Virus record (IMG/VR): IMGVR_UViG_3300025655_000002
Location: 1 to 64,000 of that record
Length of the DNA stretch: 64,000 nucleotides
Strand: one strand, 5' to 3'
Source: a virus
Part shown: in pieces, positions 1 to 64,000 of the stretch
Layout of the letters: the number at the start of each line of letters is the position of its first letter
How positions within the stretch are numbered: the stretch's first letter is position 1
Notes under the pieces: model-generated
Told to the model about the DNA's origin: nothing
Databases searched by the model: none
What the model saw: only the letters and a program-made list of their open reading frames with translations
Made by a program: the position numbers and the translations under genes

Positions 1-2
1 AG

Positions 3-116
3 GTATGGGATGTATCATGTGCTAATATAATAATGATTAACACCATGTGTAAAAGAGACCAAAAGAAACTAAAGAATAACAACGATTACTTAGATGTAAT
101 AGATAAAATTAATTGA
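3..116 (+). CDS. Tail of a truncated ORF, or small peptide
   Basis: The frame is open from the first bases of the window to a TGA at 114-116, so this may be the C-terminal end of a gene whose start lies outside. If it starts inside, the ATG at 33 or 45 would give a 23-27 residue lysine- and asparagine-rich peptide. It stops one base before the ATG of the HNH gene, which fits tight operon packing. No family is recognisable. Confidence 0.3.
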   Translation, partial: VWDVSCANIIMINTMCKRDQKKLKNNNDYLDVIDKIN

Positions 117-117
117 T

Positions 118-744
118 ATGACAGACAAAGAAGTACTACAAAAAGCTATTGAGAAATACAGAGTTACTAAATCTGGAGAAGTTTACAATAGGAAGTCTGG
201 TCACAAATTAAAACCAATAACAACAAGGGGTGGGTATAAATACATATGTGTCTATATTAATAAAGAGCTTACAAAAAAGGTTAAAGTTCATAGAATGGTG
301 TGTTTTCAATTTTTACCAAACCCAGAAAACAAGCCTCATGTAAATCATAAAAATAGCAATCCATCTGACAATAGATTAGAAAATTTAGAGTGGTGTACAG
401 CTAAAGAAAATGTGATACATGGTTTTAAGACGGGGAGGAAACAGTGGAATAAAGGAAATATAAGCAAGTCTCAAATTATTAGGAATTGTGAAAAATACCC
501 AAGGAAATTATTTTGGATGTTTACTACGAATAATTTTAGTGTTGCTAAAGCTTTTTGGGGAGAAGAACCATATAGAGGTTGGGTAAGATTTTATGATAAA
601 GGATATACCGTAGATATGAAGGTTCTACCTGAGTTTGAAGAATATCCAATATTAGAATGGCAATACCACCTACAACAAATGGTGCTATGCGAGAATCCTA
701 TTGATTATATTAGAAAGTTTATAAAAGATGAAAAGAGCAACTAA
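118..744 (+). CDS. HNH endonuclease (homing-type)
   Basis: Free-standing HNH nuclease of 208 residues, of the kind that nicks DNA and spreads as a selfish gene in phages. Residues 18-50 form the usual N-terminal beta-rich part (a VYN start, then KYICVYINK). The HNH core covers about residues 57-105: HRMV with His58, then HVNHKNSNPSDNRLENLEW with His77 and the conserved Asn residues, then EN..H. The C-terminal half (from about residue 115) matches nothing I know and may bind DNA. Its 3-prime end overlaps the integrase start by 17 bases, so the two are co-transcribed. Family confidence is high; the target is unknown. Confidence 0.85.
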   Translation: MTDKEVLQKAIEKYRVTKSGEVYNRKSGHKLKPITTRGGYKYICVYINKELTKKVKVHRMVCFQFLPNPENKPHVNHKNSNPSDNRLENLEWCTAKENVIHGFKTGRKQWNKGNISKSQIIRNCEKYPRKLFWMFTTNNFSVAKAFWGEEPYRGWVRFYDKGYTVDMKVLPEFEEYPILEWQYHLQQMVLCENPIDYIRKFIKDEKSN

Positions 745-1297
745 ACACATTAAATGGTCTGAGCTCCAGCGTCTAGTTAGAGCCATGAAGGATGAAGGAG
801 ATAGGTATCACTTACTTGTAACCATACAGTCTTTAACTGGTCTTAGGATAGGAGATGTTCTTAGTATAACTTGGGGTGATGTATTGCACAATACCGAACT
901 GTCGATTATAGAGCAAAAGACCAAAAAGAAGAAAGTTATAGCTATTAGCGATACTTTAAGAGATGCTGTTCAGGATGAGTACAATAGATACTCATTAAGA
1001 ATTGATAGCGAACCTATATTTATGAATAGACATCGTACTGGAGCAGTATCTATTTCCTATGTAAATAGAAAGCTCAAATCGGCATTGAAAAAACATGGAG
1101 TAAAAGCCGACCAAGTTAGCTCGCACATGCTGCGAAAAGCCTTTGCCTACAAAGTACTAGAAGACCATAACTTTAGTCATGAAGGAATATTTAAAGTAAG
1201 CAGACTATTAAACCATGCTAACATCAACACAACTATGGTGTATTTAAATCTGCATCAAAAAGAAGCAGATGATATTTATAAAGGATTGAAGATATGA
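728..1297 (+). CDS. int: Tyrosine recombinase / integrase, catalytic domain only
   Basis: Site-specific recombinase of the tyrosine family. The catalytic set is visible: Arg40 in LTGLRIGD, a lysine around 64-69, His133 and Arg136 in SHMLRKAF, His163 in LLNHANINTT and the nucleophile Tyr172 in MVYLNL. At 189 residues it is about half the usual phage integrase length: the N-terminal arm-binding and SAM-like core-binding domains are missing. It may be a minimal recombinase, a resolvase, or a remnant. It overlaps the HNH gene upstream and the small membrane ORF downstream (ATGA). A copy of the 9-mer at 1079 is read in frame as Ser-Ala-Leu, and a reverse copy lies at 889. No att site was identified. 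Confidence 0.88.
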   Translation: MKRATKHIKWSELQRLVRAMKDEGDRYHLLVTIQSLTGLRIGDVLSITWGDVLHNTELSIIEQKTKKKKVIAISDTLRDAVQDEYNRYSLRIDSEPIFMNRHRTGAVSISYVNRKLKSALKKHGVKADQVSSHMLRKAFAYKVLEDHNFSHEGIFKVSRLLNHANINTTMVYLNLHQKEADDIYKGLKI

Positions 1298-1380
1298 AAG
1301 AAAAAATAGTTGATTATTTACCAGTAATTATATTCTTAGCTGGAATGCTATTCATGGCTGGGTTAAGTTTAATATTTTAA
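1294..1380 (+). CDS. Small single-pass membrane peptide
   Basis: A 28-residue ORF begins with ATGA overlapping the integrase stop. After a short charged start (MKEKIVDY) it is almost entirely hydrophobic, with one predicted transmembrane helix. The position and clean overlap suggest translational coupling. No function can be assigned. Confidence 0.5.
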   Translation: MKEKIVDYLPVIIFLAGMLFMAGLSLIF

Positions 1381-1391
1381 AAAATCTAACA

Positions 1392-1892
1392 ATGAAAAAT
1401 AGTTCAGTAAGAGAAATATTTGAGATGATGTCTCATCAAGAGTTGGTAGACCTATGTATGAGTTATAGAGAAATAATAACAGAGGTAGGTTCAGAGGATG
1501 TTGATTTTAATGATTTTTGGGATGCTTATCATAAAATCACATCAATGCCAAAAACAGATATGCAGCCAGCTAAAAAGCATTGGAATAGGCTAACAAAAAA
1601 GGAACGCAAATCGGCATTGGATAATATTGAAAATTATTTCTTATCTTTACCAACTTATAGCTCTGGCAAGCCAATAAAAAAGGCTAGAACCTATCTAGCT
1701 GATAAAAACTTTCTTGATGAATTTGTTGTAAAAAAGAATACTCAACATGGAGATTTATCTGACAGATATAGAAGCGATGGAAAGCCAATTAAAATAAGTA
1801 TAGAACAAGTAGCTGTAAACAACTGGGCTGAATTTGTGCAATACTGTAAAGAAAACGAATACGACCCAGAAACAGGAGAGAGTTTAATTTAA
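1392..1892 (+). CDS. Replication organiser / helicase-loader-like protein
   Basis: Protein of 166 residues. Residues 41-110 carry FWDAYHK, then a lysine-rich A..HW..L, then an alpha-helical stretch and KKARTYLADKNFLDE. This resembles the C-terminal module of phage replication initiators and DnaT-like proteins (pattern F..FW..YP.K...A...W..L......I...Y...P....P.TYL....W). Residues 1-40 are helical and acidic. It lies directly before the primase-helicase, which supports a role in loading or recruiting the helicase at the phage origin. The 9-mer at 1611 is read in frame as Ser-Ala-Leu. The family match is by pattern only. Confidence 0.55.
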   Translation: MKNSSVREIFEMMSHQELVDLCMSYREIITEVGSEDVDFNDFWDAYHKITSMPKTDMQPAKKHWNRLTKKERKSALDNIENYFLSLPTYSSGKPIKKARTYLADKNFLDEFVVKKNTQHGDLSDRYRSDGKPIKISIEQVAVNNWAEFVQYCKENEYDPETGESLI

Positions 1893-1922
1893 CATTTATA
1901 ATATTATCTTCACTTACACAAA

Positions 1923-3830
1923 ATGAATAAACATACAGTAACAATATATAAGGACGTTTTTTCTAAAGAGCCAAGGTATATTTCTGTTGATTCGGCATTG
2001 AAAAGAATACAAGAAGGAAGAAGTAAAGAACAAATAGAAAAAATAAGAAGTGAGGTTGATAAGGAAAGGGCAGACAAACTAAAATGCAGACTCCCTTCCG
2101 TATGTTTCTCTGGTGTATTCAAAATAAGGAAGGATGAAGAACTTATAGAGCACTCTGGCTTTATTGTATTGGACTTTGATAATGTAGAAGACCCTGAATC
2201 ATACAAAGCCGAACTGTCAGATTTAGACTACATGTATGCCGCATGGATAAGCCCTTCAGGTAACGGGGTGAAAGGGCTTGTGAAAATAGCTAACGGAGAC
2301 AAGCATAGGGAGCACTTTCAAGCACTGCAAGAGGAATTTAACAACCTTGATACTTCTGGTATAAATGAGTCTAGAGTTTGCTACGAGTCTTATGATAGTG
2401 ACATCTATATAAACGATAAGGCTAAACCATTTAAAAAGGTTAAAAAAACAGAAAGGGTTGAAGTTCAAGAATCATTATCTGATAAATATCAAATATTTGA
2501 AAACATCAAGAAGTGGCTAGCCAACCAAGGTTCTGCGTTTGTTAAAGGCGAAAGAAACATATTTATGTTTAAGCTAGCGTCAGCATGTTGCAGGTTTGGA
2601 TTAACTGATGATGAATGCATAAATTTAGCCTCAGCCAGCTTTACGGACTCGACTTTTTCTTTTCAGGAAATGGTTAGGACTGTAAATTCAGCATATAGAG
2701 CTAACTCTGATTCATTTAATACAGCTGAGTTTACAAGAGATAAGCTGGTAGACAAAACAACAAGGAATGAGATTGAGACCAAAGACATAGACCCAGATAT
2801 TTACAAAATAGATGTAAAACCTAAAGATGTTGTTTTTGGAGAGGATGTAAAAGGAGCAGCAATAGATATCCTTACAAAAGGGTATGCGAAGGTCGATGGA
2901 ATTGGTGTAGCTGAATTAGACTACCATTTTAAAATGAAAAGAGGGGAAGCTACAGCTTTGACTGGTTACGGAAACTACGGTAAATCAACCTTTGAAAAGT
3001 GGATGCTCTTAATGAGGATACTTAAATTTGGAGATAAGTTTGCGTTCTTTTCTCCAGAAGATAATCCAGCAGAAGAGTTTTATCATGACTTTGTTGAAAT
3101 ATATCTTGGGAAACAATGTACTCCAGACAATCCTAATAGACCATCTGAAGAAGAATATAAAGAAGCTTATGACTTTATATCAGACCATGTGTTCTACATT
3201 TATCCAGAGACAGTTTCTCCAACTCCAGAATACATAAAAGAAAGGTTTTTAGAGCTCATAATAAAAGAAAATGTTGACGGATGTATCATAGACCCGTTCA
3301 ATCAGCTAACAAACGATTACAGCTCTTCTGGTGGACGTTCAGACAAATACCTAGAAGTGCTACTATCTGACTTCAGCAGGTTTGCACAATCGAATAATAT
3401 TTTCTTTACAATTATAGCTCATCCAAAATCACCGTTAAGAATAAAAGAAGGAGAGAATTACCCTTGTCCAGATGTTTATGATATTGCTGACGGAGCTATG
3501 TGGAACAATAAAATGGATAATATATTAGTTTATCATAGGCCTTTTGCTCAAGCAGACCCTCAAAACTCATCATGCGAATTTCACTCTAAAAAGATAAGAA
3601 GACAAAAGGTAGTCGGAAAGAAAGGGTATGTGTCATTTACAATGAATTTTGCTAAAAGAAGATATTTTTTTGGGGGAAGAGATTATATGGAGGAACTCAT
3701 AACTGGAAAACAATATGTTCCAGAAGTTGTGATTCCAGAAGGGTATAATGTTAATCAAACATTTGAATCAGTAAGAAATGAAGACGATTGGATTCAAGAT
3801 GAAATAGTATTTGACAACCCAGGTTTATAA
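1923..3830 (+). CDS. Primase-helicase (VirE_N/AEP-like plus RecA-fold helicase)
   Basis: Replicative primase-helicase of 635 residues. The N-terminal part (about 55-170) resembles the VirE N-terminal/BT4734-like primase fold, with the metal-binding pattern hhhDFD at residues 81-86 (GFIVLDFDN), followed by a SPSGNGVKGLVK segment typical of this family. Residues 180-300 look like a helical linker. The C-terminal half is an SF4 (DnaB/Twinkle-like) ATPase: a Walker A-like GYGNYGKST at about 349-357, Walker B with a hydrophobic strand ending IIDPFNQL at about 453-460, and a FTIIAHPK sensor segment. The same polypeptide would therefore make primers and unwind DNA. The last 13 or so codons are duplicated downstream at 4174. 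The 9-mer at 1992 is in frame as Ser-Ala-Leu. Confidence 0.85.
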   Translation: MNKHTVTIYKDVFSKEPRYISVDSALKRIQEGRSKEQIEKIRSEVDKERADKLKCRLPSVCFSGVFKIRKDEELIEHSGFIVLDFDNVEDPESYKAELSDLDYMYAAWISPSGNGVKGLVKIANGDKHREHFQALQEEFNNLDTSGINESRVCYESYDSDIYINDKAKPFKKVKKTERVEVQESLSDKYQIFENIKKWLANQGSAFVKGERNIFMFKLASACCRFGLTDDECINLASASFTDSTFSFQEMVRTVNSAYRANSDSFNTAEFTRDKLVDKTTRNEIETKDIDPDIYKIDVKPKDVVFGEDVKGAAIDILTKGYAKVDGIGVAELDYHFKMKRGEATALTGYGNYGKSTFEKWMLLMRILKFGDKFAFFSPEDNPAEEFYHDFVEIYLGKQCTPDNPNRPSEEEYKEAYDFISDHVFYIYPETVSPTPEYIKERFLELIIKENVDGCIIDPFNQLTNDYSSSGGRSDKYLEVLLSDFSRFAQSNNIFFTIIAHPKSPLRIKEGENYPCPDVYDIADGAMWNNKMDNILVYHRPFAQADPQNSSCEFHSKKIRRQKVVGKKGYVSFTMNFAKRRYFFGGRDYMEELITGKQYVPEVVIPEGYNVNQTFESVRNEDDWIQDEIVFDNPGL

Positions 3831-3859
3831 AATATTTAAAAATGAAAACAGAAAAAGAA
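3780..3859 (+). repeat. 80-bp direct repeat, copy 1
   Basis: Covers the last codons of the primase-helicase, its stop, the AT-rich gap and the first six codons (MKTEKE) of the next small gene. It matches 4174-4253 without gaps, with about three mismatches, all inside the final codons of the primase-helicase. Confidence 0.9.
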
Positions 3860-3952
3860 TTAGAGAAACATAAAAGACAATATGACTTTATTGTTAGAGA
3901 TAAAGATGGGAATCCTTGGTTACAAGATTTTCATTATATTGAAGTAAAATAA
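3842..3952 (+). CDS. Small charged protein, unknown
   Basis: A 36-residue ORF starting MKTEKELEKHK. It shares its first six codons and whole upstream region with the gene at 4236, because both starts lie in the 80-bp direct repeat. The rest (FIVRDKDGNPW..) differs. The stop lies in front of a strong AGGAGG site for the following gene. Confidence 0.45.
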   Translation: MKTEKELEKHKRQYDFIVRDKDGNPWLQDFHYIEVK

Positions 3953-3964
3953 GGAGGATTAATT

Positions 3965-4168
3965 ATGAACTGGTTCATACAAATTAGATGTTGGTGGTGG
4001 CGTATCTGGACATTTAGAAACGCTAAATTTAAAATGGATACTTCTCCACCTAATTATTTTATGCCAGGAGAAACATTGACATACGGTAAAGAAAATAGAT
4101 ATGCAATGTATATTGGTAAAGGCTATTACATAAACTGTCATTATGGAAAAATAAAATACCCATATTAG
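3965..4168 (+). CDS. Tryptophan-rich small protein, unknown
   Basis: Encodes 67 residues starting MNWFIQIRCWWWRIW, an unusually tryptophan-rich N-terminus that could be membrane-associated. It has a near-perfect Shine-Dalgarno AAGGAGG seven to eight bases upstream, rare in this genome, suggesting the gene came from another source or is highly translated. It sits between the two copies of the 80-bp repeat and is therefore probably part of an inserted cassette. Confidence 0.55.
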   Translation: MNWFIQIRCWWWRIWTFRNAKFKMDTSPPNYFMPGETLTYGKENRYAMYIGKGYYINCHYGKIKYPY

Positions 4169-4173
4169 AAATA

Positions 4174-4253
4174 GAAGACGATTGGATTCAAGATGAAATA
4201 GTATTTGACAATCAAGTTTTATAAAATATTTAAAAATGAAAACAGAAAAAGAA
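4174..4253 (+). repeat. 80-bp direct repeat, copy 2
   Basis: Second copy of the segment at 3780-3859. Here the former primase-helicase C-terminal codons are no longer translated; only the leader and the first six codons of the gene at 4236 are used. Confidence 0.9.
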
Positions 4254-4571
4254 ATCTATAGCGAGATGACAGAAAAAGTCAACGAAGCAAAAAGAGAAAA
4301 GAAAAGACGACCAAGCTTAAAAAAGTACGAAAGAGCACTAAAAATAGTGAGAGTAATGTCTTTTGAAGAAATTAAAAGAGAAAGAGATAAGGTATCCAAC
4401 CAACTAAAAGACACAATGGAATTATTTCCGAAATACCTTGAGAACTTCTCAGCGTTCAAAAAATCTACACAAGAACATCAAGAAAGAGCTGTTAAAGATG
4501 TTTTCTTGAAGGAGTTTAATGTCGCTGAGTTAAAAAGAAGAATTAAAGAATTAAATTACATTTTAAATTAA
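4236..4571 (+). CDS. Lysine/glutamate-rich helical protein, unknown
   Basis: Encodes 111 residues, highly charged and predicted almost wholly alpha-helical, with coiled-coil-like stretches at about 5-30 and 45-60. The start codon and leader come from the repeat copy at 4174-4253, so before the duplication this gene probably sat directly behind the primase-helicase. No recognisable domain. Confidence 0.65.
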   Translation: MKTEKEIYSEMTEKVNEAKREKKRRPSLKKYERALKIVRVMSFEEIKRERDKVSNQLKDTMELFPKYLENFSAFKKSTQEHQERAVKDVFLKEFNVAELKRRIKELNYILN

Positions 4572-4577
4572 AAAATC

Positions 4578-4838
4578 ATGAGTAAAATAGACGAAAAAGC
4601 AAAATCTTTATTAGATGAATTAGGTGAATCTCCAGCTATAGTTTTATATGCAGAAGGAGAAGAGCAAACCATGTCGTTTCAAGGAAATATACAAGAGATA
4701 ATCTCACTATTAATCACAACAATGCTTGAATACCCAGAGTTTACAGAGTTCGTAAACTTAGCTTGCATTGGGTATATGGCAGAAATGGAGGAGCAAAATA
4801 AAATCGTAGAGCAAGCTAAAAATAACGGAGTAAACTAA
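4578..4838 (+). CDS. Hypothetical early protein
   Basis: Encodes 86 residues. The N-terminal half has a short alternating pattern (SPAIVLYAEGEEQTMSF) suggesting a small beta sheet; the C-terminal half is a long helix (IISLLITTMLEYPEFTEF to EEQNKIVEQAK). The stop overlaps the next start (TAATG), so the two genes are coupled. Family unknown; the context is replication. Confidence 0.65.
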   Translation: MSKIDEKAKSLLDELGESPAIVLYAEGEEQTMSFQGNIQEIISLLITTMLEYPEFTEFVNLACIGYMAEMEEQNKIVEQAKNNGVN

Positions 4839-5119
4839 TGTTTCATAAAGGAGCTAAGTGGGTTAATTCGGCATTGCATCCAACAATGAACGATACAATA
4901 ATACCAGAGACTAATGTTACAATTAAAGGTCAAGGAGTGCTAGAGTTTGGTGTTAAGTATTTAATTAGCGGTTTTGGAGAAGGATATCCTGATGAAGAAG
5001 GAAACAGAAAAGAGCTTTGGGTTATTATTAACAAATACAATACCGAAGTGCCACCTATACATATATTTAAAAAAGACTTAAATAGTCTTTATGAAAGAGA
5101 ATTAATTACAGTATTATAA
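4838..5119 (+). CDS. Hypothetical early protein
   Basis: Encodes 93 residues, beta-rich, with no known motif. It is translationally coupled to the preceding gene through TAATG. The 9-mer at 4868 is in frame (Ser-Ala-Leu) near the N-terminus and a reverse copy is at 5038 (read Asn-Thr-Glu), so two copies lie within 180 bases. Confidence 0.65.
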   Translation: MFHKGAKWVNSALHPTMNDTIIPETNVTIKGQGVLEFGVKYLISGFGEGYPDEEGNRKELWVIINKYNTEVPPIHIFKKDLNSLYERELITVL

Positions 5120-5140
5120 TAAATATTAAAATATTTTTAA

Positions 5141-5148
5141 TATATTTG
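5141..5148 (+). promoter_or_regulatory. Bacteroidota-type -7 promoter element (TATATTTG)
   Basis: Matches TAnnTTTG in an AT-rich gap, 37 bases before the SSB start. The same string with the same upstream TTTTTAA context recurs at 10597. No clear -33 TTG is seen at the usual spacing. Confidence 0.55.
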
Positions 5149-5185
5149 CTAAAAATTAAGTTAAACTAAATTAAATTAAAAAATT

Positions 5186-5836
5186 ATGGCTAGAGGAAAG
5201 CAAGAAAGCAACGTAATATTCTTTAAGGTTGCATACGAAAACAATGATAAAGACGCTGGGAAACCATTCTTCGCAGAACAAGTTAAGAAAGGTGATTCAT
5301 GGGTAGATTCTGGAGACGATACGTTTCTTGAAGGTCGAGTAATCGGCATTGAAAAAGGAAGCTACGAGTACAAGAAAGGGAAGAAAACATTAACTCAAAA
5401 CACATTTAAATTAAAATTAGATGGTGGAGGCGAGACCTATGTTATAGGATTTAATTATAATTATTATTCAAGAAACATTCTTAATACAATTGCAGCTATT
5501 GATGATTTAGGTTCAGCTGTAGTAAAGATGTCTGTTTACAGAAATAAGGATGGATTTGTCAGCATTTACACTACCGTAAATGGAGAAAAGACAGATTGGG
5601 CTATTGATGCTAAGAAACTTCCGTCTAACGAGGACGATAAATGGGAGGCTTCTTTTGACCATTTTATAGACACTATTTCAGCAAACATTCCTGCTAAAGT
5701 TGACGGCTTAGGAGGCTCTTTCGATGACGCTGTAGATAGTGTGGCTGCTGAAATGAGAGCTCACACTGAGGCTGCTAATAGAAGAGCTTCAAAAGATGAC
5801 GTTGTTGTTGATGACCCTCAAGATTTGCCTTTTTAA
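5186..5836 (+). CDS. ssb: Single-stranded DNA-binding protein
   Basis: Protein of 216 residues. About residues 8-135 are beta-rich and fit an OB-fold core. The C-terminus is acidic and ends DDPQDLPF, the classic SSB tail (acidic residues then P-F) that recruits replication and repair proteins; an alanine/arginine-rich linker precedes it. The gene has its own promoter-like element and is followed by a hairpin terminator, as expected for a protein needed in large amounts. The 9-mer at 5343 is read Ile-Gly-Ile here, not Ser-Ala-Leu. It is longer than cellular SSB, as common for phage versions; assignment rests mainly on the tail and the neighbourhood. Confidence 0.75.
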   Translation: MARGKQESNVIFFKVAYENNDKDAGKPFFAEQVKKGDSWVDSGDDTFLEGRVIGIEKGSYEYKKGKKTLTQNTFKLKLDGGGETYVIGFNYNYYSRNILNTIAAIDDLGSAVVKMSVYRNKDGFVSIYTTVNGEKTDWAIDAKKLPSNEDDKWEASFDHFIDTISANIPAKVDGLGGSFDDAVDSVAAEMRAHTEAANRRASKDDVVVDDPQDLPF

Positions 5837-5863
5837 AAAGGTAGAATTAAATTTTACCTTTTT
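5835..5863 (+). terminator. Hairpin terminator after ssb
   Basis: Nine-base perfect stem AAAAAGGTA (5835-5843) with TACCTTTTT (5855-5863) and an 11-base loop, ending in a T run immediately after the ssb stop. Its A/T flanks make it potentially bidirectional. Confidence 0.7.
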
Positions 5864-5875
5864 AAACATTTTAAC

Positions 5876-5883
5876 TATCTTTG
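5876..5883 (+). promoter_or_regulatory. -7 promoter element (TATCTTTG)
   Basis: Exact TAnnTTTG match 25 bases before the ATG at 5909 and just after the ssb terminator, so it likely restarts transcription for the recombination genes. Confidence 0.6.
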
Positions 5884-5908
5884 TTGTGAAAATCATAATT
5901 AATTTATA

Positions 5909-6451
5909 ATGGAAGCAACAAAGATTTGTTTTAAATGTAAAAAAGAAAAACTACTATCCGAATACTACAAGCATAAGAAGATGTCAGATGGTCATCTAAA
6001 CAAGTGTAAGGATTGTGCAAGGGTGGATGTGCGTAAAAGAGAGGAAAATCTAAAAAAAGACTCAGAATGGGTTGAAAATGAAAAAGCTAGACACAGAGAT
6101 AAGTACTATAGATTAAGATATAAAGAAAAGCATAAACCTACTCCTGAGCAGAAAAAAAAGAGCATGGATAGGTATAGAAATAAATATCCTGAAAAGTATA
6201 AAGCTAAAAATGTTACTCAAAGATTTCCAAGAAAGGAAGGGTGTGAGCTCCATCATTGGAGTTATAATAAGGAGCATTATTCATGCGTTATAGAACTAAC
6301 AACAGAAGACCATTATACGGCTCACAGATTTATGATTTATGACCAAGAAAGAATGATGTATAGAAGGTGTGATAACGGAGAGTTATTAGATACAAGGGAG
6401 AAGCATTATGCTTTTATATCCGCAAGAATATTAGAGGAACAACAAAAATGA
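5909..6451 (+). CDS. Putative zinc-finger HNH-like nuclease
   Basis: Protein of 180 residues. The N-terminus has a CxxC...CxxC zinc finger (Cys7, Cys10, Cys33, Cys36; SDGHLNKCKDC), a module often found at the front of phage HNH proteins. The middle is a very basic helix. The C-terminal third has GCELHHWSYNKEHY and a later EDHYTAHRFM, an HNH-like pattern of His-His, Asn and His without the standard spacing. It is probably a DNA-binding nuclease, possibly a homing gene inserted between ssb and the annealase. The following gene overlaps it by four bases (ATGA). Confidence 0.5.
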   Translation: MEATKICFKCKKEKLLSEYYKHKKMSDGHLNKCKDCARVDVRKREENLKKDSEWVENEKARHRDKYYRLRYKEKHKPTPEQKKKSMDRYRNKYPEKYKAKNVTQRFPRKEGCELHHWSYNKEHYSCVIELTTEDHYTAHRFMIYDQERMMYRRCDNGELLDTREKHYAFISARILEEQQK

Positions 6452-7113
6452 AAGAATTAAAAGAATTAGAGAAATACCTAAACAAAAGAAGTCAGCCTAA
6501 AACCTCGACTAAAACAGCTGAAGAATGGGAGCTACTAGAGTTTAAAAGGAGATTAAACCAACCTCCCCCAGAATCAATACTACGTAAAAACCCTGAGTAC
6601 GGGAATCAGTATATCCCTTTACAATATGTAGAGGTAATGTTAAATATACTCTTTGATTATTGGAGTCCAGTAATGACGCATAAACCAGACTATATAGATG
6701 GACAAACTGTTTCTTATATAGATGTGATAGTGGGGCATCCAGTGTTAAAAATAAAACAAGTATACTCAGGAACAGCTATCGTAGGCACAATGCCGAATAG
6801 CGAAAACTATCGTGACGTACATAAAAGAATACCAGCTGGAGAGAGTTTTGCTATACTAAATGCTGTTCAAAAGATTGGCAGGTTATTTAGACCACAACAG
6901 GAGGTTTTCATTTCGGCATTGGATAATTATTTTGAGAAAGAAACAAAAGAAGAAAGAAGCGAGATGTTTGAGACTCTTGAGCGAATGATAAAAGGAATTG
7001 ATTTAAAGATTGCTAAAAACAAAATAAAAGTAAGCGGATGGATTAATGATGCTCTTATAGATAAAAATATAACTGAAGAAGAAAGAGACGAATTATTTAA
7101 AAAGTTTTTATAA
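6448..7113 (+). CDS. Candidate single-strand annealing protein (Rad52/Sak-like)
   Basis: Protein of 221 residues with the layout of phage annealases: a segment at about 50-65 (YIPLQYVEVMLNILFDYWSP) resembling the Rad52/Sak start (the Y.....LN..FG.W pattern), a beta-rich middle and a helical charged C-terminus. Assignment is supported by position between SSB and an exonuclease, the standard trio for recombination-dependent replication. It carries two copies of the 9-mer: 6913 in frame as Ser-Ala-Leu and a reverse copy at 6788 (Met-Pro-Asn-Ser). Family membership is inference. Confidence 0.5.
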   Translation: MKELKELEKYLNKRSQPKTSTKTAEEWELLEFKRRLNQPPPESILRKNPEYGNQYIPLQYVEVMLNILFDYWSPVMTHKPDYIDGQTVSYIDVIVGHPVLKIKQVYSGTAIVGTMPNSENYRDVHKRIPAGESFAILNAVQKIGRLFRPQQEVFISALDNYFEKETKEERSEMFETLERMIKGIDLKIAKNKIKVSGWINDALIDKNITEEERDELFKKFL

Positions 7114-7129
7114 AAATAAAACAATTAAC

Positions 7130-8170
7130 ATGGGTAAAAAAATAAGCTGGAGTAAATATAAATTCCGCTGTTCGGCATTGTATAATATAATGTCAGGAAC
7201 AGTAGGAACAACAGAAGCTGAAAACATAGAACTTCAAGAGCTTCTTCAAAAGGAAAAAGAGGTAATAGGCCTTACTGATAACCAAGTAAAAGAGCTTGAT
7301 GACCTTAAAGAGAAAGAAAAGCTAACTGTTAAACAGAAAGCTAAGATAGCTGAATATGAAGAAAGGAAGACTAAAAAGAAAACACTAACTCCTTTACAAA
7401 CCAAAAGAAAGGAAGAGTTGATAAAGAAATCTAAAAGTACGGAACTTCCGCAAGGAGTAAAAACATACTTAAGAAATCTTTACAGAGAAGAGACGTATAA
7501 TAGAAAAAAGAGGTTAGAGTCTAAATACATCTTAAAAGGAAACCTTCAAGAGAAAGAGGCTACTCAAATGTATAGTGTGTTCAAGCAAACCCCATTTGCA
7601 AGAAACTTTGATAGAGCTTATAATGACTGGATTTCAGGAGAGTATGACTTATATATTGGTAAAGACATTTATAATGTAAAAGAAGGATTTGATACTAAAT
7701 GTAGTTTTGATTTATCTACATTTCCTTTTAAAGAAGACCCTCTTGATTGGAACTACTACTGGCAAAACATGGGGTACATGTGGTTGTCTGGAGCTAAAAC
7801 CTGGACGACTGTTTATTGTCTAACGAACACTCCCTCTTCTATGATAGAAGATATGATTTATAGGGAAAAGTTTAGATGGGAAGGAAATGATATTCCTTTA
7901 TGGAAAAAGCTAGAGATTATAAACAATAATGTGTTTGACGATAAGTCATTTGCTTCAGAAATTTTAAAGCAAGACGCAATACCGAATCCTGATAGTGAAG
8001 ACGAGGACAATATTAAAGCAGTTGATATTGTAAATAATTTCATCCCTATGGAGCTTCACGAAAGAATAATTGAAAAACAAATGCATTGGGACGAATCTAT
8101 TCCTGACAGAATAAAAGAGAGGATTCGGCATTGTAGAAAATATTTAGTAACTTTAAGCAAACAAAAATGA
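7130..8170 (+). CDS. PD-(D/E)XK exonuclease (YqaJ/lambda-exo-like)
   Basis: Protein of 346 residues. The N-terminal 110 residues are a lysine/glutamate-rich helical extension. The nuclease core runs from about 140 to 260: GNLQEKEATQMY (helix with the conserved Glu), SGEYDLYIG (metal Asp), DTKCS (the (D/E)xK lysine), then the aromatic helix YYWQNMGYMWLSG, a form of the QxxxY motif typical of YqaJ-like and lambda-type exonucleases. It would resect double-stranded ends for the annealase encoded next to it. 9-mers lie at 7172 (Ser-Ala-Leu), 8125 (Arg-His-Cys frame) and, in reverse, 7977. Confidence 0.75.
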   Translation: MGKKISWSKYKFRCSALYNIMSGTVGTTEAENIELQELLQKEKEVIGLTDNQVKELDDLKEKEKLTVKQKAKIAEYEERKTKKKTLTPLQTKRKEELIKKSKSTELPQGVKTYLRNLYREETYNRKKRLESKYILKGNLQEKEATQMYSVFKQTPFARNFDRAYNDWISGEYDLYIGKDIYNVKEGFDTKCSFDLSTFPFKEDPLDWNYYWQNMGYMWLSGAKTWTTVYCLTNTPSSMIEDMIYREKFRWEGNDIPLWKKLEIINNNVFDDKSFASEILKQDAIPNPDSEDEDNIKAVDIVNNFIPMELHERIIEKQMHWDESIPDRIKERIRHCRKYLVTLSKQK

Positions 8171-8271
8171 ACTTAGTGGAATTTGAATCATACATGTCTA
8201 TCATGGCTTTTATGCTGCTAGCCTACGTTATCTACAAAAACTGGAACGGAGATAATTCTAATCAAAAATAA
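8167..8271 (+). CDS. Small membrane peptide
   Basis: A 34-residue ORF starting with ATGA over the exonuclease stop. It has one central hydrophobic helix (MSIMAFMLLAYVIY) and a polar tail, and is the second such coupled membrane peptide in the early operon. Confidence 0.5.
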   Translation: MNLVEFESYMSIMAFMLLAYVIYKNWNGDNSNQK

Positions 8272-8276
8272 ATATT

Positions 8277-9449
8277 ATGGGTAAATCAACAAGGATGACC
8301 AAGAAAGAGGCTGAATACCTCGGTCTTGAGCCTAAAAACCATAACCAATATAATCTAGGTGAAAAAAATCTCAGGAAACTTTACAAATACAGAGGATATG
8401 ACGATGAGCTTATTGAGAGCTGTATAGAAAGAGGTATAAATCCTAATAATGTCGGGCAATATTGGTATAAGTCTAAGCATATTTCCATAAATGTTAAAAA
8501 AGACTTAGAGAATACAAAGGAACAGATTTTAGATAAGTTTGAGCAATTAATTAGCGATATTAAATTCAAACCTATAAAGCTAAAGCCTACAAAAGGTAAT
8601 AGTAAGGCCTGTAAGATAACTATAAGCGACTCTCATGTAGGAATGAACCCAAGCCCTGATAAATCTCCACTATTTAAATACGAGTACAACAGTGAGATAT
8701 ATGGAGAATCCCTAAATAAAGTCTATGAATCAGTTATAAAAGAGTACAATATTCATGGAGCATTTGATATTTTATTCTTGGATGACCTTGGAGATTTAGC
8801 TGACGGATGGAATGGGTATACGACCAGGGGAGGACATAAGCTTCCTCAAAACATGACAAATGCAGATGTATTTGAGGTTTGCGTAGACGCTAAAGTAAGA
8901 TTAATAAGAAATCTAGTGGAGAGTAGAGTTGCAAACAAAATCATTCTTAGATGTGTGACAAATGATAATCATAGCGGTGATTTTTCCTTGTTAATTAATA
9001 AAGCGATAGAGAAAATAATAAATCTAATATACGACAAATCACTCGTTAAAGTAGATATACTTACTAAATTTATAGACCACAGGGTTTATGGAAACCATTG
9101 CTTTATACTTACTCATGGTAAAGATAAGTCTCAAATGAAGTTTGGGCTACCAATTGTTTTAAATGATAAAGCTATAAGGCTTATAAATGATTATATAGAC
9201 CATTACGACATAGATAGCAAGTATATACATGTTGAAAAAGGAGATTTACATCAAATAGGATATCAAAGAACAAAGAAATTTGACTACAGGAATTTCATGA
9301 GCTTTGCCCCTCCTAGTAGCTGGATACAGCATAATTTTGGAGATAGTTATTCTGGATATTCTATTCAAATAATACCTAAAGATAGCAATGAAATTAGTCA
9401 TACGGACTACTTCCTTGATTACAAGAAAATTAGCGATAGGAATTTTTAA
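8277..9449 (+). CDS. Calcineurin-like metallophosphoesterase (recombination nuclease-like)
   Basis: Protein of 390 residues. The N-terminal 100 residues are helical and basic, possibly DNA-binding. The two-metal phosphoesterase motifs follow in order: ISDSHVG (Asp118, His120), LDDLGDLADGWNG at about 165-180 (the GD..D position), VTNDNHSGD (Asn-His) and FILTHGKDK near 280. This matches Mre11/SbcD-like and phage DNA-repair phosphoesterases. It sits directly after annealase and exonuclease, so a role in processing DNA ends or recombination intermediates is likely. No SbcC-like ATPase partner is seen in the window. Confidence 0.78.
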   Translation: MGKSTRMTKKEAEYLGLEPKNHNQYNLGEKNLRKLYKYRGYDDELIESCIERGINPNNVGQYWYKSKHISINVKKDLENTKEQILDKFEQLISDIKFKPIKLKPTKGNSKACKITISDSHVGMNPSPDKSPLFKYEYNSEIYGESLNKVYESVIKEYNIHGAFDILFLDDLGDLADGWNGYTTRGGHKLPQNMTNADVFEVCVDAKVRLIRNLVESRVANKIILRCVTNDNHSGDFSLLINKAIEKIINLIYDKSLVKVDILTKFIDHRVYGNHCFILTHGKDKSQMKFGLPIVLNDKAIRLINDYIDHYDIDSKYIHVEKGDLHQIGYQRTKKFDYRNFMSFAPPSSWIQHNFGDSYSGYSIQIIPKDSNEISHTDYFLDYKKISDRNF

Positions 9450-9466
9450 AAAAGCAAAATAAAATT

Positions 9467-10276
9467 ATGGAAAAAGAAAATAAAGGATTAAGATTTAATC
9501 AAGGAAAAATAAGGTACGACCTTATCCCTCAGTACGCTCAAGAGCAATATGCTAGAGTTCTAACCAAAGGGTCAGAAAAATATACAGAAAGAAACTGGGA
9601 AAAAGGAATGGATTGGAGCGTAGTTATCGCTTCATTGAAAAGGCATGTAGCAGCATTTGAAAGAGGAGAGGATTTTGATAAAGAGACTGGGCTACTTCAT
9701 ACAGCTCATGTGATGTGTAACGCAGCATTCTTAACTCAGTACTATAAAATATATCCACAAGGAGACAATAGGCCTCACAAATATTTAAACGCTCCAAAAA
9801 TAGGATTAGATATTGACGAGGTATTAGCAGACTGGGTTGGGCATTGGACTAAAAAACATGGTCAAGAAGCCCCTGAGACATGGAATTTTGACAGAAATAT
9901 ATCAGATAAATTTGAAGCATTAGCTGATGATAAAGATTTCTGGCTTAGCATTCCAGTAAAGACAAAACCAGAAGACATTCACTTTGAGCCTCATTGCTAC
10001 ATCACATCTCGCTCTATTCCTGTTGAATGGACTGAAGAATGGTTAGATAAAAATGGATTCCCTACAATGCCAGTTTACTCTGTTGGATTGGAAGAAAGTA
10101 AAATAGAGGTAGCTAAAAGAAGTGGTATAGATATATTTGTAGATGATAGATTTGAGAATTTTGTAGAACTAAATAATGCTGGAATATGCTGTTATTTATT
10201 TGATGCTTTACATAATAGAAGGTATGATGTTGGGCACAAGAGGATTAAATCTTTAAGGGAATTAAATGAATATTAA
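9467..10276 (+). CDS. dNTP diphosphohydrolase-like / 5-prime nucleotidase fusion
   Basis: Fusion of two nucleotide enzymes, 269 residues. Residues 1-105 match the phage dATP/dGTP diphosphohydrolase-like family (DUF5664): GLRFNQGKIRYDLIP, GSEKYTERNWEKG, SLKRHVAAFERGED..TG..H..HV..NA.FL. Residues 112-269 are a HAD-type deoxynucleotidase of the NT5C type: GLDIDEVLADWVGHW (nucleophile DxD), TSRS, and EESKIEVAKRSGIDIFVDDR. Together they could convert dNTP to dNMP and then nucleoside, reshaping the host nucleotide pool. No PurZ-like gene is visible, so there is no support for base-Z synthesis here. Confidence 0.8.
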   Translation: MEKENKGLRFNQGKIRYDLIPQYAQEQYARVLTKGSEKYTERNWEKGMDWSVVIASLKRHVAAFERGEDFDKETGLLHTAHVMCNAAFLTQYYKIYPQGDNRPHKYLNAPKIGLDIDEVLADWVGHWTKKHGQEAPETWNFDRNISDKFEALADDKDFWLSIPVKTKPEDIHFEPHCYITSRSIPVEWTEEWLDKNGFPTMPVYSVGLEESKIEVAKRSGIDIFVDDRFENFVELNNAGICCYLFDALHNRRYDVGHKRIKSLRELNEY

Positions 10277-10339
10277 ACGTAAATAAAAGGTGCTTTTGTA
10301 ACCAATGTAATGAAAATAAAACTGTAACTTTATTAGTAA

Positions 10340-10573
10340 TTGACATTAATAAACAAGAGCAAATTGGAAGATGACCATCAAGATATAATACCTAAAATAC
10401 TTATAGATGTATATATTCCTGTTGAAGAAGAACAGTATAATGTTCTAACCGATTTAGGCATGGGAGAGTTTGAGTATTATTTTACCGTAGAGTCTTTATT
10501 GAGAAAAGAAGGAATAGATTCTCCTTACACTAAAGACCAGCTTCCAATATTTTATGATTTATATGCAAATTAA
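10340..10573 (+). CDS. Hypothetical protein with TTG start
   Basis: Encodes 77 acidic residues. No ATG is available in frame before residue 41, so TTG at 10340 is the most upstream plausible start. The reading is supported by uninterrupted phage-like composition (IPKILIDVYIPVEEEQYNVLTDLG). It lies between the nucleotide enzyme and the structured RNA. Function unknown. Confidence 0.5.
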   Translation: MTLINKSKLEDDHQDIIPKILIDVYIPVEEEQYNVLTDLGMGEFEYYFTVESLLRKEGIDSPYTKDQLPIFYDLYAN

Positions 10574-10596
10574 TTATTATATTAAATAATTTTTAA

Positions 10597-10604
10597 TATA
10601 TTTG
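10597..10604 (+). promoter_or_regulatory. -7 promoter element (TATATTTG) for the chaperonin operon
   Basis: TAnnTTTG match with the same TTTTTAA prefix as the ssb promoter at 5141. Transcription would start near 10611, shortly before the closing stem of the structured RNA that begins at 10624. Confidence 0.6.
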
Positions 10605-10623
10605 CAATGAATCGATACATAAT

Positions 10624-10814
10624 AAAAATATCTGCTAGAAGATAAACAGTAGGTGGATGTGGATGCTGACTTAGTTGAAGCGTGTTGAAGCCTATAAATC
10701 ACTCCAACGATTGTTGTTTATTAGATAGTGCTTATTACGTAGAAGCGACATACAGAAAACGGCAAAGGTATGTAACGTGCCGAAGAGTATCCGATGGAAA
10801 GGACAGATATTTTT
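10624..10814 (+). ncRNA. Structured RNA / long 5-prime leader with pseudoknot, class unknown
   Basis: A 191-base noncoding element closed by an 11-base perfect stem, AAAAATATCTG (10624-10634) with CAGATATTTTT (10804-10814). Inside, ATAAACA (10642-10648) pairs with TGTTTAT (10715-10721). Near the 3-prime end two stems interleave as an H-type pseudoknot: ACATAC (10748-10753) with GTATGT (10768-10773), and CGGCA (10760-10764) with TGCCG (10778-10782). Its base composition is visibly less AT-rich than the flanks. It could be a riboswitch-like leader for the downstream gene and groL, or an independent RNA ended by the U run at 10809-10815. I could not match it to a known class. Confidence 0.65.
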
Positions 10815-10833
10815 TAAATTTAAATTAAATTAA

Positions 10834-11253
10834 ATGAAAATAGGAGAAGTAGATGTTGAAGAAATCAACTTTCTAAGAGACCAAATAAATGTTCACTTCG
10901 GTGGATTGTACTGTTTTTACAGAACCTCAAACATAACAATGCATTACAGGCATCTTGTTAAATTCTTTGACGAGCTGCAGGTTAATCAAGAGTTTTATGA
11001 GAAGATAAAAGAAACCTTTTATGCATGCAAAAAAGAAAGGAAAATCAAATACATACTTGACAGAGATAGAGAGTCTATAAGAAAATGCTTAAGAATGAAT
11101 TTTGATAAGTATTCTCACTTCTGCGACAAGCACAAGTCTTTCAACAACAACTACATTACAAATGTAATTAAAGGAAGGCTTAAGTTGGCTTCAAAAAAAT
11201 ACGAGAAATTAGTATTATTATTAGTTAGAAAATATAACCTAGAATTAAATTAA
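10834..11253 (+). CDS. Hypothetical basic protein before groL
   Basis: Encodes 139 residues, helical and lysine-rich, with several cysteines. The last 45 residues (FNNNYITNVIKGRLKLASKKYEKLVLLLVRKYN) resemble a helix-turn-helix end and could bind nucleic acid. It begins 20 bases after the structured RNA and six bases before groL, so the three probably form one transcription unit. Function unknown. Confidence 0.65.
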   Translation: MKIGEVDVEEINFLRDQINVHFGGLYCFYRTSNITMHYRHLVKFFDELQVNQEFYEKIKETFYACKKERKIKYILDRDRESIRKCLRMNFDKYSHFCDKHKSFNNNYITNVIKGRLKLASKKYEKLVLLLVRKYNLELN

Positions 11254-11259
11254 AATAAA

Positions 11260-12846
11260 ATGAAAGAAATTAAACTTGAAGAAGATGCTATAAGCACTCA
11301 ATTAAAAGGTATTAACACTGCGGTTGACTTGGTTAAAATATCGATGGGAGCAAGAGGAAGATTAGTTAATATAGACCACGCAGGCGGTATTCATTCTACT
11401 TATGATGGGTTTACTATATTGGCTCATACGGCAATGAAAGACAAATGCGAGGACATGGGGGTAAAGATTGTCCTTGAGGCTGCATCTAAACAAGTAAAGG
11501 ATTGTGGAGACGGAACAACATCTGTGTCTGTATTGCTTCAAGCAATAATAAATGAAGGAGTTAAAATGCTGAAGTATGATGCTGATAGGATAAAAGTTAT
11601 TGAAGGAATAAACTTAGCGTCAAAAGAAGCTATTAAAATTATAAAAGAATTGGCTAAGCCAGTAAGCAGAGATTCTCATGAGATAGAGCAAATAGCAAAG
11701 GTGTCTGCCCATGGAGACGAGGATATAGCTAAACTGATAGCTGAGGCAATATCTATAACAAACCATAACTCCATAATTAGGGTTGAAGAGTCTAAAGGGA
11801 ATACCAGTTATGTTGACTTAGCAAAAGGAATGAAGGTTGGTTCTGGTTGGTTATCTGGTCTATTTGTCAACAATGGCTCTAAAGGAACTGTAGAGTATGA
11901 TAACCCATTAATCCTTGTGTATGAGGGTAAGATTGAAAGGATGGCTCAGTTGCAGAACTTATTAGAAAAATGTGTTAATGCTAAAAAGCCTATCGTAATA
12001 GTTTCAGATGATATGGATGGAGAAGTCTTAGCATCTTTAGCTTTAAACGCTAAAAAAGGCCTTCCATTTGCAGCTATTAATCCTTTCGGAGAAACAAGAG
12101 AGGACAGAAAAGAAAGATTAGCTGATTTAGCAGCTTATGTTGGAGGGGAATTAATCTCTCCAGACTTAGGGCATAAGCTTGAAAATATAGATTTAAATCA
12201 ACTAGGAACTTGTGATAGGGTTATTATAGCTAAAAACAACTCTATATTTCAGGACGGAGCAGGGCTTGATACTGAAATTCTTAATGAAAGAATATCTAAT
12301 TTAGAATCGTTGGTAAAAATAACAGACCATACTGTTACTAAAACCTTCTACGAGGCTAGATTAGCGGCATTAAACGGAGGTGTTGCTACTATATACGTTG
12401 GAGGTATAGTTAGTACTGATGTGGTTGAAAGAAAAGACAGAATAGATGACGCTGTTGGTTCGGCATTGTCTGCTCTTGAAGAGGGAGTTGTTCCAGGAGG
12501 AGGAGTATCTCTATTACATATATCAGAAGAACTACGTAAATTATCAAGTGATGATAGTGATGTTAATATAGGTATAAGTATATTTAAGAAAGCTGTCACA
12601 ATGCCGATTCGACAAATTTTAACAAACGCAGGAGAATCTGTTGATTTTATAATAGATAAAATTAAAAACAAAAAGTCGAAGAGCTATGGATACAATGTTC
12701 ATACCAAAGAATATGTAGACATGATTAAAGAAGGTATATTAGACCCAGCTAAAGTAGAAATAAAAATAATAGAAAACGCAACAATAACTGCTACAAACTT
12801 CTTAAATACAGGTGGATTGATAGCTGTTGTTCCTGAAAATAATTAA
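11260..12846 (+). CDS. groL: Phage GroEL-like chaperonin
   Basis: Group I chaperonin subunit of 528 residues, close to the 545-550 of bacterial GroEL. ATP-site features are in place: TYDGFTI with Asp49 (Asp52 in E. coli), GDGTTS at 83-88, a DDA segment equivalent to Asp398, and EEGVVPGGG near 407-415. The apical region is present but diverged, and the C-terminal GGM repeat tail is missing (ends VVPENN). No groES is adjacent, unlike cellular groESL operons; a GroES-like multidomain gene is encoded at 51309-52373 beside head genes. Likely role: folding of capsid or other virion proteins. It carries the 9-mer at 12460 in frame (Ser-Ala-Leu) and reversed at 12599. Confidence 0.92.
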   Translation: MKEIKLEEDAISTQLKGINTAVDLVKISMGARGRLVNIDHAGGIHSTYDGFTILAHTAMKDKCEDMGVKIVLEAASKQVKDCGDGTTSVSVLLQAIINEGVKMLKYDADRIKVIEGINLASKEAIKIIKELAKPVSRDSHEIEQIAKVSAHGDEDIAKLIAEAISITNHNSIIRVEESKGNTSYVDLAKGMKVGSGWLSGLFVNNGSKGTVEYDNPLILVYEGKIERMAQLQNLLEKCVNAKKPIVIVSDDMDGEVLASLALNAKKGLPFAAINPFGETREDRKERLADLAAYVGGELISPDLGHKLENIDLNQLGTCDRVIIAKNNSIFQDGAGLDTEILNERISNLESLVKITDHTVTKTFYEARLAALNGGVATIYVGGIVSTDVVERKDRIDDAVGSALSALEEGVVPGGGVSLLHISEELRKLSSDDSDVNIGISIFKKAVTMPIRQILTNAGESVDFIIDKIKNKKSKSYGYNVHTKEYVDMIKEGILDPAKVEIKIIENATITATNFLNTGGLIAVVPENN

Positions 12847-12849
12847 ACC

Positions 12850-13029
12850 ATGAAATCATACTTAAAAGACAAATTAATAATATTTATATGGTTCCCTATA
12901 TTGGGTATCCTTTCCATATATAGCATGGATTCATTTGACCCAATTGAAGTTAGAATTGGAGTTCCAGCATTCATGTTTGCTGTACCTTTATTAACGTTTA
13001 TTTACGGATACCTAAAACATAGAGAATGA
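12850..13029 (+). CDS. Two-helix membrane protein
   Basis: A 59-residue ORF with hydrophobic segments at about 9-25 and 37-54 and a basic C-terminus (YLKHRE). It starts three bases after the groL stop and overlaps the next gene by four bases, so it is coupled. No known family. Confidence 0.6.
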   Translation: MKSYLKDKLIIFIWFPILGILSIYSMDSFDPIEVRIGVPAFMFAVPLLTFIYGYLKHRE

Positions 13030-13379
13030 CACTGATTATATTTTTGATAACGAGTGCATTTATAGTGTTTACAGCCTTAATAGATGCATCTCACATATTA
13101 GAAGGTCAATATTTCAAAAGCCATAACTACAGGTTTTTACAGAGAGCATGCTTCTTTATTGTTGTTTTTATTTATAATTGGCAAATCGGCATTGCATCAA
13201 TATTATTATTTATAGCTCTATTTGATTCTGTATTAAATATACTGTTGGAGTCTCCTTTATTTTATCTTGGAACCACTTCTAAATGGGATAAGTTCTTTAG
13301 GAAGAATAAATGGCTTCAAATACCAGTTAAATTAACCGCATTTATCATTAGCATTTATTTATTTATAAATGAAATGTAA
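13026..13379 (+). CDS. Multi-pass membrane protein, unknown
   Basis: Encodes 117 residues with about four hydrophobic segments (near 2-18, 42-56, 57-75 and 97-115). It overlaps the genes on both sides (four bases upstream, 11 downstream). The 9-mer at 13186 is read Ile-Gly-Ile within a membrane segment. Could affect host membrane or superinfection; no direct evidence. Confidence 0.65.
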   Translation: MTLIIFLITSAFIVFTALIDASHILEGQYFKSHNYRFLQRACFFIVVFIYNWQIGIASILLFIALFDSVLNILLESPLFYLGTTSKWDKFFRKNKWLQIPVKLTAFIISIYLFINEM

Positions 13380-13938
13380 AAACTGCGGAAATAAGTTTGA
13401 ACAGTATGAGTTTAATAATAAGTTCTGCAAAGATATAGATTGTCAAACTCAAAAAGCGCTATATCTTCTTAGTAATAAGAAAAAGCAAGACCAAAAAAAA
13501 TGGAATAAAGAGAAGAAGCAGAGAAAAGAGAGCTTAATGACAAGGGAAGACTACTTTCAAAAAGCTCTCAAAGCTTTTAATTGGTATATAAGAGAGAGAG
13601 ATAGAGATATGCCATGCATTAGTTGTGATGCTCCAGCTGGGGGATACAGGATAACTTCAGGTCATTTTTATCCTCAAGGCACTTACAGAAATCTTGCTTT
13701 AGATGAAGATAACGCTCATGGCCAGTGCTGGTACAATTGCAATAAAAATAAACATGGCAATCTTTCTGAATATAGACCAAGACTTATCGATAGAATAGGC
13801 CAGGAAAGAGTTGATGCTTTAGAGCAGAGAAGGAACGGAACTCTTAAGCTAAGTATTCCAGAATTAAAAGAGCTAGAAGCCTTCTTTAATAAGAAAGCTA
13901 GAGAAGAAATAAAGAAGAGAGAATCTACCTCTTCCTGA
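13369..13938 (+). CDS. ninG: NinG/Rap-like recombination nuclease
   Basis: Protein of 189 residues matching lambda NinG (Rap), a Holliday-junction endonuclease. It starts with a zinc ribbon (CKNCGNKF ... KFCKDIDC), then the family core at about 65-150: FNWYIRERDRDMPCISC, SGHFYPQGTYRNLALDEDNAHGQC, CNKNKHGNLSEYRPRLIDRIG. It closes the rightward early operon and fits with SSB, annealase, exonuclease and phosphoesterase as a full recombination set. Its last 14 bases overlap the 3-prime end of the convergent leftward gene, with no terminator between them. Confidence 0.9.
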   Translation: MKCKNCGNKFEQYEFNNKFCKDIDCQTQKALYLLSNKKKQDQKKWNKEKKQRKESLMTREDYFQKALKAFNWYIRERDRDMPCISCDAPAGGYRITSGHFYPQGTYRNLALDEDNAHGQCWYNCNKNKHGNLSEYRPRLIDRIGQERVDALEQRRNGTLKLSIPELKELEAFFNKKAREEIKKRESTSS

Positions 13939-14527
13939 AAGAAATCAATCTTTTATACCCAAGACTAATCATGGGAGCATTATTTGATAAGTTGTACCCT
14001 ACACCGAGCTCTGCTTGCCATCCTTTTTTACTAACGAAGTCAGCGCCCATGGATATAGAGTTAAATCCAGGATAAACTGTAGCGTTACCGCCAAAATAAA
14101 CTTGATTAACCCTTACTTTCTCTACAATTATGCTCTCTATTGTGTCTACTCTTGTTATTTCAGGTATCAATGCCGAATACTCAAAACTAATTGAATCAGG
14201 CCTTTCTTTAGCCCATACACCTAATGTAGCATTGATTACAGAATCATTTTTTTCATACATGTATCCTACGCTGAAATCTGACGAATCGGTATTGTATACA
14301 GTATCTGTATGATAATGATGAAAATCCCTATCTCTATAAACTACTGTATCCCTCCATGTGAAAACGGTATCAGGACTACCTTTTATATAAATAGTAGTTG
14401 TGTCTCTCTTAATAACCTCTGAGCCTCCATTTAATATACTTCCAATAGGAGATTCACACTTATTAATTAATAGTAAAATTAAGATAATTGATACTATCCA
14501 TCCAATATTCTTTTTAAGAAAATCCAT
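13925..14527 (-). CDS. Membrane-anchored protein with barrel-like C-terminus (spanin candidate)
   Basis: Protein of 200 residues. It has an N-terminal inner-membrane anchor (about 8-23, IGWIVSIILILLLINKC), then a region rich in DTV/RDTVVY-type strands resembling DUF6808-like Bacteroidota phage proteins, and a C-terminal part with alternating strands (SMGADFVSKKGWQAELGVGYNLS) that looks like outer-membrane barrel strands. With holin-like and endolysin genes directly upstream in the same operon, a role bridging the two membranes in lysis is possible. The 9-mer at 14168 is in frame as Ser-Ala-Leu; an opposite copy lies at 14286. Confidence 0.6.
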   Translation of the reverse strand: MDFLKKNIGWIVSIILILLLINKCESPIGSILNGGSEVIKRDTTTIYIKGSPDTVFTWRDTVVYRDRDFHHYHTDTVYNTDSSDFSVGYMYEKNDSVINATLGVWAKERPDSISFEYSALIPEITRVDTIESIIVEKVRVNQVYFGGNATVYPGFNSISMGADFVSKKGWQAELGVGYNLSNNAPMISLGYKRLISFRKR

Positions 14528-14727
14528 TATTCAGAGAAGAAGTTAGTCATAAATTTACCAACAGCCCCTAAAAGCACAGCCGTTAGTGCTAACCATTTCA
14601 TTTCTTCAACTATAGCATAAGTAGTAATAGTAGTACTTACAGCTAATAAAGCATCCCCTAATTTTCTCCATTTAGCTGGAGTAGGTTTTGCGTAACTACT
14701 TGTTGCTTTTTTTATTGTATCCTTCAT
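14527..14727 (-). CDS. Holin-like membrane protein
   Basis: Encodes 66 residues with a basic N-terminus (KPTPAKWRKLGDALLAV) and two hydrophobic segments at about 24-40 and 44-60. Size, topology and position next to the M15 endolysin fit a holin of the type seen in Bacteroidota phages. It is packed head-to-tail with the genes on both sides. Confidence 0.65.
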   Translation of the reverse strand: MKDTIKKATSSYAKPTPAKWRKLGDALLAVSTTITTYAIVEEMKWLALTAVLLGAVGKFMTNFFSE

Positions 14728-14728
14728 G

Positions 14729-15187
14729 TTATTTTAATTTTACATATATGGTTTTACCTTTTTGTTTCTTGGCTTGTAGGATTTCACCTCTATTCTCTCT
14801 ATTAGCCGTATAGCTAACATGCACCCAGTCAGGCTCATTATCTGTGCCAAACTCCCAAATTAATTGGTCAAAAACTAAGTTTTCTTTTATGTATTCATAA
14901 AGCTCTTTATTAGTAAATCCAACCGCATCCAAATCAATAGCTTCACCCTTACAGTGCTGAGATGTTGTAGAGCCTCCAATCCTTTTATTAAGAGTCGCAC
15001 TCCTAAAAAATGAATTAATCTTTATTGGTTTATTAAAGTGCTCTCTGGCTGGTTGAAATACTTTTTCAGCAACCAATTTCATTGCTGCTAACTCAGTTTT
15101 TCCTGGCGTATTATCTATTCCTCTGCGAGTCGCAGTATTAGAATGCGTTGCCTCTTTATATGAGATGTGTTTACTTATATTTTCCAT
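14729..15187 (-). CDS. Endolysin, peptidase M15 family
   Basis: Peptidoglycan peptidase of 152 residues, M15A (D-Ala-D-Ala carboxypeptidase/L-Ala-D-Glu endopeptidase type). Zinc ligands are visible: His78 in SQHCKGEAIDLD with Asp85, and His123 in DWVHVSY. The N-terminal EATHSNTATRRGIDN is the usual family start. There is no signal peptide, so release depends on a holin. It degrades the cell wall at the end of infection. Confidence 0.9.
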   Translation of the reverse strand: MENISKHISYKEATHSNTATRRGIDNTPGKTELAAMKLVAEKVFQPAREHFNKPIKINSFFRSATLNKRIGGSTTSQHCKGEAIDLDAVGFTNKELYEYIKENLVFDQLIWEFGTDNEPDWVHVSYTANRENRGEILQAKKQKGKTIYVKLK

Positions 15188-15597
15188 TACATTGGTGATA
15201 ATGTTATACTATTTCTTTTGCAGTAAAAAGTTCCAGACTTCCACTCTTTATACATCTTACCTATTTCTGCTGGAGCTATCGTAGGAAAAACTCCCATCTG
15301 CTCAGATACTTGAGTTTCAAAATTAACACTTTCGGCATCTTCTTTAGCTGCTTCTAATTTTGCTTCTTCTCTTTGTTCTTTAGCAAAATTCTGTATATCA
15401 GGTTGTTCCAAAAACATTCTAACATAAACAGGGTTTGTCATGTTTTCTGTAAACCTTGCATCAATAGCATTATTTATTTCAACCTCTCCCCCAGTTTGTA
15501 TCAAATCCCATACCTTATTTCCTATGAATGGAAGTGCTGCTACAATTAACATTGGTAGATATTTTCTTACTAGATTTATTTTCTCTTTATCTTCCAT
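15187..15597 (-). CDS. Membrane-anchored protein, unknown
   Basis: Encodes 136 residues with one hydrophobic segment near the N-terminus (about 13-27, YLPMLIVAALPFIG) followed by an acidic helical domain. It lies in the lysis cluster and overlaps the endolysin start by one base. It could be a second lysis-related membrane protein; no domain recognised. Confidence 0.6.
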   Translation of the reverse strand: MEDKEKINLVRKYLPMLIVAALPFIGNKVWDLIQTGGEVEINNAIDARFTENMTNPVYVRMFLEQPDIQNFAKEQREEAKLEAAKEDAESVNFETQVSEQMGVFPTIAPAEIGKMYKEWKSGTFYCKRNSITLSPM

Positions 15598-15831
15598 TTA
15601 TTTATGATTAAAGAATTTAGCTATAGAGTCAGCTTGATTTAATAAAAACATAACTGCCATACCTATTCCTATTGTTATAAAAGAAACCTTTTTAGCTTTC
15701 TTTATATAACCTTCGTTATCATTAACTCTTTGAACCAAACCTTTAATACCAGCTTGCTCGTCTCCATACAATCCTATTTCTATTCTTTTAACAGAATTAT
15801 ATAGCTCTTCTTGTTTTTCTGGTGTAAGCAT
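15598..15831 (-). CDS. XhlA-like holin or hemolysin-type protein
   Basis: Encodes 77 residues: a helical amphipathic N-terminal two thirds (EELYNSVKRIEIGLYGDEQAGIKGL) then a single transmembrane segment at about 49-64. This arrangement resembles XhlA/holin-accessory proteins. It is tightly packed between two lysis-cluster genes, so it is either a second holin or an anti-holin. Confidence 0.55.
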   Translation of the reverse strand: MLTPEKQEELYNSVKRIEIGLYGDEQAGIKGLVQRVNDNEGYIKKAKKVSFITIGIGMAVMFLLNQADSIAKFFNHK

Positions 15832-16124
15832 TAGTCCTCGTTTTTTAAAATACTTAGCGATTCATTAAACTCTAAAGGTATACTTAATACTATATCTTTA
15901 AGTGCTTTATTTTTAGGAATCTTAATACAAGGCTTACCGTTCACGCTCCATAAGTCAGGAGTATCGTCATCAATACCACAGTATCTTGGGCTTGTATATT
16001 CCCCACATTCCATATCTACTCCATCACCATCTTTTATTTTCTTACCAAAAGCTTCAACTAAAGTCGTATGGATTAGTTGATTTTTCTGTTTCCAGTCTTT
16101 TATATCATTACATTCGTGTATCAT
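15831..16124 (-). CDS. Hypothetical protein between fibre and lysis genes
   Basis: Encodes 97 soluble residues with five cysteines or so, some in a compact CGEYTSPRYCG segment. It overlaps its neighbours by one base on each side. No family recognised; might be a fibre chaperone by position. Confidence 0.55.
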   Translation of the reverse strand: MIHECNDIKDWKQKNQLIHTTLVEAFGKKIKDGDGVDMECGEYTSPRYCGIDDDTPDLWSVNGKPCIKIPKNKALKDIVLSIPLEFNESLSILKNED

Positions 16125-18322
16125 TATAATCCTGAATTTAATATTTTAGATACTTCTAAAGCAACAGTATTATCATCTACCCATGCCGTATGGAAAGTTC
16201 CTTTATCAAAAAGATTTCTGTATAGTATACCTGACCTAACAATAGCTCCTTTAGAGATGTTATCTCTATTAGTTACAGATGCGAACCAAGATGCTGCTGC
16301 TGTATCAGTGTCAAAATCGGTTAATTTTACTCCATCATAATACATAAAATTATCAGAGCCATTACAAGCAAATGTCAATACATGGAAACCACTTGTGTAA
16401 GCGTTTGTGCTAGTTAATAAAGATGTAGCTCCTGCCTCAATATATCTAGCCTCTAATTTATCATTAGCATCTAATCCAAATCTTAAATTATAATTATTAG
16501 TAGCTGCATCAGAAGAGGCAAACCCAGCATTTACCGAACTCACCATTTGCATATAACAATGAATAACACCTGATGTATCAGCACTTCTATAATTAGCAAT
16601 GTTATTTATAATATAGTCCGCGGAACCATCAAACTCTAAGTTTGTGGCATTTAATGTTGGCTGGCTTCCTGCTCCTGGATTAGCCATGTCATAACTACCT
16701 AATAAATCGTATTCAGTAGTAGTTGTTCCTATTTCTGATAGGAATTTGTAATTCCAACCATGTAAAATTCCGTTGATTTGGTTTAGTTCACTTATAGCAA
16801 GTTCCACACTCATTCTATAGTAATTCATTAAATCTTGATGTAAAGAAACAATGTTAGCATCACTCAATACTGAATTAGTATAACCAGTTAATACCCAATC
16901 CATAGAGCCATAAGTAATTGAGGTAGAATGTACTAATCCTATAGCTATGTTATCTAGTGTTGTGTAGTCATTAAACCATCTACCATCATCATTTAGATTA
17001 CTGGTATTTTGCTCAATACCATTAACAAATAACCTAAAGCCACTTCCATTACTAATAATAGTACAAACTAATTGGGGTATATTTCTAACAGTAGAATTAG
17101 CAGTATTTTGAATAACTGCTGTTCCCCCTCCATTTTGGAGTCTTCCAAAATTTGTTGAGCCAGTTCCTCCAGCTGATATATACCTGGTTGCTGTAGCTTC
17201 GTCTGAGCTTGAGAAAGGAAATAAATCTTCCCCAACTACAGGTCTGCACACAAAAGTAATCATCCCTGTATTATCACTTCCCCTGAAATTAGAAGTTGTT
17301 TTTTCTAACCCCTGAGAAGAGGCAAGAGCAAAGGTTAAAGATTGTTTGTTATTAAAGTTGCTATCAGAGCTATTTATAGTAGGTTTTGCATGAACTCCAC
17401 TAATTAAATTATGAGATTCCCCATAATCATAAGCCACTAGCTCTGCTTGAACACTAGCAGACGTTATATCAGCTTCTTCGCAGTTATCAGTATAACTTTC
17501 TATGCTTGAGATTTCATCATACAAATTCCATTCGTTTGCTACATCGCTATTATAATTATCAGACACATTATTAAATCTGTAATAAGCTACAGCATTAGAT
17601 ATACCACTTTCATCTTTTGGAACACCATCATTATAAATATCTGCTATTCCATTAGCATCCTTGGCATCACTTGTGAATAATATGTCTGTAATAGTTATAT
17701 CAGCAAACAAATCATCTCCTCCTGAATTTACATTCCTACAACCAATTCTACCGTTATCTAAAGTTGGATAAGTATTAAACCAAGTAGTAGTATCTGTACT
17801 AACATTAAATGAGCCAACATTCACGTTGTTTACATAAAGTTTTGGTGCTACACCGTCTTGTGTTATAGCTACGTGATAAATAGTATTATCACGTAATGTA
17901 GCTGTAGTCCAGTCCAACTCCCACGCTTTAGTACCCCCTACTCTTGTGTTTATTCTTAATAATGTACTGCCAGCACTGTTCACCATAAACATAGCCATAT
18001 AGGTATCAGCATCAGTATCTCCAAAACACCACAAACTATTACTTGTTGCTGGTGTTATATCAGGAGTTTTAAACCAAAAACTTATAGTTCCAGTTGTAGT
18101 GGATGCTAGAGCAGTCAATACATCATCAATATTCAAAAGCTCATCAGTAGCTATAGTTAAAGCATTTTGAGTAGAAGGAGTATTAATGTTCTCAGCACTC
18201 CACATATTAGTGAAGTAAGAAGAAAATATACTATTAAGGGTTAATCCTGATGTATAAACACCAAATAACGGACTCCCTAATCCGCTACTAGCTCCAATAT
18301 GTCTCTTATTATTGAGACCCAT
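16124..18322 (-). CDS. Tail fibre with three LamG-like lectin domains
   Basis: Protein of 732 residues. Three concanavalin A/LamG-type modules are visible as repeats of the pattern SFWFKTP / ...W..LDWTTATLRDNTIYHVA / LYVNNV / TLDNGRIGCRN, at about 65-235, 300-505 and 555-725. Such modules bind sugars or surface glycans, so this is the best candidate for receptor binding. The short N-terminus (to about residue 30) probably attaches to the tail. It lies just downstream of a small virion-type gene and upstream of the lysis genes, the usual place for fibres. Confidence 0.75.
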   Translation of the reverse strand: MGLNNKRHIGASSGLGSPLFGVYTSGLTLNSIFSSYFTNMWSAENINTPSTQNALTIATDELLNIDDVLTALASTTTGTISFWFKTPDITPATSNSLWCFGDTDADTYMAMFMVNSAGSTLLRINTRVGGTKAWELDWTTATLRDNTIYHVAITQDGVAPKLYVNNVNVGSFNVSTDTTTWFNTYPTLDNGRIGCRNVNSGGDDLFADITITDILFTSDAKDANGIADIYNDGVPKDESGISNAVAYYRFNNVSDNYNSDVANEWNLYDEISSIESYTDNCEEADITSASVQAELVAYDYGESHNLISGVHAKPTINSSDSNFNNKQSLTFALASSQGLEKTTSNFRGSDNTGMITFVCRPVVGEDLFPFSSSDEATATRYISAGGTGSTNFGRLQNGGGTAVIQNTANSTVRNIPQLVCTIISNGSGFRLFVNGIEQNTSNLNDDGRWFNDYTTLDNIAIGLVHSTSITYGSMDWVLTGYTNSVLSDANIVSLHQDLMNYYRMSVELAISELNQINGILHGWNYKFLSEIGTTTTEYDLLGSYDMANPGAGSQPTLNATNLEFDGSADYIINNIANYRSADTSGVIHCYMQMVSSVNAGFASSDAATNNYNLRFGLDANDKLEARYIEAGATSLLTSTNAYTSGFHVLTFACNGSDNFMYYDGVKLTDFDTDTAAASWFASVTNRDNISKGAIVRSGILYRNLFDKGTFHTAWVDDNTVALEVSKILNSGL

Positions 18323-18324
18323 AA

Positions 18325-18816
18325 TTATTCCGCTGTTACGTTTACTGTATTGCCGTTTGCTGTGCAGTCTACGATAAATGGATGCATTCTTCCAGTTCCG
18401 CCCATTCCGTTACTCTTGCTGTTACCATAAGTATTGGATGTTGAGGCTGGAAATTCTACGCCATTTATTTCAGCAGTATTAGCAGCATCAATAGCCCAAG
18501 AAGCTTGCCTATAACCATTTTTCTTAACTATCTTAAACGCATCTCCAGATAGCGCATTAGAAAACTCTTGTCTCAAGTATAAAGTTGTATTACTCACAAC
18601 AGTTAATACCTCAACTAATTCGTCATTTGTTGTGTCCCAGATAAAATCTCCCTTCTCAACATCTGTATTAAAAACAGTAGAAGAGCCTACCACTAAATCT
18701 TTTCTTGTCCCAGTAGTAATTGTACCAGCTGTCGGTGCAACAGATACTGGAAAAGTTTCTTTTTCATTGCTATATTGTACGTGAGTGTTTCTTCCGTTTG
18801 TAGTTACTGTAGCCAT
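18325..18816 (-). CDS. Small beta-rich virion protein, probable tail component
   Basis: Encodes 163 residues rich in Thr, Val, Asn and Ser, with a VVGSSTVFNTDVEKGDFIWD segment typical of phage structural beta domains. It lies two bases before the fibre gene, so it may be an adaptor or base for it. It has its own -7 promoter element just upstream, separating it from the giant cargo gene. Confidence 0.6.
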   Translation of the reverse strand: MATVTTNGRNTHVQYSNEKETFPVSVAPTAGTITTGTRKDLVVGSSTVFNTDVEKGDFIWDTTNDELVEVLTVVSNTTLYLRQEFSNALSGDAFKIVKKNGYRQASWAIDAANTAEINGVEFPASTSNTYGNSKSNGMGGTGRMHPFIVDCTANGNTVNVTAE

Positions 18817-18837
18817 AATTTATTAAAATTTATATTA

Positions 18838-18845
18838 CAAAGATA
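18838..18845 (-). promoter_or_regulatory. -7 promoter element (TATCTTTG) before the tail-fibre unit
   Basis: Reads TATCTTTG on the minus strand, 22 bases before the start at 18816. A 9-mer copy lies at 18859-18867, 13 bases further upstream; its TTG is too close to serve as the usual -33 box. Confidence 0.55.
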
Positions 18846-18871
18846 CATTTTTTTTATTCAATGCCGATTAG

Positions 18872-21800
18872 CTATCTAGAATTTCTTTCCGACCTCCTAG
18901 AACTTCTTCCTCCACCTCTTTTGCTTCCGTCCAAATCCTCTCCAGTTATAATCTTCCATAGTTTATCATTTTTATCTGGATATTTAGCAGCCTCTTCCTC
19001 TGTTGTCCAGTTAAATACTGCATCAAAGAAATCTTTTCCATCTTCATCTTTAGCGGCCTTTTCTAAATTAGACCACTGCTTCAAGAAAGAGTCAGCAGGT
19101 ATTAGTTTTATTATTTTATTTTTTTCAGAATCACTTAATTCATCCCATGGCTTACCTATAGCCATAACCTCAGCAGCTGTAGATATAGAGCCACTAATGT
19201 TGCCTATTTCTTGAAGCAAAGGAATGGTATTTTTCCAGTCCTCACCTCTTAAGTTGTTGATTGCGAAGTTGGTAACTATACCAGTCATACCAAAACCATT
19301 AAGTATAGATTGAATATTATCTGCAATTGTAGCATAAACGCCTTTCTTAGCTTCCTCTTCATCGTCAAAACCTTTAAATAATTCTTTTATCATCCCATTA
19401 GTAACCATAGCGAAACCAACGTTAGCCACAGAGTAATAAGCTATATCATAAACAGCTTGAACCTTCTCTTCGTTAGATAACTCTGATTTAGATGTTAAAA
19501 CTCTTACGGCTGCCTTTAATTTATTTGTTGTTTGTGTTTGAGAGGTTGTAAACGCACTAAACAACCTGAATACTCTATCTCTTTGCATGTGAGATGTTTC
19601 TTGAGCTCTTGTAGATTGCTGTGCAGACTCTGATTCGTTAACAAATTTCTCATAAGCTATATCTATAGCCTCTTCATGGCTTTTTCCTTTTGCTTTTTCC
19701 TTTCTATAGACAGCTAAAGCTAACGGAGCCCCGCCTAAAAGAACACCACCTATATCCCCAACGGTTATTGGAGACATGGCTATCCTTGTGAATGTTCTAG
19801 CGAATCTTTTACTTAAAGACCCTTTAGATGAATTTAAAAGTCTATTTACCTCTATATCAAAGCTTCTTCCTTGCATTCTTCTTTTAACGTATGGAGAAGT
19901 CCATATTTCAGCAAATACTTTTGCGTCATTTCTTGTTATAGGAACAAACCCTGTCAGCCACTCGTGAAATCTGACTCCGCTAGCTGTAGAGAAGTGAGTG
20001 AATGAAGTAAGCTGCTTCGGTATTGAGGCTAATTTAAAAGCAAGAGACCCAAATATCTTGTATGTCATCATTTGATTAACAATAAAGTCAAATGAATTTG
20101 ATTTTGCAGCCCTTGGGTCTTGGCCAGTTATAACTACTCCTAAATGGTCTCTAAGTTTATTAAAGTTGACAGTACCTATTTTCTTAACTATTTCTGCAGA
20201 GTTTACTGAGTTAAATATAGCGTTAACCTTTTCTCCAACTGGAACAAACTGTCTCGCTCTCTCCATTGTTGAAATGTAATTCATGGCAACCTCGTGAGCT
20301 CCTATAGACGTGTTAACTCCTAAGTTATGATTAACTCTTTGTTTTAGATTTCCTGCTACTGCGTCTTTATAATTTAGATTGCCATTATCATCCATTAATT
20401 GACCATTATCTATTATCTCTCTATTGGTCGTCTCAGCAAACCTTGGGTAATAAACTCCCTCTGGAAACTTAGTGTTAGTTAAATGTATGTATGTTGGCTC
20501 GTAATCATCTTTCATTGATGGGTAAAAATCCTCTATTAAATAATCAGAATACTCTTTGAGCTCTTTATTTCCTTCAATGTATTCAAATAATTGTTTTATC
20601 CCGTCCTTATCGAAGCCAGACTTTAATAATTTCTCGTAACCTTCTGTGATAGGTATTCCATTTGAATCAGTCTTAGATTCCTTATTACCAGAACGAGCTA
20701 TATTATAAAGGTTAACAAGCGTGCTATTTGAAGGAGGCTCAAGGTAATCTTCTATTGGATTTATATCTGCATTCTTTCCTAGAATGTTTAACGCAATAGA
20801 TTTTTTTCCAAATATTTTTTTAATGTCAGAAAGGTATTTGTTTTTCTTTCTATACACCTCTTCTTCCATGTTAAAGTCAGCAGTATTTACACTTTCCTTT
20901 AAATCAGTCATCTCTTCACGTAGTGCTTTACTGCCTTTAAATACAGGAATCATATTATTCCATAAGTTGTTCTTTGCTGTGAATGGATTTAGCTTTTGAT
21001 AAAGAGCTCTCAATGGACTCTCGTTTACTTTAGCTACAGACATTTTAGGTGTGCTATATATGTCTATATCCTTGAAGTCACTATCATGGTCTTTTAAATA
21101 TTCTTCCAATGCCGATTTGCTAGATATAAGCTGGCCATCAAGAACAACTGATTTATTTTGCTTTTCTAAATACTCTACAACTTCTTCTTTAGAATTAGCT
21201 TTTTTTGATGGTTTAGAGCCTTCCTTTAGAGCTAAAAATGTCTTTGCTGATTTTCTTCTTTTTATAGAATTAGTAAACCTTTTATTAACAGCAACCTCTT
21301 GTCTTCCAGCTTTAAGAATGTCTTTAATTAAAGAATGAGTCTGTTCTAATTCCATCAACGACATTCCATCCAACATGCTAAGGTCAAAATTAGATATAAA
21401 GTCCTGAACCTCAATAGGAACCTTTCCTTTCCATTTTTTACCAACCTTTCTTGCTATCGATTTTTTGTTAGTAATTAATCTTGCTATTCTGTCTTTCGTT
21501 TTTTCTGATTCTCTTTTAGATACTTTTTCAGCTATTTTATCTATCCTGTCTAAAATAACGCTTGGGTCAGCCCCATTTTCTAGCTCTGTTATTAGCGGAG
21601 TCCATTCATGTTTATATTGCTCTGCTTTAGGTATAACGCCTCTAGCATAAGCCGAGAAACTATCAACATCTTTTCCATCTCCATCAAGATTAGGTCTTTC
21701 AGTTGTTTTTGGAGGTTTTGGTGGCTCTTCTATTTTCCCTTCTTTTGCATCACTTTGTTTTAACTTATCAGATAAAACAACCCTATCTGGCATTACAAAG

Positions 21801-24800
21801 TATTCTGGATTGAATTGCCCCCATTCTAAACTTCCATATATAGTCCCTTTTCCTTCTGCAACTTGAGGAATAGCCTTTTGGCCTGTTTCAGATAAAAACT
21901 TCTTCATCTCAACGTCTGTTAAAGGTCTTGATAACTGTAATGAAAGCGTAGGCTCTGTTCCAGAAACCTCTGTTGATTCTATTATCTCTACGTCTTTTGG
22001 TAGTTTTGACTCAATATCTGATTTAGATATATCCTGGTCTGTATCCCCAATCTTCATTCCAACGTTCAGGTATACGCCTTTTGACTCCATGTCTACATCT
22101 ATAGGCTCTCCTTTTAATACCTTTGTGTATTTCTCTTCTATATTTGAAAACTCTTCTGGCAACAAGCCTATTTTTTGTTGAGCAAATGGCTTTTCAGTAG
22201 GTGATAAGTATCCTTTATCGCCTTTCTTTTTAATTGAGCCATCTTCGTTTCTTAGGTGCTTACCAAAATTTACCCATGAATTTTGACCTCTAGTCTCTGT
22301 AGTCATAGCTCTTCTAGCTTTGTCTGAAAACATTCTAGCGTGTATATCCCATGCGTTCTCTTCTCCTATAGCGCCAAAACTATTACCTCTTTCAGAATGA
22401 CCAAAGAAATCATGCACTCCTCTAAATACATCATTTACTAATAATGGAACTCCATTTTTATCTTTTACTCCAGAGTCTTTTAATAATGGGTTTTCATTTC
22501 TTTGTTCATCTGTTATTTCAGTTTCTCCAAATTGTTTTTGAGTCGAAAGAATATATAAATGCTTATTATTCTTTAAGTCATTAATCATTTCTTGAGAGTT
22601 CTTATATGGCTCTCCTTCTCCTTCGTAAATCTCAAAAGTATACCCTTTATCTGATATTGCATTATATTGCTCTACAGTCTCGCTTGCCATTAACTGATAA
22701 GCTTCTTTTGTCTCAGGGTCGTTAGGGTTATGTTCCATAGCTTCGAAAGCATCAGCTATTGATTTAGCTCTATCTACATCTATTTCTGTTATTGGGTCGC
22801 TATCACCCGTTTCTAATCCTTTTGATTGTTTATATTCAGAAACTATTTCTTTTGTTTCAGGATTTGGCTCATTAAATAATCTTTTCCCTGGAGGAGCTTC
22901 TATGCCAGCATTTTTAGCCATCTCCTCTCTTGTAGCAGCTATCTCTTCATCTGTTTTTGAAACCATCTTCTGAGATATTATCTCGTCAATAGACTCTTCA
23001 TCTCTCCTTCTTGCTTCAAGCTCTTTTAAATCTATTTGATTCATAGCTATAAGAGACTTTTGGTTTTCGCTATATTCTTCTGGAAGAGCTTTATATATTT
23101 TACTAAATTCTTTTACTTGCTCTTTAGCTTTAGCTATTTTCTCTTTACCTAGGTTATTTATATTAGACTCTTCAGACGTTGCTTTGTCAAAGTCTGGTTG
23201 ATTATTCATGGCATTAAAAAATGACTCAGCTCTAATTTGGTCGCTACCCTTAAAACCTCCAGTAGAGCCTATACCCCCAACTATAGCTGTAAGGGTTACT
23301 AATTCTAGCATTTCGTCTGCCCCTACACTTGTTTTAAGGTCAGCATCAGTTAATTGGTTAAATATATAATTATTTAACAAATCTCCACCTTCTTGTGAAA
23401 ATTCCTGAACCACCTCTTTTCCAGCCTCTTTAGCTCCAAACACAAAGTTTTTATAGATAGCTTTACTTCTAGATACTCCGTTAGCAATATCTTTTACAGC
23501 GTCTATTGATGCTTTTCCACTTAATATGTTTTTTGTCATATATTCTTGTGGAGAAATCATCTCTAACATAGATGTGGTTGTTGCTGATGTTAAACTGTAA
23601 GCCATAGCCTCATCATTACTGATGGATGGATTGGATTTAGCATCCATATAGTATTGATTCTGAGTGCTTAAGAACGAACTTGTAAACAGTCCCATGTTTC
23701 CAGAGAACTTGGAAGCAACACCAGCTCCTTCTAAAATAGTTGAGGCCTTGCCTCCACTAAGTATTAAGGAGTACATCTGAGCCATTGTTTCGGATAATTT
23801 TGGAGTCAACTTTTGCAGTTGTATTTCCCCGTTTTCATACAAAGAGCCTTTTAAGTCACTTGGTAATTTGTATATTGATGTTGATTTCTCTACATCAAAA
23901 TAATCATTCATATCGGTTATGAATCCATTTATAGATTCTTTTTCCGCTTCTGTCTTACCTATAGCGGACATTCTTCCCGCTGATGATATAAAATCAACAC
24001 CAAACTTCATGAATGCAGACGCAGCTGGGGCAACAACGTTGTAATATCCAATAACTGCCTTTGCTTTAGATGATTCTATTGGGTCGCTGCTATTTATTTT
24101 AGATAAAGCCTCATTGTAACTCTCATCTATTTCAGTTTGTTTTCTTATTCTTGCTTTTAATTCCTTATTGTATTCTGGAAAATATACAAAGGCTTTCTTG
24201 TTCTTATCGTTTAGCTCAGACACTTGATATCTGTAAGAGTCTTCATCAATAGTTCCGTTGCTATATTTAGCGTCCAATATCTTTTTTTGATGCGTTAAAG
24301 CATTCATGTAAAAGTCAGCCCCAGTCTTCCCTTCGTCATCATATCCTCCTGATACATACTTATTGTAGCTTTCTGGGTTAGCCTCTTTTAAGTAGTTGGC
24401 ATAATCATTGTAAACCTTGTCATTTGGTATTGATTCGGGTTTAACGCTCTTCTCTACTTCAGGAATGTTTTTGTTTATTCTATTTGTGTTAAATTCCTTT
24501 ATTTTAGACAATGCCGAATCAAACTCGGTTGGACGTTGTTCATTTGATTGTTCGCTGCTTAATATTCTTTGATTCTCATCAAGCCTATCTAAATAATTTA
24601 CAGCCTCGTCAGCTATGTAAGCGTTCTCTGTTTTAGATAACACTTCATTCCTAAGCGCTATTCTAGCTTCTTCTGGGTCTAATGCTGAAAATCTATCGTA
24701 ATTATCTCTGATAACCTTTTTAACGTTATCTAGTTTAGTTCTAACCTTCTTGTCTCCACGCATAGATAAATTGCCAACAGCTGATATAGCTGGAGCTAAA

Positions 24801-25123
24801 GAAGATAAAACTGGATTCTCTGATACCTCTCTTGCTGCTTTCTCTAAAGCTGGAATTTCCTTCTCAGGAGTTGTATTCCCAGAGAAAGGCTTCCCATGAA
24901 TCTTTGAGTCTTGTCCAGATTCTTCTTTTTTTTTTACACCCATATCAGATTTAAACTGCTCATAAGGAACAGAAAAACCTTCCCATTTACTTGTTAAATT
25001 TGAGTGTAATTTTTTAAGATTATCTTCATCAGACATATCAGAAGCAAACTGCTCATAAGGAACAGAAAAACCTTCCCATTTTTCCGAAAGATTAGCGTGT
25101 AGTTTTTTAAGATTATCTTCCAT
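18872..25123 (-). CDS. Giant internal virion / polyvalent cargo protein
   Basis: Protein of 2083 residues. It opens with two tandem copies of a roughly 32-residue unit (EDNLKKLHANLSEKWEGFSVPYEQFASDM, then EDNLKKLHSNLTSKWEGFSVPYEQFKSDM). Around residues 730-1040 is a conserved region (NDVFRGVHDFFGHSERGNSFG..GEENAW..HARMFSDKARRAMTTETRGQNSWVNFG) known from large polyvalent phage proteins. The C-terminal third has helical stretches and hydrophobic segments (about 1755-1775 and 1850-1870) and a FVNESESAQQSTR motif. Long, soluble with membrane-active parts and next to other internal virion genes: probably ejected into the host. I see no RNA-polymerase DxDGD motif. The 9-mers at 21107 and 24509 are read Ser-Ala-Leu. 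Confidence 0.75.
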   Translation of the reverse strand: MEDNLKKLHANLSEKWEGFSVPYEQFASDMSDEDNLKKLHSNLTSKWEGFSVPYEQFKSDMGVKKKEESGQDSKIHGKPFSGNTTPEKEIPALEKAAREVSENPVLSSLAPAISAVGNLSMRGDKKVRTKLDNVKKVIRDNYDRFSALDPEEARIALRNEVLSKTENAYIADEAVNYLDRLDENQRILSSEQSNEQRPTEFDSALSKIKEFNTNRINKNIPEVEKSVKPESIPNDKVYNDYANYLKEANPESYNKYVSGGYDDEGKTGADFYMNALTHQKKILDAKYSNGTIDEDSYRYQVSELNDKNKKAFVYFPEYNKELKARIRKQTEIDESYNEALSKINSSDPIESSKAKAVIGYYNVVAPAASAFMKFGVDFISSAGRMSAIGKTEAEKESINGFITDMNDYFDVEKSTSIYKLPSDLKGSLYENGEIQLQKLTPKLSETMAQMYSLILSGGKASTILEGAGVASKFSGNMGLFTSSFLSTQNQYYMDAKSNPSISNDEAMAYSLTSATTTSMLEMISPQEYMTKNILSGKASIDAVKDIANGVSRSKAIYKNFVFGAKEAGKEVVQEFSQEGGDLLNNYIFNQLTDADLKTSVGADEMLELVTLTAIVGGIGSTGGFKGSDQIRAESFFNAMNNQPDFDKATSEESNINNLGKEKIAKAKEQVKEFSKIYKALPEEYSENQKSLIAMNQIDLKELEARRRDEESIDEIISQKMVSKTDEEIAATREEMAKNAGIEAPPGKRLFNEPNPETKEIVSEYKQSKGLETGDSDPITEIDVDRAKSIADAFEAMEHNPNDPETKEAYQLMASETVEQYNAISDKGYTFEIYEGEGEPYKNSQEMINDLKNNKHLYILSTQKQFGETEITDEQRNENPLLKDSGVKDKNGVPLLVNDVFRGVHDFFGHSERGNSFGAIGEENAWDIHARMFSDKARRAMTTETRGQNSWVNFGKHLRNEDGSIKKKGDKGYLSPTEKPFAQQKIGLLPEEFSNIEEKYTKVLKGEPIDVDMESKGVYLNVGMKIGDTDQDISKSDIESKLPKDVEIIESTEVSGTEPTLSLQLSRPLTDVEMKKFLSETGQKAIPQVAEGKGTIYGSLEWGQFNPEYFVMPDRVVLSDKLKQSDAKEGKIEEPPKPPKTTERPNLDGDGKDVDSFSAYARGVIPKAEQYKHEWTPLITELENGADPSVILDRIDKIAEKVSKRESEKTKDRIARLITNKKSIARKVGKKWKGKVPIEVQDFISNFDLSMLDGMSLMELEQTHSLIKDILKAGRQEVAVNKRFTNSIKRRKSAKTFLALKEGSKPSKKANSKEEVVEYLEKQNKSVVLDGQLISSKSALEEYLKDHDSDFKDIDIYSTPKMSVAKVNESPLRALYQKLNPFTAKNNLWNNMIPVFKGSKALREEMTDLKESVNTADFNMEEEVYRKKNKYLSDIKKIFGKKSIALNILGKNADINPIEDYLEPPSNSTLVNLYNIARSGNKESKTDSNGIPITEGYEKLLKSGFDKDGIKQLFEYIEGNKELKEYSDYLIEDFYPSMKDDYEPTYIHLTNTKFPEGVYYPRFAETTNREIIDNGQLMDDNGNLNYKDAVAGNLKQRVNHNLGVNTSIGAHEVAMNYISTMERARQFVPVGEKVNAIFNSVNSAEIVKKIGTVNFNKLRDHLGVVITGQDPRAAKSNSFDFIVNQMMTYKIFGSLAFKLASIPKQLTSFTHFSTASGVRFHEWLTGFVPITRNDAKVFAEIWTSPYVKRRMQGRSFDIEVNRLLNSSKGSLSKRFARTFTRIAMSPITVGDIGGVLLGGAPLALAVYRKEKAKGKSHEEAIDIAYEKFVNESESAQQSTRAQETSHMQRDRVFRLFSAFTTSQTQTTNKLKAAVRVLTSKSELSNEEKVQAVYDIAYYSVANVGFAMVTNGMIKELFKGFDDEEEAKKGVYATIADNIQSILNGFGMTGIVTNFAINNLRGEDWKNTIPLLQEIGNISGSISTAAEVMAIGKPWDELSDSEKNKIIKLIPADSFLKQWSNLEKAAKDEDGKDFFDAVFNWTTEEEAAKYPDKNDKLWKIITGEDLDGSKRGGGRSSRRSERNSR

Positions 25124-25133
25124 TTAATTTTAT

Positions 25134-26396
25134 TTAGTATGCTCCACCAGTGCTAGACGAGCCATTAAAATATTGCTCGTAGTCGCTAATTCCGTATTGC
25201 GCAGCTATTTTAGCAGCCATATTCTTTTGTATAACTTGGTCTACAACATCTCCAGGTTCAGCAGTTTGAAGATAATTATCTTCAGAACCATACTTCTCTT
25301 GCTCTTTAGAAGTTAACTCATTCCATGATTTATTAGTAGCCTTACCTCTTAATTTCCATTCTCCTTTCTTGTTTTTGTATATTTCAGAAGGCATAACGCT
25401 TAATACCTTCTCTGGAGACTTCCCTGTTTTTGGTACAGTTATAGACACAGGGGTTAACGCTTTCTTAGGGTTAGCGAATGTTATTCCTTTGACTCCATTT
25501 GGTAATACGTATGGAACTACATTTATGGTAGCTCCGTCTACACCGTCTTTAGAGTCATCTTGAGCTGCATACGATGTAACATCTTTCTTATAAGTCTCTC
25601 TAGAGGACTTGTAATCTTCGTACATACGCTGCATTCTTTCTTCTTCAGGAACATCGGAATATTGGATATCCATATCTCTTATAAGGCTAGGGTTAGCCTT
25701 TATTGTTGATTTGAATTTAGGGAAAGCTTCTTTGTCATCTTTCCATATCTTAGAATCAACCTCATAAAATCCACCTTGAGCATTTTTAGACCCAGCTTGC
25801 TTTATATCATAAAGCTCATCACCGCTATTTAAAAAAGCTCCATCTATGTTCTCAAATATGTTTCCTATTATTTGGTCTCTGGTAGTTATGCCTTGACCAA
25901 CAGCGTCTGACCACATTACGTTTTCTGTAATAGAGGCCTTTAATAGCCTTTCCTTTGCTGCTTCACTAAAACCAGAGTCAGGCTCTTCCGCAGCTTTAAT
26001 TGCTGCTTGAAACTTTTCTTTAGAATCAATAGAGTCTCCTATAAACTTCTTTTGAAGCATTACATGCTCATTGTATAGATTGGAGTAGTAAGGGTCTCCT
26101 TGATAAACCTTATCCCAATTTCCATCTAGTTGTTCTTTTGATTTTTTGACCATATTAATAAGATAGTCTACATCAGCTCTCTTCATTTTGGTTGTATCAT
26201 AGTCACCAAACTCTCCTCGCATTTGCTGGATAGCTTTTCTTTTTTCATCGTCAAGCTCTTGCTGTCTTTTTTCTGCTACAGCTCTTTTTTGCGACACAAT
26301 GCCCATGGCATCACGCATAGCGTTATCTATACGAGAGTAGTCATACACTTGTGCAGCACCTGTGCCTATTCCTGCTGACCTTGGGTTATTAGCCAT
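25134..26396 (-). CDS. Internal virion protein, helical
   Basis: Protein of 420 residues, strongly helical and charged in its first 180 residues (DAMGIVSQKRAVAEKRQQELDDEKRK), more mixed afterwards, with a glycine/serine end. Its place between the giant cargo protein and a small glutamine-rich virion protein fits the set of ejected internal proteins in podoviruses. No catalytic motif seen. Confidence 0.65.
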   Translation of the reverse strand: MANNPRSAGIGTGAAQVYDYSRIDNAMRDAMGIVSQKRAVAEKRQQELDDEKRKAIQQMRGEFGDYDTTKMKRADVDYLINMVKKSKEQLDGNWDKVYQGDPYYSNLYNEHVMLQKKFIGDSIDSKEKFQAAIKAAEEPDSGFSEAAKERLLKASITENVMWSDAVGQGITTRDQIIGNIFENIDGAFLNSGDELYDIKQAGSKNAQGGFYEVDSKIWKDDKEAFPKFKSTIKANPSLIRDMDIQYSDVPEEERMQRMYEDYKSSRETYKKDVTSYAAQDDSKDGVDGATINVVPYVLPNGVKGITFANPKKALTPVSITVPKTGKSPEKVLSVMPSEIYKNKKGEWKLRGKATNKSWNELTSKEQEKYGSEDNYLQTAEPGDVVDQVIQKNMAAKIAAQYGISDYEQYFNGSSSTGGAY

Positions 26397-26435
26397 TCTT
26401 TAATATGTTTGATTTGCATTTTTTCATTTATAAGG

Positions 26436-27035
26436 CTAAGGAGTAGTTTGAACTTTATTTTGTCCACCACCACCATAAGTAGCGGCTCCAACCTGAAGCA
26501 TGGCGCTACCTATACCTTGAATACCACTCATTGTATTTTGCTGCCCAGCCCCTATCATACCTTGGGCTGACTGCAAGTCTTGCTGGTAATTACCCATTTG
26601 CTCTTGATATCTTCTATCTTTAGCTCCAGCAATAGCTTCTCTAGCCTGCATAACAGACGCTTGCTTTCTTAATTCAGACTCTTTTCTAGCCGCAGCATCC
26701 ATACTTGTTAATCCAGAATATGCTGATGTTTCTTGTTGCATCATAGCTTGAAGACCCATTAAACCACCTTTTCTATCAGCTTGAGCTTTAAGAGCAGACT
26801 GTTGAGAACGCTCTACATTTTGGACAAAATCTTTTTTTTGCTGAGGAGTCAGTCCTTCAACCTCCATTTTCTCAGCATCAGACAGGTTGTCGTAAAGCTC
26901 TTTAGGTATTTCGTATGTCGGCCTATTTAAACCGCTCATAGCTTTTTCACCTTCTCTTCGCTGTTTTTCTCCTTGCCAGATTCCTATACCTGAACTAAGT
27001 ACTGACATTCCAGCTCCTATCGCTAACAGTGGCAT
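26436..27035 (-). CDS. Internal virion protein, gp14-like
   Basis: Encodes 199 residues. It opens with a short hydrophobic helix (MPLLAIGAGMSVLSSGIGIWQG), then long glutamine- and alanine-rich helices, then a glycine-rich end. This build matches small internal core proteins of T7-like podoviruses that form a channel in the outer membrane. Its start overlaps the end of the sulfotransferase gene by 41 bases; a later start at Met10 would reduce but not remove the overlap. Confidence 0.6.
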   Translation of the reverse strand: MPLLAIGAGMSVLSSGIGIWQGEKQRREGEKAMSGLNRPTYEIPKELYDNLSDAEKMEVEGLTPQQKKDFVQNVERSQQSALKAQADRKGGLMGLQAMMQQETSAYSGLTSMDAAARKESELRKQASVMQAREAIAGAKDRRYQEQMGNYQQDLQSAQGMIGAGQQNTMSGIQGIGSAMLQVGAATYGGGGQNKVQTTP

Positions 27036-27552
27036 AATCTATGTTTTTTATAGCGTTATCAATTTGATTTTGACTTGGATTTATCTTTAAAAAATCACAA
27101 ACCTCTTTAATAACTGCTTTTTGGTTACTAATTATATCTTCAAAGTTAATAAAAATATGTTGTTTATACATCACTATTGTATCTATAATTGTATAGCACA
27201 TATCATAAACTTCCTCTGGAGTGTAAGATTGTTTTAATATTTTATGTATATCTGAATAACTATTCAATGCTGAATCCTTATCTCTGACACATACTATTAT
27301 TTTATCAACAAGGTCTTGATTGGTTCTGTATAGTTCTGGAGGGAAAAGCTTTATACACTGACCTTTGTATTCGTTGGTATGAATGCCGTTTATTATTTGG
27401 CTCGTCATCTCATAGAATCCTTTTGGATTTCTATCGATAATTTCCTTATGTTCGTCTATGAATTTTTCAGCAGGCGTGTTAAAACCTAGCTCTAAAAGCG
27501 TTTGCATCATCATGCTCGTTCCAGTTCTAGGTGCTCCAGTTACTACAATCAT
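26995..27552 (-). CDS. P-loop sulfotransferase-like protein
   Basis: Protein of 185 residues using the ATG at 27552, where MIVVTGAPRTGTSMM opens with the PAPS-binding P-loop (residues 5-13); a longer frame upstream adds an unlikely hydrophobic leader. Further family features are KGFYEM, a CVRDKDSALNSY segment (3-prime phosphate binding Arg and Ser) and FEDIISNQKAVIKEVCDFL near the C-terminus. It could sulfate a host glycan, lipid or virion protein. It sits inside the tail and internal-protein cluster, where a modifying enzyme is unexpected. Confidence 0.75.
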   Translation of the reverse strand: MIVVTGAPRTGTSMMMQTLLELGFNTPAEKFIDEHKEIIDRNPKGFYEMTSQIINGIHTNEYKGQCIKLFPPELYRTNQDLVDKIIVCVRDKDSALNSYSDIHKILKQSYTPEEVYDMCYTIIDTIVMYKQHIFINFEDIISNQKAVIKEVCDFLKINPSQNQIDNAIKNIDYATVSDRSWNVST

Positions 27553-27812
27553 TCTTTTTTTATTAATTCTATGAGCAAATATAGTAAAAAAGAAGATAAA
27601 CTGCCAATAAAAATATAATATAAACACTCTTTAATTTCTTGTGGAATAAAGAAATATATCAATCCAACCCAAACTCCCAAACACATTTGGCATGAAAATA
27701 GCTTTCCAAGGAAGATTGATTTCCTTGATAAAAACTCTCTAAATGGTTTTAATAATTTAGATGTAGTTAGTATTAAAACTATAGATGATATTGTTATTAA
27801 ATCTAAAATCAT
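27549..27812 (-). CDS. DUF1360-like membrane protein
   Basis: Encodes 87 residues with three hydrophobic segments and the FSCQMCLGVWVGL motif (CxxCxGxW) characteristic of a small phage and bacterial inner-membrane family. It overlaps the muzzle gene by four bases and the sulfotransferase start by four bases, so all three are coupled. Biochemical role unknown. Confidence 0.65.
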   Translation of the reverse strand: MILDLITISSIVLILTTSKLLKPFREFLSRKSIFLGKLFSCQMCLGVWVGLIYFFIPQEIKECLYYIFIGSLSSFLLYLLIELIKKE

Positions 27813-30800
27813 TTTCCTGTTAATTGAGAAGGATATAATCCGATTCCAACCTCAAATAATTTAACTAACTCTGTGTCAGAATTTTCTAATGTTATCGCTA
27901 GGGAGTGACATCTAATATTATCTCCCTCTATTATTGGGTTGTCTACATTAGGAGTGTTTTCATCCATTAATAACTCAGATTTAAAAACACCTTCATCATC
28001 AACAAAATCATTAGAAGTTAAAGATGTTTTCTGCCCAAACTGATTGGTTGCTTCAGGCATAGAAAATGGGTGTGTGGACTCTGTTAATATAGTGCTGTAA
28101 AACTTAATTAACCTAGGCTCTTCGTTGGAGATGAATTTTATCTTTTGTGTGAATTGCTCTCCATAAAAATTATTATAAGTATCGTTGTCGTTGTGCTTAT
28201 ATAACTGACCATCTTTAAACGATATTAAAGAAGTATTGTTTGTGGAGATGTAATCTGGAATGTAAGAGTAAAAAGAAACCCATCTTCTTTTATCTATACT
28301 GAAAGCTATTGTCTCAAATAAATAATCAGTGATTTCTTCTGTAGGTGTTAAATCAACTATTGCAACCCTACTTTCTGATGAGTCACTATCACCAGTGTTG
28401 TCAACAAATCTTGGTTGACTAAATGAGTCTGGAACTGCAGTTTGACTTCCTGTGTAGTTTGAGTCATTAATATCACTATCGTTAGATTGAGATGGAGCTC
28501 CTATGTCTGTATCATTTAATATTTCTATATCTTCAATATTACCATGTATAGACAAAATGTATTCACCAAAACGAACATCATGCGTGCCTATAACCCTATA
28601 ATCTCCACCGCTATTTATCAGTTCTTTAAACGTGTCTGTGAAGTAGTTATGCATAAATATGCTCCCTATATCAGTAATTCCATCTCCACCAAGACTTAGC
28701 ACTGTTCCTCTAGGAACGTCTACAAACCTTTTTGTGTTGCCTCTTACTGAAAAGCTTTCAGGATTGTTTCCAATGCCGAACTCGCCTGAATAATATACTA
28801 TATCGCTAAGCACATTGTTCTGGCTTTTTACTGTAGCAACAGAAGTCCCTTCATTACTATATAATGTATCTTGACCTACCCTGACTTTACCTACCTTTAA
28901 CCTTTGAAATATGGTTAAATCCTTATCTTCAGGAAACATTAGTTGTATAGAGCCGTATTGTTGGTCGTATTCTTCAAATGAAAAATCATTAAATGTAGAT
29001 AGTCCATTTATGTTTGTATCTGGTAAGTACGGATTAGAGTATCTTATCGTAGACTCTCTTTTTACTTGTTTAATGTTTACGTCATCTATATTAGCTCTTC
29101 CTTTATTCCAGTAATCAGAATTATAGAAGTCAGAATAACTATAACTTTCAACTATCCTTGATACTGGAGCAACCCTGTACCTTAAATATACATCACCTAT
29201 GTCTAATAGGTCTACAACAGCTGGGGAAGAAGATGTTTGGTTAGATATATTTCCAGTATGTATTCCTCCGATTATATCATAAACTTCTCCAATTTCATAA
29301 TAAACAGCTTTTTCAACCCTTTTTTTAGGTGTGTACAACTCAACAAGACTTCCATCGTCAACAGTTATTCCGTCTGGAGTTTTAAACTCAATATATTTTG
29401 TGGTGTCATCATAAGATATAACTTCAACGTCTGCGTATTGTTGGTAGTAATCACCATTATTATCTGTGATAAATCTTATTCTATCACCCTTTGAAAATGA
29501 ATAGTCAAGCTCTACAGCCTCTGGTATAGTGTTGTTGTAATTATCTATATTTGTTAGTAATGCGTTTTGAGCTCCAGAAGCTACTGATGTTGTAGCGTTT
29601 AAGCTAGTTATTCTAGCGTGTATAAAACCTTTATATGCGTTCTCTTCTCCTGGTAAATATTCTATTGTTTGATTTCCAGTATAAACAAATTGATATCTTT
29701 TAGCCCATGATGGAGGTGTGTGATTAACTGACACTCTGAGTGTTGTTTGCCCAGGTATTTGCCCAGACTGCATGTTCATTTCGCTGAAAAATGGAACATA
29801 AAATGTTTTAGAATTAGAAACATTGGTTAACCCAGAACGATTCGGTGTATCATAATAAACCATACCTATTCCATGTCTAGCCCCTTTCTTCAATGTAAGC
29901 TCACTTCTTGTAGTCCATGATGCGTATGAATTAATTCCAACAGAAGTGTAATATATAGCAGGCATAGTGTTGCCAACTTGTACTGGCCACCAGCTTCCAG
30001 TTATGTCTATTATATCCGCTTGAGGCACAAATCCCCTTACCCATACCTCTACTCTGGCTCTATCCGCTGGGTCTGAAGCGTCTACATAAGCGTAGCTTCC
30101 AGTAAAATCAATATCAACAAGTCCTGTATTTATTGTTCCTGCGTTCTTATAGGCTAGAACTAACGCATTAGCAACATCCAATGCCGATTCACCGCCAACA
30201 GATGTATACTGAACAGTTTGAACATGTGTTTTTAGTTCATTGGTAGTTCCCCAATCATAGTAAGATGTGGTCATTTTGCTTATATACCTAATTCCAGCAC
30301 TTGAAGGTTTGTCTACATAGAAAATACTTCTAGAGCTATCTGTAGCATATTTGACTGGGTTTGATGCGCTATTTATCTTTAGGCCTACTACTCTGTTTCC
30401 ATAATAATACCCAAAGCTATTAGCATTTGTTTGGTATGTACCTACAGACCAAAGAACTCCTGGTGTGGCTATGTCGGTTGCGTTTACACTGTTTTTTAAT
30501 GGAGTTGGAAATGGTGCTGGCCTGCCATTAGCTTCCCTAGCTCCAGCTAAATAAAACGTTGTCCCATTTATTACTTTTGAGTAATTAGATGGGCTTCCAA
30601 AAACATAAACCCACTCTGGGTCAGAGAACCCTGTGTTTGGTGCCGCTAAAGGAGTGCTACTGCCGTATTCATTCCATGTGTTTGTAGCATCAATAGTTCC
30701 AACTTGAGGTGCATCAACATCTTCATTTATATCTGAATTTACCTCTATATCGATATCTATGTCTACTGGGTCGTAATTTTCAGTTATACCTCCATAAGCA

Positions 30801-31768
30801 ACTCTGTTTCCATCTATAAGTGCTTGACTGTCAGACTTTAATGGAACCCAATCTTGATTTCTCATTCCTTCATTTCCATCATTGTCAATAGCTGTATATA
30901 TTTCGTCATTATAAAACTTGTACGTATAGGTTGACAAAACAGATTGGAATGTGTTGTATTTATCTTTATCTATTGTTGCTGCCAAATAAAAATCTCCGTC
31001 ATTACCCTCTCTGAAAGCTATCTTTATATATCTAACATAATCATCACTGTTTTCCACCTCTATGTTTATAACATTGTTCAAGTCAGTAGGGTAGTATAGA
31101 AAAGGTCTGTATGATGCTTCATCTTTTGGGAAAGCTACCTTTGATACAGGGCTCCATGCACTTTCTTGGTTATCTCTATAAACATATTTATATCTAAATT
31201 GAAATAACTTATTTCTAACATTATTTGTCTTTATTGAAGAGTTGCTATCGTATTCTACAGATGGAGGTTTCCCTGGAGCGGTAGCATACGCATTTATATG
31301 CTCTCTCTTTAATGGTTGTGGATATCCATTTGATTTAGCCCTATCTACATTTATCATCCCAGGCTCATTGTATCTATCGTTAAAGAACAATAAATCATCA
31401 ATCATAAATGGGTCGTCAATAAACTTGTTAGATTTAAAATTTAATAAGGGAGTTTGTAATACGGTTGTAATTACATTTGTTATAGAATCAAACTCATATA
31501 TAGTATGATTACCCCCATTATTGAATAAGAAATAATAAACTTTATTAGTCTCAAGATTATCATAAGAGCCTATGACTTTATTTACCCCTGTAGGTAGCTC
31601 AATATTAACTATAGTGTTTCCTTTGGTATTTTCAACTGCACCTTGGTTTGCCCCGTCAGACTTTGATAACCTACAGTTTAGTGCATACCTATAGTCTCCG
31701 TTAGGGACATATCTGTCCTCGGTGTCATAATTTAAGCCTCCTAAAAAGTTTTTCTTTTCTAACGCCAT
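27809..31768 (-). CDS. Large tail muzzle / nozzle protein
   Basis: Protein of 1319 residues, the second largest here. It starts with FLGGLNYDTEDRYVPNGDYRYALNCR and continues in beta-propeller-like strands (GSYDNLETNKVYYFLFNN, DDLLFFNDRYNEPGMINVD, FQFRYKYVYRDNQESAWSP), the pattern of the tail nozzle/muzzle protein of crAss-like and Bacteroidota podoviruses (functional analogue of T7 gp12). It lies directly downstream of three ring/adaptor genes, again as in those phages. The C-terminal part carries further beta domains. 9-mers at 28771 (Phe-Gly-Ile frame) and 30179 (Ser-Ala-Leu). Confidence 0.78.
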   Translation of the reverse strand: MALEKKNFLGGLNYDTEDRYVPNGDYRYALNCRLSKSDGANQGAVENTKGNTIVNIELPTGVNKVIGSYDNLETNKVYYFLFNNGGNHTIYEFDSITNVITTVLQTPLLNFKSNKFIDDPFMIDDLLFFNDRYNEPGMINVDRAKSNGYPQPLKREHINAYATAPGKPPSVEYDSNSSIKTNNVRNKLFQFRYKYVYRDNQESAWSPVSKVAFPKDEASYRPFLYYPTDLNNVINIEVENSDDYVRYIKIAFREGNDGDFYLAATIDKDKYNTFQSVLSTYTYKFYNDEIYTAIDNDGNEGMRNQDWVPLKSDSQALIDGNRVAYGGITENYDPVDIDIDIEVNSDINEDVDAPQVGTIDATNTWNEYGSSTPLAAPNTGFSDPEWVYVFGSPSNYSKVINGTTFYLAGAREANGRPAPFPTPLKNSVNATDIATPGVLWSVGTYQTNANSFGYYYGNRVVGLKINSASNPVKYATDSSRSIFYVDKPSSAGIRYISKMTTSYYDWGTTNELKTHVQTVQYTSVGGESALDVANALVLAYKNAGTINTGLVDIDFTGSYAYVDASDPADRARVEVWVRGFVPQADIIDITGSWWPVQVGNTMPAIYYTSVGINSYASWTTRSELTLKKGARHGIGMVYYDTPNRSGLTNVSNSKTFYVPFFSEMNMQSGQIPGQTTLRVSVNHTPPSWAKRYQFVYTGNQTIEYLPGEENAYKGFIHARITSLNATTSVASGAQNALLTNIDNYNNTIPEAVELDYSFSKGDRIRFITDNNGDYYQQYADVEVISYDDTTKYIEFKTPDGITVDDGSLVELYTPKKRVEKAVYYEIGEVYDIIGGIHTGNISNQTSSSPAVVDLLDIGDVYLRYRVAPVSRIVESYSYSDFYNSDYWNKGRANIDDVNIKQVKRESTIRYSNPYLPDTNINGLSTFNDFSFEEYDQQYGSIQLMFPEDKDLTIFQRLKVGKVRVGQDTLYSNEGTSVATVKSQNNVLSDIVYYSGEFGIGNNPESFSVRGNTKRFVDVPRGTVLSLGGDGITDIGSIFMHNYFTDTFKELINSGGDYRVIGTHDVRFGEYILSIHGNIEDIEILNDTDIGAPSQSNDSDINDSNYTGSQTAVPDSFSQPRFVDNTGDSDSSESRVAIVDLTPTEEITDYLFETIAFSIDKRRWVSFYSYIPDYISTNNTSLISFKDGQLYKHNDNDTYNNFYGEQFTQKIKFISNEEPRLIKFYSTILTESTHPFSMPEATNQFGQKTSLTSNDFVDDEGVFKSELLMDENTPNVDNPIIEGDNIRCHSLAITLENSDTELVKLFEVGIGLYPSQLTGK

Positions 31769-31774
31769 TGTTTG

Positions 31775-32518
31775 TTATATTCTTGGAGATGACCTGTATC
31801 CTGTTCTAAATGCACTCATAAATTCAACTGCATTAAATCTGTACACCCTTTTCTCTGATTTTTTCTTCTGCTTCTCGTAGTTCATTTCAGCTAGCTGCTT
31901 TACCCCTAAATCATAACTTCTTTGATTTTGAACATACTTCCACCAAATCCAATCCTTTATTGCTTCAGTGTAATACTCCTCAACCATAAAGTTTCCGTCA
32001 ATCTGCTCTAATGTTGCATAATATCTAAGGACTACAGATTCAGCACTTACTCCGCTTAATGAAATATACCCTCTATCTTTATAAACTTTAAATAGTCCAT
32101 GAGCATTACCTCCTCCTCCAGCACCATAATGCCTGCCGTTAAATTGACCGTCTTTAGTGTAATGAGATGAATTGAACCCAACAAAAGTTCCTCCAGCACC
32201 GTCACTTGCGCCAGCCACTAGGTCTCCGCATTCATCATTATTTCTTGGAGCTAAATTTCTACTATGCCCTATTGCTGATACTACTCCATTTTGTATAACA
32301 CCTAAAACAAGATAATCAATATAGTTTGACGGAAGGTCTACAGTATCGTTATCGTTAACATCTAGTATTACTTCAGTAATAGAACTCTTTATATCGTAAG
32401 TCAAGTCCTTTAGTCCAGATATAGCCATTTGAATAAACATAGGGTATCTATTATCCATTTGACTAGAATGTAGTCTTTCAATATAAAACTCTCTTACTAT
32501 TTCGTCTAATTTTCTCAT
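31775..32518 (-). CDS. Tail ring / adaptor protein
   Basis: Protein of 247 residues. Features seen: DLPSNYIDYLVLGVIQNG (the LP.dyvd...v pattern of gp11-like adaptors), a glycine-rich insertion at 120-140, and a C-terminal helix set (EEYYTEAIKDWIWWKYVQNQRSYDLG). Size and place next to the muzzle fit a crAss-like ring protein that joins portal to nozzle. It overlaps the upstream gene by four bases. Confidence 0.7.
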   Translation of the reverse strand: MRKLDEIVREFYIERLHSSQMDNRYPMFIQMAISGLKDLTYDIKSSITEVILDVNDNDTVDLPSNYIDYLVLGVIQNGVVSAIGHSRNLAPRNNDECGDLVAGASDGAGGTFVGFNSSHYTKDGQFNGRHYGAGGGGNAHGLFKVYKDRGYISLSGVSAESVVLRYYATLEQIDGNFMVEEYYTEAIKDWIWWKYVQNQRSYDLGVKQLAEMNYEKQKKKSEKRVYRFNAVEFMSAFRTGYRSSPRI

Positions 32519-33132
32519 TTATCTATAGAGTTGTTTTCTTCATCATCCTGAATACCAAGAGTTCTTGCGTACTTTTCAAACACTTGTTCAATAACCTCGT
32601 TAACCATGTCTACAGGAATATTTAAGTCATCATCCTCTTCAATGCTATCTAAAGGAAGTGTCATTGTTATATTCACCGTTTCTGGTAAATTTGTTTTTGT
32701 CATGTTAACAAAATATATCCTAGCTCCTTCTCTGTAGAATCCAGTATTGCCCTCTAAACTAGAAGACTGAAGATTACTGTAAAGGTCATTAAATCCTAGC
32801 TGAACTTCAACAAATCCTCTACCTCTTGGAGTTCCTATTCTTTTTATATCTACTCCGTAAGGAAGAGATATAGTTGAAGATGGAACTGATGTGTAATATT
32901 CTTTTCTTATATTATCTTTCAATACCGAATTGCCAGATATAGTGTAATAAACACTTCCGTCAATCTCGCTAAAATCCACACTTTTACTTTCAAAGAATCT
33001 AACTCTTATGAGGGACGCTAGAGACTGATGAACTGATAGCATTAATTCTCTTTCGTCAATACTAAATTCGTCAGTATAACCTCTGAGTCTCCTTGATATT
33101 TGTTCCGCTATTTTAGATTTACTTGTTAACAT
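32515..33132 (-). CDS. Tail ring / adaptor protein
   Basis: Protein of 205 residues with an N-terminal helix pair (DERELMLSVHQSLASLIRVRFFE), a beta-rich middle and an acidic C-terminal helix (VEEV-type VDMVNEVIEQVFEKYARTLG). It lies between two other adaptor-like genes with one- to four-base overlaps. A 9-mer variant with T (TCGGTATTG, at 32920) is read Ser-Val-Leu. Confidence 0.65.
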   Translation of the reverse strand: MLTSKSKIAEQISRRLRGYTDEFSIDERELMLSVHQSLASLIRVRFFESKSVDFSEIDGSVYYTISGNSVLKDNIRKEYYTSVPSSTISLPYGVDIKRIGTPRGRGFVEVQLGFNDLYSNLQSSSLEGNTGFYREGARIYFVNMTKTNLPETVNITMTLPLDSIEEDDDLNIPVDMVNEVIEQVFEKYARTLGIQDDEENNSIDK

Positions 33133-33857
33133 TATACTCCTTTATTTTCCATTCCAGACGCTGCCTGTATTAATTCCTGCTCTCTTATTCTTATTCCTAT
33201 AAATTCAAGTGTAATCATAGCTATTTCATTAAAAGCTTGCTGAGGGGCATCTAAATTAGTACTTTTTGAAGAATCGTATACAGGTCTATTATTTGTAACA
33301 TTATATCCCCAAACTGGCGTCTCTGGAACTCTTATATATGTTAAGTTTACCATATTTATAAGATTAGATGGTTCTATTAAAAACTTATCAGACTGAATAT
33401 TAGCTATAGCTCTTTTTTTTGTTGGAGCTATTATGCTGCTGCCTAAATTCATAGCCCATTCATTATCTTTCACAACTACTATTGGCTGTTTAACTATATT
33501 TCCATTAGACTGATACTTATGTGTTAATCTAGATAATGTCCAATACTCAGGCATTGATTGGTTGTTAATGTCTTTGTTTAAGCCATTAGGTATTGGCATT
33601 TCGCCAGAAGTAACTCTTATATCTCTTGTTTCTTTTAAATGTCTCAACCTATCAATAGATGTTTGGTCTAAATCAATAGATGTTCTAGCTATCGGCTGTC
33701 CTGGCTGGTATTCTTTTTGGTTGCCTATTTGGGAATTTGTCCATGCAAACAGCGCTTGCTTAACAGCTGAGTTAAATTGAGCTGGAGTTAAAGTGCCTCT
33801 TCCACTCTTGTTTGCAACAAGATAAACAAATGTCTTAAATTCATCAATATTAATCAT
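33132..33857 (-). CDS. Tail ring / adaptor protein
   Basis: Protein of 241 residues with an N-terminal helical head (FKTFVYLVANKSGRGTLTPAQFNSAVKQALFAWTNSQ) of the type found at the start of crAss-like ring proteins, then a beta region and a C-terminal helix. First gene of the ring-muzzle unit; a -7 element lies five bases upstream of its ATG, so its mRNA may be nearly leaderless. Confidence 0.65.
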   Translation of the reverse strand: MINIDEFKTFVYLVANKSGRGTLTPAQFNSAVKQALFAWTNSQIGNQKEYQPGQPIARTSIDLDQTSIDRLRHLKETRDIRVTSGEMPIPNGLNKDINNQSMPEYWTLSRLTHKYQSNGNIVKQPIVVVKDNEWAMNLGSSIIAPTKKRAIANIQSDKFLIEPSNLINMVNLTYIRVPETPVWGYNVTNNRPVYDSSKSTNLDAPQQAFNEIAMITLEFIGIRIREQELIQAASGMENKGV

Positions 33858-33861
33858 AATA

Positions 33862-33869
33862 CAAAGATA
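33862..33869 (-). promoter_or_regulatory. -7 promoter element (TATCTTTG) for the ring-muzzle unit
   Basis: Reads TATCTTTG on the minus strand with only TATT between it and the ATG at 33857. Normal spacing would put the first transcribed base at or next to the start codon. Confidence 0.55.
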
Positions 33870-33870
33870 C

Positions 33871-34473
33871 TTAAATTTTTGTTCCGTATGCTATTATATT
33901 AAACTCAGATATACCACTAGATAAATTATCATTAACTCTAAATAATAGTTTATCAGTAGTACCTTTCTCTAATCTTATCCCCCATGGGTTACCAAATAGT
34001 TGTGCCAAATCAACATACACAATAATGGCATCAGCTCCACCTCCAGATAAATCTATTATCTGAGGCACATATCCTCCATTAGAAAGTCTAAAGAATTCTA
34101 GGTTATCTTTTATACCATCGTGGATTATTTGTTCTCCTACTCTTATAGACCTCCAGATAAATTCTACCCCATTGGTAAGAGCTGTTAAGTTGCCAAACTT
34201 ATCCAGTTGTGCTGAAGGGTCTGCTAATTTTATTGATAAAGTTTTTATGTACTTATCAAATTCTCCGTCTGCATCTATAGAAAATTCTACTGGAGTAGTA
34301 GCACCATTCACTCTCATATCATTACTACCAGCATTTTCAAAATAAGCTCTAAGAGGTAAAGACTCTACTACCTCATCAGTAGGTGGATGGGTGTGTATAG
34401 CAACTGCTATTTCACCCTCACCATTTATTTTGAGCTGCTTTCCATTAGCTCCTACTATTCTAGTTGTAATCAT
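33871..34473 (-). CDS. Virion beta protein, fibre or decoration type
   Basis: Protein of 200 residues, beta-rich, starting GANGKQLKINGEGEIAVAIHTHPP. It is the last of four similar-sized genes in a row; it does not share the DGSG start of the other three but has similar length and context, and may be the end piece or the most diverged member. It overlaps the upstream gene by one base. Confidence 0.6.
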   Translation of the reverse strand: MITTRIVGANGKQLKINGEGEIAVAIHTHPPTDEVVESLPLRAYFENAGSNDMRVNGATTPVEFSIDADGEFDKYIKTLSIKLADPSAQLDKFGNLTALTNGVEFIWRSIRVGEQIIHDGIKDNLEFFRLSNGGYVPQIIDLSGGGADAIIVYVDLAQLFGNPWGIRLEKGTTDKLLFRVNDNLSSGISEFNIIAYGTKI

Positions 34474-35063
34474 TATTCTGCGTCTATATCATCTTTAAAA
34501 TAACCTATCAAAGCACAGTAGTAATTAGCTGAACCTGAGCTTACTCCTGCATTTAATTTTACAGCAACACTAGCTCCTTTTGGTAGGATGAAATCTATAC
34601 CGTAGTAGTCTCTTGATGTTGGGTTAACCTGTAAGATAGCTATATCATCACCACCTGTGATAGTTCCTCCAACCTTACCTTTATAAACATCTACAGTAGC
34701 AGTTTTACTAGAACCAAAGTTTCTATTTTGATTCATTGATACAGCAGTTTCATCTGTAATCAAATCTCCACCAGTAGGATTTCTAATTATTGTTATATAA
34801 GGACTACTAGAGTGGGTAATACCAGTAAAAGAACCTATAGCAATAGCTTTTAATATAAAGTTATTGTCTGAATTATTTTTAAAGTATAGTAATGTAGCAT
34901 CTGCTGTTATTGAAATTAATCCAGTATTAAAGTTGTAAGTGCTACCTAATTCTCCATTGTGGATTTCTTCATCTTCAGATATTGCTCTTACCTGTAATCT
35001 TTTGTCAGCCCCTACTGTTGCTCTAGCACCAGTTCCTGAGCCATCTAATATTTGTTCTGCCAT
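34473..35063 (-). CDS. Tandem paralogue, head/tail fibre-type protein (copy 3)
   Basis: Protein of 196 residues. It shares with the next two genes the N-terminal signature QILDGSGTGARATVGADKRL (I.DGSG...RA.V...NRL), the central RNPTGGDLITDE segment, and a C-terminal KGASVAVKLNAG strand. Beta-rich, soluble and without signal peptide, it is most likely a virion surface protein. Confidence 0.65.
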   Translation of the reverse strand: MAEQILDGSGTGARATVGADKRLQVRAISEDEEIHNGELGSTYNFNTGLISITADATLLYFKNNSDNNFILKAIAIGSFTGITHSSSPYITIIRNPTGGDLITDETAVSMNQNRNFGSSKTATVDVYKGKVGGTITGGDDIAILQVNPTSRDYYGIDFILPKGASVAVKLNAGVSSGSANYYCALIGYFKDDIDAE

Positions 35064-35064
35064 T

Positions 35065-35658
35065 TTATATTATTTTTTTATTTTCAAACCAACATTGAAC
35101 CTCAATACAAGCTTCTGTTGCATAACTAGGTTTTACTGCTATACCTGCTGAAGCACCACCCGGAATAATTAAATTACCTTGATATTCTTGTATTGTATGA
35201 CCTGGTAAATGTACTGTAAATTGACTAAATTGAGTACCATCTGTAATAGTTTTACCATCTCCTGAAGCAGCATAAACTGTTCCTGAAAAATCAACATTAC
35301 TACCTAAGTTAGATGGAACAACTATTCCTGCATTGGCATCAGATATAAGAGTTCCTGTTGTTGGATTCTTATAAAATTTAGCTTGTAGTGAACCCATTGA
35401 AGCTCCTGTTCCACAAACCCTAACTCTATCAATGAATAAAAGTTTATCTGGGTCTGTATTCTTTACATACATAATCCCATTGAAAGACCCTGTAGTGGTT
35501 AAACTAACAAAATCTGAAGTGATAATAAAACTTTCTCCTTTTCTATTACTGATGTCAGCAATTCTACTTTCAATTATTGAAAAAGTTTCTAATCTATTGT
35601 TTTCATTTACTCTTGCCCTGTAACCAGAACCTGAGCCATCTATTATTTCTTGTGCCAT
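35065..35658 (-). CDS. Tandem paralogue, head/tail fibre-type protein (copy 2)
   Basis: Protein of 197 residues with the same signature as its neighbours (IIDGSGSGYRARVNENNRL; YKNPTTGTLISDA; PGGASAGIAVKPS). One-base spacing on either side shows head-to-tail duplication. Divergence between copies is high at residue level, so the duplication is old or under diversifying selection. Confidence 0.65.
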   Translation of the reverse strand: MAQEIIDGSGSGYRARVNENNRLETFSIIESRIADISNRKGESFIITSDFVSLTTTGSFNGIMYVKNTDPDKLLFIDRVRVCGTGASMGSLQAKFYKNPTTGTLISDANAGIVVPSNLGSNVDFSGTVYAASGDGKTITDGTQFSQFTVHLPGHTIQEYQGNLIIPGGASAGIAVKPSYATEACIEVQCWFENKKII

Positions 35659-35659
35659 A

Positions 35660-36256
35660 TTATATCTCTACTTTTTCTTCATAAACTGTACCTGCAACAA
35701 TAATACTTTGAGAAGTATTCCCTGAAGGTGGGGTATATTTAACTCCTATTGAATTTCCTTTTCTTAATACTATTGGGGCTGCATCAAATGATACTATTTG
35801 AGCAGAACCATCTCTTCCAGTAACTGCAAAAGTTTCTCCATCTGTAAATGTATAACCTTCAGCTCCTTTATAAGCTGTAGCTGGTAATTGGTTAAAACTT
35901 GAGAAATCTCTATTACTAGCAGCACCAACAGGAACTGCATTTGAAATTATAGTTCCTGATTTTGGGTTCTTTAATAATGTAATTGTACCGTTACCTGTAC
36001 CACCTGTTGTAGCTCCTAATATAACAAGTATCTCCTTTATAACAATAGCAAATTTACCTGTATACTGAAACCACCCAACGGCTGATTCACCATCAGTTGT
36101 TAATGTCATACTCCCTGTTGATATATTGTACCCATTACCTGTAAGCACAGCGTATTCTAACTGCTCTCTTGATATAGAATCTGTAAATAGTCTATTCTTA
36201 CTATCTACCTTTGCTCTATAGTCAAATCCACTACCATCTTCTATCTGTTGTGCCAT
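35660..36256 (-). CDS. Tandem paralogue, head/tail fibre-type protein (copy 1)
   Basis: Protein of 198 residues, the first transcribed of the family (IEDGSGFDYRAKVDSKNRL; LKNPKSGTIISNA; RKGNSIGVKYTPP). Together with the two genes downstream it forms a gene family that could present alternative surface contacts. Confidence 0.65.
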   Translation of the reverse strand: MAQQIEDGSGFDYRAKVDSKNRLFTDSISREQLEYAVLTGNGYNISTGSMTLTTDGESAVGWFQYTGKFAIVIKEILVILGATTGGTGNGTITLLKNPKSGTIISNAVPVGAASNRDFSSFNQLPATAYKGAEGYTFTDGETFAVTGRDGSAQIVSFDAAPIVLRKGNSIGVKYTPPSGNTSQSIIVAGTVYEEKVEI

Positions 36257-36257
36257 G

Positions 36258-36683
36258 TTATTCTGGATTATAAATTTTTCTTAAATATTTTGAACAAAGT
36301 TTTAATTCTTCAAGCATCTCATCTTGAACCTCTGTTTGTTTTCTTATTACCTCTAGTAGTTCATTCCTCTCTTCATTCGATGTTAATATATCACTTAATA
36401 TATTTACCTCCTCTTGGTTTTCTGGTATTATATTATTTATGTATCCTTGTATTATCTCTACTAAGTCTACTACACTCTCTTCGACTGGCACTAAAACTTC
36501 GTAAGGAAATGCAGACAACACAATAACTCCTTCATTTTTCAGTACAAGCTTTCCATTATTAGCTAATACCTCTAAATTGCTTTTAGAATAATATGTCGAA
36601 TCTTTTTCATTATTAGTTATTACTCTTAATAAATTTGTGTCATTTACCTCAAATATCCTTATATGTTCTGTTGGATTTGCCAC
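36258..36683 (-). CDS. Hypothetical virion-cluster protein
   Basis: Protein of 141 residues: a beta-like N-terminal half and a glutamate-rich helical C-terminal half (ERNELLEVIRKQTEVQDEMLEELKLC) that could trimerise as a coiled coil. It separates the paralogue family from the larger structural genes and lies one base after each neighbour. Confidence 0.6.
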   Translation of the reverse strand: MANPTEHIRIFEVNDTNLLRVITNNEKDSTYYSKSNLEVLANNGKLVLKNEGVIVLSAFPYEVLVPVEESVVDLVEIIQGYINNIIPENQEEVNILSDILTSNEERNELLEVIRKQTEVQDEMLEELKLCSKYLRKIYNPE

Positions 36684-36684
36684 A

Positions 36685-38427
36685 TTAAGTTAATTGTATT
36701 CTAAAGCTAATTATAGCCTTTCCTCCAGCTGTTGTTTTTGCTGTTGTTAAAGTCATAGTCTGACCTTCAGTAAATGTATTATTAGCAGAAGGTGTTGATG
36801 TAAATTGAGTTCCTATAGCTGAAGAAGCAGTCAATGTTAATGTACCGCTAGTCATAGCTGTGCCTGCATTGTTTTTAGGAACAATAGTAGCGTCATCTGT
36901 TGCTGCTATAGCTTTAGATACAGAAGCGTTAAATGACACAACAGTACACTTTGGCATAGTAACCTTCATGTCTCCAACTTCTGATGTCTCAAATGAAACA
37001 TTTACATACTTCCATTGGTGCTCTAAATTTGATTCAACCTTAGCTACAGTAACACTATCATCGGTATAATCAGCAGTATTTAATTGAAATGAATAAGAGG
37101 CTCCTGGGTCTAAATTCGGAGATACCCAAGAGTACCATCCAGCAGACCTGTATTCTGCCCTAAATATTAACCCTCCAGTTAAAGCCTGCTCGTCTGTTAG
37201 AGTTATTCCAAATATTGTTAAATTATTACCGCTTGTAGTTATAGATGAGTCAAATATTAATTCAAAATAATCTCCATTAACTCCAGTCCCTAAAGCGTAT
37301 GTGGTGTTTCCAGTTAGTGTAGCTGCTCCAGTTAATTTTTGAAGCTTACTGTCTGTTCCTCCATTAAAAGTAGTTGTACCGCTAGTTGCTGTTGCTGCTG
37401 TGTTATATGTTTCAATACCGAAAAAACCAAATCCAGCCGTTCTGTAATCAGCTGTAGCGCCTAATGCAGAAGATGTTCTGCCTAACTCATACCATGAGCC
37501 ATCTGCCTCAAGTTGAAGCCAAATAGCGTCCTCTGTATTGCCAGTATCGAAATCTAAATCACTTGTTAACTGTATGTTTCCAGCATTATCTTTTACAGTT
37601 GTAACTCTTCCAGAATCAGCACCCTTAATAATAACTATATCGTAAGTAGCAAATCCTTTATTATTAATGCTATTTAAGTCGTCAGTAGATGCTGCACTCT
37701 CTGTGTCTACCGTTAGAACACTTATTGTTGATGCTCTTGTAGGTGAAATAGACCCACTTGATATAGATATGCTTTCAGATGCAATAGAACTATTCATTGC
37801 TCTTCCCACGATGTAGTCTGTTATTTCAACAGCATTAGATAAACTGTCCTCTGTAGCAGTGCCCAACCCAGCACATCCGCTAGAGTTGTAATCTGCATCT
37901 AAAAAGAATCTGTAACCGTAATCGCTATTATAAACAGTTGACCCGTCAGTACCTCCATTAACTTCAGTTGTCGTGTATGTCATATTACCAGTATTGGTAA
38001 CTATGGCACTAAGTGCGTTATGAGCAGAACCTATAGCTACCTCTCCAGTAATAAATACTGTATCTCCAACAGATACAGCTACATAATCCTCTCCAGCTCC
38101 GTCATCATAGCTATTCATGGCTGTAGCTATAGACGCAGCTAAAGATGAAGCTGTTGTTGCTCCAGTATAAGCTATGGCTGCTCCTATTTGGTTTATACTG
38201 TTTACTGTAACTGCGGATATAGAACCAACACCTGTTACTCCTGTTATACGTATTTTACCTGTAGGTCTTTTATTTAATCCAACAGACCTGGCTTGAACGC
38301 CTTCTACAAGTACTGTTCTAACAGAGTCACTGCTGTTTATTCTTGCCTTTATAATACTGGTTCCATTTGGGTCTACAGTGTAAATAAAACCGTATCCAGA
38401 ACCTAAATCATGTATACCTTTAGCCAT
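36685..38427 (-). CDS. Large beta-rich virion protein
   Basis: Protein of 580 residues, rich in Thr, Ser, Ala, Gly and Val, starting GIHDLGSGYGFIYTVDPNG. Middle segments such as SVGLNKRPTGKIRITGVTGVG and TLTDEQALTGGLIF suggest repeated beta domains, as in head fibres or decoration proteins. Its C-terminus lies two bases before the next gene. The T-form 9-mer at 37413 is read Phe-Gly-Ile. Confidence 0.6.
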   Translation of the reverse strand: MAKGIHDLGSGYGFIYTVDPNGTSIIKARINSSDSVRTVLVEGVQARSVGLNKRPTGKIRITGVTGVGSISAVTVNSINQIGAAIAYTGATTASSLAASIATAMNSYDDGAGEDYVAVSVGDTVFITGEVAIGSAHNALSAIVTNTGNMTYTTTEVNGGTDGSTVYNSDYGYRFFLDADYNSSGCAGLGTATEDSLSNAVEITDYIVGRAMNSSIASESISISSGSISPTRASTISVLTVDTESAASTDDLNSINNKGFATYDIVIIKGADSGRVTTVKDNAGNIQLTSDLDFDTGNTEDAIWLQLEADGSWYELGRTSSALGATADYRTAGFGFFGIETYNTAATATSGTTTFNGGTDSKLQKLTGAATLTGNTTYALGTGVNGDYFELIFDSSITTSGNNLTIFGITLTDEQALTGGLIFRAEYRSAGWYSWVSPNLDPGASYSFQLNTADYTDDSVTVAKVESNLEHQWKYVNVSFETSEVGDMKVTMPKCTVVSFNASVSKAIAATDDATIVPKNNAGTAMTSGTLTLTASSAIGTQFTSTPSANNTFTEGQTMTLTTAKTTAGGKAIISFRIQLT

Positions 38428-40031
38428 TATGCTTGTATTTTAAATATTAATTCAAATGACGTGTAATCCTGAATTGCTAAACCAGAAATAGGCGCTCCGC
38501 TCATATCTGAAAATCTCATAGTAAAGTCTGAGCTATTCATCTCAACAATGTTTGCTTGAATGTCCTGTATCCAAGATGTAGCACTACCTGTTGTTGGTTT
38601 TACAATATTTACTATAGACACCTCTGGAAAATAGTCAACCGCTGCAGCTGAAAAGAAATTACTAATTGTAAAGTCTGTTAACTTTGTAGTCCAGTCAGAG
38701 AAAGAAGCGTTGTTGTTGTTTAACACAAACTCCGTTCCTCCAGTCTGATTAACAGAGCCAAATGTAGAACCGTATTCCTTTTGAGCCTCTATGCTTATTG
38801 TTGGGACAGCAGCGCTGTTCATTGTAAATTTAGCCTTAACAAATATAGACTCAACGTACATTGAATCAACATTGACTTTGTAAGTTTTTGTAACTACACT
38901 TCCACTCACTGAAGGTGTAACATCTACTGAAGAAACATTGTCTCCAGCAGACACATCTGTGTTGTAAGTGTTTGCTAATTTATTTATATTCTCTGTGTTT
39001 AAGCTTACTGTGTATGTTTTTGTTCCTGCTCCTGTTGTTGCTGTAACACTTGTTCCTAAACCTTGAGAAACGATAACATCAGTGCCGTTTACCGCTAACC
39101 CTGTAACCAACTGAGGAGTTCCGTCTCCGCAAGCACATCCTGCCTCGCAGTCCGCTATTTCTAATATTTCAGAAACATAATCAGAAACATGAGAACTTTT
39201 TCCGCATCTCACTGCGGCTCCAACTAAAGAGGATATAGCTATTATTTCTTCAAACTTTTTATATTCTTGTGCAGCCAATACCAAATTGGTAGATTTGGCC
39301 GACTGATATCTATTCCATTGGCTTCTTATGCAACAATATATGTCACATATATCTCCATCGCAAGCCACTTGTATAACCTCACTCCCAGACACCTCGTCAA
39401 TAAGATAGATTAAATCATCTGATGACAGAGTATATGTTAATGTAGATGTTAAAGAGCTAGAATGCTCGACAGTAGAATCTGCAACTGTATAAAATTCTGA
39501 AGTAGAAACAGAAGCTCCAGTTCCACTAACATCAGCTGTTGGAATGGATGGAGGGTAATGTATCTTAAAATCTCTAACAACCGTAGGCGCTATACTATTA
39601 ACTGTATAACTTGTATCATCCGTAGCTGTAAGCAAAGGAGTTATGCAGTCCGCCTCCATGCTTATATCTACTGTTGGGGAAGCATAATTTAACGTTACTG
39701 TTTTTACATCAGTTATAGTTACTGGTGTTGATGAATCGTAATACTCTAATGTAATAGTATATAGCCCTTGCTCTGGTAATCCTGCTCCGTCTAATGGTAA
39801 TGGTATTAATTTTACACTATTTAAAGAAACATCTGGGTCTATATCTGGGTCTGATGTATTGCTAAGATTATTATAGAAGACCCCTGAAGGAGACTCTACT
39901 TTTATTGTAACAACTACATTTGTATCTGCAGTACCCTGAGCATTGTAGTCTGTTGAATCAGTTACTTTTATATCCTTGATACCTTCGTCATAATGAAAGT
40001 ATATACTATTTTCTACTGTACTAAGTGCCAT
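38427..40031 (-). CDS. Structural protein with cysteine cluster
   Basis: Protein of 534 residues. It has two Ig-like beta regions at the N-terminus, a helical middle with many cysteines (CDGDICDIYCCIRSQWNRY and EIADCEAGCACGDGTP at about 220-305), and a beta-rich C-terminus. The cysteine-helical block recurs in structural proteins of Bacteroidota phages and may bind metal. It overlaps the next gene by one base. Exact virion position unknown. Confidence 0.65.
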   Translation of the reverse strand: MALSTVENSIYFHYDEGIKDIKVTDSTDYNAQGTADTNVVVTIKVESPSGVFYNNLSNTSDPDIDPDVSLNSVKLIPLPLDGAGLPEQGLYTITLEYYDSSTPVTITDVKTVTLNYASPTVDISMEADCITPLLTATDDTSYTVNSIAPTVVRDFKIHYPPSIPTADVSGTGASVSTSEFYTVADSTVEHSSSLTSTLTYTLSSDDLIYLIDEVSGSEVIQVACDGDICDIYCCIRSQWNRYQSAKSTNLVLAAQEYKKFEEIIAISSLVGAAVRCGKSSHVSDYVSEILEIADCEAGCACGDGTPQLVTGLAVNGTDVIVSQGLGTSVTATTGAGTKTYTVSLNTENINKLANTYNTDVSAGDNVSSVDVTPSVSGSVVTKTYKVNVDSMYVESIFVKAKFTMNSAAVPTISIEAQKEYGSTFGSVNQTGGTEFVLNNNNASFSDWTTKLTDFTISNFFSAAAVDYFPEVSIVNIVKPTTGSATSWIQDIQANIVEMNSSDFTMRFSDMSGAPISGLAIQDYTSFELIFKIQA

Positions 40032-40044
40032 TTTTTAATTTTAA

Positions 40045-40617
40045 TTATGCTAATACTGGTGCTGATGTTCCATCTGCAGCATTACCTAACTCTAAAGCAA
40101 CCCAAGCCGAGCCGCTCCATTGTAGCAAAGCAAAGTCTCCTGCATCTGCAAAAGTTATAGTTGTTCCACCAGAAAGACTATTTGGAGTTAATGTTCCGTC
40201 TCCACCATCAGAAACTAACTGTATTTTCTTTAATTGACCCTTCATTACTCCATCCGCTAAAGACCCAGCATTTGCTGCTGTAGTAGTCCATGCTGTGTAA
40301 TATTCAGTAACAGTTATAGCTCCAGCTCCTGATAAGTTTTGCTGTGCAGCTATAGGTGTTAATGGAGCGAAAGTTGAACTAGCTCCTCCTATAGCACTCC
40401 CAGATAACGCTTGAAATAGGTTTGATGTAATCTGGAAATCATCAGAACCAGAAACCTCTATTAATATAGTGTCATCAGTAGTTGCAGATATAGATGTGTC
40501 TCCGTCAGCGTCTAATTTAAGAGCTTTACCAACTCCGAGTAAAGATATAACTCCATCCTCAAGTTTAATGCTAGCTATATATTGAGCGCCAGAAGTTGTT
40601 GATTGATTAAGTCCCAT
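40045..40617 (-). CDS. Small virion protein after the capsid cluster
   Basis: Protein of 190 residues. I place the start at the ATG at 40617 (MGLNQSTTSGAQYIAS), because the longer frame would translate through the TATCTTTG promoter element at 40644-40651. Beta-rich, with a DDTILIEVSGSDDFQI segment and an alanine-rich C-terminus. It is the first gene of a new transcription unit after a strong terminator. Confidence 0.65.
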   Translation of the reverse strand: MGLNQSTTSGAQYIASIKLEDGVISLLGVGKALKLDADGDTSISATTDDTILIEVSGSDDFQITSNLFQALSGSAIGGASSTFAPLTPIAAQQNLSGAGAITVTEYYTAWTTTAANAGSLADGVMKGQLKKIQLVSDGGDGTLTPNSLSGGTTITFADAGDFALLQWSGSAWVALELGNAADGTSAPVLA

Positions 40618-40643
40618 TGTAAATTTTAAATTATTATTCAATA

Positions 40644-40651
40644 CAAAGATA
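40644..40651 (-). promoter_or_regulatory. -7 promoter element (TATCTTTG)
   Basis: Lies 27 bases before the ATG at 40617, immediately downstream of the terminator at 40661-40683, which makes a clean operon boundary. Confidence 0.6.
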
Positions 40652-40660
40652 AACAAAAAA

Positions 40661-40683
40661 AGGGTACTACATAATAGTACCCT
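40661..40683 (-). terminator. Rho-independent terminator after the 342-residue gene
   Basis: Perfect nine-base stem AGGGTACTA / TAGTACCCT with a five-base loop, followed on the minus strand by a run of T (A run at 40655-40661 on the plus strand). Confidence 0.85.
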
Positions 40684-40709
40684 TAATTATTTTAAAAAAC
40701 TAACTCTGA

Positions 40710-41738
40710 CTAATAAATATAGCTAACTATATTATCTTCATTATCTTCTATTGCGGAGATTAAATTCTTCTTGCCGTTGAATTTAAATTTAGGCTCTTCT
40801 TCTCCTTCTACTGGAACTAAAAACCAGTTTCCAGATTGAACCACCTTACCATTCTTAATGGCTCTCTGAACTATTTGCTCTTCTAAAGATTCAGTTTTAG
40901 GGACATCTTTTTCTCTAGATTTCTCTCCTATAGCGATTTTAATGTTTTTTATTATGTCGCCATAATCTTCATTTTTATCAGCCAAATCTGCAAACCAGTC
41001 TACAACACCCATTCCATGAGGAGCGGTAACAAACGTATCTCCGTCTTTCCATGACAACATCATATTGTCATCAGACATTTTGATGACTCCGTTTTGCAAC
41101 GCATTGTAGATTAGAACTTTGTTCTTTAATTCTGGACTCTTTAAGCTGTTTAAAATTACTTCAGGTTTAGTTAAAGCTAAGTTTCTCATTTTAAATCTAA
41201 GAGTAAACTCTTCTTCAGTTCTAATTGAATCAACTTCGGATTTTGATTTAGCTAAAGCCATCGCTATTCCTCTTAAGTCTTGTATTGGGGCTGTGTTTAT
41301 AAAGTATTCAGCCTCGACATGAACTTGTCTTTTCTTAACTGCATCTTCAGACCTTTTTTCAAGGTCTACAATCTCAAACAATGTGTCTGTTATAGGCATC
41401 TTTGTTTCCTTGTTAGCCTTGTTTTGACCAGAATAATAAAGATACGCAATAAGATTTGTGTCAGATGTTGATGCTTCAAAAGACCCGTATCTAAGTTTTA
41501 TTTTTTCTGGTCTTTTCTTTTTATCTTCATCAGTCCATTCGTCAACAAAAATGCTAGGCATTCCTTTAACATATCTTATTAATCTTGTTCTTCCATCGAA
41601 ATTAATCTCACATTCGCATGTTACCAATTCGCTAGGAGCCCAATAAGGATATTTATGACTTGGTTTTCTTGCCGTTTGTATTCTTAAAGACGGCTTTTGC
41701 AATAACCCTTTTAGTTCGGGTGAAAATTCTGTTTTCAT
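40710..41738 (-). CDS. Hypothetical protein downstream of the capsid gene
   Basis: Protein of 342 residues with mixed helix and strand and no known domain. Segments seen: PYWAPSELVTCECEINFDGRTRLIRYV near the N-terminus and a lysine/glutamate-rich C-terminal third. Position between major capsid and virion genes, and its own terminators on both sides, suggest a capsid-associated or head-completion protein. Not similar to any capsid vertex family I know. Confidence 0.6.
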   Translation of the reverse strand: MKTEFSPELKGLLQKPSLRIQTARKPSHKYPYWAPSELVTCECEINFDGRTRLIRYVKGMPSIFVDEWTDEDKKKRPEKIKLRYGSFEASTSDTNLIAYLYYSGQNKANKETKMPITDTLFEIVDLEKRSEDAVKKRQVHVEAEYFINTAPIQDLRGIAMALAKSKSEVDSIRTEEEFTLRFKMRNLALTKPEVILNSLKSPELKNKVLIYNALQNGVIKMSDDNMMLSWKDGDTFVTAPHGMGVVDWFADLADKNEDYGDIIKNIKIAIGEKSREKDVPKTESLEEQIVQRAIKNGKVVQSGNWFLVPVEGEEEPKFKFNGKKNLISAIEDNEDNIVSYIY

Positions 41739-41765
41739 TTTATTTAATTTAGTTTAATATAATTT

Positions 41766-41796
41766 AAAAAGGGAGGACAAACTTAATTGCCCTCCC
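41766..41796 (-). terminator. Terminator after the major capsid gene
   Basis: Stem GGGAGG (41771-41776) with CCTCCC (41791-41796), 14-base loop, T run on the minus strand. Possibly partial, since the next gene belongs to the same cluster. Confidence 0.8.
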
Positions 41797-41803
41797 AGTA
41801 TTA

Positions 41804-43234
41804 TTAAGCTCTCTTAATGTAACCAAATTGGTTTAAAGCTTGAGCTTCTAAAGCAACATGAGATAAGTATCTTACTTCCTCGTAATCATATCCTTCAGCA
41901 GAATCTCTTAACGCATCGAAGTAACTTACAATCATCTCTCTAGACTTGCCTTTTCCAGCTAAGAAACGTTTTCTTAAAGAAGCAACTCTTGTTCCCATCT
42001 CTTTTCCTCCAGCAACTACTTGAGAACCAGAAGGAACAGTAAATGCTTCCCATTTAAACCCGTATCCGTCAGCACCTAAAGTTTGAACATCATTAAATGC
42101 TTCCATGCAGCGCTTGTCGTAAGTATAAGAACCAACTCTAGCTTTAGAGAAGGCTAAGTTAACAGCTTTATCTTGTTCCATAGTAAAAGAACCATAAGAA
42201 ATAGAGCCGTCTTTAAATCTGTCCCCAAGCTCTCTGTCTAATTGTTGGTCTAACTCAATACCAGCATTTAAGATGTTGTTCTTTTGAGCTTTCTCAGCAT
42301 CAATAGTAACGTTGTAATCATAAATGTCATCTATTGTTAAACCAGAAACAGCAGAGTAGTTTAAGATGTTTCCACCATCGATGATTTGATTCAATAAACC
42401 TTTTGTTAAAGCTAAAGGCTCATGAGTGCTGTAAGTACCATCAATAAAGTCATTTGCAAGACCAGTATTAGCTAGTTTTTCACCAACCAATAAGTTCATA
42501 TCTACAAAGTTTACGAACTGAGCATAAGCATCACCTTCACCGCTAATAGCGAATTTAGTTTGTCCTGAGCTCTTCTCTTTAAACCATTTTTTAGTTAACT
42601 CTTCAGAACCAGTTGTTCTAATTCTATGTTTAATGATTTGTAAGTTCTCTGTGTACTTAGTAGATTTAGTTGACATTGGAGTACTGAATCCAGAGCCTTC
42701 ACCATGTCCGTTACCAACGATGATAATTTCGTCAGCAGAAGCAATAGAAGGAATTGCGTCAGCAGAATTTACTGGAGTAGCAGTAAACGCAGTGTTACTT
42801 GTTGTTCCATCAACTAAAGCTAGAATATAAGAACCCATAGAGGCAGTAGTTCCTGAAGCTGGTTTGATTAAAATCAAATCACCCAACTTAACAGTAGTGG
42901 TCGCCTGGTCAGGAGTAGATGAAGTGTCATAAGGAGCCGCAGCAGGAATAGCTACTTTAGCGTCAGCATGAACTGTAAATGAAACCTGAGCACCAGCTGA
43001 GCCAGCACCTCCATTTGTAGCCTTAATTTTAGGCATAATTCTATCTTTCTCGTAACGAGAAAACTCTAAAGATTCTGTAGCTTTTTTAGCGTTTACAAAA
43101 TCCAAAAACCCAATCATTGAGTTTGCATATCTCTGAACCAATTCATCTTGAATATCTGGTTCGTGTCCCTCATAGTAAGAGACAAAATTGTGGCTGGTTG
43201 CAACATTTAAACCGCCTGTGTTAAAACTTGACAT
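41804..43234 (-). CDS. Major capsid protein
   Basis: Protein of 476 residues. It follows a glutamate-rich scaffold gene and has its own terminator, as expected for the most abundant virion protein. Features: a short N-terminal arm, a helix at 30-60 (QDELVQRYANSMIGFLDFVNAKKATESLEF), a GHGEGSGFSTP insertion, a long-helix-like region near 310-345 and a C-terminal ATG-like domain. Length matches the HK97-fold capsid proteins of crAss-like and related podoviruses (about 450-500). Assignment rests on context, size and composition. Confidence 0.8.
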   Translation of the reverse strand: MSSFNTGGLNVATSHNFVSYYEGHEPDIQDELVQRYANSMIGFLDFVNAKKATESLEFSRYEKDRIMPKIKATNGGAGSAGAQVSFTVHADAKVAIPAAAPYDTSSTPDQATTTVKLGDLILIKPASGTTASMGSYILALVDGTTSNTAFTATPVNSADAIPSIASADEIIIVGNGHGEGSGFSTPMSTKSTKYTENLQIIKHRIRTTGSEELTKKWFKEKSSGQTKFAISGEGDAYAQFVNFVDMNLLVGEKLANTGLANDFIDGTYSTHEPLALTKGLLNQIIDGGNILNYSAVSGLTIDDIYDYNVTIDAEKAQKNNILNAGIELDQQLDRELGDRFKDGSISYGSFTMEQDKAVNLAFSKARVGSYTYDKRCMEAFNDVQTLGADGYGFKWEAFTVPSGSQVVAGGKEMGTRVASLRKRFLAGKGKSREMIVSYFDALRDSAEGYDYEEVRYLSHVALEAQALNQFGYIKRA

Positions 43235-43259
43235 TTTTTAAATTTTTTAAAATTAATAG

Positions 43260-44402
43260 TTAATTAATATCTCTCATAACTTGCGCTGCCTCAGACAACA
43301 TTGCATCTTCTTTTTTAAAGGATTCTCCTTTTTTAAAGTCGATGTTATCTATGCTTTTAACCTCCTCGCTTAATTTAGCGTTAGCTCCCTGAGTATACGC
43401 TATAGCGACATCTCTTTCATAGTGTATCATCTTGTCTGCGTCAGCAATAAGTTTTTCTATATTTAGTTGTCCATTATCAAACCATCTTCTAATAATCCAA
43501 GAAGACCCATCTTGACCATTCGATATGAAATCCCTGATTTCATTATGGTCGTCTTCGCTAACTGATAATGTTAGCTCTTTTGGTTCTTTCTCTGAGCCTA
43601 CTTGAATCTTTTTCTCAACAAAAGATGAAATCTTTTTGTTGTAAGTTTCAGCTTCTTCCTCTAATTCCTTTTGGGACTTTTGAGGCTGTTTTTTTTCAGA
43701 TGGATTGGAATAAACCTCCAAATCACTTATGTTTACTTCTTTCTGAAACTCCTTTAATTCTTTCTTGGCTTTTGAAACGGCTCTAAGAAATGACATTTCA
43801 ACATCATCGTAATCAGATTGTTTTATGTCTCCGTCTTCAATCATTTGCTCAATCTCTTCTTTAGATTTTTTAAGCAAATCATATTTCTTCATTTCATACT
43901 TGAGTAATCTATCATCTATGTCTGGTTCTTGAAGGTAAAGGTGTTCTTCAATTAAATCAAACTCATCCATGTTATCAAAATCCTTGTTTTGAAATTCTAT
44001 CACATCTGCTAGAGTAATATCCTCTCCAAAATTCTCTTTAATAACACTGTCTAAGTCTTCAATTATATTTGACGCATATATCGTCTCATATTCTTCTTCC
44101 TCTTCTTCATCAGACTCTTCATTCAAAGAACGCTCTTCTTTTTTAACATCTTCTTCTTTGGTTTCTTCTTCTTCTTCCTTTTCCTCTTCTTTTTCAGTCT
44201 CTTCTTCTTCTTTTTTAGTTTCTTTTTCTTCACTTTCCTCTTCTTTTTCAGTCTCTTCTTCCTTAGCTTCTTCCTTCTCTTCTTTTACTTCTGCCTCAAC
44301 CTCATCTTCTTTAGTTTTTTCAGTATTATCGTTTTTTTCTTGACTTGATTCATCTTCTTTAATTTCCTCAAAGTCACTTTTTGGTGTCCAAAAATCGCTC
44401 AT
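43260..44402 (-). CDS. Glutamate-rich scaffolding-type protein
   Basis: Protein of 380 residues. The first 110 residues consist almost only of Glu, Lys and Asp (runs of EEE/KEEE), then a helical, charged remainder with coiled-coil character. Acidic, helical and directly upstream of the capsid gene: the usual profile of a phage scaffold. The repeated GAA/GAG codons create long hydrophobic shadow frames on the other strand that are not genes. Confidence 0.7.
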   Translation of the reverse strand: MSDFWTPKSDFEEIKEDESSQEKNDNTEKTKEDEVEAEVKEEKEEAKEEETEKEEESEEKETKKEEEETEKEEEKEEEEETKEEDVKKEERSLNEESDEEEEEEYETIYASNIIEDLDSVIKENFGEDITLADVIEFQNKDFDNMDEFDLIEEHLYLQEPDIDDRLLKYEMKKYDLLKKSKEEIEQMIEDGDIKQSDYDDVEMSFLRAVSKAKKELKEFQKEVNISDLEVYSNPSEKKQPQKSQKELEEEAETYNKKISSFVEKKIQVGSEKEPKELTLSVSEDDHNEIRDFISNGQDGSSWIIRRWFDNGQLNIEKLIADADKMIHYERDVAIAYTQGANAKLSEEVKSIDNIDFKKGESFKKEDAMLSEAAQVMRDIN

Positions 44403-44452
44403 TTTATTTTAAATTTAGTTTAATATAATTTTATTAATACAAAATAATCAAT

Positions 44453-44460
44453 TACATTTG
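44453..44460 (+). promoter_or_regulatory. -7 promoter element (TACATTTG) for the inward XRE gene
   Basis: TAnnTTTG match on the plus strand, 29 bases before the ATG at 44490, inside the gap shared with the scaffold gene on the other strand. Confidence 0.55.
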
Positions 44461-44489
44461 TACATATTGGCTACTATAGTAACATTTTT

Positions 44490-44696
44490 ATGGCTAAATT
44501 GAATTGTAATAAAATAATGAAATTGCGTCTAGCGACTGATATTCCTGTTTGGAGCCTATCTAAACAAACTGGAATATCTAGAAGAATGATTTCTAGAATG
44601 GAATCTGACGAGAATTATAACCCAGGAGTATTAACAATACTAAGGGTTTCTGAATTTTTTAAAGTTAGGATTGACGACCTATTAATTAAGGATTAA
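44490..44696 (+). CDS. XRE-family HTH regulator, opposite to the virion genes
   Basis: Protein of 68 residues that is essentially one Cro/C1-type helix-turn-helix: IMKLRLATDIPVWSLSKQTGISRRMISRMESDENYNPGVLTILRVSEFFKVRIDDLL. It is transcribed rightwards inside the leftward head cluster, has its own promoter element, and its last 11 bases overlap the 3-prime end of the portal gene. It could control lysogeny or late genes, or be a later insertion. Start choice is supported by the spacing from the promoter. Confidence 0.8.
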   Translation: MAKLNCNKIMKLRLATDIPVWSLSKQTGISRRMISRMESDENYNPGVLTILRVSEFFKVRIDDLLIKD

Positions 44697-47100
44697 CGCT
44701 AGCTTGTCTTTCTATTGCTTCTACTGGATTTTGATTAACCTTTGGTTTGTCTACCGCAAATGATTCTGCTTCAGATTTTCCTTGCTTCATTTGAATCTCT
44801 AGCAATTTTTGTTTATGATAGCTTTCTCTATCTAATAATTTTATCTTATTAGTAGTTTCGTGGTCATCAAGGTCTTTCTTCAGTCTATTTAGTTCCGCTT
44901 GTTTTTTAATTTCAACTTCAAGCTCTGTTTGCTTTTTAACCTTATCGGCTTCTGCTGCAGCCATGGATGAAGAAGCTTCTCTTTGAGCTGTTATTTGTTC
45001 TTTTTGAGCAAACTCTTCCATTTGTCTTTCAGCATGTCTTTTCTTTCTGTAAATTAGAAGTCTTTCTGCCTTTTTTATATTGTTTATCCTTTTAACCTCA
45101 AGATAGTCTTCAGCACCTATCTCTTTATTTGCAAGAGAAAGTTCTAATACTTTCATTAAGTCTTCTATCTCTTTATCGGTAGGTAATGCTTCAATCTTTA
45201 TTCCAAGTTGAGCTATAGCTATTTCGTTAGCAAACTCTATAGCTTTTACTCCAAGCTCCCCTATTATGTTCTCGTATTCTTTAGCACCATCTCCATGCTC
45301 AAATTTTGCCTGAACCATTCTAGAGATTACTTTGCCCATATTGGAAAGTATGCCTTCTGAGTAAGCTTTGTATATTTCTCTAGTCGTGTTGTTTGATGCT
45401 AATAATCTCATTTTCTCAATGCCGATTAGTGCATCCTTATCTGGGGACGAGCCATCTCTAACATCGTTTATACCCGTATTATCTCTTATGTGTTGTATCT
45501 CAGCTATAATAGAAGAGTCTAGTGCGGCTAAATTTTCAGCAAACGGGTTGTTTAATTCTTGGACAGGTAATCCGTTGGCTGGATTTCCATTTATATCTGT
45601 CCTTGTAAATAGTAGCACACCTTTTTGCTTGTATAGCTTTATTATTCTCATTGGGTCTTCTTCCTTAAGAAGACTCATTACATCAGATATACCTGCCACA
45701 TCTATAGCTACCCCAGTAGGAGTCATTTCCGCTATAAGATGTCTCTTTCTTAAAACCAACTCTTGAATATTGTCAAGATGAGGCTTCATTACATCAACTA
45801 TAGATTTATTGCCCCCACTTCTTAGGTTTGGTTGAAAAACAATATATCTTCTTAATAGTTTTGATGAAATCTTACCTCCAGACTTAGTGTATGGTCTTAT
45901 AATATTTTTACTTCTTCCATAGCCAATCATTATATCAGAATCAACAACCCACATACCTTCATAAGACATTTCTATGTCTTTATCTATTAAGTCATAATTC
46001 TTGCTGCTTCTTTCTGGAGTCTTATAATCGTATCCTCTTCTTGATATTTCCCTTCTACCAAATCTGTCATCTCTTTCCGACCATTTATACTTGTCTTCTG
46101 TATAAAATATGAAGTCTAAAACCTCTACCCTAAAATCATTATAAGCATAACTGAAACCGTTATACGTGTGATGCATATCATAATCAGACCCGAATCTCCA
46201 CTCTGGATTTCCGTATTTCTTTTCAGATTTTCGAGCTATCTTAAACCAGTCTTCTTCTTTTATTTTCCCTGATAAGTCTCTCTTTTTAAGTTCTGCTATA
46301 GATAACAACTTTCTTTCTGCTTGATAATCAGCATCACTATGGTCTTGTTCGTCTGTTGATGACGAGTAATAATCCATAGGTATATCAGAGTAAGATATAT
46401 TTATTTTATTGTTCCTGTCAAAATACAGTCTAACTCCACCTGCTCCGTTCTCTACTATGTCATGTATGACTCTTTTTTTAACCTTTACATCCCAGTCGTT
46501 ATCATAAAGTATGAAGTCGCATATTTGCTCCATACCTATTTCTATAGCCTGCTTATACTCAAGACTCATGTATATCTCTATCTCTTCGGCATCCCTAGGA
46601 GTGAAGTTACCCCTACTCTCCAGTATAACACCAGAGGCTTGTTCAAGCATCTTTAGCTCTTTTTCTCTAGCTAATTTAGCGTAGAAGCTATCTCTATCTT
46701 TCTTTACTTTAGCTTTTGAATATTTGTCTATTGCGTTGAATTGAATCTTATGGTCTTGATTCATCATGTCTCCAACAACTGTGTCGACAAACTTTTTACC
46801 TGGAGCGGCAATACTCCAATCTATATTTATGTGAGACTCATTTCCTTTGTCATCAATCTCTGCGTCAAGGAATGATTTAAACTTATCTATATCTTGTCTG
46901 TTCGATGCATAGGCTCTGTTTTCTGCAGCAATACTTCTTCTGTTTGTACTTAAATCAATTCCTAACCCAGAGTAATATATATTTTTAGCAACTCTCTTAC
47001 CGAAAGAATCTTTTTCTTTTTCTTTAGGGTCTACACTTAGTACTGGAAAAGGATTTTCCTTTATTTTATCCTTCAGAGAAGATTCACTGTATTTGCTCAT
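44686..47100 (-). CDS. Portal protein
   Basis: Protein of 804 residues, the length known for crAss-like portals. Core features: an N-terminal helical part, KKRVIHDIVENGAGGVRLYFDRNNKINISY near 200-235, DINGNPANGLPVQELNNPF near 500, and GINDVRDGSSPDKDALIGIEKM (the portal wing/stem signature before the long helix), then long lysine/glutamine-rich helices at the C-terminus that may extend into the capsid. Position between TerL and scaffold is standard. 9-mer at 45417 (Ile-Gly-Ile frame). Confidence 0.82.
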   Translation of the reverse strand: MSKYSESSLKDKIKENPFPVLSVDPKEKEKDSFGKRVAKNIYYSGLGIDLSTNRRSIAAENRAYASNRQDIDKFKSFLDAEIDDKGNESHINIDWSIAAPGKKFVDTVVGDMMNQDHKIQFNAIDKYSKAKVKKDRDSFYAKLAREKELKMLEQASGVILESRGNFTPRDAEEIEIYMSLEYKQAIEIGMEQICDFILYDNDWDVKVKKRVIHDIVENGAGGVRLYFDRNNKINISYSDIPMDYYSSSTDEQDHSDADYQAERKLLSIAELKKRDLSGKIKEEDWFKIARKSEKKYGNPEWRFGSDYDMHHTYNGFSYAYNDFRVEVLDFIFYTEDKYKWSERDDRFGRREISRRGYDYKTPERSSKNYDLIDKDIEMSYEGMWVVDSDIMIGYGRSKNIIRPYTKSGGKISSKLLRRYIVFQPNLRSGGNKSIVDVMKPHLDNIQELVLRKRHLIAEMTPTGVAIDVAGISDVMSLLKEEDPMRIIKLYKQKGVLLFTRTDINGNPANGLPVQELNNPFAENLAALDSSIIAEIQHIRDNTGINDVRDGSSPDKDALIGIEKMRLLASNNTTREIYKAYSEGILSNMGKVISRMVQAKFEHGDGAKEYENIIGELGVKAIEFANEIAIAQLGIKIEALPTDKEIEDLMKVLELSLANKEIGAEDYLEVKRINNIKKAERLLIYRKKRHAERQMEEFAQKEQITAQREASSSMAAAEADKVKKQTELEVEIKKQAELNRLKKDLDDHETTNKIKLLDRESYHKQKLLEIQMKQGKSEAESFAVDKPKVNQNPVEAIERQASVNP

Positions 47101-47123
47101 CTAACAAAATATAAATATTTTAA

Positions 47124-47131
47124 CAAAGATA
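47124..47131 (-). promoter_or_regulatory. -7 promoter element (TATCTTTG) for the portal gene
   Basis: Minus-strand TATCTTTG, 23 bases before the portal ATG, in the gap after the terL stop. Confidence 0.55.
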
Positions 47132-47157
47132 TGAAAATATTCTGTATATTCCCATTA

Positions 47158-49326
47158 CTATAGTTTATAAGTCTTAAAAAGATTGTCTAGCGTTATATTT
47201 TTATACGCCTCATCCTTGTCTCTAATATTTCTTTTAATTGGTGCGTTTGGTAGAATTGATAACATTGCTGCTACAGTTCTATCGCTTGGAGTCCAATTGT
47301 TAGCATCAAACTTAAGCATATCTTCGAGTAGTGCGTTAAATGGGCATAGTCCGAACATATTCTCTATAATGTTTTCATCTGTAAACCCAAATTCATTTTT
47401 CTGTATTTCTGGAGAGATTTTACCAACGTATTTATAGGTGTGTCTAACTAGCGTGTTTATCATTTGATTTCTAACTAGCTCTCCAGCTGTTGAAACTCCA
47501 TCGACTAATTTAGCACTATCTGATTGAGTGTAATCTCCTTGTCTTGTTTGGTATATGTAATTTTTTAAACCACTTCTAATTGCATGATTATTTAATCCTG
47601 GTTTTTGGTTCTCTGACAAAAAAGGAAGGCTGTAGAATATTGAGGCCATTATTATGTCGTCATAAAAATCATCTGGATTCGGTCTTCTTCCAGCGTACTC
47701 TAAGACCCATCCATTACTCATCTTAATGTCGTTTACATTAAATCTTTTGTAAAGATATGCTGCAGCGTCAGACTTTTTATCTCCTGCTGTTTCTTTGTGG
47801 TCGAAAGGGTCAACACCGATTTGCCCTGTATGAGCAAATTTTGGCTTAGCTAATCCTCTTGAATCAAAATCATGTGCACACCTCAGTTCTGGCGGTGGCA
47901 TCCATGCTACATTGAATAATCCTTCTGGGTTGTCATAAAATTCAACCTTCAATTTGCTTTTATCCTCCCACACAAAATCTCCTGTCCTTATTATGCTTGA
48001 TGGTTGTAAATCGTTGTAGTCTTTCTGCTCGTATATCTTATAAGTAGGAAATACATCCCCTTTTCCAGATATTATAAATGCATCATCTATTGTTCTAGGG
48101 TATTTTCTTCTCCTTGATATTAATTTTTCTCCAGTTAAAGTTTTTTCGATTTTTATCAAATATGCTTCAGCTGCAACTATGTCTGAGTAACCGTATTTAT
48201 CTATAAATGTAGGAGTTTCATCTCCAGTCTTATCAGAACCTCTTAGTCCGTAATAAGCTGGTTTAAAATATCTTTTTAGTCCAGACTCTGTTTGTTTTGT
48301 TCTCTTAAAATATTCTGAAGATATGGTTGATTCGTCCCATAGCTTTTTACAGTTTATACCCCCTTTCTTCTCCATGTCCTCTACGGTGGTAGTTAAAAGT
48401 GCCTTTCCCGTTACATCTGCACCGTCAGCCAAACATTCTTTTACGATATACCATCTCTCATGCACATCCGCAACTCTTGTTGCTGTTTTACCTATCTCGT
48501 CATGAAATATAAATGCCAATCCATCCCCATCGTAATATTCTTCTTTAGCATTTCCATAATTAATCTCGGAATCCAAAACTTCAGAATATATTTTTATTTG
48601 TGTTTTGGTGCTTCTTTTCTTAGGGTTTCTATACTCTAGTGCTTTCTTAGGGTCACTATCACCAGTATCAACAGGTTTGAAGTATTCTGGTAACAATCTC
48701 CATGACCTGACTAATTTTTTAAATACTTTTGCTCCATCGGTGTCTGTTTTCGATTGTATGCCACCAATAGAATCTGGAGACCTGGATATGAGTTCATTGT
48801 TGGTACAATTAGCTCTTTCTGTCTTTCCGTCCCTCCTGTTGGTTATCTCAAGCATTCCGTAGCAATTAACATCAGCAACCACGTCAGACCATATATAGTA
48901 ATGGTCTCTATCTGAATCTGTAAAGCTTGGAAGACCAGATACTTTTCTTGTTCCTATAGAGCCGTCAGGCCTCTTTACTTCTTCTACACGAATAATGTTC
49001 CATGCTGTTAAATAATAATAATGAAGTCCTGTTATATATTCTAAGTATCCATTATTAAAAAACCAATATCCATTTAGTCTTCTATGCCAATGAAGCTTTA
49101 TGTGTTCTTTGTCTTCTTGGGTTAATTTGCCCAAAAGGAATCTCGAATTAACTTCTTTTATGTATTTTTTATCGAAAGGCCTAAACATCTGGTCTTCCTT
49201 CTTCAAGCCATAGCCGTCTATTTCTTTTTTTGGTGGAGGCTTGGGTAGTGTAAATTCAAATTCATCGATAATCCTATGTCTATCGAAATCCTCATAAGTA
49301 TATCTTTGAGCTATTCCCTTACCCAT
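47158..49326 (-). CDS. terL: Terminase large subunit
   Basis: DNA-packaging motor of 722 residues. ATPase motifs: a Walker A-like TNRRDGKTE at 162-170 and Walker B LAFIFHDEIGK at 270-280 with the catalytic Glu. Nuclease domain: IGVDPFD at 503-509 gives the first metal Asp, with later acidic residues near GRRPNPDDFYDD. The long N-terminal aromatic region (GYLEYITGLHYYYLTAWN) is typical of crAss-like and Bacteroidota terminases. It overlaps the upstream candidate small terminase by eight bases. Confidence 0.9.
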   Translation of the reverse strand: MGKGIAQRYTYEDFDRHRIIDEFEFTLPKPPPKKEIDGYGLKKEDQMFRPFDKKYIKEVNSRFLLGKLTQEDKEHIKLHWHRRLNGYWFFNNGYLEYITGLHYYYLTAWNIIRVEEVKRPDGSIGTRKVSGLPSFTDSDRDHYYIWSDVVADVNCYGMLEITNRRDGKTERANCTNNELISRSPDSIGGIQSKTDTDGAKVFKKLVRSWRLLPEYFKPVDTGDSDPKKALEYRNPKKRSTKTQIKIYSEVLDSEINYGNAKEEYYDGDGLAFIFHDEIGKTATRVADVHERWYIVKECLADGADVTGKALLTTTVEDMEKKGGINCKKLWDESTISSEYFKRTKQTESGLKRYFKPAYYGLRGSDKTGDETPTFIDKYGYSDIVAAEAYLIKIEKTLTGEKLISRRRKYPRTIDDAFIISGKGDVFPTYKIYEQKDYNDLQPSSIIRTGDFVWEDKSKLKVEFYDNPEGLFNVAWMPPPELRCAHDFDSRGLAKPKFAHTGQIGVDPFDHKETAGDKKSDAAAYLYKRFNVNDIKMSNGWVLEYAGRRPNPDDFYDDIIMASIFYSLPFLSENQKPGLNNHAIRSGLKNYIYQTRQGDYTQSDSAKLVDGVSTAGELVRNQMINTLVRHTYKYVGKISPEIQKNEFGFTDENIIENMFGLCPFNALLEDMLKFDANNWTPSDRTVAAMLSILPNAPIKRNIRDKDEAYKNITLDNLFKTYKL

Positions 49327-49723
49327 TGTTATAGTTAATAAAACTTTCTACAGACATGTCTCCTTTAAGCATCTCTTGTTCTTCTATAATCTCTTCTTCA
49401 GTTATATTTTTTTCTAATATCTCTGCTTGCTTTGTGTATTCTGGTAGTTTGTCTATGAATTTCTGAACTCTTTCAAATGCTTTTTCATCCTTATCAGTCA
49501 ATGCCGATTGGCTGATTATGTCTACATGGATTTTAGTTCCAGGTTCATTTGGATTATCTATCTCTATGCCATTAAGGACGAGCTTTGTTGTGTCGTCAAT
49601 AATCTTTTTATAAGTAAGATAACTCTTAACTCTTAGTTTTTTGGGGGAGAATTTACTGATTTTATCTTCAAGGTATTCTATATATTTACCCTGTTCTCCA
49701 GACAGCTTAGTTGGTCTTTCCAT
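49319..49723 (-). CDS. Candidate terminase small subunit
   Basis: Protein of 134 residues, helical and charged, with a glutamate-rich C-terminus (KNITEEEIIEEQEML). It has no clear HTH but is directly upstream of and overlapping terL, the canonical place for the small subunit. The 9-mer at 49499 is in frame (Ser-Ala-Leu). Confidence 0.5.
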   Translation of the reverse strand: MERPTKLSGEQGKYIEYLEDKISKFSPKKLRVKSYLTYKKIIDDTTKLVLNGIEIDNPNEPGTKIHVDIISQSALTDKDEKAFERVQKFIDKLPEYTKQAEILEKNITEEEIIEEQEMLKGDMSVESFINYNNG

Positions 49724-49747
49724 TTAAATTTAATTTAATTCTAAAAA

Positions 49748-49755
49748 CAAAGGTA
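49748..49755 (-). promoter_or_regulatory. -7 promoter element (TACCTTTG) for the terminase unit
   Basis: TAnnTTTG match on the minus strand, 25 bases before the ATG at 49723 and directly after the terminator of the upstream gene. Confidence 0.5.
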
Positions 49756-49784
49756 ATAAAAAACCCTGAAATTAATCAGGGTTT
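49756..49784 (-). terminator. Terminator after the abundant virion gene
   Basis: Stem AAACCCTGA (49761-49769) with TCAGGGTTT (49776-49784), six-base loop, followed by T run on the minus strand. Confidence 0.85.
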
Positions 49785-49809
49785 AAAACTTAAAAAATAA
49801 AATATGAAA

Positions 49810-50955
49810 TTAATCTAATAATGACCATTGAATCCACACCTCTCCAGCTATGTCTCCAGTCAAGTCTGCACCCGCTGTGTCTGCCCAAGTAGCGGCAGCA
49901 TTAAAGTAAAGAGTGTGAGCTGCTGCAGCCTCAACTACTAATGCAGCTGCTGCTGTTTTTAATGTAGCTGTTCCAGCACAATCTGCGGCTGTTTGACCAG
50001 TTAAATAGTCTTCAAAAGTAGCCGTACCACTTAAAACAGAAACCGCTCCTGTTGCTTCAACAGAACCTAATCCTACGTCTGGAGTAGCTGTTGTATCTTC
50101 AGCTAAAGTGATTGCCATATCCATCTTGATAGATGTTACAGAGTATGCTCCAGCAGGGAATGTGTATAATAGGTATCCATCTCCTAAAGCAGCATTATCA
50201 GCAACTGTTAAAGCGTCTGCCTGACTTACAACAAGTTTTGTAGTGAAGTTTTTACCATCACCAGTATAGTGAGTTGCTGTAACACCAGTGTTAGCTGTTC
50301 CTGGAGAATAAGTAGAAGCAACTTGATTAGCTTCAGCTAAATTAACCCAAGCGTAGCCTGTAGCAGTAGCATTTGCTGTTGGTGTTTGAGAAACTGTTAC
50401 TTTGGTATTTGTTCCATCAAAAGTAGCAGAAACAACTGTGTAAATATTGTCATTTGAATCGTCTTCACCGAAAACAGTGAAAACAGAACCTGCTGCAAAA
50501 TTAGCAGCAACATCTCCAACTGTAGAGTCAAGAACAACAACGTTTGGAGAAGCTGTAAATGAATCAAGTAAGTAAGCTAAATCACCTTCTTTAGTGATTG
50601 CTGCAACCTTAACAGCCATAGCTGTTTCAGATACTTTAATTCTTTCGTTAGAAGCTCCAGCTGAATCAAAATAAATGATAGCTTTAGAGCTTAACTCTCC
50701 AACACTGTTTATTCTGTTTTTGTTAATCCAAACTGTATCTCCGCTGTTATCTTCTGTTAAAGAAATTAACAAGTTAGATTGTGTTCCAACGTTAGTTAAT
50801 GATTCTTTAACTTTTGCTGTTTTTCTGTATCCATCTTCATTTGATAAATACTCTACATTAGTCAAAGAGTTTGACGTGTAGGCTTTTAAAAGTAAGCTAT
50901 CTTCGATAGATATCGGATTGCTTGTTAAGTTGTCAGTTAAAAATATTTTAGCCAT
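49810..50955 (-). CDS. Alanine/threonine-rich virion protein (decoration or tail-tube-like)
   Basis: Protein of 381 residues, rich in Ala, Thr, Val and Gly, beta-rich, cysteine-poor, with repeated short strands (ATGYAWVNLAEANQVAS, GDGYLLYTFPAGAYSV). Its own promoter element, own terminator and regular codon use (many GCT/GCA, ACT) point to high expression, as for a major surface or tube protein. It lies upstream of the terminase unit. Exact role not determined. Confidence 0.6.
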   Translation of the reverse strand: MAKIFLTDNLTSNPISIEDSLLLKAYTSNSLTNVEYLSNEDGYRKTAKVKESLTNVGTQSNLLISLTEDNSGDTVWINKNRINSVGELSSKAIIYFDSAGASNERIKVSETAMAVKVAAITKEGDLAYLLDSFTASPNVVVLDSTVGDVAANFAAGSVFTVFGEDDSNDNIYTVVSATFDGTNTKVTVSQTPTANATATGYAWVNLAEANQVASTYSPGTANTGVTATHYTGDGKNFTTKLVVSQADALTVADNAALGDGYLLYTFPAGAYSVTSIKMDMAITLAEDTTATPDVGLGSVEATGAVSVLSGTATFEDYLTGQTAADCAGTATLKTAAAALVVEAAAAHTLYFNAAATWADTAGADLTGDIAGEVWIQWSLLD

Positions 50956-50984
50956 TTTAAAATTAGTTTTGTATAATTATACCA

Positions 50985-50992
50985 CAAAGATA
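50985..50992 (-). promoter_or_regulatory. -7 promoter element (TATCTTTG)
   Basis: Minus strand, 29 bases before the ATG at 50955, in the gap after the small basic protein gene. Confidence 0.55.
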
Positions 50993-51012
50993 CATTTTTT
51001 TTTAGTATGCAA

Positions 51013-51291
51013 CTATTTTTTACCTCTATTTCTAGCTCTGTTTTTTGATAGCCCTTCTAAAACCATGCCTCCTGACTTTGTGTGAGACGCATCCTTACCA
51101 TCGCCTACTTTGGAGTTTGGGTTGTTTGAGTTGAACCTATTTAGACTAGACCTGTAGATTCTTCTTGATTTTGAACTATGGTATTCTTTGTTATATGAAT
51201 TTTTCTTAGCTCTAGCCTCTGGATTGTTTTGATAATACAATGCCGACTTGCTATTTCCGTTGGTTGTCCCTGCTAATTTGTTTCGTGCCAT
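51013..51291 (-). CDS. Small highly basic protein
   Basis: Protein of 92 residues, very rich in Lys, Arg, Asn and Ser, probably disordered (starts MARNKLAGTTNGNSKSALYY, ends RARNRGKK). Such proteins occur next to packaging genes in Bacteroidota phages and may bind DNA or be packaged with it. The 9-mer at 51238 encodes Ser-Ala-Leu near the start. Confidence 0.65.
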   Translation of the reverse strand: MARNKLAGTTNGNSKSALYYQNNPEARAKKNSYNKEYHSSKSRRIYRSSLNRFNSNNPNSKVGDGKDASHTKSGGMVLEGLSKNRARNRGKK

Positions 51292-51308
51292 TTTGTAAAA
51301 TTACGAAA

Positions 51309-52373
51309 TTATAGCACAACATAAACATTTTTGATATCCATTAGCATGCATTCTTTTTCTTCTATATCAACATGTGTTGCTGTGCCCTTTCTGAATAATA
51401 TTTCATCGCCTTCCTTCAAAGAGGATATGCCTTCAGGTACTGATATGACCTTACCTTTCTCTGGGTATGCTTCTTCTTTTGTTGAAACGACTATCTGACC
51501 ATGTGTCATAGCTTTTCTTATTGGTTCGACAACAATTGTAGTTCCTAATGCTTTCATTTTATCTAAATTATAAATTATATCTTTTGTGTTTATTCTGTAA
51601 TAAGTGTGAATACCTATTGTTATTTCGTATTCTCTTCCAGTTTTAAATAAAACCTTGTCACCAGGATAAAGTCCTGACTTCCTGTTTGGGTGTTGAACTA
51701 TCGCTGTTCTAGCTTCCTTTTTGGCCATCACCTCTAACATTATTCCGTTGTCAGTTTTCGCTATATCTTTATCTATAGCTGTAACAAGGTTCCATTCATT
51801 AAGCATCTCTATTTCATTGTCAGAAATCTTACAATAAAGGTCTTCGTACTTTATCTCATAATAGGTTTTATCACCAATGACTCTCTCGTTATCCTCATGT
51901 GTTAAAAAATGATGAGTATAAACAACGTCTCCAGGCTTAACTTCAACATCTATCTCATTACCGTAATAACTATTAAAGGCTTTAAAACAGGCGGAATACA
52001 CAACGCCATCTTGAGTTATGTTGTCTTTATCCATCGGGTTATACCTAGTGTCTATATGTATTCCGTTCCTTACTGATTTCTTATCTTTATCAGCATTAAC
52101 ATAGACCATGCTTGCTGACGGATGTATAACCCCATCTCTTATAACTCCTCTTATTTCTTCCTCGTATATGTAATACGAATCATCACTAAAGTTTGGAGCT
52201 TTATCAAAAAAGGAATTGTCAGCCATAAAAACCTCATCTCCTTTCACATACACAGAGTTCGGACTAGACTCTATAATTATAGCTCTTTGATATTCGTATA
52301 TGGAGCCGATGTCCATTGAAAGTTCTGATGGCTCTGCTCTTTTAGCTATACAGTAACCCTCTTGAACTGTCAT
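51309..52373 (-). CDS. Tandem GroES-like (Cpn10-fold) protein, 3-4 domains
   Basis: Protein of 354 residues that reads as repeated co-chaperonin modules. The C-terminal one (about 270-354) is clearest: TTIVVEPI, a loop with IVV, GKVISVPEG, LKEGDEILFRKG, then a final strand ending VYVVL, in the order of GroES (RVIVKR, mobile loop IVL, GEVLAVG, VKVGDIVIFNDG, ILAIV). Residues 184-269 repeat it (NLVTAIDK, DNGIMLE, ARTAIVQHP, LYPGDKVLFKTG, YYRINTKDIIY), 85-183 more loosely (VYVNADK, NGIHID, DGVVYSA, VKPGDVVYTHH, YYEIKYEDLY), and 1-80 weakly. E. coli GroES has 97 residues and one domain. It sits among head genes and probably partners the phage GroEL. Confidence 0.7.
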   Translation of the reverse strand: MTVQEGYCIAKRAEPSELSMDIGSIYEYQRAIIIESSPNSVYVKGDEVFMADNSFFDKAPNFSDDSYYIYEEEIRGVIRDGVIHPSASMVYVNADKDKKSVRNGIHIDTRYNPMDKDNITQDGVVYSACFKAFNSYYGNEIDVEVKPGDVVYTHHFLTHEDNERVIGDKTYYEIKYEDLYCKISDNEIEMLNEWNLVTAIDKDIAKTDNGIMLEVMAKKEARTAIVQHPNRKSGLYPGDKVLFKTGREYEITIGIHTYYRINTKDIIYNLDKMKALGTTIVVEPIRKAMTHGQIVVSTKEEAYPEKGKVISVPEGISSLKEGDEILFRKGTATHVDIEEKECMLMDIKNVYVVL

Positions 52374-52645
52374 ACCTGGAATGTTATATATACTGGAAGA
52401 CCTATAAAGACTTTTGTGACAGCGTGATTCTCGTTGTTCATGTCTGTAGTTATAACTTGATAAACAATCTCTCCGTCTATTTTCTCTCTAACGATGTCGG
52501 ACACTATTCTTTTAACTTCATCTCCATTAAAGCCGAATGGTCTAATCTTTAACACTTGCCCTAACCTGAATGAGAAGCCTTCTCTTATTCCGTCTACTTT
52601 AATTTCGTGGATTGTTTCTTCCCAGAGTAATTTTTTATCTATCAT
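52370..52645 (-). CDS. Hypothetical protein coupled to the GroES-like gene
   Basis: Protein of 91 residues, beta-rich (EGFSFRLGQVLKIRPFGFNGDEVKRIVSDIVREKIDGEIVYQVITTD). It overlaps the GroES-like start by four bases, so the two are translated together. It might be another small beta-barrel partner; no family recognised. Confidence 0.6.
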   Translation of the reverse strand: MIDKKLLWEETIHEIKVDGIREGFSFRLGQVLKIRPFGFNGDEVKRIVSDIVREKIDGEIVYQVITTDMNNENHAVTKVFIGLPVYITFQV

Positions 52646-52672
52646 GCGATTTAATTTTATTCAACATGACAA

Positions 52673-52680
52673 ATATAGTT
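52673..52680 (-). promoter_or_regulatory. -7 promoter element (TATATTTG)
   Basis: Minus strand, 27 bases before the ATG at 52645; would drive the GroES-like unit separately from the upstream secreted-protein gene. Confidence 0.5.
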
Positions 52681-52687
52681 ATTTTTT

Positions 52688-53182
52688 TTACATTAGATTG
52701 AAAACATGTATTTTGTTTCCTTTTTTAATAATGACCTCGCTTGTTAGATTGTTGAAAGAGCCCTTCCATAATGTGTCGGATTCTCTTAGGTATAGAGTTT
52801 CGTTTTTGTTTACCTCGTAAGTTCCAACAAACATTCCTGCCCCGTCCTTTCCTCCTCTATCTTGATATCTTTTTATTTGCCCTTTCTTTTTCTCATAAGC
52901 ATAATTGAAGTCAACAAAATTACATGAGAACGATATGTTTTTATTTGTCACGCTTAACTCCCAGTTGTAAACCCAGTAAACATAAACCGTATCATTGTAT
53001 TTTGACTGATAGGCTATTATTAATTTATCTTCACCAGGAGTGGATTGCTCTCTAAAAAACTCTACGCCACCCTCGTCTTGTTGAGGATAATAGTCTCTTT
53101 CTTGGATTTTAGCTACAATGTTTTGTGATGATACTGTGTTTAGTAAAAAAACACTCAATGATAATAATGCAATCTTTTTCAT
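52688..53182 (-). CDS. Secreted/periplasmic protein
   Basis: Protein of 164 residues with a clear Sec signal peptide (MKKIALLSLSVFLLNTVSSQN, likely cut after residue 19-20). The mature part is polar, with many Tyr, Lys and Asp and few cysteines. A secreted phage product may alter the host envelope or block superinfection. Family unknown. Confidence 0.65.
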   Translation of the reverse strand: MKKIALLSLSVFLLNTVSSQNIVAKIQERDYYPQQDEGGVEFFREQSTPGEDKLIIAYQSKYNDTVYVYWVYNWELSVTNKNISFSCNFVDFNYAYEKKKGQIKRYQDRGGKDGAGMFVGTYEVNKNETLYLRESDTLWKGSFNNLTSEVIIKKGNKIHVFNLM

Positions 53183-53245
53183 AATATTCTTTTTTTATTT
53201 AGTGAAACGCATGTGTTTTAAAAAGGTTACAGTTTTTTTAAAAAA

Positions 53246-53290
53246 ATAACCCCCAGAGAAAAGAATAAAGAAAAAAACTCCGAGGGTTAT
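53246..53290 (-). terminator. Terminator after the 106-residue gene
   Basis: Stem ATAACCC (53246-53252) with GGGTTAT (53284-53290), extended by GAG/CTC inside, long AT-rich loop, T run on the minus strand. It separates the regulatory genes from the late block. Confidence 0.75.
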
Positions 53291-53307
53291 AGTATTGTTG
53301 TGGCTTA

Positions 53308-53628
53308 TTAAAGCCCGTATTTCTGTCCTTTTCTAGCGTTAGAAATTATCTTAGATTTTCTATCTTTAGAAATATACTCTTTATTAGCTTCGAGACCTTT
53401 TATTTGTAATTTCGCTAATTTTTCTCTTCTATCTGCAGGATTTCCGCTACCTTTAGCTTTCTCTTCTTGGTATTTTTTAGCCGCAGCTTTTACAGCTTCT
53501 GGAGAATCATAGGCCTTACCCATATACATGTACTCAGTCTTGGTTCCAATACCTTTAGCTTTGTTCTCTTTAACTTTGGCAGCCGCAGAGTTATTGTTCA
53601 TTGATGATTTATAAAGTTTTGATGGCAT
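53308..53628 (-). CDS. Small basic helical protein
   Basis: Protein of 106 residues, rich in Lys and Ala, with a central segment EYMYMGKAYDSPEAVKAAAKKYQEEKAKG and a basic tail. It has its own promoter with both -33 and -7 boxes and its own terminator, so it is independently and probably strongly expressed. Might bind DNA. Confidence 0.65.
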   Translation of the reverse strand: MPSKLYKSSMNNNSAAAKVKENKAKGIGTKTEYMYMGKAYDSPEAVKAAAKKYQEEKAKGSGNPADRREKLAKLQIKGLEANKEYISKDRKSKIISNARKGQKYGL

Positions 53629-53651
53629 CTTTTAAAATTTAAATTACATAG

Positions 53652-53681
53652 CAAAGATACAAAAAAAATAATTCACTGCAA
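53652..53681 (-). promoter_or_regulatory. Promoter: TTG (53679-53681), 19-base spacer, TATCTTTG (53652-53659)
   Basis: One of two promoters in the window with both Bacteroidota boxes at consensus spacing. Drives the gene at 53308-53628, 23 bases downstream. Confidence 0.7.
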
Positions 53682-53699
53682 GTTAGTGTGAATTTTAAT

Positions 53700-53921
53700 T
53701 TAAATATTCTTATCTATTAACACAAATTTTTTCCCAAGGACTTCAGCTATTCTTTCTAGAGAGTCTATAGACATGCTTTTATTCTCGTCTTTTATCCATC
53801 TAAGTAGAGATGTATACCCAACACCTGATTCTTTAGCCACTTCTTTATAGGTCATTTTCAATTCACCTTTAAGTTTTTTCTTCAGGTTTAATTCCCCTAT
53901 TATTTGTTTTTTTATGCTCAT
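53700..53921 (-). CDS. XRE-family HTH regulator
   Basis: Protein of 73 residues: a basic N-terminus, then MTYKEVAKESGVGYTSLLRWIKDENKSMSIDSLERIAEVLGKKFVLID, a classic Cro/C1 helix-turn-helix with recognition helix YTSLLRWIKDE. It sits at the end of a leftward unit facing the divergent control region. Its upstream sequence is a close relative of the right-arm leader element, on the minus strand: TCGGTACTG at 53940-53948 is a one-base variant of the 9-mer, and ATTTAAA plus CAATG follow in the same order. Confidence 0.8.
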   Translation of the reverse strand: MSIKKQIIGELNLKKKLKGELKMTYKEVAKESGVGYTSLLRWIKDENKSMSIDSLERIAEVLGKKFVLIDKNI

Positions 53922-53980
53922 TGCTTTAAATATGATTGTTCGGTACTGTGTTGTGAGTTTCTAATGTTTGTTTTTCCATT

Positions 53981-54085
53981 TCAATTAGTTGCATAATTCA
54001 TAAGTATTAATAAAGCTATATAATAAGCTAAAGTAGTTCCTGTTATTATTGCTAATATTATTGTTATTTTAGTTGGGGGTTTCAT
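53981..54085 (-). CDS. Small membrane peptide
   Basis: A 34-residue ORF with one hydrophobic segment (ITIILAIITGTTLAYYIALLILM), between the XRE gene and the lipoprotein gene. Start at 54085 is the only ATG. Expression not proven. Confidence 0.4.
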   Translation of the reverse strand: MKPPTKITIILAIITGTTLAYYIALLILMNYATN

Positions 54086-54095
54086 TTATTTGTTT

Positions 54096-54389
54096 CTATT
54101 TATCTTGTTTTTTTACTACATTATATTTCTGAACAACAAGAACAGTATAATCTCCAACCCTCCAATTATCAGAGGACTCTAAAGGTATTTCTACTTTTGT
54201 TGTTTGTTTTGCTGTTTGAATATATAGAACTGTTGGTCTATATGGTACACCATACATAGATTTATTTCCAACATCTATCGCTGATATAACACCTTCTACA
54301 ACACTTACATTTTCTAAATTCTTATCACAAGATGATGAAGAACATCCTGCAATAAATATTAAAATTATTAATACTATTAAATTTTTCAT
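54096..54389 (-). CDS. Small lipoprotein
   Basis: Protein of 97 residues with a lipoprotein signal: MKNLIVLIILIFIAGCSSSSC, lipobox IAGC with Cys16. The mature part is a small beta domain (EGVISAIDVGNKSMYGVPYRPTVLYIQ). In a leftward early unit, it could act at the envelope in superinfection exclusion; inference only. Confidence 0.7.
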   Translation of the reverse strand: MKNLIVLIILIFIAGCSSSSCDKNLENVSVVEGVISAIDVGNKSMYGVPYRPTVLYIQTAKQTTKVEIPLESSDNWRVGDYTVLVVQKYNVVKKQDK

Positions 54390-54421
54390 AACTTCTTTTA
54401 TTTATTTGTTTTGTATTATCT

Positions 54422-54703
54422 CTATTGTTTAATCTGTTTGTAATCTAAATAATCTTCTAATATCTCACTTAATTCACTTTTTCTAATATTGTGTTCGTTG
54501 CTATCTGATAACCATTCAAGTAAATCTAAAAGTAATTTCTCCTCTCTTTGCTCTAATTGTTGTTTTAGTTCTTCTATTTGCTTTGCTTGATGTAGCCAAG
54601 CATCAAAACCGCACATCCTTTCTAATGTAGTCCAATTATCACTATCTTTAACTTGACTGTTAAACCATTCTGTGTATTGTTTCTTTATCTCTTCTATTTC
54701 CAT
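54422..54703 (-). CDS. Hypothetical helical protein
   Basis: Protein of 93 residues when started at MEIEEIKKQYTEW (54703); an upstream ATG adds ten unlikely lysine-rich residues. Tryptophan pattern DSDNWTTLERMCGFDAWLHQAKQIE and a glutamine-rich coiled-coil-like middle. Similar small proteins occur in many phages; function unknown. Confidence 0.6.
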   Translation of the reverse strand: MEIEEIKKQYTEWFNSQVKDSDNWTTLERMCGFDAWLHQAKQIEELKQQLEQREEKLLLDLLEWLSDSNEHNIRKSELSEILEDYLDYKQIKQ

Positions 54704-54769
54704 AATCTTATTTTTTATTTTTAATAATATCACATTAAAACGGTTTTTATGCCGATGTTAGCAACAATA

Positions 54770-55006
54770 CTAATAATCGCTAAATCCACCAATCGGCTTA
54801 CTGTCAAATCCTGTTTTATCATCTTCATCTTTCCAATGTTGATGTAAATTAAATTCGTAATCATCTACTTTTGATGTCTGTTCAAATATTTGGTTGCAAG
54901 TACTGTTGCTAACACCCAATAAACCCAATAAAATAGTTCGTGCTTTCGTTTCAGTAATTGTGCCTTGTTTAAGGTCTTCTGCTATTTTGATAATTTTGTC
55001 TTTCAT
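54770..55006 (-). CDS. Hypothetical protein, first gene of the leftward unit
   Basis: Protein of 78 residues: helical N-terminus with IAEDLKQGTITETKARTILLGLLGV (a pattern seen in small Bacteroidota phage proteins), then a polar C-terminus. First gene after the leftward promoter at 55089-55120. Confidence 0.6.
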   Translation of the reverse strand: MKDKIIKIAEDLKQGTITETKARTILLGLLGVSNSTCNQIFEQTSKVDDYEFNLHQHWKDEDDKTGFDSKPIGGFSDY

Positions 55007-55088
55007 AATCTTTTACTGCGTTTATTTGTAGCCGTTAATTTTGTATTAAAAATCACATATATACCTCTCGGCTCGATTAATAATATCA

Positions 55089-55120
55089 CAAATGTACCAC
55101 TTTTAGTTTGATTAATGCAA
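55089..55120 (-). promoter_or_regulatory. Leftward promoter: TTG (55118-55120), 21-base spacer, TACATTTG (55089-55096)
   Basis: Both boxes of the Bacteroidota consensus at the right distance, 83 bases before the start at 55006. It should drive the leftward regulatory genes. Confidence 0.75.
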
Positions 55121-55217
55121 GCTTTTTTGTAATTATTTTATAGCTTCGTCATGCATTAAGTGTGTAACCCTTGTGTTTTAAAGGGTTTTTAATCAGAAAA
55201 AAATTTCAAAAATTTTT

Positions 55218-55248
55218 GGGAGTGGGGTTATGGTGGGTGTGTCGGGGG
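55218..55248 (+). other. G-quadruplex-capable G-rich run
   Basis: Four G runs: GGG (55218-55220), GGGG (55224-55227), GGG (55235-55237) and GGGGG (55244-55248), with loops of 3, 7 and 6 bases. This fits the standard G4 pattern and stands out in an otherwise AT-rich genome. Located between the leftward promoter and the repeat region. Confidence 0.6.
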
Positions 55249-55325
55249 TGCAATCTCGAAGGGAAAACGGTTCTCAACATACCAGTGGGGTAAATTCTTG
55301 CAAGCCTAATATTTTCAAGCGTTTT

Positions 55326-55341
55326 GTCTATGTTCTATTTA
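55326..55341 (+). repeat. 16-bp inverted repeat, left arm
   Basis: GTCTATGTTCTATTTA is an exact reverse complement of the sequence at 55857-55872, 515 bases away. The pair brackets the AT-rich centre of the divergent region. Confidence 0.8.
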
Positions 55342-55368
55342 TGATACAAAATGAAACTAACTATCTTT

Positions 55369-55967
55369 AAATCACTGGTTATCAGCTCGTTAATGTATTG
55401 ATTGATAACAAATATAGTTGAAATTTGCCAAAAGAAAAGCTATTTTGCATAGTTGGAGCGTTTAACGTTTGTGTTGCGTGTAGTTTTTATATAAAATATG
55501 CGCTTATTTGTTTGTGGTAGCCTTTCTCCCGATATTTCTATGCTCTTTACCTATTGTTTACCCTTGTTGTATTCCTGCTTTGTTCTTTTGTGTTGGTTGT
55601 TATGTTAGTATGTTATTGTTTATTGTTTCTCTTATGGTATTTAGTCTTTTGCCTATATCATACAATGCCGAACAGCCGAATATATTTACACGTATTTTTA
55701 CACCTAAAATAAGCTAGTTAAAACCTCTATTTTTTGCTCGATTACCAATAAAAATCACTTTTACAGCGATGAACATAAAAATTATTCTCATTGATACTCA
55801 GATAGTTACATAGTTTTATCGAATTTTTTTACATTTTTTTTATTTTTTCTGCTTCGTAAATAGAACATAGACCACTTAAATAACTAATAGTCAGCACGTT
55901 ATCCTCGCCAAATCAAAGCAAAATGAATCGATGCAAAATCGTTAAGTCACTGAGTATCAGCACATTT
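55369..55967 (+). repeat. Iteron-like repeats in the divergent region
   Basis: Three related direct units: 55369-55393, 55877-55902 and 55943-55967, all of the form TAA(A/G)TCACTG..TATCAGCACGTTA with small changes, plus a fourth copy on the other strand at about 55786-55810. Such a set could be binding sites of a replication initiator or of a repressor. Apart from the inverted repeats and one 9-mer at 55663, I see no gene in this stretch. Confidence 0.5.
55857..55872 (-). repeat. 16-bp inverted repeat, right arm
   Basis: TAAATAGAACATAGAC, exact reverse complement of 55326-55341; it directly abuts the second iteron-like unit. Confidence 0.8.
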
Positions 55968-55993
55968 GTTTTATTTTGTTTGTTGTATCTTTG
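55965..55993 (+). promoter_or_regulatory. Rightward promoter: TTTG (55965-55968), 17-base spacer, TATCTTTG (55986-55993)
   Basis: Both boxes are present, with a spacer two bases shorter than consensus. It lies just upstream of the structured RNA region and overlaps the last iteron-like unit, so an initiator or repressor bound there could control it. Confidence 0.6.
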
Positions 55994-56159
55994 AATTGTC
56001 GAAAGGTTAAAACGTTCTTTACATACTGATAAACTAATAACACATAGAGTAACATATAGCACCTCTTACTTGTTATAGTTCTTAAGATAGACAACATTAG
56101 AAGTAATGGTAAAACAGGCACACTAAGATAGTATTAGAATACAATACCGAACTGACAAA

Positions 56160-56715
56160 TTTAAACGTTCATTGACATACTAGAGTAATTAAGTTAGGAG
56201 CACGCCAAAGGGCAATGCAATGAAGCAACCCAAAAGAGTAAGCCCAACTATGCTGAAAAACGCACCGCCTCAAGCCTTGTATGAAATTGTGGGAGCAAGT
56301 GGAAGGGTAGTAAGTGTAAAGTAGTTGACAAGCTGAACTTGTGTAACCGTTAAAGGCGGTTTTAAAAATGCGATAAATATATAATTACGAAGGGATTGAC
56401 CAACATTGAAGCCTTGTGGGTAAATTTAAGACCCCCACCTAGCGCAATGAAATAGCTAGACTCAATACGATGGTAAAGAGGTCTGTAAACTATGTAACAA
56501 CCGCCAGTATAGTACTGGTCGAGTAGAGCAGATGAGCAATGATGGTCGAAAGTCAAAATAGGTGTGTTTACAACTTCGCACCAGTTAAACACAAAAGTTA
56601 GAGCCTTACTTGGTAGTAAGGGGTTTGAAAGGCTTTATACCGAAACTACCGTTGCCTCTTGATAGAAGAACTATTTTATAGGAGTAATACCTACAAGAGG
56701 AGCTAATCATAAAAA
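56160..56715 (+). ncRNA. Large structured noncoding RNA, class unknown
   Basis: About 550 bases without a credible gene but with many perfect helices: ACCGCCT (56264-56270) with AGGCGGT (56354-56360), ACAAG/CTTGT (56328-56342), GTGGGT with ACCCCCAC (56416-56438), CCAGTA/TACTGG (56504-56518), GTGTTTA/TAAACAC (56564-56592), CCTTACT/AGTAAGG (56604-56621) and CCTCTTG/CAAGAGG (56655-56700). GC content is clearly above the flanks. It may start further upstream near 56000, where a repeat of AACGTTC..T.ACATACT occurs (56011 and 56164). Size is in the range of the large phage RNAs GOLLD and ROOL, but I cannot show that it belongs to either. Confidence 0.7.
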
Positions 56716-56725
56716 AGAATAAGTT

Positions 56726-56827
56726 ATGAGTACTAAAATATTAAGAATAGAAGGTAGTTATGAGATAATTGGCTTCTTTAGAAATGGAGTAAAACTACGT
56801 GAACGTAGAAGAAGAATATTAAATTAA
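56726..56827 (+). CDS. Small basic peptide
   Basis: A 33-residue ORF ending in an arginine-rich stretch (RERRRRILN). Start ATG lies ten bases or so after the structured RNA, and the first leader element with a 9-mer follows directly. Could bind RNA; speculative. Confidence 0.5.
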   Translation: MSTKILRIEGSYEIIGFFRNGVKLRERRRRILN

Positions 56828-56857
56828 TACAATACCGAATCGTAAAATATATTTGTT

Positions 56858-57490
56858 ATGAGAAAACAATATAAATACCCGTTCAGAAATAAAAAACTGA
56901 GCAGAACGCAAGTAAAAAACAATATACTTGCAGTGCTAAAAGAGGCTGACAATGAGAGTTATATTAATGGCTCGATATGGTACGATGTAGCCAATGGAAT
57001 AGCCAAAAAGTTAATCGTAGCCTCTGAAACTGAAATAAACTTGGCTCAAGCTGTAGGGTTAATAGCTGCTTTGAGTCCTTTAAAAAGTTGGGAACAAAAT
57101 ATACAATTGGCTTATGAATTTGTTATTGGTAAAAGAAGTGGGCACACTAAACTTTGTGTTGGTAAAGCAAATGATATACTAGCTTTAAATAACCCAAGTG
57201 TTGATGAGGTGGTAGAAGTTTTGAGCGGGCAAAAAACAGTGAACTTTTTCTTAAACATATACTATCCTAATGAAGATGCAGCAATAACAATAGATAGACA
57301 CGCAGTAGGAATAGCTTTGATAGGTACTAAGAAAATAAAACTAACTGAAGAGGAGTGTAAACCTACTAAGGCACAGTTTGAGTTCTTGGTGCACTGTTAC
57401 AAATGGGCTGCTTCTGAGTTAAGTTTGTCTGCAGTACAGTTACAAGCTATTACTTGGGAGCACTTTAGAAATATAAAAGTAAAAAGATAA
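56858..57490 (+). CDS. DUF7178-like protein, possible DNA-glycosylase-type fold
   Basis: Protein of 210 residues. Conserved-looking blocks: AVGLIAALSPLKSWEQNIQLAYEF, GHTKLCVGKANDIL, VVEVLSGQKTVNFFLNIYYPNEDAAITIDRHAVGIAL, and LQAITWEHFR at the end. This pattern belongs to a phage family of unknown function; its helical order and the TIDRHA block are reminiscent of HhH-type DNA glycosylases, but I cannot show catalytic residues. The first 50 or so residues are duplicated in the broken copy at 58112. It carries a leader element at 56830. Confidence 0.6.
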   Translation: MRKQYKYPFRNKKLSRTQVKNNILAVLKEADNESYINGSIWYDVANGIAKKLIVASETEINLAQAVGLIAALSPLKSWEQNIQLAYEFVIGKRSGHTKLCVGKANDILALNNPSVDEVVEVLSGQKTVNFFLNIYYPNEDAAITIDRHAVGIALIGTKKIKLTEEECKPTKAQFEFLVHCYKWAASELSLSAVQLQAITWEHFRNIKVKR

Positions 57491-57527
57491 TACAATACCG
57501 AACCGTAAAATTTAAACACTAGAAATT

Positions 57528-57752
57528 ATGAGTAGATTTAAAATAAAAACAACATCAAGTGGTAGATGTGATGTAACACTAACGATATTTAATGAACATG
57601 GCACTGTCATTGGGCAAAAGGCATCTACATACGATATTAAACCGACTATTAAAGAATTATTAGACTATGCTAAAACATACAAAAAGGATGGTGCTAAAAC
57701 AGTTAGAATAACAACCACACCAAGCTTCAGTGTAAAAACATATAGATTATAA
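57528..57752 (+). CDS. Hypothetical protein
   Basis: Protein of 74 residues, basic, with two strands then a helix (PTIKELLDYAKTYKKDGAKTVRITTT). Leader element at 57493 with AAATTTAAAC and AGAAATT before the ATG. Unknown function. Confidence 0.55.
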   Translation: MSRFKIKTTSSGRCDVTLTIFNEHGTVIGQKASTYDIKPTIKELLDYAKTYKKDGAKTVRITTTPSFSVKTYRL

Positions 57753-57823
57753 TTGTATATAACGTTGCTGTATATGACACGTAGCATCACAGACCTTTGA
57801 GATACGAAATAAATTAATAATTA

Positions 57824-57876
57824 AACACATAGTTTTAAAATAGCCTAACAGCTATGTGTTATATACTTTGTTAGGC
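57824..57876 (+). promoter_or_regulatory. 5-prime pseudoknot / attC-like element
   Basis: Two perfect stems interleave: AACACATAG (57824-57832) with CTATGTGTT (57852-57860), and GCCTAACA (57843-57850) with TGTTAGGC (57869-57876). That is an H-type pseudoknot ending ten bases before the ATG at 57887. The outer boxes GCCTAAC and GTTAGGC also fit the integron attC core boxes (RYYYAAC ... GTTRRRY), and another GCCTAAC lies just after the gene at 58064-58070. Either translational control or a cassette boundary is possible. Confidence 0.55.
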
Positions 57877-57886
57877 ACAGTTAATT

Positions 57887-58069
57887 ATGAAAAGATTTAA
57901 TTTGAAATACAACGTAGGAAAAGTAAAGTATTTAGTTTCTTACCATGACGGAGAAAAGAAACATAAAGACGGAAGCGACTTCTTTGATATTGCCTGCTTC
58001 AAGAATAAAGTAAAACTAAATGCTTTCACGAATGAATTACTAAAACAAGGGTACTCTAATTGTGCCTAA
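57887..58069 (+). CDS. Hypothetical small protein, cassette-like
   Basis: Protein of 60 residues (KRFNLKYNVGKVKYLVSYHDGEKKHKDGSDFFDIACFKNKVKLNAFTNELLKQGY), of a kind common in Bacteroidota phages and plasmids. Unlike neighbours it has no 9-mer leader; instead it is bordered by GTTAGGC and GCCTAAC boxes. That suggests it entered as a unit of its own. Confidence 0.6.
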   Translation: MKRFNLKYNVGKVKYLVSYHDGEKKHKDGSDFFDIACFKNKVKLNAFTNELLKQGYSNCA

Positions 58070-58111
58070 CAGTCGTATAAATACAATTCAACAAACTAAA
58101 CCTCAGAAATT

Positions 58112-58297
58112 ATGAAGACTTATAAATACCCATTCAGAAATAAAAAACTGAGTAGAACGCAAGTAAAAAACAATATACTTGCAGTACTAAAAGAGGCTGA
58201 TAATGATAGCTTTATTTTTGGGCAACAATGGTACACAGAAGCTAATAATATAGCTAAAAAGTTGAAAGTTAATACAATACCGAATAGTCAAATTTAA
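58112..58297 (+). pseudogene. Truncated copy of the 56858 gene
   Basis: The first 50 or so codons are nearly identical to 56858 onwards (YKYPFRNKKLSRTQVKNNIL, AVLKEADN), then identity fades over ten codons and the frame runs into a leader element (9-mer at 58275) and stops. About 150 residues of the full protein are absent. The junction falls directly in front of the element, as if recombination had joined the two there. The short product may still be made. Confidence 0.75.
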
Positions 58298-58308
58298 AAC
58301 TAAAAATC

Positions 58309-58608
58309 ATGGAAAACTTAAAGGTAAAACAATTTTCATTTCCATTTAGAGTGGCAATGGTTAGTAGTAATACCAATTCATTTGGATTATATCAAATGAT
58401 TGTAATGAGTAAAAAAGGAGAGGCTTATAAAACACACGCCTCTATGTATAATGTTAAGAAAGTAGGTGAAGATATTAATTTAATAGTCACAACTAAACAA
58501 AATGAAAAAGGTAATGATGTAGTTACTAGTTCTTACTTTAGAGGTTGTGAAATGACTGTTAAATTACCAAAAGTACCTAAAGAAGTACTTAATGAAGTGT
58601 TTCAATAA
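58309..58608 (+). CDS. Hypothetical protein
   Basis: Protein of 99 residues, beta-rich (FSFPFRVAMVSSNTNSFGLYQMIVMSKKGEAYKTHASMYNVKK). Leader element at 58275. Its N-terminal FPFRVAM phrase recalls the FPFRVHT-like start of the gene at 63400 (LPFRVHT), hinting at a weak relationship. Confidence 0.55.
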   Translation: MENLKVKQFSFPFRVAMVSSNTNSFGLYQMIVMSKKGEAYKTHASMYNVKKVGEDINLIVTTKQNEKGNDVVTSSYFRGCEMTVKLPKVPKEVLNEVFQ

Positions 58609-58638
58609 CACAATACCGAACTGTTAAAAATAAACATC

Positions 58639-58830
58639 ATGAAGAATTTAAGCGAAAGCACAGACTTTGTATTGTTCGATAGAGCAAACAATAGTATAGT
58701 TAAGTTTGAGGAAGATAGTAGTATAATTTTTTACGGCAACGAAGAAGAAGCTATTGAAGATTGTTTTGGCAATGAGGAAGTAGTTAAAGTTTCAGAATTA
58801 TACAAAACCAATAAAGAACTTTTTGATTGA
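58639..58830 (+). CDS. Acidic small protein
   Basis: Protein of 63 residues, strongly acidic (KFEEDSSIIFYGNEEEAIEDCFGNEEVVKVSELYK), the size and charge of phage DNA-mimic or inhibitor proteins, but with no family match. Leader element at 58611 with 19-base spacing. Confidence 0.5.
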   Translation: MKNLSESTDFVLFDRANNSIVKFEEDSSIIFYGNEEEAIEDCFGNEEVVKVSELYKTNKELFD

Positions 58831-58870
58831 ACTATAATTAACACAATACCGAACTGTTAAATTTAAACCA

Positions 58871-59089
58871 ATGAAAACATTAGAAGAAAGAGTAGCTATA
58901 GCTGTAAAGTTTATAAAACTGTATAAGAAAAACATACGTTTTATTAAAAGTAGAATTGAAATACAGAATAAAGAAGGGTATAATCCTTACTATTATGGCA
59001 GCTTAAAAGAAAGGCAGTACAATCAATTTGATATTGATTTACAGTTAACCAAGCTAAATAATGTTAAACAAAAACTTGAAGAGTTATGA
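58871..59089 (+). CDS. Basic helical small protein
   Basis: Protein of 72 residues, helical and lysine-rich with a central YNPYYYGSLKERQYNQFDIDL. Leader element at 58844 with 18-base spacing. Its stop overlaps the next ATG. Confidence 0.5.
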   Translation: MKTLEERVAIAVKFIKLYKKNIRFIKSRIEIQNKEGYNPYYYGSLKERQYNQFDIDLQLTKLNNVKQKLEEL

Positions 59090-59241
59090 ATTTTCTATTT
59101 GAATTAAACAGAATATTATTAGCAGAAGAATTGTTTTATTATTCTTTCATTGAGCATAATGACATTAATAGTGACTATTCGGCATTGGCTGATACTGAAA
59201 CAACATATTTATTAACTAATTATAAATTCTCTAAAAACTAG
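59086..59241 (+). CDS. Small protein with in-frame 9-mer
   Basis: A 51-residue ORF overlapping the previous gene by four bases (ATGA). It contains TCGGCATTG at 59179 read as Ser-Ala-Leu, one of three forward-orientation copies in the right arm. Resembles small DUF-type phage proteins; function unknown. Confidence 0.45.
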   Translation: MNFLFELNRILLAEELFYYSFIEHNDINSDYSALADTETTYLLTNYKFSKN

Positions 59242-59246
59242 AAATT

Positions 59247-59423
59247 ATGAACAAAGAATTAATAGCAAGAGCAATCCTACGTGGAGATGAGACTTACACT
59301 GAAAATAAAATCACTATCACGCTTCCTAAAGGTCAAAGCGCTGGTACTGAAACTCAGAAATTATTCTATGCTAGAAAAAAAGCAGACGAAATAGTTAAAG
59401 GTGCTGAGTTTTTACAAGGTTAA
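59247..59423 (+). CDS. Small protein, possible frameshift partner
   Basis: Protein of 58 residues (MNKELIARAILRGDETYTENKITITLPKGQSAGTETQK). Preceded by AAAACTAGAAATT like genes at 57528 and 60557, though without the 9-mer. Its last codons pass a run of five T (59409-59413), after which the -1 frame is open for another 63 codons. Confidence 0.5.
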   Translation: MNKELIARAILRGDETYTENKITITLPKGQSAGTETQKLFYARKKADEIVKGAEFLQG

Positions 59424-59608
59424 CTGATGAGATTTTAATAATCAAAACTAGAAATGACACAAAACCACCTACCATTAAATTACTAGGTACGGTGTGGTAT
59501 GTCAAATGGGATGAATGGGGTTTAAGACCTGTAAAAAGTCCTAGCAAATTTAAGTCGCTGTCGGAATTGTCTGACAGCGATTATCAAAAAGTATTAGAAA
59601 CAATTTAA
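59408..59608 (+). CDS. Open frame without ATG start (frameshift product or unusual start)
   Basis: Open for 66 codons with protein-like content (IIKTRNDTKPPTIKLLGTVWYVKWDEWGLRPVKSPSK) but no ATG, GTG or TTG at a useful place. It lies in the -1 frame of the gene at 59247 and overlaps its end. Either a -1 shift near the T run fuses the two, or a non-standard codon is used. It may also be a decayed gene. Confidence 0.4.
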   Translation, partial: VFTRLTDEILIIKTRNDTKPPTIKLLGTVWYVKWDEWGLRPVKSPSKFKSLSELSDSDYQKVLETI

Positions 59609-59622
59609 AATAGGAGGTACAA

Positions 59623-60207
59623 ATGAACAAATCAAAAATCGTTGGTGCAGAAAGAACATTAAACTTTTTGTACTATTTATACAACCATACAGGTATGACA
59701 AAAGCTATTCAAGAATGCTTTGCAGACCTTGGTGAAAATATGGTAAACCATTTTTTAAACAAGTTAGATGGAATGATAGGGGATGATTTTGTGTGCAGAC
59801 CACAACATATATTGTCTTGGTTCTTTGAACTTAGCACAAGTTATCAATATCAATTCCTAGAGTGGGTTAATGATAATTACGACAACCGTGGAGTAACAAG
59901 GCAACACACGTTTGACTTGCCCGATTGTTCTTGGGGTAGAACTCATAAATATGTAACAGAAGATTTTCATTATGAGATTGCAAGCAGCAAAGACTACTCA
60001 AATGGTCGGCACGTAATACCATCAGAGATTAATCAATCATTAACCTCTTGTATCAAGTATGCACAGGAGTTGAGAGATAAAAATGATGGGCGAGATGCTT
60101 ATTGGAATAATCAAGATGAGATTATCACAAAAGTTACAACCACTAAAGAGGTTGTTCATATAGTAAGAAGTGAAGATAAAATATCAACTAAAAAAGAGGA
60201 GGTTTAA
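59623..60207 (+). CDS. Hypothetical protein with strong ribosome site
   Basis: Protein of 194 residues with an AGGAGG site seven to eight bases upstream, unlike genes using the 9-mer leader. Segments: FLYYLYNHTGMTKAIQECFADLGENMVNHFLNKLD, SWFFELSTSYQYQFLEWVNDNYDN and a charged C-terminus. No domain recognised. With the next two AGGAGG genes it seems to form a sub-block of different origin. Confidence 0.6.
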   Translation: MNKSKIVGAERTLNFLYYLYNHTGMTKAIQECFADLGENMVNHFLNKLDGMIGDDFVCRPQHILSWFFELSTSYQYQFLEWVNDNYDNRGVTRQHTFDLPDCSWGRTHKYVTEDFHYEIASSKDYSNGRHVIPSEINQSLTSCIKYAQELRDKNDGRDAYWNNQDEIITKVTTTKEVVHIVRSEDKISTKKEEV

Positions 60208-60208
60208 A

Positions 60209-60358
60209 ATGGAATCTACAATTGTAAGCAAGGGAGACCTTATGAAGTTAGTGTATAGCGAAGAAGAATTAAGAAACATTGATTCGGCTATACCTGCTAA
60301 TGTGTGGGATGAATACCCACCAATCAAACACGTAATGAACTACAACGAGATTAGTTGA
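60209..60358 (+). CDS. Small acidic protein
   Basis: Protein of 49 residues starting MESTIVSKGDLMKL; the AGAGGAGG site nine bases upstream decides this start over a longer lysine-rich frame. Contains YSEEELRNIDSAIPANVWDEYPP. Unknown function. Confidence 0.5.
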   Translation: MESTIVSKGDLMKLVYSEEELRNIDSAIPANVWDEYPPIKHVMNYNEIS

Positions 60359-60360
60359 CC

Positions 60361-60501
60361 TAGTTGGTCTAGTTATTATTAATCTAGCAACTAAAGCAGT
60401 TATCAATTTTAGTGAATTATCATCACAAGTTAGAGACTTGATAATTCACAACTTTTATTAACAGGAGGTAGAAAGCCACCCCTTAGATGGGTGCGCCTCC
60501 T
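60361..60501 (+). promoter_or_regulatory. Three consecutive hairpins between genes
   Basis: Hairpin 1: AGTT and CTAG (60362-60372) with CTAG and AACT (60384-60392). Hairpin 2: GTGAATTATC (60412-60421) with GATAATTCAC (60440-60449), extended by AAGT/ACTT. Hairpin 3: AGGAGG (60463-60468) with CCTCCT (60496-60501), enclosing CACCC/GGGTG. The third hides a ribosome-site-like AGGAGG that has no start codon after it. May be a small RNA, a processing site or a remnant of a lost gene leader. Confidence 0.55.
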
Positions 60502-60556
60502 AGTCTTAATCAATAATTAATACAATACCGAATAGTCAAATTTAAAACTAGAAATT

Positions 60557-60748
60557 ATGGCAAAGAAAATTTTTGTACGGTTAGGAGTGTCAGACATTGT
60601 ACTAACCAAAGAGGAAGCTGCAACAATTCCTGGTTATGTTAATGTCATTGACAACCAAGGAGAGTACGTAACAGATGTCGAAACTTATCTTGTCGGATAT
60701 GAAGATGAAGACGGGAACGAGTGTGATGAAGACGGAAACCCTTTGTAA
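60557..60748 (+). CDS. Acidic small protein
   Basis: Protein of 63 residues with a very acidic C-terminal third (GYEDEDGNECDEDGNPL) and a short beta N-terminus (KKIFVRLGVSDIVLTKEEA). Leader element at 60523. Confidence 0.55.
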   Translation: MAKKIFVRLGVSDIVLTKEEAATIPGYVNVIDNQGEYVTDVETYLVGYEDEDGNECDEDGNPL

Positions 60749-60781
60749 TTAACAAGTTATAAATAAAATAGGAGGCACAAA

Positions 60782-61135
60782 ATGAACACAACAGAAAACA
60801 ATAAGCTAATCGCTGAATTTATGGGTATTGAATCATTTAAGGATAGTTTAGCCTCTTTAAATGATGGGAAAATCAATATAAGTAAGGATGTTTATGAACA
60901 AGCAAAATACCACACCTCTTGGGATTGGTTAATGCCAGTTGTAGAGAAGATTGAAAGCATAATATTTGATGAGAATAATAGTTTCAATGTAACAATAGGC
61001 TCAACTATTTACTGCGTGATACAAGATTCAAATGGAGAATGCTACGATATGACTTATGATGGAGAGAAAACTAAATTGCTAGTTGTTTACAAAGCAATAG
61101 TAGAATTTATTAAATGGTATAATGAAAATAAATAA
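60782..61135 (+). CDS. Hypothetical protein
   Basis: Protein of 117 residues with an AGGAGG site nine bases before the ATG. Sequence blocks: AKYHTSWDWLMPVVEKIESIIFDENNSFNVTIGSTIYCVIQD, and a C-terminal helix. The SWDWLMPVVEKI phrase occurs widely in small Bacteroidota phage proteins of unknown role. Confidence 0.65.
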   Translation: MNTTENNKLIAEFMGIESFKDSLASLNDGKINISKDVYEQAKYHTSWDWLMPVVEKIESIIFDENNSFNVTIGSTIYCVIQDSNGECYDMTYDGEKTKLLVVYKAIVEFIKWYNENK

Positions 61136-61328
61136 TACAATGCCGAACAGCCAGTTAGATTTATTCACTATCACGCCTGCTGAGGTTAAAGCTAAGTTTT
61201 ACGCTGCCTCATATAAAAGGGCTGAAGAAAGAAAAAAGAAAGAAAGAGACTGCTCTTCTGACTTTATATCTATAAAGACTGGAGAATGTAGACCTTTTAA
61301 GAAAGAGGATTTTAAACTTAAAAAATAG
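61122..61328 (+). CDS. Small basic protein; start overlaps a 9-mer
   Basis: Protein of 62-68 residues. Two starts are possible: ATG at 61122 (inside the previous gene) or the ATG at 61140 that is itself part of the 9-mer CAATGCCGA, giving MPNSQLDLFT. The second would make the dispersed element double as a start region. Rich in Lys, Arg and Glu in the middle. Unknown function. Confidence 0.55.
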   Translation: MKINNTMPNSQLDLFTITPAEVKAKFYAASYKRAEERKKKERDCSSDFISIKTGECRPFKKEDFKLKK

Positions 61329-61333
61329 AAGTT

Positions 61334-61540
61334 ATGAAAGCGTACACAATATTTTTAATTTACTGTATAGGTAGGGATATTTATTCTTACTGGGAGAGAA
61401 CGCCTTATGATACTGCTTATGAAGAGGCTGGTGAAATTTATAAGGTATTTAAAAAACATTATAATAAAAATGAGGATTTGTATTTGGAGATTGAGAATTT
61501 TATGGCTTGCTCAAGTCTTTATGATGAAGTATTAATCTAA
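61334..61540 (+). CDS. Hypothetical small protein
   Basis: Protein of 68 residues with an aromatic start (MKAYTIFLIYCIGRDIYSYWERTPYDTAYEEA) and a helical end. The leader is AAAAAATAGAAGTT without a 9-mer. A forward 9-mer follows just after its stop (61543). Confidence 0.5.
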   Translation: MKAYTIFLIYCIGRDIYSYWERTPYDTAYEEAGEIYKVFKKHYNKNEDLYLEIENFMACSSLYDEVLI

Positions 61541-61552
61541 AATCGGCATTGT

Positions 61553-61666
61553 ATGATAAACTTAATAATGGCGTACCACTGGAGAAATAGTGGTATAAGA
61601 GGAACTTTCAACGAAGAACTCTATAAAAGAATATTAGAAGTAAAATTGTTTAACGAAAACAAGTAA
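61553..61666 (+). CDS. Short ORF starting inside the 9-mer region
   Basis: A 37-residue ORF (MINLIMAYHWRNSGIRGTFNEELYKRILEVKLFNENK). Its ATG comes two bases after a forward 9-mer (61543-61551). It ends two bases before the next gene. Confidence 0.45.
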   Translation: MINLIMAYHWRNSGIRGTFNEELYKRILEVKLFNENK

Positions 61667-61668
61667 AG

Positions 61669-61935
61669 ATGAAAACAGTAGAGATAACAATCGCAAACAA
61701 GAGAATAGTAAAAAAGACTGACAAGGGTATTGTGTTCTCTGTAGATGGATATAATGGAGGTATTTTCACTATCCCATTTATAGCAATAGAATCTCAAGAA
61801 GAAGGAGTTATTCCTGTTAATGATGTTAGTAGTTATGAAGCAGTAGTCTATGTAATACATAGATGGCTGTATGAAAAAATAAAAGGTAGTTTAGATAGAA
61901 TGAGTAAGGCTCATTTTACAATGCCGAATCGTTAA
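61669..61935 (+). CDS. Hypothetical protein ending at a 9-mer
   Basis: Protein of 88 residues (EITIANKRIVKKTDKGIVFSVDGYNGGIFTIPFIAIESQEEG), beta then helical. The last four codons (TMPN then R) are formed by the 9-mer at 61919, so the element extends the reading frame to the stop, as in the truncated copy at 58112. Confidence 0.6.
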   Translation: MKTVEITIANKRIVKKTDKGIVFSVDGYNGGIFTIPFIAIESQEEGVIPVNDVSSYEAVVYVIHRWLYEKIKGSLDRMSKAHFTMPNR

Positions 61936-61975
61936 ATTTTTACCAGTTAAATAGTAATTTTAAAAACAAAATAAG

Positions 61976-62194
61976 ATGTTTGAATTAAATGAAAATCACA
62001 GAGAAGCACTTTTAAATATTTTAGAAAGGTGTAATGAAAAAATCCAACAGTTAAATTACTCTATTAATAGTCATCATGTAAAAAATGATGATGATGAATC
62101 TTTTATTGATTGGAGAAATATGGATTTATTCTTAGAAATAGAAAAGAAAAAATTGATTGAAAAATCATTAATTGATAATAAAATAGACTTTTAA
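61976..62194 (+). CDS. Hypothetical helical protein
   Basis: Protein of 72 residues: ENHREALLNILERCNEKIQQLNYSINSHHVKNDDDESFIDW and a lysine-rich end. Probably a short coiled coil. Function unknown. Confidence 0.5.
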   Translation: MFELNENHREALLNILERCNEKIQQLNYSINSHHVKNDDDESFIDWRNMDLFLEIEKKKLIEKSLIDNKIDF

Positions 62195-62214
62195 AATAAA
62201 TAGAATATACCGCT

Positions 62215-62343
62215 ATGAAAACGCATCAATTATTAAGTAGTTATACCTTTATTGGAAGTAGTCCTGTTTTGAGTGGTTTTATCCTTATAGGTTATTCGGG
62301 GGCTAGGGTTAGAAGTCATATTAGTTATATTTCAATGAATTAA
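62215..62343 (+). CDS. Short hydrophobic ORF
   Basis: A 42-residue ORF with one weakly hydrophobic segment (FIGSSPVLSGFILIGYSG). The only ATG is at 62215 with no ribosome site. Low confidence. Confidence 0.35.
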   Translation: MKTHQLLSSYTFIGSSPVLSGFILIGYSGARVRSHISYISMN

Positions 62344-62382
62344 TACAATGCCGAATAGCGATAAAAAATTGGAGGATTAAAT

Positions 62383-62619
62383 ATGAAAAAGAAAGATATT
62401 TTTAGTAGTATATTTTTTATACTATTTGCCCCTACAACTGCTCTCTTGGTAGTTAAATCATTATTATCAATTATATATATGATAATTTGTTTTATAACAT
62501 GGGAAGATTCTAATGTTATGTATGAAAATCTTGAGTCATTTATGAGTATACATCCTATGACTATTAGATTATTGATATTAGTTACTGTGATATTAATAAT
62601 ATGGTGTATTTGCAATTAA
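62383..62619 (+). CDS. Two-helix membrane protein
   Basis: Protein of 78 residues with hydrophobic segments at about 6-33 and 59-76 and a short polar loop between. It has both a 9-mer leader (62346) and a GGAGG site, the only gene here with both. May act at the membrane early in infection. Confidence 0.6.
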   Translation: MKKKDIFSSIFFILFAPTTALLVVKSLLSIIYMIICFITWEDSNVMYENLESFMSIHPMTIRLLILVTVILIIWCICN

Positions 62620-62631
62620 AAGAAAAAACAC

Positions 62632-63363
62632 ATGAAAAAGACAGTTAAAGTAGTTATGCTACCTACAAAAAAAGCAAGTTTATGTAAAGATAGTTCGGGA
62701 AAGTTATTTTATTACCCTAAAGATAATTGGTTTTCAAAGGATTTTGAAACTGACCCTCAATACCTATACTTTGTATCTGATGAAAAGATTAAAGAAGGAG
62801 ATTGGTATTATTGTTCTTCCGCAAATTGCATATTTAAAAATGAAGGAGACAATAAATTAGCTTGGATTATTGATGAGAAAAAAGTAATAGCCACGTCAGA
62901 TAAGTCTTTGAGTGAGAAAACTTGTGATAGATGTGATGGAAATGGTAGGTATATAGAAAAAGTACTTTCAACTAGACCTCAACGAATAATGAGTGGCTAT
63001 ACATATTGCTCTAAATGCTCTGAAAGAGGTGTCTTAAATAACCTACCACAAATCCCAGAATCATTCATTAAAGCTTATGTAGAAGCTAATGGAGAGATAG
63101 ATGAGGTTATGGTGGAGTATGATAATCCAAGTCCTTGGACAGAAAAAGAAATTAAAGATTGGAATATTAAAGCTAAATTAGAACTCAAAACAACAGTATC
63201 CAATGAGGTTATTATTTCTTTACCTGAAGAGAAGATGTATAATAAAGATGAAATAACTGACATTGTATTCAATTCTATGAGCAATATTTTGGATGAGGTT
63301 AGTAAAGAGTATCATGGGGATTTATATGAATACGCTGTTAATTATGTAAAAGGAAACTTATGA
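62632..63363 (+). CDS. Protein with DnaJ-type zinc-binding motif
   Basis: Protein of 243 residues. It has a CDRCDGNGRY...YCSKCSERG pair at about 103-130, i.e. CxxCxGxG followed by a second CxxC, the DnaJ-type zinc knuckle. The N-terminal part is beta-like (VKVVMLPTKKASLCKD), the C-terminal half helical. DnaJ J-domain (HPD) is absent. Function unknown; protein or nucleic acid binding likely. Confidence 0.6.
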   Translation: MKKTVKVVMLPTKKASLCKDSSGKLFYYPKDNWFSKDFETDPQYLYFVSDEKIKEGDWYYCSSANCIFKNEGDNKLAWIIDEKKVIATSDKSLSEKTCDRCDGNGRYIEKVLSTRPQRIMSGYTYCSKCSERGVLNNLPQIPESFIKAYVEANGEIDEVMVEYDNPSPWTEKEIKDWNIKAKLELKTTVSNEVIISLPEEKMYNKDEITDIVFNSMSNILDEVSKEYHGDLYEYAVNYVKGNL

Positions 63364-63399
63364 TACAATACCGAATCGTTGAATTTAAAACTTTAAGTT

Positions 63400-63717
63400 A
63401 TGAATAAACAAGAAAATTTTGGAGAGTATATACTTCCTTTTAGGGTACATACTCCTAACTTGCTAAATGAGACAATATATAATGCGGTAAGACCTATTGA
63501 TAGGGCAGCATTACATATACCGTTAAATTATTTTATGGGTTATTTGCGAGTTCTGACAAAAAGGTGTTCAGAATTAAATGACCCAGTATTAAATAAGATA
63601 ATGATTGATATGACCCTTTATGATGAATCTGATTTTTGTAGTAAAGATTATAACCAAGAAATGGTTGATGCTGTTAATAAAAATTACAAAGAATATATTA
63701 AAAACCTACAGATATGA
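63400..63717 (+). CDS. Hypothetical protein
   Basis: Protein of 105 residues (EYILPFRVHTPNLLNETIYNAVRPIDRAALHIPLNYFMGYLRVLTKRCSEL). Leader element at 63366. Its stop overlaps the next ATG by four bases. Confidence 0.6.
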   Translation: MNKQENFGEYILPFRVHTPNLLNETIYNAVRPIDRAALHIPLNYFMGYLRVLTKRCSELNDPVLNKIMIDMTLYDESDFCSKDYNQEMVDAVNKNYKEYIKNLQI

Positions 63718-63977
63718 ACTTAAAGAAAAAGATGCCAAATGGATTAACATCATGGATTGAGACACATCATGAGATAGTTAAAGAAATATCAAATAGACTA
63801 GTTGGGCTTGAGGACAACTTACCAACAAAGGTCATGTCTTTAAGAGGTACTGGTGGTATTTATGAGTTAGGAGAAGATTTAACTGATAAATTTGAAAAGC
63901 TAAACATATCTAGAGAATGGGATGGAGATTTTTTTGATGAGATAGAAAGATTCTGTATAAAAGAACTAGATAAATAA
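63714..63977 (+). CDS. Hypothetical protein, last gene in the window
   Basis: Protein of 87 residues, mostly helical and acidic (SWIETHHEIVKEISNRLVGLEDNLPTKVM). Coupled to the previous gene (ATGA). A forward T-form 9-mer lies 11 bases after its stop, at the very end of the window. Confidence 0.6.
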   Translation: MNLKKKMPNGLTSWIETHHEIVKEISNRLVGLEDNLPTKVMSLRGTGGIYELGEDLTDKFEKLNISREWDGDFFDEIERFCIKELDK

Positions 63978-64000
63978 AAATCGCTGTTCGGTATTGTCTA

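Follow-up and report, generated by a model that had tools for sequence, protein, structure and literature searches.

A short asymmetric word dispersed through a Bacteroidota-type phage genome and repeated before small early genes: a putative DNA recognition site

The 9-mer CAATRCCGA and its flanks are best explained as a dispersed DNA recognition site for a putative sequence-specific, probably phage-encoded protein, with the copies in gene leaders resembling operators or stoperators, a reading to which we give a probability of roughly 45%. The word is the top over-represented 9-mer of the genome, with 43 exact copies against 0.30 expected in the analysed window (the first 64,000 bases of a virus record of 69,507 bases, here named G000), and 48 copies, or about one per 1.4 kb, in the full 69.5-kb record. 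Thirty-six of the 48 lie within or overlap coding sequence, on both strands, and the leader copies are a minority of this larger dispersed system. Since eight copies precede small genes and most lie within coding genes, the word is read as a recognition site rather than simply as a promoter. The copies outside leaders also repeat the preferences of the flanks (T at -5, T at 10, G at 12, C at 14, and TA at 20-21).

The terminase and portal proteins of the phage are related to those of Bacteroidota podoviruses, including Flavobacterium elemo phages, Maribacter phage Panino and Cellulophaga phages; the phage is taken to be one of Bacteroidota-type bacteria. A structural protein of 1319 aa carries a crassvirus muzzle C-terminal domain. 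Early genes run rightward in both arms and late genes leftward in the middle, and, compared with the late region, the early arms carry the word at a higher density (35 of 48 copies in 41% of the genome, p=1e-5). The nearest relative, G003, has a terminase 74% identical to that of G000 and about 72% DNA identity, and carries eight copies in 20 kb. Two further records, G002 (99.996% DNA identity over 50,995 bases) and L004 (identical terminase), appear to represent this same phage in other samples.

ACAATRCCGAA occurs without mismatch on the + strand of the right arm at 56141, 56829, 57492, 58274, 58610, 58843, 60522, 61137, 61918, 62345 and 63365. An earlier, sequence-only reading of this DNA had described the extended word before at least eight small right-arm genes, at two preferred distances from the start codon, and both points are borne out: eight copies lie 18-28 bases before an ATG, all on the coding strand, with spacings from the end of the 9-mer of 18, 19 and 19 or of 25, 25, 25, 26 and 28 (that for 58275 being derived from its coordinates). 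These classes track the absence or presence of a separate start-proximal AACTAGAAATTATG-like stretch, which is also found at 59236 without a 9-mer; the copies at 56142 and 61919 fall outside the 18-28-base range. The leader had further been described as continuing with YNGT and an AAATTTAAA-like tail. The tail is confirmed, and YNG does stand at a fixed distance, but the final T is loose (8 of 11); both YNG and AAATTTAAA keep register with the 9-mer and not with the ATG. Four of the eight leaders, like the copy at 61138, start their 9-mer 2 bases after the preceding stop codon (Table 1), with the pattern stop-TA-CAATACC or similar, so that the element fills the intergenic gap. Shine-Dalgarno-like AGGAGG or GGAGG sequences are seen at the starts 59623, 60782 and 62383, unlike at the neighbouring genes.

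Table 1. Copies of the 9-mer and associated features (distance, bases from the end of the 9-mer to the ATG)
Feature	Position	Strand	Context
Dispersed copies	889..55671	both	n=29 outside the right arm; nearly all in genes
Examples of dispersed copies	1079-, 1611-, 1992-, 12460-, 21107+, 30179+, 45417+	as given	
Noncoding copy	18859..18867	+	just upstream of a TAnnTTTG element (18838, - strand)
Cro/XRE-type HTH gene, 68 aa	44490..44696	+	opposite to the late genes, beside the portal gene; own TAnnTTTG
Second Cro/XRE-type HTH gene	53700-53921		
Host-type promoter candidate for the whole right arm	55986..55993	+	TATCTTTG with upstream TTG
Full-length copy (9-mer + AAATTTAAA)	56142..56165	+	upstream of a ~550-base noncoding stretch, away from any ATG
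Leader	56830..56857	+	before gene 56858-57490, distance 19; tail contains TATATTTG
Leader	57493..57527	+	before gene 57528-57752, distance 26; 2 bases after stop of 56858-57490
Leader	58275..58308	+	before gene 58309-58608, distance 25; overlaps end of ORF 58112-58297
Leader	58611..58638	+	before gene 58639-58830, distance 19; 2 bases after stop
Leader	58844..58870	+	before gene 58871-59089, distance 18
Leader	60523..60556	+	before gene 60557-60748, distance 25
Copy	61138..61146	+	2 bases after stop codon; ATG within the 9-mer
Copy	61919..61942	+	at end of ORF 61669-61935; 48 bases before gene 61976-62194
Leader	62346..62382	+	before gene 62383-62619, distance 28; 2 bases after stop; GGAGG nearer the ATG
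Leader	63366..63399	+	before gene 63400-63717, distance 25; 2 bases after stop
Noncoding copy	63988..63996	-	~20 bases upstream of a TTG..TATATTTG element at 64016 (+), in the record beyond the window

Within genes, 12 sense copies are found against 0.42 expected from synonymous-codon shuffles, and 24 antisense copies against 0.16; three of the 12 sense copies are leader-type copies that overlap small ORFs. Read as codons, most antisense copies give Ser-Ala-Leu or Ser-Val-Leu (TCG GCA/GTA TTG), the usual form being TCG GCA TTG. This accounts for the earlier observation that genic copies are mostly of the C form (CAATGCC), which is correct and is explained by coding. The T form (CAATACC) does dominate in the right arm, where it makes up 8 of 11 leader-type copies against 9 of 37 copies elsewhere (p=0.009). 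Where the encoded peptide is compatible with the 9-mer, G000 carries the word at 44% of sense and 52% of antisense positions (p=0.6), both being upper estimates because residues may have changed to fit the word. Given this similar use, the antisense excess in G000 reflects coding and not strand polarity, and a true polarity in its genes was dropped as an explanation. The late genes of G003, by comparison, use none of 10 sense and 8 of 13 antisense compatible positions (p=0.003), and the pooled orientation test gives p=0.02, so that some orientation effect is possible. Of the 12 fully noncoding copies, 10 are on the + strand and 9 are in sense orientation (the latter about p=0.15 by sign test); gene-body copies are mostly antisense.

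The leader had been taken for a phage-specific expression signal, perhaps a non-host promoter or an operator over early genes. A promoter before each right-arm gene, recognised by the RNA polymerase of the host or by one that the phage has modified, would suit the sense orientation of the leaders and their near-constant distance to eight starts, as well as the TATATTTG within the leader at 56830. It would not explain the 24 antisense and about nine sense copies in gene bodies, and we regard it as improbable. TAnnTTTG is the -7 element of Bacteroidota, and occurs here at 4.4 per kb of noncoding and 1.3 per kb of coding DNA, a difference to which AT-richness contributes. Among the eight leaders a sense TAnnTTTG is present only at 56830, where it lacks an upstream TTG, and a TTG-preceded candidate of this host type already heads the right arm at 55986. 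A search for sigma-70 region 2 found no match in G000, with positive controls; a search for a single-subunit RNA polymerase (RNA_pol) was silent for G000 and for its controls alike. Host sigma-70 promoters and intrinsic terminators were also considered at the leaders, and neither is clearly above chance there. The non-host promoter is not upheld. The operator is possible and is kept in the preferred explanation, but the element is distributed far more widely than early-gene leaders. The TAnnTTTG elements that adjoin the noncoding copies at 18859 and 63988 form an arrangement that operators might have.

A similar objection applies to an intergenic mRNA element, whether a leader for translation starts, a processing site or the site of an RNA-binding regulator. 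The position of copies between stop and start codons, in mRNA sense and with an A/T tail near the ATG, is what such an element would show. However, most genic copies are antisense, so that this sequence is missing from the mRNA, and several right-arm genes lack the element; we consider this explanation as doubtful as the promoter, if not slightly more so. The 24 antisense copies inside genes are sufficient for both the promoter-only and the mRNA-only readings to fail. For 55500-56900, a search for structured RNA gave no Rfam match and a fold z of only -1.4. This region includes about 550 bases without a long ORF (56186-56730), between the promoter candidate and the first right-arm gene, which likewise have no Rfam match and fold only slightly better than shuffles.

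Comparison with G003 indicates that the word turns over by substitution. Only two copies (28771 and 45417) are at positions common to the two phages, and at most other sites the 9-mer in one phage aligns with ungapped, substituted sequence in the other. On these mostly ungapped alignments, an insertion or mobile-element origin of the genic copies was rejected. A related explanation is that the element is a remnant of mobile or duplicated sequence, in which leaders spread together with duplicated small genes and their gaps. For instance, gene 56858-57490, which belongs to DUF7178, and ORF 58112-58297 have similar N-termini, and the latter has an apparently decayed leader in front. Since genic copies of either phage mostly align without gaps to word-free sequence in the other, this explanation is largely refuted for genic copies, and overall we hold it to be very unlikely.

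The word is specific to its lineage. The dense CAATRCCGA set is absent in the more distant relatives G025, G027, L055 and L056 (major capsid protein (MCP) 64-68%, portal 56-60%), and no other viral contig among those searched has a dense set of the leader pattern, matches being limited to one or two copies each. A scan of genome contigs returned one isolated bacterial match, to the leader pattern and not the bare 9-mer. The earlier description of the element as phage-specific therefore stands for the contigs searched. Other relatives carry words of their own, those beyond G004 mostly at gene starts: in G004 (terminase 37%), GCGCCCGWTTTGSYA is repeated about 45 times, both within genes and between them; G022 has a CTAATAAACGACAC-like word before nine starts; G008 has AAACCCTTAA as a start-associated word; in Panino, CACTATCAT stands at a few starts and also within genes; and in MW202828 (L116) a perfect GTGTCGTTAACGACAC palindrome precedes most of the small early genes, at 43747-49879. 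A repressor gene is annotated in MW202828 at 40229, and in L065 (G020 68151-68346) a AATAGCGGGGACAGT-like unit of 15 bases is repeated in tandem. A column comparison of the G004 and G000 elements gave p values of 0.01-0.05 with two competing alignments, and the two words as proven homologues were not upheld.

Repeated asymmetric words are known from other phages. The Start-Associated Sequences (SAS/ESAS) of Cluster K mycobacteriophages are short asymmetric words upstream of many starts, nearly all in one orientation, specific to the phage group and of unknown function (PMC3203893). The G000 word is likewise asymmetric and in one orientation at starts, but whereas SAS are almost all at starts, only 8 of the 48 copies here are 18-28 bases before one; the remainder are mostly genic, on either strand, and several leaders adjoin the preceding stop codon as well. 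The stoperators of Cluster A mycobacteriophage repressors number more than 20 asymmetric sites genome-wide, in short intergenic gaps, are oriented with transcription and work in that single orientation (PMC9283540). Asymmetric sites spread over the genome, some in short intergenic gaps, are common to both systems; unlike stoperators, most G000 copies are genic and often antisense, and any repressor is hypothetical. In SPbeta, the repeated element SPBRE is present in many intergenic regions and is bound by the repressor MrpR (PMC10516654). G000 resembles this in having a repeated element within one phage, with a putative reader, and differs in that its copies are mostly genic.

A further comparison is with the DNA uptake sequences of Neisseriaceae and Pasteurellaceae, which have a short core word, many genic copies, one commoner orientation and lineage dialects, and are known in naturally competent bacteria (PMC2346458, PMC3630211). 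G000 shares the short core, the many genic copies, the more frequent orientation and the dialects; it differs in that the word is in a phage, that its leader copies have a fixed anatomy, and that uptake would be hypothetical. As expected of uptake or Chi-type sequences, CAATRCCGA is strongly enriched on both strands, coding DNA included. This suggests as an alternative a genome-wide tag of the uptake-sequence or Chi kind, read by recombination, uptake or nuclease machinery of phage or host, whose copies accumulate wherever coding allows and for which leaders are simply permissive gaps. The core with degenerate flanks, the spacing of one copy per 1.4 kb, the free turnover and the use of about half of the peptide-compatible positions all fit such a tag, as do the recombination-module-like early proteins common to G000 and G004. 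These comprise an SSB-like protein (5186-5836) and the products of 6448-7113 and 8277-9449, the set including a 221-aa protein that resembles annealing proteins by eye and a phosphoesterase; with these proteins, a recombination-related role of the word is possible. A tag does not predict the fixed leader anatomy at start and stop codons or the density in the early arms, and no other phage with a dense set was found among viral contigs, and so it is unlikely, if worth weighing. Somewhat more speculatively, the phage lineage might mark its whole genome with a self-specific word, read by its own recombination, protection or packaging machinery; the word would be kept in genes by codon and amino-acid choice, and the words of relatives would be like dialects. 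In the incomplete part of the literature covered, no described phage system was found in which dispersed sites are kept in coding sequence by codon choice.

For the dispersed recognition site that we prefer, the 68-aa Cro/XRE-type protein of 44490-44696 is a hypothetical candidate binder. The second gene of this type, 53700-53921, would supply a further candidate. The gene at 44490-44696 is conserved in five relatives (G003, G025, G027, L055 and L056), with a TAnnTTTG upstream in all six phages; in its helix region G000 and G003 share SRxM, where the other relatives differ. The distribution of SRxM matches that of the 9-mer, yet this is weak evidence because G003 is also the nearest relative. 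Against this candidate, its gene is also present in the four relatives that lack the dense set, and an asymmetric 9-mer would be an unusual site for a typical dimeric Cro-type protein. The reader may instead be a host factor. Two other proteins were considered and rejected. The 169-aa product of 65325-65834 of the record (L001:1325-1834) has a weak similarity to restriction-modification controller proteins (HTH) and a poor single-sequence model (pLDDT 49). The tyrosine recombinase of 728-1297, a 189-aa protein with the catalytic domain only, has as its sole relative among the compared genomes the 'integrase' of Panino (29%); it is no obvious analogue of MrpR, since by eye it keeps the usual catalytic residues, unlike MrpR, and an MrpR-like repressor derived from it was set aside.

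If the word is a recognition site, copies would be kept where they do little harm, namely on either strand of a gene if the peptide allows, and in the gaps between small early genes. In these gaps, the A/T-rich tail could also serve as the A-rich start region that Bacteroidota use. The leader copies would then most likely act as operator- or stoperator-like sites controlling an early right-arm operon, which would be transcribed from the upstream host-type promoter. Should the dispersed genic sites be what they appear, they would allow a new DNA-binding system to be discovered solely from the sequence of a genome. For leader motifs in Bacteroidota phages, gene bodies need to be checked before such motifs are read as promoters.

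Follow-up and report, generated by a model that had tools for sequence, protein, structure and literature searches.

What is the stretch at 56000-56725 of this viral genome, a noncoding interval that a first-pass annotation read as a large structured RNA of a size similar to GOLLD and ROOL? The window, i.e. the whole stretch of DNA that was analyzed, covers bases 1 to 64,000 of a viral record 69,507 bases long. We conclude, from its sequence, that 56000-56725 is most likely the 5' part, boxA-led and untranslated, of the early transcript of the right arm. Whether it would also be an RNA in its own right is considered below.

Genomic setting of the divergent region

The terminase of the window was 28-29% identical to the terminases of Maribacter, Flavobacterium and Cellulophaga phages, by which the virus is classed as a phage of Bacteroidota, its host group being probably the Flavobacteriia. 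Leftward structural genes extend from 55 kb down to 14 kb; rightward early genes begin at 56.7 kb and again at position 118. The stretch sits in the divergent region, immediately 5' of the rightward genes, and is flanked by the following features.

55089-55120, minus strand: promoter-like site of the left arm, TTG ... TACATTTG, found by pattern
56726-56827, plus strand: 33-aa ORF, first possible product 3' of the candidate RNA, codon score -0.03
56858-57490, plus strand: earliest clear early gene, DUF7178 / phrog_3842, assigned by family matches

No family match was found for the 33-aa ORF. When we examined 54900-57600 for terminators, the sole terminator-like site detected was on the minus strand, and none was found between the noncoding stretch and the early genes.

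Several other elements were noted in the same genome. A truncated second DUF7178 N-terminus (58112-58297, plus strand; 81% over 52 aa) represents a partial gene duplication. The gene at 51309-52373 (minus strand) encodes a 354-aa protein with three Cpn10 (GroES) stretches, unusually long for a phage co-chaperonin, and a GroEL-like gene was present at 11260-12846. The divergent region also holds a G-rich tract, GGGAGTGGGG...GGGTGTGTCGGGGG, at 55218-55300, which is perhaps a quadruplex or an origin element; similar G-rich tracts were seen in the control regions of viral locus L135 and its kin. Just past the window, at ~64010-64140 of the record (L118:2010-2140), we observed a short unit with a promoter-like site (TATATTTG) and a strong terminator-like 3' end (AAAGCCGT...ACGGCTATTTTTTTTT), a possible small RNA.

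The stretch is noncoding and has two unlike parts

The absence of a coding frame in 56000-56725, reported by the first-pass annotation, was borne out by stop counts, codon log-likelihood and a six-frame comparison with PHROG, all of which agreed. The three forward frames of 56190-56720 contained 13, 19 and 12 stops against a random expectation of ~12.5, and the codon log-likelihood was at or below 0.14 in all windows of 56000-56720, while that of the downstream genes was mostly 0.2-0.4. The six frames, with stops read as X, gave no convincing match to PHROG. A frameshifted protein gene was ruled out, since there was neither a family match nor a codon signal in any frame. The elevated GC was likewise confirmed: GC was 0.404 in 56190-56720 as compared to a genome mean of 0.337 (sd 0.032), a value reached by 1.6% of equal-sized genome windows. 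This divided the stretch into an AT-rich and a GC-raised part.

55994-56189, plus strand: AT-rich unstructured leader, GC 0.30, fold z +1.83 (worse than shuffles), no 7-bp stem
56190-56720, plus strand: GC-raised noncoding core, candidate structured RNA, from stops, codon score, GC and fold tests
56220-56324, plus strand: possible but weak 34-aa micro-ORF inside the core, codon score 0.06 vs 0.24-0.28 in the neighboring genes

A promoter and two boxA-like elements open the stretch

The first-pass annotation had placed a promoter ahead of the stretch, and direct reading together with a pattern search located one of the Bacteroidota -33/-7 type. This promoter and two imperfect copies of boxA open the untranslated stretch.

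55965-55993, plus strand: Bacteroidota-type promoter, TTTG at 55965-55968, N17, TATCTTTG at 55986-55993, from direct reading and pattern
56014-56025, plus strand: boxA-like element 1, GTTCTTTACATA, 20 nt past the promoter, from pattern
56167-56179, plus strand: boxA-like element 2, GTTCATTGACATA, about 150 nt past element 1, from pattern and repeat search

Resemblances of the promoter region to other phages reached E-values of 0.08-1 only: 55980-56021 resembled upstream regions of Polaribacter phage P12002L/S (82%), and 55980-56006 resembled Bacteroides phage BK687P2 (93%), in which a gene starts 28 nt past the match. boxA is the NusB-S10 site of rRNA operons, and GTTCTTTACATA and GTTCATTGACATA are presumably near-copies of it. 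Each copy deviates once from the perfect element: the first lacks the G of TTCTTTGACATA, and the second has CATT for CTTT. The two share a 21-nt direct repeat (71%, 154 nt apart). The pattern GTTCWTTN{0,1}ACATA, which was written post hoc, had two occurrences in the window, where 0.16 were expected; each lies in the leader and in the sense orientation. The 5' end of the Rfam DUF2693 RNA aligned at element 2 at chance level.

In the antitermination leaders of lambda (nut) and of rRNA operons, boxA lies near the start of an untranslated transcript that precedes early genes or rRNA. The window resembles them in having a boxA-like element near the start of a putative untranslated transcript, ahead of early genes. 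On the other hand, lambda nut also has a boxB hairpin and a phage N-like protein, neither of which was identified for the window.

Helices and fold energy of the stretch are at or near the level of shuffles

The first-pass annotation had counted at least seven perfect helices. At least seven do exist (we found nine of at least 7 bp), but they do not exceed chance: 100 dinucleotide shuffles gave 6.2 +/- 2.4 such helices and 17 of the 100 reached the observed number, and a repeat of the test gave p 0.21. The following pairings were recorded.

56264-56360, plus strand: perfect helix ACCGCCT (56264-56270) / AGGCGGT (56354-56360), from helix scan
56398-56547, plus strand: long-range helix GACCA-A-CATTG (56398-56408) / CAATG-A-TGGTC (56537-56547), 10 bp with one A-A mismatch, from direct reading
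56563-56593, plus strand: hairpin TGTGTTTA (56563-56570) / TAAACACA (56586-56593), from helix scan
56604-56621, plus strand: hairpin CCTTACT / AGTAAGG, from helix scan
56655-56700, plus strand: 3' closing stem CCTCTTG (56655-56661) / CAAGAGG (56694-56700), from helix scan, with fold z -3.19 for 56640-56759

Several helices in the core are mutually exclusive. Pairing of GGCGGTT (56355-56361) with AACCGCC (56499-56505), shifted by one, excludes the helix 56264-56270/56354-56360, and the hairpin at 56604-56621 competes with AGCCTT (56602-56607) / AAGGCT (56629-56634). The minimum free energy of the stretch was mildly low in separate runs (z -1.15, -1.12 and -1.62); the only low window was the 3' one at 56640-56759, which was the best of many.

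As positive controls for the fold and helix tests we used GOLLD, two tmRNAs and a group I intron, all from phages. GOLLD gave z -2.28 with a stem p of 0.20, the two tmRNAs gave z -2.0 and -2.1 with stem p of 0.47-0.97, and the intron gave z -5.0; none of the controls had a significant excess of helices. These tests have little power. Since known structured RNAs showed no helix excess, the helix count carries no weight for structure, nor does its failure argue against one. "Large structured RNA" is accordingly used here as a hypothesis.

These results bear on the rather unlikely reading that the stretch is just a long 5' leader, in which a nut-like cis element of the boxA type would keep the polymerase processive, with no separate RNA and no specific fold in the core. 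Two sense boxA-like repeats directly behind a promoter, the lack of a terminator before the early genes, an unstructured first 190 nt and an unremarkable core energy are all as such a leader would have them, but it leaves the raised GC of the core unexplained. An antitermination leader requires ~100 nt. The stretch, at some 700 bases, is much longer than that, and its core is well above its neighbors in GC; for these two reasons we consider an orphan noncoding RNA somewhat likelier than this plain leader.

Searches for relatives

The search for homologues in other Bacteroidota phages proposed by the first-pass annotation found no relative of the stretch. Blastn against 50,697 phage records gave nothing beyond promoter-sized or chance matches; no relative was recovered from IMG/VR by an exact 21-mer, from 88 related viral records searched as DNA (5 + 40 + 44, one counted twice), from viral loci by nhmmer, or from 792 bacterial genomes (397 of Flavobacteriaceae and 395 of Bacteroidota). 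One match at E 5e-4, in the huge phage LR756502, was judged to be chance, as it had no noncoding counterpart around it. Related viruses were reached through the MCP, terminase, GroES, DUF7178, the helicase and one early protein. The close ones, with head and packaging proteins 100%, 74%, 65% and 55% identical, were fragments without a match to the stretch, and the others were too distant. Contigs 3300034374_004736, 3300037190_000188 and 3300025853_001331 are relatives with a terminase or MCP 55-74% identical. The absence of homologues is a gap in the data and not evidence of absence.

Noncoding gaps elsewhere were also considered and set aside. Those in the helicase relatives (L125-L140) were long AT-rich control regions, unlike the core; the apparent gaps in G002 and G006 were open-ended genes; and the gap in G015 was, by eye, a tRNA array. 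A terminase relative (G034) carries a phage-borne tmRNA with the tag ANTNSVKAEELGSFTFDDALALMGVETAELV (L085:13376-13741, minus strand).

Alternatively, the stretch could be a remnant, consisting of decayed genes or of neutral spacer between the divergent arms, maybe with the micro-ORF at 56220-56324, and transcribed without function. The failure of every search to find a homologue, the chance-level helix count, the weak 34-aa frame and two short repeats that hint at duplication would fit this. We nevertheless doubt it, since phage genomes seldom retain 500 bases of spacer, neutral spacer should drift to a GC near 0.30 like its neighbors while the core is at 0.40, and no frame matches a family.

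Comparison with known RNA families

GOLLD and ROOL are large phage noncoding RNAs of several hundred bases and of unknown function, and the stretch is of similar size. A homo-oligomeric RNA nanocage is a mark of ROOL. One ROOL example measures 659 nt and GOLLD is often >800 nt, closeness to tRNA islands is typical of GOLLD, and a ROOL profile is present in Rfam (PMC12286853). The check with Rfam covariance models that the first-pass annotation proposed did not support kinship with these RNAs. The whole window gave no Rfam match at gathering scores, and the 56000-56725 region, searched at E <= 10 with permissive filters, gave only three chance matches (E 4-10). GOLLD (RF02032, gathering 150 bits) was found neither at gathering in the window nor at E <= 10 in the region, although the same library detected GOLLD in locus L230 at 296 bits, as well as tmRNA, permuted tmRNA, tRNA and a group I intron in other viral loci. 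The ROOL model, for which no positive control was encountered, had no match in the window or region. ARAGORN, run on the window and on record positions 62001-69507 (L118), identified neither a tRNA nor a tmRNA, so that the tRNA island typical of GOLLD was missing from both. In lacking a covariance match, a tRNA island and demonstrable pseudoknots or a demonstrable conserved core, the stretch differs from GOLLD and ROOL. We also rejected a tmRNA, a permuted tmRNA and a tRNA array (no covariance or ARAGORN match) and a group I or group II intron and RNase P RNA (no Rfam match).

It is very improbable that the stretch is a highly divergent GOLLD, ROOL, tmRNA, permuted tmRNA, group I/II intron or RNase P RNA missed by the models: its size and boxA leader resemble the stable RNAs of related phages, but there was no gathering match, the three chance matches had E 4-10, ARAGORN found no tRNA or tmRNA, and the positive controls were detected by the same models.

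Promoter-boxA pairs precede tRNA operons in other viral loci

We scanned viral contigs with the pattern TATCTTTG-N8-38-TTCTTTGACATA, which identified 43 viral loci. In 18 of the 43, a tRNA starts 11-142 nt 3' of boxA. In a further locus, L239, an Rfam group I intron match (3187-3375) lies 69 nt 3' of boxA, and L239:3118-3450 reads as a boxA directly 5' of a tRNA gene split by the intron. Together with L239, the 18 tRNA loci amount to nine distinct leaders, some present in several near-identical copies. The promoter TATCTTTG with boxA TTCTTTGACATA opens large tRNA arrays in L207, L208, L210, L211, L215, L230, L234, L240 and L244, and viruses among the boxA-tRNA loci also hold tmRNA, permuted tmRNA or GOLLD. 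Stable RNA is not all that follows the pair: in L205, L220, L228 and L241 it was followed by a protein-size ORF, the next ORF lying within 35-85 nt. A boxA-led noncoding stretch in L236 was rejected as a further orphan RNA because it holds the 3' end of a tmRNA along with a weak tRNA.

The window shares with these boxA-led tRNA operons of Bacteroidota phages the TATCTTTG promoter, a boxA-like element within 8-38 nt of it and, as a putative transcript, an untranslated GC-raised RNA downstream. Unlike theirs, its boxA copies are imperfect and are not followed by a tRNA. The promoter TATCTTTG followed by TTCTTTGACATA offers a sequence handle for listing stable-RNA operons and candidate RNAs in Bacteroidota phages, usable in phage genomes in which fold energy by itself does not suffice.

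Parallel stretches in Panino and L201

Two distant relatives of the phage have a long noncoding, hairpin-rich stretch in the corresponding place. In Maribacter phage Panino (PP540027, L119) it spans 464-1290, 5' of the DUF7178 gene, and is annotated as several tiny doubtful hypothetical genes of 30-50 aa; it is possibly a misannotated noncoding RNA. In L201 (IMG/VR contig 3300025853_000481) it spans 5836-6370, 5' of a gene whose protein is homologous to the one encoded at 62632 in the window. The helices of at least 9 bp in Panino and the weighted stem score in L201 were each at a level reached by 0 of 100 shuffles. Like the stretch in the window, both are placed 5' of early genes, are 500-800 nt long, and finish with a closing stem, after which come an A-rich stretch and then ATG. 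Unlike it, they showed no boxA. Alignment of the three stretches revealed no similarity above shuffles, and Rfam gave nothing above chance for Panino and L201. The likeness is a parallel of position and not a demonstrated family. Other relatives, Flavobacterium phage elemoA among them, had no comparable long gap in the annotated part of their early region. L201 has further noncoding stretches in its early region, at 8426-8896 and 10715-11772, both with a fold z of -3.4 on the plus strand.

A proposed early untranslated RNA ahead of the right arm

The proposal of an early RNA thus survives in part: the stretch is noncoding, GC-raised, behind a promoter and before the right-arm genes, while kinship to GOLLD and ROOL was not supported. 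Our tentative preference, to which we give somewhat less than an even chance, is that it would be an orphan noncoding RNA doubling as the leader of the right arm. The lack of coding, a GC of 0.40 vs 0.34, the sense promoter with boxA-like elements, the link of such pairs to tRNA elsewhere, the lack of a plus-strand terminator and the parallels in Panino and L201 argue for an orphan RNA. Against it stand the near-chance helices and energy, the lack of a homologue and hence of covariation, the imperfect boxA, the ORFs behind some promoter-boxA pairs, the absence of a tRNA from the scanned parts of the record and the lack of sequence shared with Panino and L201.

If the orphan RNA is as we propose, host RNA polymerase would start near 56000 from the TTTG/TATCTTTG promoter, and the nascent RNA would expose one boxA-like element at once and the second ~150 nt later. 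If these elements act like those of rRNA and tRNA operons, NusB-S10 could bind them and let the polymerase traverse ~700 untranslated bases without being stopped by Rho. The GC-raised core (56190-56720) might then fold as RNA and be either processed or read through, because there is no terminator between it and the early genes. Such an RNA, if real, would join the few giant phage-borne RNAs without known function as another orphan. A bolder and improbable extension is a novel class of large phage RNA that is boxA-led, acts in trans and has no sequence kinship to GOLLD and ROOL; it would occupy the earliest slot among the early genes of Flavobacteria-type phages and turn over fast in sequence, the window, Panino and L201 holding lineage-specific versions.

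A dispersed motif in the genome

The window has 43 copies of the 9-mer CAATRCCGA, where 0.30 would be expected, and no 9-mer of the record was more over-represented than CAATGCCGA (336-fold). Copies found by motif scan include the following.

56142, 56830, 57493, 58275, 58611, 58844, 60523 and 63366, plus strand: CAATRCCGA copies
56142-56151, plus strand: the first of these copies, CAATRCCGA(A), within the leader

Copies in the early region take an extended form, ATACAATACCGAAYNGNNAAATTTAAA, and lie 19-29 nt 5' of start codons in the sense orientation; outside that region, copies occur inside genes on either strand. The genome also encodes a small HTH protein (53700-53921) and has an integrase-like gene at 728-1297, and the combination of these two with CAATRCCGA recalls the stoperators of cluster A mycobacteriophages. 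Another reading of the motif is a phage-wide operator or a partition site.
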